The position numbers and the translations under genes are program-made. 32,213 nt of DNA from Arcobacter sp. CECT 8985 (lineage in GTDB: Bacteria; Campylobacterota; Campylobacteria; Campylobacterales; Arcobacteraceae): the NCBI RefSeq assembly GCF_004116495.1, contig NZ_PDKC01000030.1:1-32213 (forward strand), given 5' to 3'. The notes under the pieces are model-generated. The model was not told the origin of the DNA. It did not search any database and saw nothing but the letters and a program-made list of their open reading frames with translations. This document shows positions 1 through 32,213 of this stretch, one piece after another; the first letter of the stretch is position 1, and the number at the start of each line of letters is the position of its first letter.

Positions 1-426
1 GTTTTAGACAATTTATTAGAGTGGGTTATAAATGAAGAAAGAAGTAATGATTCTAATATTATAAGATGTTTAATATTAGTCTCTATTTTATTTATTCAAG
101 AACATTATATTTTTGAATTTGATGAGAAATTAAATCCTATAATTCCTAAAATTTTTATAACAGATTCTTTCTCTATCTCTTTTGTTCGCACTTTAGAAAT
201 ACATATTAAAAAACCATTATCTCCTTTAGAAAATAAAGAACCATTAGTTAATATTAGTAATTTAAAAAAAATGTTAAGTTCTCCCGAAGATATAGAAAAT
301 GTTAATAAAAATAAGAATTTAATTAATAAGTTTTGGGATTATTCAATAAATTTTAATTTTAATAAAAATGTTTCTAATAAAGAACTTGATGATATAAATA
401 ATTTTATTAAAACAGGAATTATTTAG
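1..426 (+). CDS. 3' end of an unrecognised protein, truncated by the window edge
   Basis: Frame 1 is open from the first base to a TAG at 424-426, giving the last 141 residues of a protein whose start lies outside the window. The fragment is rich in Asn, Ile, Leu and Lys. It has one hydrophobic stretch near residues 22-33 (CLILVSILFIQE) and no cysteine or nucleotide-binding motif that I recognise. The stop directly abuts the cobQ ATG with no gap, so it is probably co-transcribed with the cobalamin genes. I do not recognise the family. It could be a cobalamin-related or unrelated upstream operon member. Confidence 0.7.
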   Translation, partial: VLDNLLEWVINEERSNDSNIIRCLILVSILFIQEHYIFEFDEKLNPIIPKIFITDSFSISFVRTLEIHIKKPLSPLENKEPLVNISNLKKMLSSPEDIENVNKNKNLINKFWDYSINFNFNKNVSNKELDDINNFIKTGII

Positions 427-1818
427 ATGAAAAATATATCAATTTTTGGTACAAGTAGTGATGCTGGTAAATCTACTTTAACTTTTGTAATAGGTAAAAT
501 ACTTCAAGAAAAAGGCTATAAAGTTGCCCCTTTTAAAGCTCAAAATGTTTCAAATAACTCAAAAGTTTGTGATGATGGAAGTGAAATAGCAATTGCTCAA
601 TATTTTCAAAGTGAAGTTTTGGGTGTAAAGACTTCATATCATTTAAATCCTGTACTTTTAAAATCTGGCCGTGGAAGTAGTGCTTCACTTATAGTTGAAG
701 GAAAAGTAGTTACAAATAAAGATGTAAGAGAATATTATAGGGATTTGGATCTTTTAAAACCAGCTGTAAAAAGATGTTATGAGTATTTAGATGATAAGTA
801 TGATTGCATTGTAAGTGAAGGTGCAGGAAGTCCTGTTGAGCTTAATTTGATGGATAAAGACTTATCAAATATCTTTATTGCAGATTATTATAATACAAAG
901 ATTATTTTAGTTGCAGATATAGAAAGAGGTGGTGTTTTTGCTTCAATTTATGGATGTTATAATTTACTACCTAAAAAGTTAAAAGAAAATGTAATTGGTG
1001 TGATTATAAATAAATTTAGAGGAGATAAAACTCTATTTGATGAAGGTGTTAGAATAATACAAGAGGATTTTAAAATTTCAGTTTTAGGAGTTTTAGACTA
1101 TACCCCTTTTAATTTAGGTTTTGAAGATAGTGCAAGTTTACAAAATTTTATTCAAAAAAAAAGCTGTATTAAATTAAAAGTAGGGGTTATTTCATATCCT
1201 ACAATGAGCAATTATAATGATATAGAACCTTTAATTGCAGATGAAGAAGTTTTTGTAGAGTTTGTAAGTTCAAATATTGCTTTAGATAAATTCGATTTAT
1301 TAATACTACCTGGCTCTAAATTAGTTATAAAAGATTTGAAATGGCTAAAACAAACAGGTCTTTTTGAAAATATTCAAAATTTTAGTAAAGATATTTTTGC
1401 CATTTGTGGTGGATATGAGATGATGTTTAAAACTTTAAATGATAAATATGCTTTAGAAAATGAAACTAATATTATTGAAGATGGTTTTTGCTTTATAGAT
1501 GATGAAGTTGTTTTTGAAAAACACAAAATTCTAAAAAAAAGTAGTTATAAATTATTTGGATTTAATGTAAATGGATTTGAAATACATCATGGAGTTTCAA
1601 AAAAATATCCTTTGGAATATGAAAAGAAGAGTTTTAAAGGTACTTTTATTCATGGAATATTTGATAATGATGAGTTTAGAACTGATTATTTTAAATCTAT
1701 TAATAGTGAGTATAAGGGGTTTGATTTTAAATTCTATAAGAAAAATAAAGTTGATGAATTTGTAAATAAGATGAAAAGTCAACTTGATGTAGGAAGGATA
1801 CTTCAAAGTGTTTTATAG
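427..1818 (+). CDS. cobQ: Cobyric acid synthase (glutamine-hydrolysing)
   Basis: CobQ amidates the b, d, e and g side chains of adenosylcobyrinic acid a,c-diamide, using ATP and glutamine, to make adenosylcobyric acid. The 463-aa protein is close to the usual family length. Residues 1-230 form the dethiobiotin-synthetase-like ATPase domain with P-loop GTSSDAGKST (8-17) and the family motif EGAGSPVELNL (131-141). Residues 250-440 form the class I glutamine amidotransferase domain, with nucleophile Cys327 in FAICGGYEMM, the GFEIHHG motif near 383-389 and catalytic His409 in FIHGIFDND. The ATG follows the previous stop without a gap, and AGGA lies about 9 nt upstream. It overlaps the next gene, cbiB, by 11 nt. 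No cobalamin riboswitch can sit directly upstream because that sequence is coding. Confidence 0.95.
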   Translation: MKNISIFGTSSDAGKSTLTFVIGKILQEKGYKVAPFKAQNVSNNSKVCDDGSEIAIAQYFQSEVLGVKTSYHLNPVLLKSGRGSSASLIVEGKVVTNKDVREYYRDLDLLKPAVKRCYEYLDDKYDCIVSEGAGSPVELNLMDKDLSNIFIADYYNTKIILVADIERGGVFASIYGCYNLLPKKLKENVIGVIINKFRGDKTLFDEGVRIIQEDFKISVLGVLDYTPFNLGFEDSASLQNFIQKKSCIKLKVGVISYPTMSNYNDIEPLIADEEVFVEFVSSNIALDKFDLLILPGSKLVIKDLKWLKQTGLFENIQNFSKDIFAICGGYEMMFKTLNDKYALENETNIIEDGFCFIDDEVVFEKHKILKKSSYKLFGFNVNGFEIHHGVSKKYPLEYEKKSFKGTFIHGIFDNDEFRTDYFKSINSEYKGFDFKFYKKNKVDEFVNKMKSQLDVGRILQSVL

Positions 1819-2698
1819 TGTTGCCCTAATAGCTTTTTTACTTGATAAATTTTTTGGTGAATTTGAAAAACTAAATTTAAACCACCCAATAATATATATT
1901 GGTAATTTGATTAAATTTTTTGAAAGTAAATTTTATAAAGATTCAATTTTTCAAGGATTTTTATTAACTTCATTTACTTTAAGTGTAGTTTTCGTAGTAG
2001 TTTTTTGTATTAGTTTTATCGAAAGTGTTATTATTCAAGGATTCTTAGCTTCTTTTACTCTTTCTTCAAAAATGTTATATGATTGTGTTAAAGATGTAGT
2101 TAAAAGCAAAGATATAAATGAAAAAAGAGAAAAAATATCTTTGCTTGTAAGTAGAGATACTAAAAATATGAGTGATAGTGATATAAATAAAGCAAGTATA
2201 GAAACATATGCAGAAAACTTGAGTGATGGTGTTATTGCCCCACTATTTTATTTGATTTGTTTTGGTCTTATTGGAGGATATTTATATAAAGCTATAAATA
2301 CACTAGATTCAATGGTTGGATATAGAAATAGAAAATATGAAAAATTTGGAAAAGTAAGTGCAAGATTAGACGATGTTGTAAATTATATACCAAGTAGAAT
2401 AACTGCACTTTTAATAGCAATACTTTTTAAGAGTAAAAAATCCTTAAAACAGTTTTATAAGTATGGGAAAAAGCATGAGAGTTTAAATGCAGGACTTCCT
2501 ATTGCATCTATGGCTTTGGCTATTAATGTTAAATTAGGTGGAGCAACATCATATTTTGGAAAAATAAAACAAAAGCCATATTTTGGCGAAGGAAAAGAAA
2601 AGATTAAAAATAGTGATGTATTTAAAGCACTTAGTTTAAAAACATCACTTGATATATTTATAATTGTACTATTGGGAGTATTATATGTCATATATTAA
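1808..2698 (+). CDS. cbiB: Adenosylcobinamide-phosphate synthase, CbiB/CobD family
   Basis: This integral membrane protein joins adenosylcobyric acid to (R)-1-amino-2-propanol or its phosphate, giving adenosylcobinamide (phosphate). The 296-aa sequence shows the family blocks in order: LLDKFFGEF and HPIIYIGNLI at the N-terminus, ETYAENLSDGVIAPLFY near residues 130-146, NTLDSMVGYRNRKYEKFG near 162-180, and ARLDDVVNYIPSRITALL just after. Hydrophobic segments lie near residues 49-85, 145-160, 195-205 and 278-296. It starts with GTG at 1808, inside the 3' end of cobQ, with AGGAAGGA about 9 nt upstream. The 11-nt overlap with cobQ and the substrate hand-off from CobQ to CbiB indicate translational coupling. 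The gene is called cobD or cbiB depending on naming tradition. Confidence 0.95.
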   Translation: MFYSVALIAFLLDKFFGEFEKLNLNHPIIYIGNLIKFFESKFYKDSIFQGFLLTSFTLSVVFVVVFCISFIESVIIQGFLASFTLSSKMLYDCVKDVVKSKDINEKREKISLLVSRDTKNMSDSDINKASIETYAENLSDGVIAPLFYLICFGLIGGYLYKAINTLDSMVGYRNRKYEKFGKVSARLDDVVNYIPSRITALLIAILFKSKKSLKQFYKYGKKHESLNAGLPIASMALAINVKLGGATSYFGKIKQKPYFGEGKEKIKNSDVFKALSLKTSLDIFIIVLLGVLYVIY

Positions 2699-3107
2699 AT
2701 GGTTTGAAGCTCATGGAAAGAAGCATGCAAAAATTATGCAGAAGTTAAAAGATAAAACTGATGATGAGGTTATAGAGTATTTTAGATTTGAAAATATGGT
2801 AAAAAATGAACCAGAGTTTTGTCCTTTATATGAGAAAAATAAAAAATGCCATGATTATGAAGATTTAAATTGTTATTTATGTGCATGTCCAAATTTTAGA
2901 TTTGATGATGATGGTTTTAAAAAACAAGAAGATAAAACTCTATTTTCTTATTGTAGTATTGATTCAAAAGATGGAAGTCAATTTATAGGTGATACATATA
3001 TTCATCAAAACTGCGCTGGTTGTATAGTTCCCCATAGAGAAAAATATATAAAAAAGAATTTTTCAAGAGATTGGTTTGAAGTAATGAAAAATGTTAAGCA
3101 AGGATAA
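2685..3107 (+). CDS. Small Cys-rich putative metal-binding protein of a cobalamin operon (zf-like type)
   Basis: This soluble 140-aa protein has a striking cysteine pattern: FCPLY, then KKCHDY, then NCYLCACPNF, then YCSI, then NCAGCIVPH. I believe this matches the cysteine-rich small domain family (Pfam zf-like), a probable metal-binding domain of unknown function often found beside cobalamin genes. The link comes from memory of the family. The start chosen is ATG 2685, seven codons inside the longest frame, because GGGAG sits 8 nt upstream. The gene overlaps cbiB by 14 nt and looks coupled to it. Its 3' end overlaps the convergent cprS-like gene by 14 nt. A role in metal handling for corrin synthesis is inference only. 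Confidence 0.75.
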   Translation: MSYIKWFEAHGKKHAKIMQKLKDKTDDEVIEYFRFENMVKNEPEFCPLYEKNKKCHDYEDLNCYLCACPNFRFDDDGFKKQEDKTLFSYCSIDSKDGSQFIGDTYIHQNCAGCIVPHREKYIKKNFSRDWFEVMKNVKQG

Positions 3108-4314
3108 TTGAAAAGTGATTTTTATTATCTTTATGAAAATATTTTAGTTTATATCCATGCATATGAACAATTGTTTTTACAATATAAAGTCCTAATCCAA
3201 ATCCATCTGCTCTTTTCTCTTCTTGTGAAAAAGGCTCTGTATAATAATCCAGCTTATTTTTTAGTTTATCACCTTTTGAAATTACATCAATTCTTTTACA
3301 ATTTGCAATTAAAGTGACTTTTTTATCTTTTGAAAACTTTATACCATTATCAAGTAAATTTTTCAAAGCAACGCTAAATAGACTACTATCAACTTCAAAT
3401 GTAAAATCATTTATTTTTGATGATAAGTTAGAACTATCAATCATCATAATTTCAAGTGCTTTTTGATAGATATTGAAAAAAGAGTTATACTCTTTATATA
3501 AAACAGATGTTTTTGAAGTAATTCTTTCAATTGTTGCTAACTCTTTTATAATATCATCCATTCTTTTAAATGCTTTTTGAAGCATTATTTTACTTTGTTC
3601 ATCTTCAAGAGTTTCAGCAATAAACATAGCTTTAGTAATAGGTGTTTTAAGCTCATGCATCATATTTCGCATAAATAGTTTTTTTGATTCAGTTTGATTT
3701 CTTATCAACGCAATTGCTGTATTGAAGTTTTTTGCGATTTCTCCAATTTCATCATTTGAGTTTGTTTTTATTTTAATATCCAAATTTCCCTTTGAAAATT
3801 TAGTAATCTCTTTATCAAGATATTTAAGTGGAAATAGTTTTCTTTTTAAAATAATATATAAAAATAGAAGTGTACATAAAGATAAAAATAGTACTAGAAT
3901 AATAATTGCAATATTATATTTATTTGAGTGCAAATCTTCTAACATTAGATTATACCCCAACTGTTGGGCATATAAATAATACTCTGACTTATATAAATAT
4001 ATTCTATATGTACCTAAATATGTTCTTTTAAAAAGAAGTTCTTCTCCTTTATTTAAAATTTTCAATTTTGTTTGTCTATTATTAATTAGTTTTACTTTAT
4101 ACTGTTTATAAAGTTGATTTAATTGACTTTTTGATGGTTTTTTATCAAATACTGAAAGAAAATTTTCAGCAATCATCTCATATCTATTTTTTTGTACTAT
4201 TTGATGTCTTTGTTTATCAAGATTAATAAATAGACCAAATGTAATAATAATTGCAATTACTGCAATTGTAAAAACAGTATTAATAAAAGTAGAAATAGAG
4301 ATATGTTTAATCAT
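3094..4314 (-). CDS. cprS: Sensor histidine kinase, CprS/ArsS-like
   Basis: This is an inner-membrane kinase of 406 aa. TM1 is at about residues 9-30, a periplasmic sensor segment at 31-133, TM2 at 134-157 and HAMP at about 158-210. The phosphoacceptor is His220 in MMHELKTPITKA. The N-box is near LKNLLDNGIKFS (318-328) and the G2 box is GFGLGLYIV (371-379). The usual DxGxG box is replaced by VISKGDKL (344-351). The ATG overlaps the regulator's TGA by 4 nt (ATGA), so the pair is translationally coupled. The order htrA-regulator-kinase matches htrA-cprR-cprS of C. jejuni, where CprRS controls envelope and biofilm functions; the symbol rests on that synteny. The 3' end overlaps the convergent Cys-rich gene by 14 nt. 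Confidence 0.85.
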   Translation of the reverse strand: MIKHISISTFINTVFTIAVIAIIITFGLFINLDKQRHQIVQKNRYEMIAENFLSVFDKKPSKSQLNQLYKQYKVKLINNRQTKLKILNKGEELLFKRTYLGTYRIYLYKSEYYLYAQQLGYNLMLEDLHSNKYNIAIIILVLFLSLCTLLFLYIILKRKLFPLKYLDKEITKFSKGNLDIKIKTNSNDEIGEIAKNFNTAIALIRNQTESKKLFMRNMMHELKTPITKAMFIAETLEDEQSKIMLQKAFKRMDDIIKELATIERITSKTSVLYKEYNSFFNIYQKALEIMMIDSSNLSSKINDFTFEVDSSLFSVALKNLLDNGIKFSKDKKVTLIANCKRIDVISKGDKLKNKLDYYTEPFSQEEKRADGFGLGLYIVKTIVHMHGYKLKYFHKDNKNHFSIILA

Positions 4315-5000
4315 ATAAGTTGATACCCAATTCCTCTTACAGATTTTATATATGTTTTACTATCATCAATCTTTGATATTTTATTTCTAATTCTTGAAAT
4401 AATTACATCAATATTTTTAAGGCTACTATCATCTTCTATATGATCACTTGAATAGATAAAATCTTCCCTAGCAACAACTGCTCCATTTCTTTGAATAAGT
4501 AGTTTTAATATGTCAAACTCTGCAAGTGTAAGACTTAAAGTTTGTGATTTAAAAGATATTTGCATATCATCATCTTTTATAAAAAAAGCAGAATTATTTG
4601 TTGTTTGTTCTTCTGGAAGTTGTGCTGCATTTGTACTAGCTGTTCTTTTTAAAATAGCTTTTATTCTTGCTTGTAACTCTCTTGGGTTATATGGTTTAGG
4701 TAGATAATCATCTGCACCTCTTTCTAATCCCATAACTTTATCCAAAATATCATCTCTAGCACTAGATATAATAATAGGAATTTCAGATACGTTTCTAATT
4801 TTAGGAATTAGCTCTAACCCATCAATTTCAGGGAGTGTTAAATCAAGTATTAATAACTCGAAATCTTTTTTCATTTCCAAAGTAGATAGCCCAAGATATG
4901 GGCTATCATAGCTTTCTACTTCAATATCAAATGATTTTAAGTAATTTGTGATGATTTCAGCAAGTTCTAAATCATCTTCAATCATAAGTACCTTAACTAT
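4311..5000 (-). CDS. cprR: OmpR-family response regulator, CprR-like, probable ATA start
   Basis: The protein has a receiver domain followed by a winged-helix DNA-binding domain. Counted from ATG 4985, phosphoacceptor Asp48 lies in LLILDLTLPEIDG, Ser75 is in the switch position and Lys97 is in DYLPKPYNP. The C-terminal domain ends in VRGIGYQLI. Starting at ATG 4985 would remove the first beta strand, since the protein would begin MIEDD. The frame is open upstream to a stop, and the added residues read (M)VKVL before MIEDD, which is normal receiver sequence. No ATG, GTG or TTG exists there, but ATA at 4998-5000 has AAGGA 6 nt upstream. I therefore extend the gene to 5000. If ATA is not used, the gene is 4311-4985. 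It lies 11 nt after the htrA stop and is coupled to cprS. Confidence 0.85.
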   Translation of the reverse strand: MVKVLMIEDDLELAEIITNYLKSFDIEVESYDSPYLGLSTLEMKKDFELLILDLTLPEIDGLELIPKIRNVSEIPIIISSARDDILDKVMGLERGADDYLPKPYNPRELQARIKAILKRTASTNAAQLPEEQTTNNSAFFIKDDDMQISFKSQTLSLTLAEFDILKLLIQRNGAVVAREDFIYSSDHIEDDSSLKNIDVIISRIRNKISKIDDSKTYIKSVRGIGYQLI

Positions 5001-5011
5001 TTTAAATCCTT

Positions 5012-6427
5012 TTATTTAATTACTAATAGAATTGTTTGTCCATATCTATTAACATATACTCTTTTATGTTTGTTATTATATTTTCTTATTGCTTGTTGTA
5101 TGTTTACAAAAGATTTAATTTTTATATCTTCTATTTGTACAATAACATCACCTGGTTGGAAACCAGCTTTTTCTGCTTTTGATTTAGGTTCAACATTTGT
5201 AATTAAAACACCAGAAACATTGCTTCCAATTCTATATTTTTGTATTATATTTGGATCAAGTTCTGCTAGTGCAAGGCCACCTAAGAATTTACCATTATTT
5301 GTAGTAGATACGATAAGACCATTTCTATTTCCTAAAACAATCTCAAATTTGATATTTTTCTTATCTCTTTCTACACTTAATTTTACTTTTTGATTAGGTT
5401 TATAAGAAGCAATGATATTTTGTAAATCAGTTCTATCTCTTACAGATTTACCATTTATTGCATAAATTAAGTCACCTCTTTTTAATCCATATTTTTTAGC
5501 AGGAGTATCAGGAGATACATCTAAAATTAACGCACCTTTTTTATGATTATACACTTTTGTTAAATTTGGATTTAAATCATCAATAACTACACCTAAATAA
5601 CCCCTTGTTACTTTACCATCTTTTATTAGTTTTGTAACAACATTTTTAACCATATTTACTGGAATTGCAAATCCAATACCATTGTTACCACCACTTTTTG
5701 TGATAATTGCACTATTTATACCAATTAAAGCACCTCTACTGTCAACTAATGCACCACCAGAATTCCCTGGGTTAATTGAAGCATCTGTTTGAATGAAGTT
5801 CTCATATCTATTTATACCTACTTTATTTTTATTTAATGCAGATACAATACCTTGAGTTACTGTACTTCCTATACCAAATGGATTACCAAGTGCAAATATT
5901 ACATCGCCAATTTTTAAATTTCTTGAATAACCTAGTTTTATGGCATTAAAGTTATTTCCATTAATTTTAATAACTGCAATATCACTATCTGGATCTTTTC
6001 CTATGACTTTTGCATCATATTCAGTTGGATTATTCCCTATAGTAACGCTAATCTCTTCAGCATTTTCAATCACATGATAGTTAGTAACAATATATCCATC
6101 TTTTGATAAAATTACACCAGAACCTAGTGATCTTTGTATTCTATCTTGTTGGAATTGATTTCCAAATTGATCACCAAAAAACCTTTTAAAAAGTGGATCA
6201 TTAAACATTTGCAATGGAATGTTTGCTGCTTCATTAATGTGTCTTTGAGCAGATATGTTTACGACTGATTTCATCGCATCCTTAATACTTGCATTAAATG
6301 ATAATAGTTGTTCTGCTTTATTTGGTGCAACTCTTTGTACATTTTGTTGCGCCATATTAAAATCAATAGAGTTAGCAAGTAAATTAGTTGCTAATAATGT
6401 AGAAATAATTAAAAATTTTGATTTCAT
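5012..6427 (-). CDS. htrA: Periplasmic serine protease/chaperone, HtrA/DegQ family
   Basis: HtrA degrades and refolds misfolded periplasmic proteins; in relatives it is also secreted. The 471-aa protein has a Sec signal peptide (residues 1-19, ending LLANS), a trypsin-like domain with triad His118 (TNYHVIENA), Asp149 (DPDSDIAVIK) and Ser223 (NPGNSGGALV), and two PDZ domains at about 270-360 and 375-471, each with a substrate-cleft region. Length and architecture fit the Do/DegP family. The ATG at 6427 has AAAAGGA 7 nt upstream. It is first in the apparent htrA-cprR-cprS operon. In C. jejuni, CprR is reported to act at the htrA promoter, and the repeats upstream here are candidate binding sites. 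Confidence 0.95.
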   Translation of the reverse strand: MKSKFLIISTLLATNLLANSIDFNMAQQNVQRVAPNKAEQLLSFNASIKDAMKSVVNISAQRHINEAANIPLQMFNDPLFKRFFGDQFGNQFQQDRIQRSLGSGVILSKDGYIVTNYHVIENAEEISVTIGNNPTEYDAKVIGKDPDSDIAVIKINGNNFNAIKLGYSRNLKIGDVIFALGNPFGIGSTVTQGIVSALNKNKVGINRYENFIQTDASINPGNSGGALVDSRGALIGINSAIITKSGGNNGIGFAIPVNMVKNVVTKLIKDGKVTRGYLGVVIDDLNPNLTKVYNHKKGALILDVSPDTPAKKYGLKRGDLIYAINGKSVRDRTDLQNIIASYKPNQKVKLSVERDKKNIKFEIVLGNRNGLIVSTTNNGKFLGGLALAELDPNIIQKYRIGSNVSGVLITNVEPKSKAEKAGFQPGDVIVQIEDIKIKSFVNIQQAIRKYNNKHKRVYVNRYGQTILLVIK

Positions 6428-6456
6428 ATTAATATCCTTTTTAAATATATATTGAA

Positions 6457-6536
6457 ATTATATGTTTTTATTGTAAACTATTCTACAATAAAAAATTAAC
6501 AAATGGTTAATAAAATAGGCATTTTTAAGGCATTTT
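6457..6536 (-). promoter_or_regulatory. htrA promoter region with three repeat motifs
   Basis: Read on the minus strand, a TATAAT -10 box lies at 6462-6457. Immediately upstream is a perfect 8-bp inverted repeat with an 8-nt spacer (6468-6491: TTATTGTA, spacer, TACAATAA), covering the -35 area. Next comes a 6-bp inverted repeat ATTAAC-aaatg-GTTAAT (6495-6511). Last is a 9-bp direct repeat, AGGCATTTT, at 6517-6525 and 6528-6536. Its 11-bp period is typical of OmpR-family binding sites. No good -35 box is seen, as is common in Campylobacterota. That CprR binds here is inference. Confidence 0.6.
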
Positions 6537-6548
6537 ATATATATTAAA

Positions 6549-7271
6549 CTATTTTAATGCTAATCCTGAACCTATTTTTATATGTGTATATAACTTACCA
6601 ATAATTGTAACTCTGTCACAATCATCTTTGCTATTTAATTTTGGAAATTCTTTATTGTCTGAAATTATATCAACACCTTTTGTTCCTCTAAAATGTAATC
6701 TTTTGATTTGAATTGTATCATCAATATTTACTAAATATATTCCATCAACTTCATAAAACTCTCTTCCATTTGCCATATCAATAATAACCCAATCATTCAT
6801 AGAAATAGTTGGTTCCATACTATCTCCAACTACTTTAAACATCATAAGATTTTCAGGTTTTATATTTGCATCCAAAACAAAAGCTTTACTAACTCTTATT
6901 TTTTTTGTATTTCTCTCTTCTATAACTCCTTCACTACCTGCTCCTACGGCACCATTATAAACTTCAATATTATAACTATCTTCATCAATAGTATTAAAGA
7001 TAAAATTTTCATTATTAGCTTGTATTGTTTGGTATTTTGATATTTTTTGTAAAGTTCTCTCTGAGTTATCAAAAAGTAATTGTTCGGGAATATTTAAAGC
7101 TTCTGCAAGGGCGTAGATGTCACTTATTTTTACATTTGTTCCATTCTCCCATGATTTTATATTTTCATAAGTTGTATTTTTACCTGTAATTTCTTCAACT
7201 TTTTGGGCTAAAGCTCCTTGAGATATGTTTGCTTGCTTTCTATAGAACTTTAGATTACTACTAAATTGCAT
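6549..7271 (-). CDS. Phage-type repressor: XRE helix-turn-helix plus S24 (LexA/CI-like) peptidase
   Basis: This is a transcription repressor of 240 aa from ATG 7271. An N-terminal helix-turn-helix occupies about residues 7-65 (SQGALAQKVEE, then YENIKSWENG). An S24 peptidase domain occupies about residues 105-240, with catalytic Ser151 in VVGDSMEPT and Lys190 in IQIKRLHF. An Ala-Gly pair in AVGAGSEG (111-112) could be an autocleavage site, as in LexA and CI. A TTG one codon earlier is only 2 nt from the AAGGAG ribosome-binding site, so ATG, with 5 nt spacing, is preferred. The gene faces away from the Mor-like gene with shared operators between them. It probably keeps the phage-derived module silent until DNA damage, which is inference from the family. 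Confidence 0.9.
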   Translation of the reverse strand: MQFSSNLKFYRKQANISQGALAQKVEEITGKNTTYENIKSWENGTNVKISDIYALAEALNIPEQLLFDNSERTLQKISKYQTIQANNENFIFNTIDEDSYNIEVYNGAVGAGSEGVIEERNTKKIRVSKAFVLDANIKPENLMMFKVVGDSMEPTISMNDWVIIDMANGREFYEVDGIYLVNIDDTIQIKRLHFRGTKGVDIISDNKEFPKLNSKDDCDRVTIIGKLYTHIKIGSGLALK

Positions 7272-7284
7272 CAATTCTCCTTAT

Positions 7285-7395
7285 TAGTTATTATATTACC
7301 AAAAAAAATAGTAACATAATTTCCATTTAAGAAATCTTTTATAGAAATAATATTACTATAAAAATATAAATTAAATTACTATAACAGTAATTAAA
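7285..7395. promoter_or_regulatory. Divergent operator/promoter region of repressor and activator
   Basis: A 19-bp perfect palindrome, AATTACT-ataac-AGTAATT, lies at 7374-7392, just upstream of the activator gene. Its half-site recurs as ATTACTATA at 7352-7360 and, inverted, as TAGTAAC at 7309-7315. A minus-strand TATAAT for the repressor lies at 7295-7290, so the inverted half-site sits in that promoter's spacer region. A plus-strand TATAAA lies at 7357-7362 and overlaps the second copy. The layout suggests the repressor controls both its own gene and the activator. The assignments are pattern-based. Confidence 0.55.
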
Positions 7396-7417
7396 ATACT
7401 AATTAAAAGAAGAGAAC

Positions 7418-7705
7418 ATGTCAATAAGAGTAAATACATATGAATTGTTAGTTGAAGAACTAGGAGAACAAACTGCTTTTAAAGTTTGTGAAGTATTTGG
7501 TGGTATAGATATAAAAATACCTAAAAAAGCACATAAAACATTTAGAATTAAAGAAATTGTAAAAAGACATATAAATCTTTTACAACAAAAAGATAAAAAA
7601 TGTAAATTTGTGAAATTATTTAGTCAAGAGTTAGAATTAAGCCCTAGAGCTATATATAAAATAATTCAAGACGTGGAAGATGAGATAAGAAAAGATGGAA
7701 AATAA
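7418..7705 (+). CDS. Mor/C-like phage transcription activator (putative)
   Basis: This is a 95-aa basic protein. The N-terminal part, LLVEELGEQTAFKVCEVFGG followed by IDIKIPKK, resembles the Mor/C family of phage Mu, in which a helical dimerisation segment ends in FGG and then a short beta strand. The C-terminal part, KLFSQELELSPRAIYKII, reads as a helix-turn-helix. Mor/C proteins recruit RNA polymerase to middle and late phage promoters, including that of the lysis genes. Here the gene is divergent from the S24 repressor and upstream of fibre and lysis genes, the same logic. AGAAGAG precedes the ATG. The family call is by eye; another small HTH protein is possible. Confidence 0.6.
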   Translation: MSIRVNTYELLVEELGEQTAFKVCEVFGGIDIKIPKKAHKTFRIKEIVKRHINLLQQKDKKCKFVKLFSQELELSPRAIYKIIQDVEDEIRKDGK

Positions 7706-7847
7706 AATAAAACAAAATAATAAAAAAACAAAACAAAAAAATAGTTATATAAATCAAATTGTTTATTTAGATAAAAAGTTAGTTCAGAAAGTAAAATGTG
7801 CAAAAGCAACAAAAGAAGAAGAGGAGGAATTACTTTCAAAATTATAA
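7695..7847 (+). CDS. Small hypothetical protein (50 aa) of the phage module
   Basis: The ORF overlaps the end of the Mor-like gene by 11 nt in another frame. It encodes a very Lys/Asn-rich N-terminus and then VYLDKKLVQKVKCAK and a run of five Glu before ELLSKL. A purine-rich AAGAAAAG lies just upstream of the ATG, a weak ribosome-binding site. The overlap pattern and the charged helical C-terminus make it plausible as a real small phage gene, but the composition is so A-rich that a chance ORF cannot be excluded. I recognise no family. Confidence 0.4.
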   Translation: MENKIKQNNKKTKQKNSYINQIVYLDKKLVQKVKCAKATKEEEEELLSKL

Positions 7848-7888
7848 ATAAAATTTGAAAAAAAGTATCTATTTTATGCACTTGATTC

Positions 7889-7922
7889 TTCTTATAATTT
7901 GAGAGTTGAAAGGGATTAAAAC
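7889..7922 (+). repeat. Solitary CRISPR-repeat-like sequence
   Basis: The sequence at 7889-7922 ends in GAAAGGGATTAAAAC. Its last eight bases, ATTAAAAC, match the style of the crRNA 5' handle (ATTGAAAC-like) of many type I and III repeats. The reverse complement begins GTTTTAATCCCTTTCAAC, typical of such arrays. There is only one copy and no cas gene in the window. An overlapping TATAAT at 7893-7898 offers the competing reading that this is simply a promoter -10 box for the fibre gene with an AT-rich leader. Confidence 0.35.
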
Positions 7923-7953
7923 AAACTGTTCTAGAAAGTGAGTTTTATTTAGG

Positions 7954-7969
7954 TGAGATATTAGTCTCA
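7954..7969. promoter_or_regulatory. Small inverted repeat upstream of the fibre gene
   Basis: TGAGA-tattag-TCTCA forms a perfect 5-bp-arm inverted repeat 30 nt before the fibre ATG. An 8-bp palindrome, TTCTAGAA, lies at 7929-7936. Either could be an operator or a leader hairpin. Nothing in the sequence decides between these. Confidence 0.3.
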
Positions 7970-7999
7970 ATAATTATAAAAAGAAAAAAGGAAAGAAAA

Positions 8000-8953
8000 A
8001 TGGCAGCAGATAATGTTGTAGAAAATTTAGTAGATAATGTAAGATTATTATTATCAAGTGATACAAGTTTAGAGAGTTTAAAAGAGATTGACCTATGTGT
8101 TAAACAAAATAGAGTTGATTTAGAAAATATTGACTCTTCAAAGATTATAGGTTTAGATGAAGCTTTAGATTTAAAAGTAAATGTTTCTGATATTGTTGAT
8201 AACTTATTATCAACACTTGCAGATGCACCATTGAGTGCAAATCAAGGAAGAGTATTAGCTGAGAAAGTAAAGATTGTTTCAGAAGCAATTGAAGCAATAA
8301 AAACAGTATTAGCAAGTGATGATACAACTTTAGATGAATTACAAGAAATTGTAAATTTTATCAAACAAAATAAAGAAGATTTATCAACTCTTGATTTAAG
8401 TAATATTGCAGAAACAGAAGAGTTAAAACACTTTACAAAAGAGTTAAAAGAGAAATTAGAAAATCTTCCAACAAAAGAGAATTTAAATCAATTTACTGTA
8501 CCAACAGGATTTATTTTTATTAATCCAGTTGCAACTATTCCCTCTGGATTTTTAGAGTGTAATGGAGCAGAGGTTTCAAGAGAAAAATATTCTGAACTAT
8601 TTAAAGTAATTGGTACAACTTATGGAATTGGAGATAAAACTACAACTTTTAATCTTCCTGATTTAAGAGGTGAATTTGTAAGAGGTTTTGATAATGGAAG
8701 AGGTGTTAATAAAAATAGAAAAATTGGTAGTTTTCAAGATGAAAGTATAGGTTCAAAAGGACTTGAAGATTGGGCTGAAGTAAGAGTTCCTTATGCTTCT
8801 GGTAATAGAAGTATGAATGTATTTGCTCCTAAAAAAGGTGTTAATTCTAATTATGGAGGTGAGACAGATGGTTATAGAAGAACATTAATTCCATTAAAAT
8901 TAGGTGAAACAAGACCAAGAAACGTAGCAATGATGTATTGCATTAAATACTAG
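8000..8953 (+). CDS. Phage tail-collar-domain fibre protein
   Basis: The 317-aa protein is built like a short phage tail fibre. The N-terminal 160 residues are helical and carry an internal duplication: residues 14-50 (LSSDTSLESLKEID...) and 100-136 (LASDDTTLDELQEIV...). Between them is the phage-fibre motif DAPLSANQGRVL (76-87). Residues 168-232 are a tail-collar domain (PSGFLECNGAEVSREKYSEL, then FNLPDLRGEFVRGF), and the C-terminus RPRNVAMMYCIKY is typical of collar proteins. Such proteins bind host-surface receptors on a virion or tail-like particle. The ATG has AAAGGAAAG just upstream. No tail tube, sheath, baseplate or fibre-assembly gene is nearby, so what it attaches to is unknown. Confidence 0.85.
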   Translation: MAADNVVENLVDNVRLLLSSDTSLESLKEIDLCVKQNRVDLENIDSSKIIGLDEALDLKVNVSDIVDNLLSTLADAPLSANQGRVLAEKVKIVSEAIEAIKTVLASDDTTLDELQEIVNFIKQNKEDLSTLDLSNIAETEELKHFTKELKEKLENLPTKENLNQFTVPTGFIFINPVATIPSGFLECNGAEVSREKYSELFKVIGTTYGIGDKTTTFNLPDLRGEFVRGFDNGRGVNKNRKIGSFQDESIGSKGLEDWAEVRVPYASGNRSMNVFAPKKGVNSNYGGETDGYRRTLIPLKLGETRPRNVAMMYCIKY

Positions 8954-8961
8954 GAATTTTT

Positions 8962-9270
8962 ATGCAAAGTTGGTATATATCTTTGGCTGTTGTTATTTGT
9001 GGTCTTATAGCTCAATTTGCAGTAAATAAGTATCAAAATACAGAGTTTAAAAAGCAAATTGATTCTTTGTTTAAAAGAGCAGATAAACACTCTGAAGATA
9101 TTGTCCAACTACAAACTCAACGAAAACAGTATTTGACAAGTAATAGGGCAGATGAGGTTTATTTAAGAAGAAAAGAGTTTGAGCTGTTTGAAAAACATAT
9201 TGATAGAAGATTTGATACTTTGGAAAAGAGTATGAGTAGAATAATAAATCATTTAGAAAAAGGAGCATAA
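8962..9270 (+). CDS. Small membrane protein with coiled coil, spanin- or DUF2730-like
   Basis: The 102-aa protein has an N-terminal transmembrane segment (about residues 4-20, YISLAVVICGLIAQFAV) and then a charged helical region to the end with heptad-like spacing. This is the shape of an inner-membrane spanin (Rz) or of the small phage Mu-type protein family DUF2730. It sits 8 nt after the fibre gene, with AGGA upstream of its ATG, and its stop directly abuts the start of the holin-like gene. In a lysis cassette this position suits a spanin or holin regulator. Sequence identity to a named family was not established. Confidence 0.6.
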   Translation: MQSWYISLAVVICGLIAQFAVNKYQNTEFKKQIDSLFKRADKHSEDIVQLQTQRKQYLTSNRADEVYLRRKEFELFEKHIDRRFDTLEKSMSRIINHLEKGA

Positions 9271-9669
9271 ATGTTAGAGATTTTATCTTCAATTTTTGGA
9301 AATAGTGAAGTTATAAAAAAAGGTTTAGACTTAATAGATGATGCTTGGACAAGTGAAGGTGAAAAGACAGAAAATCAAGCAAAGTTAATAGAAGCAAAAA
9401 CAAATGCGAAGATTGATTTAATCAACGCTTATGCTCCTTTTAAAATAGCACAACGATATTTGGCTTTACTTTTTACAATTGTATTTTTATTTATTATGGT
9501 AAATGGAGTTTTAGCAGCATTGTATGGCTGGGTAGATATAAACAACGTACAAAAAGCTTTGGATTTTGCAAATAAAATGTGGTTAGGTGAGATTATGTTA
9601 GCTATTGTATCTTTTTATTTTGGTGGAGGATTTATTGAGAGTGTAAATAGAAAAAAGGCAAAACAGTGA
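9271..9669 (+). CDS. Holin-like membrane protein
   Basis: The 132-aa protein has an amphipathic N-terminal half (residues 1-55, with an EGEKTENQAKLIEAK helix) and two strong transmembrane segments at about 63-88 (YLALLFTIVFLFIMVNGVLA) and 108-124 (EIMLAIVSFYFGGGF). The pattern and the FYFGG ending resemble three-TM holins of the gene-transfer-agent type. Holins form membrane lesions that release the endolysin to the cell wall. Its GTGA junction with the endolysin gene (4-nt overlap) and its place in the lysis cassette support this. An alternative is a phage membrane protein of other function. Confidence 0.7.
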   Translation: MLEILSSIFGNSEVIKKGLDLIDDAWTSEGEKTENQAKLIEAKTNAKIDLINAYAPFKIAQRYLALLFTIVFLFIMVNGVLAALYGWVDINNVQKALDFANKMWLGEIMLAIVSFYFGGGFIESVNRKKAKQ

Positions 9670-10340
9670 GTTATTTAAATAGTGTAGAGATGATAAAAAC
9701 TCTTTTTTCTAAAACAAAAATAGAAAATATATATAAAATTGAATATTTGTTAAAAAGTGCATTTTGTGATTTTAAAGTAGATAATACTTTGAGATTAGCT
9801 CATTTTTTAGCCCAAGTAAGAGAAGAAATAGGTGATGAATTTAAACCAGTATTTGAAAATTTAAATTATAGTGAGGAGGTTTTACCAAAACTATTTAAAT
9901 CTTTTGGAAATAATGATTTTGCAAAAAAGTATGGAAGAAATGAAATGCATAGTGCAAATGAAAAGATGATTGCAAGTATTGCTTATGCAAATAGACTAGG
10001 AAATGGTGATATAAGTAGCTATGATGGCTGGAAATATAGAGGTGCTGGAGCTTTACAGATTACTGGAAAGGCAAATTATTTAGAAGTTCAAAAAAGAATT
10101 GATAGATATATAAAAGATTTAAACATTGATATTTTAAATAATGATGATATAAATACTTTAGAAGGTTTTTTAGCTGCTGGGCTTGGATTTTGGATATGGA
10201 AAGATATTTTTAAAAAAGCAGACTTAGGAAAAGATTTAAAAACAGTAGATAAAGTTACTAAAGTTATAAATAGATATACAAATTCTTATGAAAAAAGAAG
10301 ACAACACTTTTACAAAATTGAAAAATATATCATAGTATAG
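9666..10340 (+). CDS. Glycoside hydrolase family 19 endolysin
   Basis: The 224-aa protein is a phage-type GH19 (chitinase-like) muramidase that cuts the peptidoglycan sugar backbone. Family blocks are visible: AHFLAQVREEIGDEF (45-59), where Glu54 aligns with the catalytic Glu of HESGGF-type motifs, FENLNYS (63-69), and then NRLGNGDISSYDGWKYRGAG (109-128), LQITGKANY (130-138) and a C-terminal helical part. There is no signal peptide, so export would need the neighbouring holin. The start is GTG 9666, overlapping the holin stop (GTGA). A hairpin follows the stop directly. Every conserved segment I would expect is present, so it looks intact. Confidence 0.88.
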   Translation: MSYLNSVEMIKTLFSKTKIENIYKIEYLLKSAFCDFKVDNTLRLAHFLAQVREEIGDEFKPVFENLNYSEEVLPKLFKSFGNNDFAKKYGRNEMHSANEKMIASIAYANRLGNGDISSYDGWKYRGAGALQITGKANYLEVQKRIDRYIKDLNIDILNNDDINTLEGFLAAGLGFWIWKDIFKKADLGKDLKTVDKVTKVINRYTNSYEKRRQHFYKIEKYIIV

Positions 10341-10356
10341 CTTTTAAGCTATACTA
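10333..10356. terminator. Bidirectional hairpin terminator between endolysin and ilvD
   Basis: TAGTATAGC at 10333-10341 pairs perfectly with GCTATACTA at 10348-10356 around a TTTTAA loop. It overlaps the endolysin stop and ends 3 nt before the ilvD stop codon. T-rich sequence follows on both strands, though without a long T-run. It marks the boundary between the phage-derived module and the convergent housekeeping gene. Confidence 0.65.
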
Positions 10357-10359
10357 TTC

Positions 10360-12048
10360 TTATAAGTCAGTTTTTAAAACTGCACCATTACTTGCATTTG
10401 TTACAAGCGCTCTATATTGTCCTAACCATTTTGAATTAAGAGGTTTTTTAAGTGGCGTAAATTCTGCTTTTCTTTTTGCTATTTCTTCATCTGATAAATT
10501 TACTTCTAAAATATATTTATCAACATCAATATGAATTTCATCACCATCTTTTAATAATCCAATCATTCCACCTTCAGCAGCTTCTGGACTTACGTGACCA
10601 ATTGAAGCACCTCTTGTAGCACCACTAAATCTACCATCAGTAATAAGTGCAACTCTATCTCCAAGTCCCATTCCCATTATTAATGAAGTAGGTGCAAGCA
10701 TTTCTTGCATACCTGGACCACCTTTTGGACCTTCATATCTAATTACAACAACATCACCAGCTTTTACTTTGCCATCTACAATCCCTTTGATTGCTTCTGG
10801 TTGTCCATTAAAACATACAGCTTTACCTGTAAATGCTCTATCTCCTGTGATACCTGCTGTTTTAATAACTGCACCCTCTTTAGCAAGGTTTCCATATAAA
10901 ATAGCTAATCCACCAACTTTACTATAAGGATTATCTATTGTATGAATAATATTTGTATCTTTTATACTTGCATCTGCAATTTTTTCAAATAAAGATTCGC
11001 CAGAGATTGTAAGATTATCAATTAGTACATCATCTCCTCTTTTTGTAATCTCTTTCATTACAGCATTTACTCCACCTGCTTTGTTTATATCTTCCATATG
11101 AACTGTAGATAAAGATGGAGAAATTTTTGCAATGTGTGAAACTTTCTTTGAGATTGAATTAATATCTTCTAAGTTAAAGTTTACATCTGCTTCTTTTGCA
11201 ATTGCAAGCATATGTAAAACAGTGTTTGAACTTCCACCCATTGCCATATCAACAGCAAATGCATTTCTTACTGCATTTTCATTTAAAATATTTCTTAATT
11301 TAAATTTTTCTCTTGCTTGCTCATCTTTTGCAATTTCACATACTCTTCTAGCTGCTTTTCTATATAATTCTTCTCTTTGTGGAGTTAAAGCTAAAATAGT
11401 TCCATTTCCTGGTAATGCAATACCCATAGCTTCCATAAGTGTATTCATAGAGTTTGCTGTAAACATACCAGAACATGAACCACCACTTGGACATGCATTA
11501 CATTCAATATCTTTTAACTCTTCTTCATTCATATTACCTTTTTCAAATTTACCAACAGCTTCAAAAGCAGTTGCTAAATCAATTGGCTTTCCATCTTTTG
11601 TATGACCTTTTGACATTGGTCCACCAGATACAAATACAGTAGGAACATCTACTCTTAATGCACCCATAATCATACCAGGAACAATTTTATCACAGTTTGG
11701 TATAGCAATCATTGCATCTAATTTATGAGCATTCATAACTGATTCAATTGAGTTTGCAATAATTTCCCTACTTGGTAATGAAAATAACATACCATCATGT
11801 CCCATTGCAATACCATCATCAACACCAATAGTATTAAACTCAAATGGAACACAGCCATTTGCTCTTATTTCTTCTTTTATAATTTCTGCAACTTTATTTA
11901 AAAAGAAATGTCCAGGAATAATTTCAATAAAAGAGTTTGCAACACCAATAAATGGTTTTTCAAAATCTGCATCTTTTAATCCTGTAGCTCTAAATAAAGA
12001 TCTATGTGGCGTTCTATCAAACCCCTTTTTTACTTCATCACTTCTCAT
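10360..12048 (-). CDS. ilvD: Dihydroxy-acid dehydratase
   Basis: IlvD dehydrates 2,3-dihydroxy-isovalerate and 2,3-dihydroxy-3-methylvalerate to the keto acids in valine, leucine and isoleucine synthesis, using an Fe-S cluster. The start chosen is ATG 12048, eight codons inside the longest frame: AAAGGA lies 7 nt upstream of it, the upstream ATG has no ribosome-binding site, and the protein then begins [10 protein letters not shown] as in relatives. The length is 562 aa. Cluster ligands are expected among Cys119 (PNCDK), Cys183/186 (CNACPSGG) and Cys192 (GSCSGMF). The [10 protein letters not shown] segment lacks the extra Cys of [2Fe-2S] enzymes, suggesting the oxygen-sensitive [4Fe-4S] type. 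It appears to be monocistronic. Confidence 0.97.
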
Positions 12049-12186
12049 ATATATATCCTTTAGTGTAATCATATTTATTATTGTATATATTCATTTATAA
12101 GATAGGCTAGATTATACTAGTTTTGCAGTTTTATTTAGATAAAAAAAATAAAAAAAGTAAAATTTTAAAACTTTTTTCAAAAACCC

Positions 12187-12215
12187 TTGACAAAAGTTTT
12201 TTTTTCTATTATAAT
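12187..12215 (+). promoter_or_regulatory. Sigma70 promoter of the tRNA-Leu/tRNA-Ser unit
   Basis: TTGACA (12187-12192) and TATAAT (12210-12215) are separated by exactly 17 nt, a full consensus promoter. It lies 48 nt upstream of the tRNA-Leu gene. A canonical -35 is unusual in this window and in this phylum and fits strong, constitutive stable-RNA expression. Confidence 0.85.
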
Positions 12216-12263
12216 TCCAGTCCATTTTGAGAAGAACACCTTCAAAAAAATGTCTTAACAAAT

Positions 12264-12351
12264 GCGAGTGTGGCGGAACTGGTAGACGCGCGGGACTTAA
12301 AATCCCGTTCCCGTTTTGGGAGTGTGAGTTCGATTCTCACCATTCGCACCA
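12264..12351 (+). tRNA. tRNA-Leu (anticodon UAA)
   Basis: The 7-bp acceptor stem is GCGAGTG with CATTCGC (one G-U pair), followed by discriminator A and an encoded CCA. The anticodon stem CGGGA/TCCCG encloses loop CTTAAAA with anticodon TAA. A long variable arm and the T-arm loop TTCGATT are present, as expected for a class II leucine tRNA. It reads UUA, a very common codon in this AT-rich genome. Confidence 0.97.
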
Positions 12352-12360
12352 TTATTGTGT

Positions 12361-12449
12361 AGTGAGTTGACTGAGTTGGTCGAAAGTACCGGTTTTGAAA
12401 ACCGGCGAGGTTCACGCCTCCTAGGGTTCGAATCCCTAACTCACTGCCA
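12361..12449 (+). tRNA. tRNA-Ser (anticodon UGA)
   Basis: Acceptor stem AGTGAGT pairs perfectly with ACTCACT, followed by discriminator G and an encoded CCA. The anticodon stem CCGGT/ACCGG encloses TTTGAAA with anticodon TGA. The long variable arm (GCGAGG...CCTC region) and T-loop TTCGAAT confirm a class II serine tRNA. The gene starts 9 nt after tRNA-Leu and is probably co-transcribed. The first pair is A-U rather than the usual G-C. Confidence 0.96.
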
Positions 12450-12559
12450 TTTATCTAAATATAATCAATATCAAAAATTAATAATCTCAAATACAACATT
12501 TCAAGATTCATCATATAGATAAATTAATATAATTTAAAATAGAAAGTATCTTTTTAAAT

Positions 12560-14326
12560 TTATGAGATACAAACTCTATTTCTTCCTGCTTCTTTTGCTT
12601 GATATAAACCAATATCAGCTTTTTTTACATATAAATCAATTGTTTGAGAATAATCTTTTATTTGGGTTACTCCAATACTAATAGTGATGTTTAAAATTCC
12701 TTGAGGAGTTTGAATATTCATCTGCTCACATTGTTGTCTAACTCTATTTAGTACAATAATTGAATCATCTATTGTTGTATTTCTTAATAATATTACAAAT
12801 TCTTCTCCACCCCATCTTGCAGGAATATCAATATCTCTTAATTGCTCTTTTAAAAGCTTTCCAAAGTTTTGTAATACTAAATCTCCTATATCATGACCAT
12901 ATGTATCATTAACCTTTTTAAAATGATCTAAGTCAACAATAGCTATGCATGAAGATAGTAAAGTTTTTTTATTGTTGATATCTTTATATTTTTCATATTG
13001 ATCATTAAATCCTCGTCTATTCAACAATCCTGTTAAAGTATCACAATTTGCTTCATTATATAATCTTTTAGTTTCATTGATTAGTTTTTTATTATAGTTA
13101 GATAAAGAAAACTGATATTTTATTACTGTTAATATTATTGAACAAATGATTACAGATATTGAAAAAAATACATTAGTTTCTAAATAAAATAGTTTTAAAG
13201 AAATAAAACTATAAATAATTATTGATACAATTGTTAATAATGTGATAGCCACTACAGATTTATTATAAATTTCTTTTTTAGTACTTAAATAAAAAGAAAA
13301 GAAAAATGCTATTAATATTAATAAAATATTTATATATGTATTGTTTTTTATTATTAGATTATGTTTAAGTGATTCGTATGCAATTGCAAGTAAGTATGAA
13401 CCTGACATAGCTCCTCTTGGAGTATTTATCCTATCTGATAAAAATGCTGAGCTACCTATAAAAATAGTTTTATTCTTTAAAAAGTTTTTATTAGAGATAG
13501 TTTTTTTATTAAGTGCAACTTCACTAATTTTATAAAAAGGAATAGTCATAATAGAATTTGCATTTTGAGGGTAAAATAGTTTAATTCTATTTTTTTTATC
13601 AACATTCCATGTTTTTTTATCTACGGAAAGTTCATCTGTTTTTGAGTTATATTTTATTTTTGGTATATGTTTATCTAAAGATTGAATTCGAAGAAGTAAT
13701 GATGGCAATATATTAGAATCTATATTATAAAGTAATGGAATTGATCTTATTAAACTATCTTTATCTTCTAAAACTGAAGTAATTCCAAATTTATAAATGT
13801 TATTTTCATCAAATATACTAATATGTGGTATAAGTAAACTGTTATATTTTAATGCAGGTATATTTAAATTTGTATCCCATGACATTTTTTTTAGTATTTT
13901 TTGTTCTTCTTTGTTTATTTGAATATCCTCTTCTAACGCATTTGTTACAAAGAAAATATTATTATATTTATTTATAGTTTTCTTAAAAACATCATCACCA
14001 ACTCTTGGATCTAAAAACTTAATATCAAATACAATATTTTTGACTTTCATAGACTCTAAGAATTCAATTATTGATGAATATTTATCTCTTGTATAAGGCC
14101 AGTGCCCAAAATCTTTTTCTAAAATTTTTAAAGAGTTGTCATTTATATCAATAACAACAGAATCTGTAAAATAAATCTCTTCTGATGCTAAATATTGTAT
14201 TGTATCATTAAAGTAGTTTTTTAATTTATTATATATTGTTGTATATGAAAAAGCATAACTTATAATTAAAGATAGTAAAACTATCCAAATTTGATATTTC
14301 CAGTATATTTTGTCTGTTTTTCTCAT
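12560..14326 (-). CDS. CHASE2-domain diguanylate cyclase
   Basis: This membrane protein of 588 aa makes cyclic di-GMP. TM1 (about 13-30) precedes a periplasmic CHASE2 sensor domain (about 35-325, with VVIDINDNSL near 57-66 and GAMSGSYLLA near 305-314), three further TMs (331-348, 357-378, 383-402) and a cytoplasmic GGDEF domain (about 425-588). The active site RWGGEEF is intact (GGEEF 506-510), and the product-inhibition I-site RxxD is present as RDID (497-500), five residues before it. The ATG overlaps the FecR gene's TGA (ATGA). It is last of a three-gene operon with an adhesin and a FecR protein. An envelope signal read by CHASE2 and tied to adhesin production is inference. Confidence 0.93.
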   Translation of the reverse strand: MRKTDKIYWKYQIWIVLLSLIISYAFSYTTIYNKLKNYFNDTIQYLASEEIYFTDSVVIDINDNSLKILEKDFGHWPYTRDKYSSIIEFLESMKVKNIVFDIKFLDPRVGDDVFKKTINKYNNIFFVTNALEEDIQINKEEQKILKKMSWDTNLNIPALKYNSLLIPHISIFDENNIYKFGITSVLEDKDSLIRSIPLLYNIDSNILPSLLLRIQSLDKHIPKIKYNSKTDELSVDKKTWNVDKKNRIKLFYPQNANSIMTIPFYKISEVALNKKTISNKNFLKNKTIFIGSSAFLSDRINTPRGAMSGSYLLAIAYESLKHNLIIKNNTYINILLILIAFFFSFYLSTKKEIYNKSVVAITLLTIVSIIIYSFISLKLFYLETNVFFSISVIICSIILTVIKYQFSLSNYNKKLINETKRLYNEANCDTLTGLLNRRGFNDQYEKYKDINNKKTLLSSCIAIVDLDHFKKVNDTYGHDIGDLVLQNFGKLLKEQLRDIDIPARWGGEEFVILLRNTTIDDSIIVLNRVRQQCEQMNIQTPQGILNITISIGVTQIKDYSQTIDLYVKKADIGLYQAKEAGRNRVCIS

Positions 14327-15471
14327 TTTATATCTACTTTAAATGGATACATTTGACTATATGGTCCTCGAATGCCAGAGCTATTAATACTTGACATTCT
14401 AATAAAATATTTTCCTTTTTGTAATGGTAATAACATCTTTTCTAATGAAGAGTTTAGATTAGTCACTCTAATTAATATATTATCAAAACTTCTTGTTCTT
14501 GATATTTCTAATATATATTTACTTGCTTCTGATGAACGCTCCCATCTAAGTAAAATCTTTTTTGATTTTAAATCAGTTTTAGGCTCTTTTATTTTTGGTG
14601 GAAGTGGATTTGATTTAACATTGAAAATTTCTTCAATTTTAAATCCTTCTAAGTTATATTTATCAACAGCTTGTACATTTATCTCATATTTTCCATCTTT
14701 TAAGTTATCTATGTTTATTTCTGTACCACTAACATATTTATCATGAATTAATGTTTTATATTTTGATATAGAATAGATTTGAACGTGATATTTAACTGCG
14801 TTTGCAAGTATTTCCCACGATATATACTTCTTATAATATTTAATATTTAATTCATTTAAATCTATTGTTGGTTTACTTAATAATTTTATTGGTGAAGTTA
14901 ATTTAGTTTTTTCATTTACTACTGCACCATATCCAGTATTTAACATCAAAGATTTTTTCCCATCTGTAGCTAGAATTTTTCCCTTTGTTACAAATGCTCT
15001 TGATTCTTTACCTTCTACTGCTACATTAAATATAGTTCCTCTAACTGCTAATTGTAAAGATGGAGTCACAACTTTATATTCAGAACCAAAAGTATCTTGA
15101 TTTGTTACAGTAGATTCAACTTTTCCTTTTAAAATTAATAGATTAGTAGTGGATTTTTTAGAGTCTTTATCATATTTTAGCTTTTTCATAGAAACTAATG
15201 AGTTTTCTGAAATAATTGCTATTGAATTATCTATAAATTTTATTGTTGCAGAAGAGTTCTTTTTTGTTTGTATTATCTCTCCTGTTTTAATCTTATAGCC
15301 TTCTTTTACTTTTGATAAGAGTTCACCTTTTTCATTAACTAAATAAACTTCTCCTACTTTAGAAACAATTTGAGCAAATATATTTTTAGAGTACTCAATT
15401 TTATAATATATAAATCCAATAATACATAATATTAATACTCCTGAAAAAATAATATAATTTTTTCTATTCAT
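14323..15471 (-). CDS. FecR-domain protein with fibronectin type III-like repeats
   Basis: The 382-aa protein is anchored by an N-terminal TM (about 6-24) with the rest predicted periplasmic. A FecR domain spans about residues 35-200 (VGEVYLVNEKGELL, TGEIIQTKKNSSATIKF, then LQLAVRGTIFNV near 144-155). Two beta-sandwich, FN3-like repeats follow at about 205-290 (YISWEILANAVKYHVQIY) and 295-380 (LLRWERSSEASKYILEIS). Classical FecR proteins relay signals to an ECF sigma factor, but none is present. Here it sits between a TPS adhesin (8-nt overlap) and a CHASE2 cyclase (4-nt overlap). It may sense or hold the adhesin or signal to the cyclase; neither is shown by sequence. Confidence 0.88.
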   Translation of the reverse strand: MNRKNYIIFSGVLILCIIGFIYYKIEYSKNIFAQIVSKVGEVYLVNEKGELLSKVKEGYKIKTGEIIQTKKNSSATIKFIDNSIAIISENSLVSMKKLKYDKDSKKSTTNLLILKGKVESTVTNQDTFGSEYKVVTPSLQLAVRGTIFNVAVEGKESRAFVTKGKILATDGKKSLMLNTGYGAVVNEKTKLTSPIKLLSKPTIDLNELNIKYYKKYISWEILANAVKYHVQIYSISKYKTLIHDKYVSGTEINIDNLKDGKYEINVQAVDKYNLEGFKIEEIFNVKSNPLPPKIKEPKTDLKSKKILLRWERSSEASKYILEISRTRSFDNILIRVTNLNSSLEKMLLPLQKGKYFIRMSSINSSGIRGPYSQMYPFKVDIK

Positions 15472-18400
15472 GCTCTTTTATCCTCATTTTTAAATTTATA
15501 ATTCTAAGTGTATCATCTTTACCAATAGCTTTTATACTAATATTTGGTTTTTTTATTCCTTTTGGTAAAGTTCCAGTAATTTTACCTGTTTTTTCATCTA
15601 TTTTTAAATATTTCGGTAGTGGATTACCATTTGCTAAAGTTGCACTATATTTAGATGTATCTTCTTTTTTATCTAAAATATTAATTTCAATTTTATTATT
15701 TTTTAGAGAAATTGTTTTTATTGACATACCCATTACTTCTAATATATCTACTGCATCACTTGGTAAGAATAATTCTGCATTATCCTGAATAGCTACTTCA
15801 ATTTTAGATTGAATAAATGCAATCTCACCATTTTTATTAACACGAATTTCTATTTGTGCTTTATCTAATTTATATCTGTTTTGCTTATTTGTTTTTGTTG
15901 AGTTATTTGTATCAAGATTATCTTTATTTTGTTTTTCATTTGATTGTTCAGCTATATTAGATGTTTTATCATTTTTTTGTGTTTGCTCTTGTTTTATTTG
16001 TTTATTATTTACAACACTTATTTTTGTGTTTTTTTGTGTTTTAGTTATCTTTTTATCTTCTATTTGTTTATTTGTTTTGATTTTTTCTTTGATTTGTTGT
16101 TTTGGTTTATCTTTTACTATATTCTTTGTTTTATTGATTTGTTCTGTTTTCTTTACAGGCTTATTTTTTATTGGACTACTTGTCTTAGTGTCTTTATTTG
16201 TTTGTAGTATATCTGAGTTTTCACTTGGAAAATCAAAATTAATATTTTGTTTATCTTGATTTTCATTGAAAATCTTTAGTGCATTATTAGGTTTTTTTAA
16301 ATTCTTTTTTATTGGTACTTTTATTTTTGGAATTGAGTCACTTTTTGGTATTATAGAATCTTTTATTTTTATTATTGAATCATCTTTTGGAACGACAGGA
16401 CTTTTTATATCTAATTTGCCATTTATAAAATTAATATTATATCCAAGATAATTTGATAAACCATTTAGAGATATTGTATATGTTCCCACTTTAGTTGCAC
16501 CTTGAGCAGTTCCACTATAATTTAATACACCATTTAAAATTGAAGATGAATCATTGTTTACAAAGCCAGAATAAATAGCTCCATTACCACCTGTATAAAC
16601 TCTACCATCATATACAAATGAATCATTATTAGCAGTAACTTCAATAATTGGTTGTTCTCTATAAAGAGTATAAAATCCTGAACCTAAAGCTGCATTTACT
16701 GTATCATATCCATTTGAACTTTCATCACTGTTATATCTAAAGTTACCATTAGATATTAAAGAAGATATTGAACTTCCATTTACACTACCTGTATAAAAAG
16801 TTGCTCTACCACCACCAGCTGTACCCATTGAAATATTTCCTGAAATATATTTAATATCACCACCTGTTGATGTTCCAGCAGATTCACTTTGTCCAGCATT
16901 TAGAATAATTGCAGAAGTTCCGTTATCTGAAGTGTTTATATCACCATCAATTATCAAATCACCCGTATTTGTTGCAATATTTATAGAACCTTGGGCAGTT
17001 ATTCCATTTATAGTATCTATTGTTCCAATAGTAAGAGAATCAGCATCAACATAAGATAAACTACTTAAATTATCTCCTGCAAGTACAGAGATATTATTAT
17101 TTGTATTTTCTAAGGTTACAGAGCCATTTTTTAATAATAAGTTACCAATCTTTATATATGAACTAGAATCAGACAAGATATTATCATTGTTACCATTTAT
17201 AATCAGTGTTCCTAATCCTGTTTGATTATCATCTATAATAGAGCCATTATTTAAATAAAAAGAATCACTTGAACTATTACTTGTTGAATGTCCATTTATT
17301 AAAATAGTTCCTTCTTTAACTCTTAAAATAGCTGACCCATTTGTTAAAGAATTCGCAGTATCTCCAATAGCAACAGCATCAGAACCACCTTTTGCTGTTC
17401 CTTCTATTGTAATATTTCCTTGATGGTTTGTTATTATTGAACCTGCTACTGAAACACCTCTAGCACTAGCACTACCAAAATAAGCATGACCATTTATAAA
17501 AATATTTCCACCTGAAGTTGAGCCATTTGCACTTATATCACCATTTATTGAAGCACCTCTTGCTATTGCATTTCCTTCAGCAGAAGAAGTAGAACTACTT
17601 CCAACAGCATAAGAGTCTCCAACAGTTATTCCATTCCAAATTGTAGAACCAGCTCCGCCACCTATCCAAACATTCCCTCCATTTGTTGAAATAGATGAGT
17701 TTTCAGGTATCCAAACTGAACCATCATTTTTCTTATCTTTATTTACATGACTATCTGACCATAAAACAACATGTAATTTATTACTACTACTTGTAATACT
17801 TCCATATGAAGTTAAACCAGTATAACTATTAGCAAATACTATATTTCTGTGTGCTTTTAGTGTTAAAACTGCATCACCACCTGAAGTTTTATTGACACTT
17901 GTCTCTAAAAAGATATCACCATCTTGAGAGTTTGTTCCAGCTTCAGCTGTTTCAACAATTACATTAGTTCCATTATTTAATTGAGTTTCAATAGTTGAAG
18001 CACGCAATACTGTTGTATCATCTAATGATGAGTATATTGGCGCACCTGATGAGTCCACATTTGCTTCAGCACTTGCATCAGATACAATTTTTATATTATT
18101 TGGATCAATAAGCCAAGTACCATTTTCCCCTGCATTAAGAGCAAGAGTATCTGAAAACTTAATTTTTTTACCAGAGGTTTCAATAAAACCACTCTCTGCA
18201 TTTATACTTCCACTAACTTGTGCTTCGCCACCATGTGCAAAAACTTCTATATGCCCTGTTATATCATCGATACTATTTGCCTCAAGAATACCTGTGTTGT
18301 TAACAACTCCTTTTAATAATTCATCAACTGCATTTGTTGTTAGATAAATTTTCCCACCATTTGAAATAATAGTTCCTGAGTTTGAAACCATAGCATCAAG

Positions 18401-19057
18401 TACTCCTTTATCTACTTTAAGATTAACTAATGAGTTTCCATTTAAATTAAGTGAATAAGAGTCAGTTCCAACTAAATGAATACTTCCTTTAATTGCTTTA
18501 ATTGTTCCTTCATTTACAACTTCATTTGAAGCTAATATCACTGAACCCTTGTTTACTACTTCAATTGTTCCTTGATTTATTACTGAATTTGCTGTTGCAT
18601 TTTTAAAGTTATATTTTCCTTCATTAAAATCTTCATCAGAAAGTTTTGCAGTTGTTGCTATTATTCCACTTGTATTAATACTTGCATTTTTACCAAATAA
18701 AACACCATTTGAGTTTAATATCCAAACTTGCCCATTTGCATTTAATGTACCATTTATAATACTTTTTTCATTTCCTATAACTCTATTTAGTGTAATGGAA
18801 TTAGAGTTTGGTTGCTTAAAATTAACTGATTCATTTTTTGCAATAGAAAAATTTTTCCAATTAATAGTTGCCTTGTTGGATGTTTGATTAATATTTGTTA
18901 CTGTTTTATTTTGAGTAATAGTTGCACTTCCAGAAGTAACAGTTCCACCTGTTGGAGCCCCAAAACATGATAATGAAGAGCTAAGAATTGCACTAACTAT
19001 TAAACTAATTTTACCACCTTTTATAGTTCTAATAGGTGAATTAAAATTATAAATCAT
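15464..19057 (-). CDS. Two-partner-secretion exoprotein, filamentous-haemagglutinin-like adhesin
   Basis: This is a large surface protein of 1197 aa. A signal peptide (about 1-33, SLIVSAILSSSLSCFGA) precedes the TPS/haemagglutination domain (about 35-190), with WKNFSIAKNESVNF, LNRVIGNEKSIINGTLNANG and WILNSNGVLFGKNASI; the usual NPNG is NSNG. A Gly/Ser/Asn-rich beta-helix-like body runs to about 800. An MBG/YDG-type domain follows (about 803-884), then a Lys/Gln/Asn-rich, presumably disordered linker (885-1062), and finally a putative Ig fold (1133-1197, with LPKYLKIDEKTGKITGTLPKG). Export needs a TpsB outer-membrane pore, which is not in the window. AAAGG precedes the ATG. It is first in an operon with FecR and CHASE2-GGDEF genes. 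Confidence 0.9.
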   Translation of the reverse strand: MIYNFNSPIRTIKGGKISLIVSAILSSSLSCFGAPTGGTVTSGSATITQNKTVTNINQTSNKATINWKNFSIAKNESVNFKQPNSNSITLNRVIGNEKSIINGTLNANGQVWILNSNGVLFGKNASINTSGIIATTAKLSDEDFNEGKYNFKNATANSVINQGTIEVVNKGSVILASNEVVNEGTIKAIKGSIHLVGTDSYSLNLNGNSLVNLKVDKGVLDAMVSNSGTIISNGGKIYLTTNAVDELLKGVVNNTGILEANSIDDITGHIEVFAHGGEAQVSGSINAESGFIETSGKKIKFSDTLALNAGENGTWLIDPNNIKIVSDASAEANVDSSGAPIYSSLDDTTVLRASTIETQLNNGTNVIVETAEAGTNSQDGDIFLETSVNKTSGGDAVLTLKAHRNIVFANSYTGLTSYGSITSSSNKLHVVLWSDSHVNKDKKNDGSVWIPENSSISTNGGNVWIGGGAGSTIWNGITVGDSYAVGSSSTSSAEGNAIARGASINGDISANGSTSGGNIFINGHAYFGSASARGVSVAGSIITNHQGNITIEGTAKGGSDAVAIGDTANSLTNGSAILRVKEGTILINGHSTSNSSSDSFYLNNGSIIDDNQTGLGTLIINGNNDNILSDSSSYIKIGNLLLKNGSVTLENTNNNISVLAGDNLSSLSYVDADSLTIGTIDTINGITAQGSINIATNTGDLIIDGDINTSDNGTSAIILNAGQSESAGTSTGGDIKYISGNISMGTAGGGRATFYTGSVNGSSISSLISNGNFRYNSDESSNGYDTVNAALGSGFYTLYREQPIIEVTANNDSFVYDGRVYTGGNGAIYSGFVNNDSSSILNGVLNYSGTAQGATKVGTYTISLNGLSNYLGYNINFINGKLDIKSPVVPKDDSIIKIKDSIIPKSDSIPKIKVPIKKNLKKPNNALKIFNENQDKQNINFDFPSENSDILQTNKDTKTSSPIKNKPVKKTEQINKTKNIVKDKPKQQIKEKIKTNKQIEDKKITKTQKNTKISVVNNKQIKQEQTQKNDKTSNIAEQSNEKQNKDNLDTNNSTKTNKQNRYKLDKAQIEIRVNKNGEIAFIQSKIEVAIQDNAELFLPSDAVDILEVMGMSIKTISLKNNKIEINILDKKEDTSKYSATLANGNPLPKYLKIDEKTGKITGTLPKGIKKPNISIKAIGKDDTLRIINLKMRIKEHE

Positions 19058-19093
19058 TCAAACCTTTCTTATTATTGCTATTATATTAATGGA

Positions 19094-19099
19094 ATTATA
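19094..19099 (-). promoter_or_regulatory. Candidate -10 box of the adhesin operon
   Basis: On the minus strand TATAAT (within GATATAATTCC) lies 36 nt upstream of the adhesin ATG. A second TATAAT occurs at 19085-19080, too close to the gene to leave a normal leader. No clear -35 box is present. The stretch 19058-19277 otherwise holds no ORF or hairpin that I can support. Confidence 0.4.
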
Positions 19100-19250
19100 T
19101 CTTTTAATAGCTTTACTATTTATCTTATCATGCCACTTTTATTTTTCAAAAGATTAATTTAATATTTAAGTAGTATTTAGTTTAAAAATATATTGTATTT
19201 ATAAGAAAAGAAGAAAACATAATATAAAATTTAAATGAATATTAAGAAAT

Positions 19251-19262
19251 ATTTGCTATAAT
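19251..19262 (+). promoter_or_regulatory. Promoter of tRNA-Cys
   Basis: ATTTGCTATAAT matches the extended -10 form (TGnTATAAT) typical of Campylobacterota sigma70 promoters. It ends 15 nt before the tRNA, leaving a very short 5' leader. No TTGACA is seen upstream. Confidence 0.7.
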
Positions 19263-19277
19263 TCTATTCCTTTTTTT

Positions 19278-19353
19278 GGAGGTATAGCAAAGTTGGTAAT
19301 GCACCTGATTGCAAATCAGATATTCATCGGTTCGAGTCCGGTTACCTCCTCCA
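19278..19353 (+). tRNA. tRNA-Cys (anticodon GCA)
   Basis: Acceptor GGAGGTA pairs with TACCTCC, followed by discriminator T (U73, characteristic of cysteine tRNAs) and an encoded CCA. The anticodon stem CCTGA/TCAGA region holds the loop TTGCAAA with anticodon GCA. The T-arm CCGGTTCGAGTCCGG is normal. The gene ends 6 nt before the 3' end of a convergent histidine kinase gene. Confidence 0.97.
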
Positions 19354-19359
19354 TTAACT

Positions 19360-21471
19360 TTATAAATCTAATTCAATTTTAAAACAAGCTCCAGTATATA
19401 TTTTTTCGTTGTATTTTATAGATACATTTTCAAAACTTAATTTTCCATTCATATGTTTTTCGATTATCTCTTTTGACATATAAAGACCAATACCTGTACC
19501 TTTAGAATCATCTTTTGTTGTAAAATAAGCATCAAATATCTTCTCTTTTATTTGATCCTCAACTCCACCTGCATTATCTTTTATTTCAATTATTAATCTA
19601 TTTTTTTCTATTTTACTAGATATAAAAATCAATTTTTCTTTTATATCTTGATTTGTTAATTCATCTCTTGCATTATTTAAAAGGTTTAGTAAAACTTGTG
19701 TAAATTCATTTTCTAAATTTTTTAGATGGGCATCTTGGATATCTTTTATTATTTCTATGTTTCTATCTTGAAGTTGTGCGCTAACAAGTTTTAGTGCTTT
19801 ATTTATAATGAAATTAATTGTAAAGTCTGTTTTTATTTTGTAAGGCTTAAAGAAATTTCTAAAGTCATCAATTGTTTGTGATAGATATTGAGCTGATTCA
19901 TTTATTTGTTCTAAACCTTTTAAAAGTTCATCATCTTTAAGGATTTCCATCTCTTTTTGTAGTTTCATTCCCGTAGAATAAGTTGCAATATTTGAAAGTG
20001 GTTGTCTCCATTGGTGGGCAATATTTCCAATCATTTCACCCATTAAAGCCATTTTAGATTGTTGTGCTAAAAGTTGCTCAGATTTTATTCTAGCAGATGA
20101 TTCTTCTTCAACTTTTTGGTTCAATTTTTCATTTAACTCTTTTATTTGTGTTATATCAATAGCAATACCTAAAATATAAGTTTTTTTTCTAAAATAGAAA
20201 TAAGGAATCTTTACTCTTAATATTTCATAATAGAAAATTTCATCATTTTTTGATTTAATTTTTTCTATACTTTTTAATTTCCCATGTTCTAATACTTTCA
20301 TATCTTTTTGTTTTGTATTTGACAAATTGTATTTTGTATCAATTACATAAGAACTCTTACCTAATAATTCTTTTTTATTTTTTAAATCATAAAAATCAAC
20401 TAGTGCATCATTTACTATGATAAATTCGCCTTTTATATTTTTAATATAAAATGGGTGTGGAATTGAATTTACAATATATTCTAATAATATTACATGACGT
20501 GAAATTATTAAGCTTATAAAAATAGATATTGGAATAGCAATAGCAGTGATTAATAAAAATAGAAATAAAATTTCTTCTTCTAATTCATTGACAGATTTAT
20601 TATAGTAAACATCTTTTGTTTTTAATAATATAAAAAAAGTATTATCTGTAATATTTACTTTTTTTACATATAAATTACTTTTACTTTTTTTAATATAATC
20701 TACTATATTAGTCATATCATTTATATTTACATTTTTAATCATATCAGATATATTATAGTTTGTTTTAAGTTGTCTACTCCATGATTTGTTTTTATCTGGG
20801 TGAATTAAATAGTTTCCCTTTTTATCAAAATAATAAATATCAAATAGTTTACTTTTTGTAATTTCATTAAGTAATATTTGTGCATTAAAATTAAATATCA
20901 AAATACCTTTAAATTCATTTTTTAAATAAACTGGAGTTGAAACTCTAATTGTAGGTCTAAGGGGAGTTTCAATTTTTTCATTTTCAATATTTAAATCGAG
21001 TTTCGAAATATAAAATTGACCATCATTTAACGTTTTTGTTTTTAAGAAATAATATCTATTTTTTTTATTTTGTAGTTTTGTAGCTTTGTGTATATTATTT
21101 TTCGAATTTTTTTCGAATCTAATTATTTCATTACCATTTTTATCAATGTATCTAGCTTGAAAAAGTGAATTATTTGAACTAATAAGTAATTTAATATATT
21201 TTTCAAAGGTAGGCAGTTTTTTTAAAAGATTATCACTTTTTATTTCTTCATTTAATGTTGTTAATTCTCTTTTATAAATATCAATTGTTTGTTTTATTGT
21301 ATGTATATTACTTTTAATTTCGTAATTTGCAAACTCCATGTTCTTCTTATATATGGACTCTTTTTCAAAAGACAGAAGTAACAAGAAAAGAGTTAAAGAA
21401 AGAAAACCCCCAAGACATAAAATAGTAAAAAGTGCATTAAAAAAATGTTTTAGATAAATTTTTCTTTTCAT
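19360..21471 (-). CDS. Membrane sensor histidine kinase with Cache-like and PAS domains
   Basis: The kinase is 703 aa from ATG 21471, chosen because AAAGGA lies 7 nt upstream; the longer frame starts 17 codons earlier without such a site. TM1 is at about 13-33 and a large extracytoplasmic double-Cache-like sensor at 40-298 (QARYIDKNGNEIIRFE near 106-120; FDIYYFDKKGNYLIHP near 210-225). TM2 is at about 301-323 and a PAS domain at 330-445 (PHPFYIKNIKGEFIIVNDA). Phosphoacceptor His486 lies in GNIAHQWRQPLSN, and the ATPase domain has N-box LLNLLNNARDEL, DNAGG (632-636) and GTGIGLYMS (658-666). All catalytic boxes are intact. It is divergent from a second kinase of the same class. Its cognate regulator may be the OmpR-type protein at 24530-25249. 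Confidence 0.92.
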   Translation of the reverse strand: MKRKIYLKHFFNALFTILCLGGFLSLTLFLLLLSFEKESIYKKNMEFANYEIKSNIHTIKQTIDIYKRELTTLNEEIKSDNLLKKLPTFEKYIKLLISSNNSLFQARYIDKNGNEIIRFEKNSKNNIHKATKLQNKKNRYYFLKTKTLNDGQFYISKLDLNIENEKIETPLRPTIRVSTPVYLKNEFKGILIFNFNAQILLNEITKSKLFDIYYFDKKGNYLIHPDKNKSWSRQLKTNYNISDMIKNVNINDMTNIVDYIKKSKSNLYVKKVNITDNTFFILLKTKDVYYNKSVNELEEEILFLFLLITAIAIPISIFISLIISRHVILLEYIVNSIPHPFYIKNIKGEFIIVNDALVDFYDLKNKKELLGKSSYVIDTKYNLSNTKQKDMKVLEHGKLKSIEKIKSKNDEIFYYEILRVKIPYFYFRKKTYILGIAIDITQIKELNEKLNQKVEEESSARIKSEQLLAQQSKMALMGEMIGNIAHQWRQPLSNIATYSTGMKLQKEMEILKDDELLKGLEQINESAQYLSQTIDDFRNFFKPYKIKTDFTINFIINKALKLVSAQLQDRNIEIIKDIQDAHLKNLENEFTQVLLNLLNNARDELTNQDIKEKLIFISSKIEKNRLIIEIKDNAGGVEDQIKEKIFDAYFTTKDDSKGTGIGLYMSKEIIEKHMNGKLSFENVSIKYNEKIYTGACFKIELDL

Positions 21472-21496
21472 TAGAAGTCCTTTGAAAATACAACTT

Positions 21497-21502
21497 ATTA
21501 TA
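21497..21502 (-). promoter_or_regulatory. -10 box of the 19360-21471 kinase gene
   Basis: TATAAT on the minus strand, in CTACTATAATAAG, lies 25 nt upstream of the chosen ATG 21471. It lies upstream of that ATG but inside the longer reading frame, which supports the shorter protein. No convincing -35 is seen. Confidence 0.5.
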
Positions 21503-21595
21503 GTAGAATATAAAAATAACATTAAATTAAATTAAAAAAATACAATTAAACAAAAAAAATTTCAATTAAGTGAGAAAAATAGTAAGAGGATTCTT

Positions 21596-23488
21596 ATGAA
21601 TTATAAGAGCGAGCGTGCATTATTAAATCTTATTAAGTATAGTTTACCAATCGTAACAATATTTATTTCATTTTTTATCACATACTCTTTATATTTGCAA
21701 AATAAAAGTGATTATGAAGAAGAAAAAAGTAAATTAAAGTATGAATTTATAAAACAAAATAAAAAAATTGTTTATGATGAAGTTCAAAGAGTTTACTCAT
21801 ATATTGCTTTTGTAAAAAAAAATACAAAAGTTGAGTTGAAAAGATTGATTAAAAATAGAGTTTATGAAGCTCATAGACTTGCAACTTCTATTTATGAAAA
21901 ATATAAAAATCAAAAATCAAAAAAAGAGATTTTTCAAATTATAAAAGATACTTTAGGTGCAATAACTTTCAATGAAGAAAAAGCATATTATTTTATTACT
22001 GATATTAATGGAAAAACTCTTCTTAAACCTTTTCATAAACAGTGGCAAAATAAAAATCTTTTAAATTATAAAGATGTTAATGGTTATAATTTTGTAAAAA
22101 AAATAGTAAAAACTATAAAAAATAAATCAGAAACATTTAATACATATTATTTGCATAAAAAAAATCATAATAAACCTTCTGAAAAAATTACTTATTACAA
22201 ATATTTTGCTCCTTATAATGTAGTTATAGGAACAGGAATATATTTTGATGATTTTGAGAAAGAAGTAAAAAAGAAAATTTTATCGTATATAAATAAAATA
22301 AGATATTTTAATATAGGGTATGTTTTTGTGCTTGATTATGATTATAATGTATTAAGCTACATAAATAAAGATTTTATTGGGAAAAATCTACTTGATATAA
22401 TAAAAACTCCAAACCCCAAAAATGATTTAGAAAATATGAAAATCATTGCAAAAAGTAAAGAAGGTTACTACTCATATATTCAAAGTAATAAACCAGAAAC
22501 TAACAATGCAGTTAAAAAAATAAGTTTTATAAAAGGTGAAAAAGATTGGAATTGGATAATCGGTAGTGGTTTTTATGAAGATGATTTATATGAAAAATTA
22601 GAAAAAAAACAAAATCAGTTAAATTCTCAATTTTTTAAAAGCATAAAACATGTTGCAATCTTATCTAGTTTATTGACAATCTTATTACTTTTTATTTCAT
22701 ATTATGTTTCAAAGTTAATTGAACAAAAATTTATAAAATATAAAAATGAACTAGAACAACAACAAAATATTCTTGCACAACAATCAAAAATGGCAAGTAT
22801 GGGAGAAATGATTGCAAATATCGCTCATCAGTGGAGACAACCACTTTCCGTAATTTCAACTGCAGCAACAGGAATTAGTTTGCAAAAAGAGATGGGAATC
22901 TTAACAGATGAAGAGTTTTTTAAATCTACAGCAAAGATAAATGAGTCATCTCAATATTTATCAAAAACTATTGATGATTTCAAAAACTTTTTTAGTCCAC
23001 ACAAAAATAAAGAGTTAATTAATATTGAAGATACATTAAATCAAACAATAAAACTTCTTGATGCACAGTTGAAATCAAAAAGTATTAATATAGTTAAAGA
23101 AATTCAAAATGTAGAATTTTTCACATTAAAAAATGAACTTTTGCAAGTTTTAATAAATATATTAAATAATGCAAGGGATGAATTAATAAAATTAAATATG
23201 CAAAGATATATTTTTATTAAAACAAAAATAAAAGATGAAAATTTATTAATTGAGATATATGATAATGCAGGAGGAATAAAACAAGATAATCTTACAAAAG
23301 TTTTTGAGCCTTATTTTACAACAAAAGAAAAGAGTATAGGAACAGGAATAGGACTTTACATGAGCCATCAAATAGTTCATAAGCATTTAAAGGGTAATTT
23401 ATTTGTAAAGAACTATAATTTCACTTATGAAAATAATAAGTATAAAGGCGCAATGTTTATACTTGAAATCCCAATACTTAAAGAGTGA
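21596..23488 (+). CDS. Membrane sensor histidine kinase with double Cache_2-type sensor
   Basis: The kinase is 630 aa. TM1 is at about 17-34. Two Cache_2-like modules follow at about 85-225 (AYYFITDINGKTLLKP, then YKYFAPYNVVIGTGIYFDDF) and 226-345 (GYVFVLDYDYNVLSY, then WNWIIGSGFYEDD), a small-molecule sensor type shared with chemoreceptors. TM2 is at about 352-371. Phosphoacceptor His411 is in ANIAHQWRQPLSV. The ATPase boxes are NILNNARDEL, DNAGG (556-560) and GTGIGLYMS (582-590). AGAGGA precedes the ATG. The kinase half is strongly similar to that of the divergent 19360-21471 kinase, while the sensor halves differ, suggesting duplication with sensor exchange. The permease gene follows after 4 nt. 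Confidence 0.92.
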   Translation: MNYKSERALLNLIKYSLPIVTIFISFFITYSLYLQNKSDYEEEKSKLKYEFIKQNKKIVYDEVQRVYSYIAFVKKNTKVELKRLIKNRVYEAHRLATSIYEKYKNQKSKKEIFQIIKDTLGAITFNEEKAYYFITDINGKTLLKPFHKQWQNKNLLNYKDVNGYNFVKKIVKTIKNKSETFNTYYLHKKNHNKPSEKITYYKYFAPYNVVIGTGIYFDDFEKEVKKKILSYINKIRYFNIGYVFVLDYDYNVLSYINKDFIGKNLLDIIKTPNPKNDLENMKIIAKSKEGYYSYIQSNKPETNNAVKKISFIKGEKDWNWIIGSGFYEDDLYEKLEKKQNQLNSQFFKSIKHVAILSSLLTILLLFISYYVSKLIEQKFIKYKNELEQQQNILAQQSKMASMGEMIANIAHQWRQPLSVISTAATGISLQKEMGILTDEEFFKSTAKINESSQYLSKTIDDFKNFFSPHKNKELINIEDTLNQTIKLLDAQLKSKSINIVKEIQNVEFFTLKNELLQVLINILNNARDELIKLNMQRYIFIKTKIKDENLLIEIYDNAGGIKQDNLTKVFEPYFTTKEKSIGTGIGLYMSHQIVHKHLKGNLFVKNYNFTYENNKYKGAMFILEIPILKE

Positions 23489-23492
23489 GAAA

Positions 23493-24533
23493 ATGGCAGA
23501 GAAAACAACTGTACAGAATTATTTTTTTTATTTGGCAACTGCAGTTGTTATAATTGCAGGAATTAAAGCATCTTCAGAAATTGTAATAATACTCTTGTTA
23601 TCAGTATTTATAGCTTCAATTTTATCTGCATTTTTGAAAGTTTTAGAAAATAGAAGCGTTCCTAAACTTTTAGCATATATCATTCTTCTTTTTGTTCTTA
23701 CTATTATCACTTTGCTTTTAGCATATATGGTTAATACTTCATTATCTAGTTTTAGTCAAAATCTTCCTACATATGAAGTTAAAATTAAATCATCAATAGT
23801 AAAAATCATATCTTATATTGAAAGTTTTGGTTTTACAGTAAATAAAGAACAGATATTAAAAGCATTAAATTTTAGTTACTTTTTTAACTTTACTACAGGT
23901 TTATTAGGAAATATTAGTGCAATTTTTTCAAAAGCACTTTTAGTACTTATTGGAATAGCTTTTATTTTATCAGAAACAAAAGTATTTGAAAAAAAATTAA
24001 AAGTAATATTTAAAAGTGATAATAATAGATTAACAAACTTTAAACTTTTTTCTCAAAATCTACAAAAATATTTTATAGTAAAAACATTTACTAGTTTTTT
24101 AACTGGACTTTTTATTTTTATAACATTAATATTTTTTGATATTGAATATCCTATTCTTTGGGCTGTAATTGCATTTTTATTTAACTTTATTCCTGTTATT
24201 GGTTCCATAGTTGCAGCAATCCCAGCTGTTTTGTTATCTTTAATAACAGGGAATTTTGAGATTACTCTTTGGTTAATATTAATATACATGATTGTAAATA
24301 TTACTATAAGTAATGTCTTAGAGCCAAAATTTATGGGAAAAGAGCTTGGTCTTTCTCCTATGATAATCTTTTTTTCATTAATATTTTGGGGTTGGATTTT
24401 GGGAATAGTTGGAATGTTTTTAGCTGTTCCTATCACAATGACATTAAAAATTGCATTTGAATCTACGAGAAATACAAAGTGGATAGGAGTATTACTATCT
24501 GATTTGAGTAGAAAAAAAGGGCATATACACTAG
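23493..24533 (+). CDS. AI-2E family (PerM/TqsA-like) membrane permease
   Basis: The 346-aa integral membrane protein has about eight hydrophobic segments. Family hallmarks are FLFNFIPVIGSIVAAIPAVL (near 226-245) and LEPKFMGKELGLSPMIIFFS (near 277-296), followed by WGWILGIVGMFLAVPIT. The family includes exporters proposed for autoinducer-2, Na+/H+ antiporters and permeases of unknown substrate, so the name does not prove AI-2 transport. The start is ATG 23493 (MAEKTTVQ), 4 nt after the kinase stop; the longer frame would run back into the kinase gene. Its TAG and the TAG of the convergent regulator share the same CTAG tetranucleotide. The link to the kinase suggests a sensed or transported ligand, as inference. 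Confidence 0.88.
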   Translation: MAEKTTVQNYFFYLATAVVIIAGIKASSEIVIILLLSVFIASILSAFLKVLENRSVPKLLAYIILLFVLTIITLLLAYMVNTSLSSFSQNLPTYEVKIKSSIVKIISYIESFGFTVNKEQILKALNFSYFFNFTTGLLGNISAIFSKALLVLIGIAFILSETKVFEKKLKVIFKSDNNRLTNFKLFSQNLQKYFIVKTFTSFLTGLFIFITLIFFDIEYPILWAVIAFLFNFIPVIGSIVAAIPAVLLSLITGNFEITLWLILIYMIVNITISNVLEPKFMGKELGLSPMIIFFSLIFWGWILGIVGMFLAVPITMTLKIAFESTRNTKWIGVLLSDLSRKKGHIH

Positions 24534-25249
24534 TTTTTAATTTCTAGTTTATATCCTATCTTTGATATATTTGTTATTATATTTTTACCTATTTTTTGTC
24601 TTAGTTTTGTTAAGAGATTTTTTAAAGCAGAATCTGTTACTTCAAATGCATCTTCCCATACAACATTTTTTATTTCATCATAAGTTACAACACGATTACT
24701 ATTTTTAATAAGAAGTTCAAAAAATTTTAATTCATTTGATGTGAGCATTATAATTTTATTATTTTTTTTATCAAATAATTGCTTTTTTAGAACATCATAT
24801 TCTAAATCACTATTTAATGAAATAAAATAATTTCCTTTATTTATAAGTTTTTTTGCACATTTGTCAAATACACAAATTAAATCTTCATAACTAGCAGGCT
24901 TATTTAAGTACTCTATTACTTCATATTTTATTGCATCGAGTAAGTATTCAGTTTCTAAATATGCAGTTAAAATAATTATTGGAATATCTTCATTTTTTAA
25001 TCTAATTGTTTTTATAATATCTATACCATTTATATCTGGAAGGGTGATGTCACTTAATACAATATCAATATGATTGCTTTCAAAATAATCTAAGGCATCT
25101 TTTCCTCTTTCAAAGCTTACACATTTTTTAAAGACCATTTCTAGGACTTTTGTAAGATTTGTATTGATTGTTTTCTCATCTTCTATATATAAAATTACAA
25201 GATTTTTTAATACTTCTTTATAGTTTAAATTATACAATGCTTTATCCAC
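24530..25249 (-). CDS. OmpR-type response regulator without an adjacent same-strand kinase gene
   Basis: The 239-aa protein has a receiver domain (about 15-130) with acidic pair Glu23-Asp24 (LYIEDE), phosphoacceptor Asp67 (IVLSDITLPDINGID), Thr95 and Lys117 (EYLNKPAS). A winged-helix DNA-binding domain follows (about 150-238, with LTSNELKFFELLIKN and the terminal ISKIGYKLEI). The best start is GTG 25249, preceded by a weak AAGA site. No kinase gene shares its transcript; the two nearby Cache kinases are candidates. It is divergent from the tolC-like gene 111 nt away, so the type I secretion operon is an obvious possible target. That regulation is inferred from position only. Confidence 0.9.
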   Translation of the reverse strand: MDKALYNLNYKEVLKNLVILYIEDEKTINTNLTKVLEMVFKKCVSFERGKDALDYFESNHIDIVLSDITLPDINGIDIIKTIRLKNEDIPIIILTAYLETEYLLDAIKYEVIEYLNKPASYEDLICVFDKCAKKLINKGNYFISLNSDLEYDVLKKQLFDKKNNKIIMLTSNELKFFELLIKNSNRVVTYDEIKNVVWEDAFEVTDSALKNLLTKLRQKIGKNIITNISKIGYKLEIKN

Positions 25250-25276
25250 TCTTATGATTTACTAATAATTCATTTT

Positions 25277-25286
25277 ATTATATAAT
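25277..25286. promoter_or_regulatory. Overlapping divergent -10 boxes, regulator and tolC operon
   Basis: The sequence ATTATATAAT contains TATAAT on the plus strand (25281-25286, towards tolC, 74 nt upstream of its ATG) and on the minus strand (25282-25277, towards the regulator, 27 nt upstream of its GTG). Transcription in the two directions could be mutually exclusive. -35 boxes are not obvious. Confidence 0.45.
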
Positions 25287-25360
25287 ATAAAGATTTAAGT
25301 TTGTTTAAATATTAGATGTGAAATAATTCTATTAATTATTTTTTTAAAAAAAGGTATGAC

Positions 25361-27094
25361 ATGAAAAAGTTATTAGTAATCTTCTGTTTATTTTCATTGT
25401 TGATTTCTACTTTGAATGCAATGAGTTTAAAAGAAAGTGTTGAAAAAACATTGGTTTCAAATCCTGATATAATTGCGGAAAGAAAAAATCAAGAAGCATA
25501 TAAATATTATGTTGATGAAAAAGAAAGCAAATATCTTCCAACTTTAGATTTAAGTGCATTTATAGAAAAATCAAGGGTTAAAGATAAATATAAAAGTGAT
25601 AGAGAAGATACTGATACGACGAAACATGGTTATAATGTTGGACTAACTTTAAAGCAATTAATATACGATGGAGGATTAACTCCTAGTGAAATAAGAGAGA
25701 TGACACATCAAGATCTATCAAATAAATATAGAAGTTTAAATGCAATTGAAAATACTGTATTAGAAACTTCAAAAGCATATACTTCTTTAGTTAAGTTTAA
25801 TGAACTAATTGCTTTATCAAAAGCTATGATTAAAACAAACGAAAATAATTTAACAATTGCAAAAGAAAAAGAAGAAATTAGTGGTGAGGTTTTAGAAACA
25901 TATCAAGTATCATCAAAACTATATTTTGCAAAAGATAAGCTTTTTGAAGAAAAAAGTAGCAAACAAGAACAATTAAATGCTTTAAAAAAATATGTGGGAG
26001 AAGATGTAAAAACTCCTGTATGTAGACCTGTAATAAATGAAAAAATAATTCCAAATAAACTTACAACTGTTATAAAAAAAGCAGTATTAAATAATTATGA
26101 AATAAAAGAACAATTAGAAAAAATAAAAATTCAAAGGGAAAAAATAGCACAAAATAAAGCTGCATTTTTACCTACAATTACATTTGAATTAAAAACTAGT
26201 AAAGATAATGATATTGAGTTAGATGGTGATGGTGTAGAAGATGAACATTATGCAAGATTAAATTTTAATTGGAACTTATTTAATGGGGGAGCTAATAAAG
26301 CTACAGCCTCTAAAGAAAAACTTTTTTTACAAGAACAAAAAAAGACATTAGATGAGATTACTAACAAGATAATTAAAGATGCAAAAGATAAATATTTTCA
26401 TTATCTAAATAATAAAAAAAGAGTTGAAGTACTTAAAAAATATGTAGATGCAAATGCAAATATAGTAGAAGTTTACAAAAATGAATTTGAAGCTGGAACA
26501 AGAACATTTGTTGATATTTTGAATGCACAAACAGAGCTATATCAATCAACAGAAAGTTTAATTGAAAGAGAATATGCTTTATATGAAAATTATTATGATT
26601 TACTATATACTCTTTCAAATTTAGGTGATACTATTTTGGTATCACAAAATCAAGATTGTAGTAAAATAAAACCAAGAGTTTATAAAATAAGTCCTGACAA
26701 AAAACAAGAAGAATTTTCTGATGAGTTAAAAGATCTTTTACAAACTGATAATTCAGTAAATTTCAATGAAGAAAAAGTAAGTACTTCAACAAGTAAACTT
26801 CATACATTTAAAAAAAAACAAACAGTAAAAAAAGAAAATAATAATATTATAGGAAAATTAATGAATACTCCTTCAAATGATTATACAATGAATATTTCAA
26901 CTGTTGAAACAAAATATTTAGATAAATATTTAGAAAAAAATAATTTAAAAAAGAAAGTTATTACATTTGGATTTGGAAAAAATAAAAAGAATTCAAAGGT
27001 ATTATTAGGTATATTTAGTAAATATAGTGAAGCAAAAGAGGCTTTAAATAATTTACCAAAAAATATATTATCTTCTAATCCATATATAGTATAG
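25361..27094 (+). CDS. TolC-family outer-membrane channel of a type I secretion system with C-terminal SPOR-like domain
   Basis: The protein forms the outer-membrane exit duct. It is 577 aa, longer than the usual 430-480. A signal peptide (1-20, ending TLNA) precedes two outer-membrane-efflux repeats (about 25-225 and 226-430), with GLTLKQLIYDGG (near 100-111) and LNFNWNLFNGG (near 304-314) as the paired strand regions and FEAGTRTFVDILNAQTELYQ (near 380-399) before the final helix. A Lys/Ser/Thr-rich linker (about 445-500) leads to a C-terminal segment (505-577) that looks like a SPOR domain: YTMNISTV at the start and VLLGIFSKYSEAKEALNNLP at the end. SPOR domains bind denuded peptidoglycan glycan. 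It is first gene of the secretion operon. The SPOR call is by eye. Confidence 0.9.
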   Translation: MKKLLVIFCLFSLLISTLNAMSLKESVEKTLVSNPDIIAERKNQEAYKYYVDEKESKYLPTLDLSAFIEKSRVKDKYKSDREDTDTTKHGYNVGLTLKQLIYDGGLTPSEIREMTHQDLSNKYRSLNAIENTVLETSKAYTSLVKFNELIALSKAMIKTNENNLTIAKEKEEISGEVLETYQVSSKLYFAKDKLFEEKSSKQEQLNALKKYVGEDVKTPVCRPVINEKIIPNKLTTVIKKAVLNNYEIKEQLEKIKIQREKIAQNKAAFLPTITFELKTSKDNDIELDGDGVEDEHYARLNFNWNLFNGGANKATASKEKLFLQEQKKTLDEITNKIIKDAKDKYFHYLNNKKRVEVLKKYVDANANIVEVYKNEFEAGTRTFVDILNAQTELYQSTESLIEREYALYENYYDLLYTLSNLGDTILVSQNQDCSKIKPRVYKISPDKKQEEFSDELKDLLQTDNSVNFNEEKVSTSTSKLHTFKKKQTVKKENNNIIGKLMNTPSNDYTMNISTVETKYLDKYLEKNNLKKKVITFGFGKNKKNSKVLLGIFSKYSEAKEALNNLPKNILSSNPYIV

Positions 27095-27155
27095 ATAATA
27101 TATCAAAGCATCAAAGACTTTATTCTAAGTATAACTAATAAGGCGGTACCTTTTT

Positions 27156-29315
27156 GTGAGTAGTGAAAATTTAGATGAAAAAAAAGAAGATAGTACATTA
27201 AAAAATCTAAAAGATAGAAGACAAGTAGATGATTTATTAGAGTGTCTTGTCTTTTTATCTAAGTATCACAAAAGAGAGACTTCTCACCAATCTTTGACTT
27301 TTGGATTACCAATTCATAAGTCTTCAATGAACACAGATATGTTCTTGCAAGCAGCAAATAGAATTGGATTAACAACAAAAGTTGTAAAAAGAGCAATTCC
27401 CAATATTACAAAACTAGCTTTACCTTCTGTTCTTATTTTAGGAAAAGGTAGAGCTTGTATTTTACTAGATTATGATATTGAAGCAAAGAGTGTTGAAGTT
27501 ATTATACCAGGACTTAGTTCTGGTGTTACAAATCTTACTTTAGAAAAATTAGAATCAGAATATACAGGTGAATTAATAATTGTCAAGCCAGAATTTAATT
27601 TTAATAATAGAGTTGAAAATGAAGTTCTTGTAGAACAACCAAAAGAGTGGTTTTGGGGTACATTAAGAAGAAATAAAGGAATATATAAACAAGTAGTTAT
27701 TGTATCATTATTTGTAAATATGCTTATATTAGCAACACCATTATTTACTATGAATGTTTATGATAGAGTTCTTCCAAATAATGCTATGGAAACTTTATGG
27801 GCACTTTTTTTTGGTATTTCTTTAGCAATGATATTTGATTTTATTCTAAAACTTCTGCGTTCATATTTTTTAGGGCTTGCAAGTAAAAGAGCAGATACTT
27901 TAATCTCAAACAATATATTTAATCAATTATTAAACATTAAAATAGATGCAAAACCTTCTTCAACGGGACAATTTGTAAGTAGATTACAATCTTTTGAAAG
28001 TGTTAGAGAGTTTTTTACAAGTGCTAGTATTGCTGCAGCTGTTGATTTTCCTTTTATTATTATTTTTATTACTGTTATTTTTTATATTGGTGGACCTTTA
28101 GGCTATATTACAATTCTTACAGTTTTATTATCTGTTGGAATTTCGTGGTATATTCAAAGACCATTAAAAGAGATAATTGAAAACTCTGTAAAAGAAGAGC
28201 AGATAAAACATACTACTTTAATAGAAACAGTAACTGGTCTTGAAATTATTAAAAGTATTAGAGCTCAAAATAGAATGAGAACGCATTGGGATCAAGCTGT
28301 AAATAAAACAACACATTATTCAGATAAAGGACAGTTTTTATCTCAAACTATTACATTTTTAACTGCATTTATTTCACAATTTTCTAATATTTTAATAGTT
28401 GCATCGGGTGTTTATTTAGCAGGGAAAGGTGAAATGACTATGGGTGCTATTATTGCTTCTATGATGTTAAATGGAAGAGTAATTGCACCAGTTTCGCAAC
28501 TTGTTGGGATGATTATAAAATATGATAAAACAATGTTATCTTTAAATAATCTTGATGAGGTTATGAATATGCCAGTTGAAAAAGAAAATAAATCATATAT
28601 AAGTAGACCAAATTTAGCAGGAACGATTGAGTTTAAAGATGTTCAATTTTCGTATAAAAATCAAAACCACCAAACTTTAAAAGATATAAACTTAACAATA
28701 AAACAAGGTGAAAGAGTTGCTATTTTGGGGAAAATTGGTTCAGGTAAATCTACACTTTTAAAGCTATTGTTGAATCTTTATGAACCAACAAAAGGATCAG
28801 TATTAGTTGATGGAGTTGATATTAGACAAATTGATCCTGTTGATTTGAGACAATCCATTGGTTCAGTTCCTCAAGAACCATTTTTATTTATGGGAACAAT
28901 AAAAGATAATATTACAATTGGTGAGCAATATGTTTCAGATGAAGAGTTATTAAGAGCTTCAAAAGTAGCAGGACTTGATGATTTTTTAGGAAAGCATGAA
29001 GCTGGATATGATTTAGTTGTTGGTGAAAGAGGTGAAGGTTTAAGTGGAGGAGAGAGACAATCAGTTACTCTTGCAAGAGCACTTATCTCAAATCCAAATA
29101 TTTTAATGTTAGATGAGCCAACAAATTCAATGGATAGACAAACTGAAAAAATGTTTATAGATAGAGTAGAAAAAATTGTAGAGGATAAAACTTTAATTGT
29201 TGTAACTCATAAAACATCGCTTTTAAGATTAGTTAATAGAGTTATTATTGTAGAAAATGGACAAATTATACTAGATGGTCCTAAAGAAGAAGTATTTAAT
29301 AAAATGAGTAAGTAA
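27156..29315 (+). CDS. Type I secretion ABC transporter, LapB-like, with degenerate C39 domain
   Basis: The inner-membrane exporter is 719 aa. N-terminal residues 22-150 form a C39-like domain: the helix DDLLECLVFLSKYH has no Cys at the protease nucleophile position (it aligns with Asp26; Cys30 is the structural site), and Arg replaces the catalytic His (GRACILLDYD). It should therefore bind but not cleave substrate. Transmembrane segments lie at about 178-460. The ATPase has Walker A GKIGSGKST (525-533), signature LSGGE (629-633) and Walker B ILMLDEP (649-655). The architecture is that of LapB/RTX-adhesin exporters. The start is GTG 27156, with AAGGCGG about 10 nt upstream. The next gene begins 1 nt after the stop. 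Confidence 0.94.
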   Translation: MSSENLDEKKEDSTLKNLKDRRQVDDLLECLVFLSKYHKRETSHQSLTFGLPIHKSSMNTDMFLQAANRIGLTTKVVKRAIPNITKLALPSVLILGKGRACILLDYDIEAKSVEVIIPGLSSGVTNLTLEKLESEYTGELIIVKPEFNFNNRVENEVLVEQPKEWFWGTLRRNKGIYKQVVIVSLFVNMLILATPLFTMNVYDRVLPNNAMETLWALFFGISLAMIFDFILKLLRSYFLGLASKRADTLISNNIFNQLLNIKIDAKPSSTGQFVSRLQSFESVREFFTSASIAAAVDFPFIIIFITVIFYIGGPLGYITILTVLLSVGISWYIQRPLKEIIENSVKEEQIKHTTLIETVTGLEIIKSIRAQNRMRTHWDQAVNKTTHYSDKGQFLSQTITFLTAFISQFSNILIVASGVYLAGKGEMTMGAIIASMMLNGRVIAPVSQLVGMIIKYDKTMLSLNNLDEVMNMPVEKENKSYISRPNLAGTIEFKDVQFSYKNQNHQTLKDINLTIKQGERVAILGKIGSGKSTLLKLLLNLYEPTKGSVLVDGVDIRQIDPVDLRQSIGSVPQEPFLFMGTIKDNITIGEQYVSDEELLRASKVAGLDDFLGKHEAGYDLVVGERGEGLSGGERQSVTLARALISNPNILMLDEPTNSMDRQTEKMFIDRVEKIVEDKTLIVVTHKTSLLRLVNRVIIVENGQIILDGPKEEVFNKMSK

Positions 29316-29316
29316 A

Positions 29317-30768
29317 ATGAAAGAGCAAGAAAATAAATTTAAAAATCATAATAATACTTCTAATAAAAAGAGTAAAAAAAGAAGAACTCTTAAAACATGG
29401 ATAAAAGATATATATGGCTTAAATGGAAATGAAAAAGAGGATTTAGATTTTGTATATACAAGTTATAGTTATGCAAATGAAGAGCCAACATATGTATCAA
29501 AAGTAGTATTTACTGTTGTTATTAGTGTTTTGACTCTTTTTGTACTTTGGGCAGCATTTGCAAAAATTGATGAACAAGCAAAAGGTCAAGGTAAAGTTAT
29601 TCCTTATGACAAAATTCAAAAAGTGCAATCTTTTGATGGAGGAATAATCTCTAAAATTCTAATAAAAGAGGGGCAACAAGTAAAAAAAGGTGATCCTTTA
29701 TTGAAAATTGACACTACAAGATTTAGAGCATTATTTGATGAAAATAAAGAAGCATATTTAAGTTTACTAGCAGTTAAAGAAAGATTAGAAGCTGAAGCAA
29801 ATATAGATATAAATAAACCTCTTCCAAAATTAAAATTTCCAAAAGAAGTTATAAAAGATGGTAAAGATTATGCTGAATCTGAAAGAAGTCTTTTAAAAAG
29901 TCAATATAATGAGTTGAAATCTTCTATTGATGTATTAAAAAATCAATATAGACAAAAACAACAAGAGCTTAAAGAAGTAAGATATACAATTAAAAACTTA
30001 AGAAAAAGTTTTAGAATTATTAAAGAACAAAGACGAACAATCCAGATGTTAGCTCAAAAAGGTGCTAAGTCAAAATATGATGTTTTAAATATTGAAAAAG
30101 AGTATAACAAAACTAGTGGTGATTTGGATTCTGCATTACTTTCTGTACATAAATCAAAACTTGCAATAAATGAAGCAAAGTTTAAAATTGAAGAGAAAAT
30201 AAATACTTTTAAAAGAGAAGCTTCTGATACTTTACAAAAAACAGTTGGGGAATTAAATAAAGTAGAAGCAAAACTAATATCTGATAAAGATAAAGTTGCA
30301 AAAACAATCATAAAATCACCTGTTGATGGTATTGTAAAACAGATATATTTAAATACAATTGGTGGTGTAGTTCAATCTGGTATGGATTTAGTTGAGATTG
30401 TACCAAATAGTAATAGTTTACTAGTAGAAGCAAAAATTGATCCAAAAGATATTGCCTTTATAAATCCAAGTCATAAAGCAATTGTTAAAATTACTGCATA
30501 TGATTTTTCTATATATGGTGGATTAGAAGGAAAAATTGTAGATATTTCTGCAGATAGTATTGTAGATAAAGAGTCAAAAGACCAAAAAAGTTATTATAGG
30601 GTTTTAGTAAAAACAGATAAAAACTATTTAGAGAAAGATGGTAAAAGACTTCCAATTATCCCAGGAATGGTTGCAACTGTAGATATTATTACAGGTAAAA
30701 AAACAATATTAGATTTCATTTTAAAACCAATTTTAAAAGTGAAACAAAATGCATTTACTGAAAGGTAA
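29317..30768 (+). CDS. Type I secretion membrane-fusion protein, HlyD/LapC-like
   Basis: The periplasmic adaptor links the ABC exporter to the TolC-like channel. It is 483 aa with a Lys-rich cytoplasmic N-terminus (1-60), TM at about 61-82 (SKVVFTVVISVLTLFVLWAA) and a biotinyl-lipoyl half-motif (VQSFDGGIISKILIKEGQQV near 104-123). A long coiled-coil hairpin spans about 150-325 and the second lipoyl half lies near 329-360 (IIKSPVDGIVKQIYLNTIGG). A C-terminal beta domain ends in LPIIPGMVATVDIITGKKT. The order TolC-ABC-HlyD and the 1-nt spacing to the ABC gene support a dedicated export complex. No substrate gene with RTX repeats is seen in the window. Confidence 0.95.
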   Translation: MKEQENKFKNHNNTSNKKSKKRRTLKTWIKDIYGLNGNEKEDLDFVYTSYSYANEEPTYVSKVVFTVVISVLTLFVLWAAFAKIDEQAKGQGKVIPYDKIQKVQSFDGGIISKILIKEGQQVKKGDPLLKIDTTRFRALFDENKEAYLSLLAVKERLEAEANIDINKPLPKLKFPKEVIKDGKDYAESERSLLKSQYNELKSSIDVLKNQYRQKQQELKEVRYTIKNLRKSFRIIKEQRRTIQMLAQKGAKSKYDVLNIEKEYNKTSGDLDSALLSVHKSKLAINEAKFKIEEKINTFKREASDTLQKTVGELNKVEAKLISDKDKVAKTIIKSPVDGIVKQIYLNTIGGVVQSGMDLVEIVPNSNSLLVEAKIDPKDIAFINPSHKAIVKITAYDFSIYGGLEGKIVDISADSIVDKESKDQKSYYRVLVKTDKNYLEKDGKRLPIIPGMVATVDIITGKKTILDFILKPILKVKQNAFTER

Positions 30769-30773
30769 AATTT

Positions 30774-32021
30774 ATGATTAGATATCTTTTTATTTTTTTT
30801 CTTTTGATTTTTATAAGTGGATGTGTAGCTCCTAATTTTGAAAATAAAAAAGTTATAGTTAATAATAACTTGTCAATGGCTTTAAGAACAAATAATTTTG
30901 ATAAAGTAAAACAATTAATTTCAAAAAATAATATAAATCAAAAAGATAATTATGGATACACTCCATTACATATAGCTGCAAGATATAATTATATTGAACT
31001 TGCTAAATATCTTTTAAATAATAATTTAACAAAAATTGATGAAAAAGATGATTTTAAAGATACGGCACTTTTAGATGCAATAAAAAGCAAATATATAGAT
31101 ATGACAAAGATTTTGATTTGTAAAGGTGCAAATATAAATATAAAAGATAAATTTAATTTATCAACTAAAGATTATATAAAAAAAATTGATAATGAATTTT
31201 TACTTGAATTAATTAATTCAGATAATAAAGAGTTATTATGTAAAGAAAATGAAGCATTACATACTAAAATTAATGCATTAACTTCTAAAGATGATGAAAA
31301 AATAAATCAAGATAAAAAAGATTTAACTATCCGAAAAAAAGATTTAATTAGTGTTGATAATTATACATCAATAAATAATAAAAAACCAAAAATTTGTGGA
31401 GACCTGATTGATTTAAATGTAAAAAAAATAATTTTGTCTTTAAAAGATAAAACATACAATGCAAAAATTAAAGGTAACACTTGGTGTGCTAAAATTGATG
31501 ATAAATTAGACAATGGTTCATATTCATTAAGTGTAATGGCTTCATATGATGATTACCAAGATATAAAACAAGAGGACATTTCTATTTATGTTTTGGATGA
31601 TTTATATAAAGATTTATATAATCAAATAAAAGTTGAATTGCCAGTGTGGAATGCAACTTTTGATGAAAATAATCTTGAAATAACATTTAAAAATAAAAAA
31701 AGTTTTTTTTATGAAGATAAAATAAAAACAGACTTTAAAATTATTTTAGATCAATTTATTCCAAAATATATTTCAGTAATAAAAAAATATGAAGATCAAA
31801 TTGTAAATGTTATTATTGTTTCAAATGAAAAAGTTTCTAAAGATGAAGGGAATATCGCTAGTGCAGAAAAAGTTTATCAATATTTAAAAAATATAAAAAG
31901 TAGCATAATAAGCAGTAATGTTATGTGGATTGAAAAAAATATTTTTCCTGAAGAATTAAAAAGTTCAGAAGTACAAAATATGAATAAAATAATATTTAAA
32001 ATAGAAGTAACTAAAAAATAA
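30774..32021 (+). CDS. Ankyrin-repeat lipoprotein with Ig-like and OmpA-like C-terminal region
   Basis: The 415-aa protein has a lipoprotein signal (RYLFIFFLLIFISGC, lipidated Cys17). Two to three ankyrin repeats follow (about 34-140, best copy NYGYTPLHIAARYNYIELA, then a DTALLDAIKSKYIDMTKILI copy), then a charged linker and a beta-rich Ig-like segment (about 205-275, GDLIDLNVKKIILSLKDKTY). The C-terminal part (about 290-410) looks like a diverged OmpA peptidoglycan-binding fold: LEITFKNKKSFF, a central helix, and a last section ending in EKVYQYLKNI. The usual GHTD-type motif is not clear, so this call is weaker. GAAAGG lies within the end of the previous gene, giving tight coupling to the secretion operon. 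A wall-anchoring role in the export system is inference. Confidence 0.8.
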   Translation: MIRYLFIFFLLIFISGCVAPNFENKKVIVNNNLSMALRTNNFDKVKQLISKNNINQKDNYGYTPLHIAARYNYIELAKYLLNNNLTKIDEKDDFKDTALLDAIKSKYIDMTKILICKGANINIKDKFNLSTKDYIKKIDNEFLLELINSDNKELLCKENEALHTKINALTSKDDEKINQDKKDLTIRKKDLISVDNYTSINNKKPKICGDLIDLNVKKIILSLKDKTYNAKIKGNTWCAKIDDKLDNGSYSLSVMASYDDYQDIKQEDISIYVLDDLYKDLYNQIKVELPVWNATFDENNLEITFKNKKSFFYEDKIKTDFKIILDQFIPKYISVIKKYEDQIVNVIIVSNEKVSKDEGNIASAEKVYQYLKNIKSSIISSNVMWIEKNIFPEELKSSEVQNMNKIIFKIEVTKK

Positions 32022-32031
32022 GGGGATAATT

Positions 32032-32213
32032 ATGAACATTAGAAGTTTATTAGGTGGGTTATTTATTGGTATTTTACTTATAGGATGTACTTCAAATAAA
32101 GATTTACAAATAGTAAATCAAAATGATAAATATGGACTTCATAATGTAAAAACTAATAAAGATCAGATTCCTGTTATTTATGATGATTTAGTTTTAATTA
32201 AAAATTATAATTC
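32032..32213 (+). CDS. WG-repeat lipoprotein, 5' part only
   Basis: The first 60 codons are present and the gene runs off the window. The lipobox is LLIGC (MNIRSLLGGLFIGILLIGC, lipidated Cys19). From about residue 31 the sequence NDKYGLHNVKTNKDQIPVIY followed by DDL matches a WG (KWG-type) repeat, normally found as many tandem copies. AGGGGA lies 5 nt before the ATG, and the gene starts 10 nt after the ankyrin lipoprotein, so it continues the secretion operon. The number of repeats and any downstream substrate gene cannot be seen. Confidence 0.75.
   Translation, partial: MNIRSLLGGLFIGILLIGCTSNKDLQIVNQNDKYGLHNVKTNKDQIPVIYDDLVLIKNYN

Follow-up and report, generated by a model that had tools for sequence, protein, structure and literature searches.

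Gene content of the ilvD-htrA interval

The window (the whole stretch of 32,213 nt analysed here) is the entire contig C23 of the 2.79 Mb draft genome of Arcobacter sp. CECT 8985, designated G000 below. It is apparent that seven ORFs, all open and tightly packed, fill positions 6549-10340 between htrA (5012-6427) and ilvD (10360-12072), as had been reported in a preliminary description of this DNA; the size of the cassette is 3.8 kb. All of the ORFs between htrA and ilvD were accounted for, and no virion or other structural gene, integrase or transposase was found among them, in agreement with that description.

The leftmost gene (6549-7274, minus strand) encodes an S24-type phage repressor with an HTH and a LexA/CI-like peptidase (Pfam Peptidase_S24, 2.1e-18; phrog_4, 1.1e-34), the closest named relatives of which are repressors of Nitratiruptor phages (31%). 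The remaining six genes lie on the plus strand, beyond a divergent control region (7275-7417). The first of them (7418-7705) encodes a putative Mor-like transcription activator of 95 aa. Its Pfam Mor score of 21.7 bits (E value 2.1e-4) is below the cut-off of 24.9, and it matches PHROG late-activator families at 3.6e-6 (phrog_836, 'late transcriptional activator') and 0.0018; the top Foldseek match is Mu Mor (1RR7), over the full length but not significant (E value 1.4; model pLDDT 71). The Mor-like assignment is thus weak but consistent across Pfam and the PHROGs. A small basic ORF of 50 aa (7695-7847), which overlaps the end of the activator gene and belongs to no family, has as its only support the retention of its C-terminal half in all five of the loci described below. 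The fibre gene (8000-8953) is considered separately.

Three putative lysis genes follow. The product of the first (8962-9270) is a coiled-coil protein with one TM segment; it belongs to a PHROG of unknown function (phrog_7090), matches Rz-like spanins weakly (0.0018), and is predicted by its position to act as a spanin. The second (9271-9669) encodes a membrane protein with hydrophobic segments, belonging to phrog_9646, a function-unknown PHROG that is lysis-adjacent in phages, and its relatives adjoin amidase, M15 or GH108 endolysin genes in several phages. A holin role is predicted from this gene context; the AlphaFold model of the protein is poor (pLDDT 54). The third (9666-10340), which overlaps the holin stop codon, encodes a GH19-type endolysin (phrog_181, 4e-34). 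It is homologous across the catalytic domain to the solved GH19-type phage endolysins 9ms6 and 4ok7 (9e-19), and the catalytic-region Glu is aligned. A hairpin terminator, TAGTATAGC..GCTATACTA (10333-10353), is common to the cassette and ilvD.

Viral contigs were found to contain relatives of some of these genes. In one (L090), a coiled-coil relative (59%) is preceded by fibre genes and followed directly by a lysin-like gene; this group closes a lambda-type tail region. The holin relatives in viral contigs lie in unrelated phages, and no activator relative was found there. Taken together, the L090 arrangement and the holin-like relatives beside endolysin genes give the cassette the appearance of a phage switch to which the fibre and lysis end of a phage has been joined.

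Elsewhere in the window, inspection by eye revealed a 1197-aa exoprotein with a filamentous-haemagglutinin-like start beside a 382-aa protein and a CHASE2/GGDEF-like protein (14323-19057), as well as TolC-like and ABC/HlyD-like genes that may represent type I secretion (25361-30768).

Regulatory sequences

The S24 protein displays the features of a CI/LexA-like phage repressor, i.e. the HTH, a Ser-Lys dyad (Ser152/Lys191) and an Ala-Gly cleavage site near residues 112-113, and its catalytic motifs are identical in the five species that carry the cassette. The presence of the dyad and the Ala-Gly site in all five makes damage-induced self-cleavage plausible. Half-sites of the form TAGTAA/TTACTA occur three to four times per species at fixed positions (approximately 11, 35, 79 and 102) in the divergent control region, as compared with 0.27-0.33 times in shuffled sequences; these are predicted to be repressor-operator-like.

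A 44-bp promoter element, GAAAAAAAnnAnCTnTTTTnTGCAC-N10-TTATAATTT (7857-7900, plus strand), precedes every module fibre gene, with one copy for each and two, therefore, in G003, where there are two fibre genes. It spans approximately -48 to the -10 box, and has a perfect -10 sequence and no -35 sequence, as is the case in activator-dependent promoters. A scan of nine genomes that allowed up to three mismatches gave no further copy (control, 0). In the Mu Pm promoter, 5-bp inverted repeats are centred at -43.5 within the 16-bp Mor site, according to PMC4390567. Repeats of that kind are absent upstream of the module fibre: positions -51 to -36 read TTTGAAAAAAAGTATC, which is not an inverted repeat, and yet the entire stretch from -51 to -24 is conserved.

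The fibre leader (7901-7999, plus strand) is conserved in alignments of all the loci and contains possible stems (AAAAC..GTTTT and an outer CTGTTGAA/TTTAACAG). It could be a structured RNA; its fold z-scores, -0.2 to -2.8, are weak and not uniform, and no Rfam match above gathering was obtained for it.

The fibre genes

The tail fibre gene (8000-8953, plus strand) encodes a conserved shaft (residues 1 to approximately 165), a Collar domain (6e-22) and a hypervariable tip, with matches to Phage_fiber_rpt. When seven module-type fibres were aligned, they were observed to have in common a shaft of approximately 165 residues and to differ in their tips, among which are Collar domains whose loops are dissimilar, a tip of Mtd-like type in G003 (mtd_2nd, 1.9e-14; phrog_11262, 1.9e-76) and others. 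The fibres of G000 and G003 are identical at 164 of their first 165 residues and differ in the tip loop. Fibre tips are swapped within the genus. The tip of the Mtd-like fibre of G003 (L010:11464-12960) resembles the targets of diversity-generating retroelements; no template repeat was found for it within 17.5 kb.

The module fibres open almost directly with shaft repeats, whereas in a prophage fibre of G025 approximately 430 residues precede a shaft of the same type. This difference suggests that a tail-attachment part is missing from the module fibres. Against the reading preferred below, fibres that are bound to particles are ordinarily built in this way, with exchangeable tips on a repeated shaft, and the distal fibres of real phages may themselves be without an anchor of their own. 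The G025 element (G025:C100:31001-45121, L088) is a tailed prophage in which spanin-like and lysozyme-like genes and an integrase come after the shaft-sharing fibre.

Distribution and conservation of the cassette

Carriers of the cassette were sought among 104 genomes of the family, with the activator as the query. Five were found (G000, G003, G059, G074 and G084), representing five species in three genera; a module present in so few genomes is not essential. The preliminary description had asked whether the same gene order would recur without structural genes in several species, and it does so in four others, at the same site. In all five carriers the module is situated between ilvD and htrA, and the order is the S24 gene (divergent), activator, small ORF, fibre(s), coiled-coil, holin-like and endolysin genes, each of the two fibre genes of G003 having its own promoter. 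The type of endolysin varies by lineage: in G059, G074 and G084 an unrelated Amidase_2 enzyme takes the place of GH19, a swap in which the lysis function is predicted to have been kept.

In four congeners the site is empty, with an ilvD-htrA gap of approximately 118-140 bp. The hairpin terminator is present in all carriers and differs from the ilvD terminator of the empty sites, which argues that the module arrived with its own, shared terminator. The nine genomes read contain either the module or nothing at this site, and in none of them is there a full prophage. A collection of named genomes, which may lack close relatives, yielded no match when scanned with the holin and activator alignments.

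A second switch-fibre-lysis element without structural genes, differently built, was observed in G004 (G004:C1:641070-647996, L023). Its order is repressor, early genes, two fibres, PLA2-like gene, lipoprotein, LydA-type holin and M15 endolysin, and the shaft of its fibre shares 77% identity with that of the window fibre. In view of this element, the switch-fibre-lysis architecture may have evolved more than once.

Selection and recombination

dN/dS, the computation of which the preliminary description had proposed, was determined by the NG86 method. The ratios indicate purifying selection on the module: 0.03-0.08 for the S24 repressor (from pairs with defined dS), 0.04-0.11 for the Mor-like activator, 0.05-0.13 for the coiled-coil protein, 0.09-0.32 for the holin-like protein, 0.10-0.15 for the lysin (within type) and 0.24-0.65 for the fibre. 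No frameshifts were found in the module genes of the five carriers.

Divergence at fourfold sites was compared with that of the flanking genes. Between G000 and G059, the values were 26/55 for the module and 189/379 for the flanking genes (P=0.77), and 34/66 for S24 (P=0.89 against the flanking genes); for G000 and G084 the corresponding comparisons gave P=0.16 and 0.26. That the module has diverged between genera as much as its flanks fits inheritance from approximately the time when the genera separated. In the pair G000-G003, the part from activator to lysin is of more recent origin than the flanks (16/135 vs 141/427, P=6e-7), and the divergence of S24 is not below that of the flanks (P=0.17); the pair G059-G074 displays the same tendency toward a younger activator-to-lysin part (P=0.0003). 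Recombination thus affects the effector part, and the switch that governs it is more stable.

The locus is real, old and under selection. An ordinary deletion remnant of a prophage would explain why all of the genes are of phage type, and in L090 the fibre, coiled-coil and lysin-like genes, in that order, form the right end of the tail region of a lambda-type phage. The same intact gene set is present, however, in five species of three genera, under strong purifying selection, so a decaying remnant is rejected and the remnant reading as a whole, which fits poorly, is considered very improbable. The view in the preliminary description that random erosion seldom leaves this combination is upheld by the retention of switch, fibre and lysis genes together across three genera; its proposed grounds for a simple deletion, a full Mu-like prophage at the site and relaxed selection, were looked for, the site being read in nine genomes, and neither was found. 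Intact at one chromosomal position in three genera, the seven-gene cassette has more the look of a tool of the bacterium than of a virus in decay, and it has very probably been domesticated.

Search for a tail particle elsewhere in the genomes

The preliminary description had suggested that the module might serve the particles of a tailocin or phage encoded elsewhere. The leading rival to the reading preferred here is a cryptic tailocin, with the cassette providing the regulator, fibre and lysis functions to an unrecognized tail particle. A constant shaft with exchange of tips would suit a killing particle, and a repressor and activator with fibre, holin and endolysin genes form the accessory set of tailocin clusters. 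The profile searches point the other way. PhageMin_Tail and Phage-tail_3 (GTA/lambda-type) are absent from G003, G059, G074 and G084, a 20-bit, tape-measure-like PhageMin_Tail match in G003 having been rejected as a chemotaxis receptor. Baseplate_J, sought among these four in G003, is absent there, and GPW_gp25 has no match in G074 or G084. The gp25 matches in G003, G059 and G000:C44 adjoin a TssC-like gene and were rejected as phage tail genes, since they represent a T6SS; gp25-like genes of equal length are also present in congeners without the module. A sheath profile was negative, a result that carries little weight because that profile also missed the prophage of G000 itself. A tail operon sharing the control of the module was rejected as well, the 44-bp promoter element being confined, in the nine genomes scanned, to the module fibre genes. 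In the other four carriers, then, the families searched reveal no tail genes except those of a T6SS, and a particle elsewhere appears unlikely within the limited sensitivity of the profiles; the split arrangement is correspondingly judged unlikely.

A related proposal is that the module supplies fibre and lysis proteins to resident or infecting phages, in the manner of a satellite or a host-range switch. A separate, complete-looking contractile-tail prophage is indeed situated at approximately 5-34 kb of contig C1 of G000 (L021, L022), and there is another such prophage in G004. The former has its own ParB-like gene, S24 repressor, terminase, tail genes, fibre-like gene and amidase (identified by eye apart from the Pfam matches) and is self-sufficient; both appear to possess their own fibres, repressor and lysin, and G003 carries the module without Baseplate_J. 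Moreover, the module has no integrase, packaging or mobility gene at any of the five loci, where all ORFs between htrA and ilvD were checked, and it occupies a single site in three genera with long inheritance. The satellite suggestion of the preliminary description therefore fits poorly, and the supplier role is regarded as improbable.

Proposed function

The reading preferred here, the probability of which falls just short of an even balance, is that of a self-contained, domesticated end piece of a prophage: a suicide lysis system, switched by repressor and activator, that makes and releases receptor-binding fibres. The S24 repressor would hold the divergent control region shut until it was inactivated; the probable route is self-cleavage stimulated by RecA in response to DNA damage. 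Its loss would allow the Mor-like activator to be made and the fibre promoter to be turned on, and a single transcript would then yield the receptor-binding fibre, the coiled-coil/spanin-like protein, the holin and the endolysin. The cell would burst, freeing fibres and cell contents. Fibre tips would be exchanged between strains because the surface receptors that are met change, and the free fibre may be a released good that, for example, blocks phage receptors on kin or binds rivals. We infer the damage trigger, the binding of the activator, the lysis and the role of the free fibre from the locus.

A more specific version holds that soluble, tip-diversified fibres (with Collar and Mtd-like tips), delivered by programmed lysis without any particle, are themselves the active product. 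Their targets would be nearby cells or the adsorption of phages, and the locus would be passed on in several genera like an ordinary part of the bacterial genome; this version is put forward with considerable doubt. In altruistic defence, on the other hand, infection or DNA damage would lift the repressor and early lysis would abort the infection, and the fibre would either block receptors or be a passenger. The anatomy of switch and lysis genes and the patchy, recombining distribution are consistent with such a role, but no convincing match to a PADLOC family was found, and little probability is assigned to it.

Comparison with known systems

The module resembles the R/F-type pyocin clusters (PrtR/PrtN), in which a LexA/CI-like repressor, a separate activator, a fibre, a holin and an endolysin are combined in one unit. 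Unlike those clusters, and tailocins generally, it has no tube, sheath, baseplate, tape measure or other tail structural genes alongside its fibre and lysis genes, and none was recognized elsewhere in the other carriers. The fibre, regulator and lysis genes of RcGTA may also lie apart from the structural genes; in the case of the module, however, no structural cluster was detected, Phage-tail_3 being absent as described above. P4/PICI-type satellites differ in having the integrase, other mobility or packaging genes that the module lacks.

The Mu Mor/C middle-late switch is similar in that a small Mor-like HTH activator lies beside a repressor and the target promoter has a good -10 and no -35 sequence. 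The module repressor is S24/CI-like, unlike Mu c, and its activator would control the fibre-lysis operon only. The activator also falls under the Pfam cut-off, and its putative target differs from the Mor site as given in PMC4390567. As for the lambda-type contig L090, the order of fibre gene, coiled-coil homologue and lysin-like gene is that of the module, but the region is preceded by full tail genes and has no adjacent switch genes, and only the coiled-coil protein is detectably homologous.

In each of the known kinds of domesticated phage part (tailocins, GTAs and injection systems), a particle is central. A locus under selection that retains only switch, fibre and lysis genes across genera raises the question of whether a fibre can serve by itself as a weapon or a public good.
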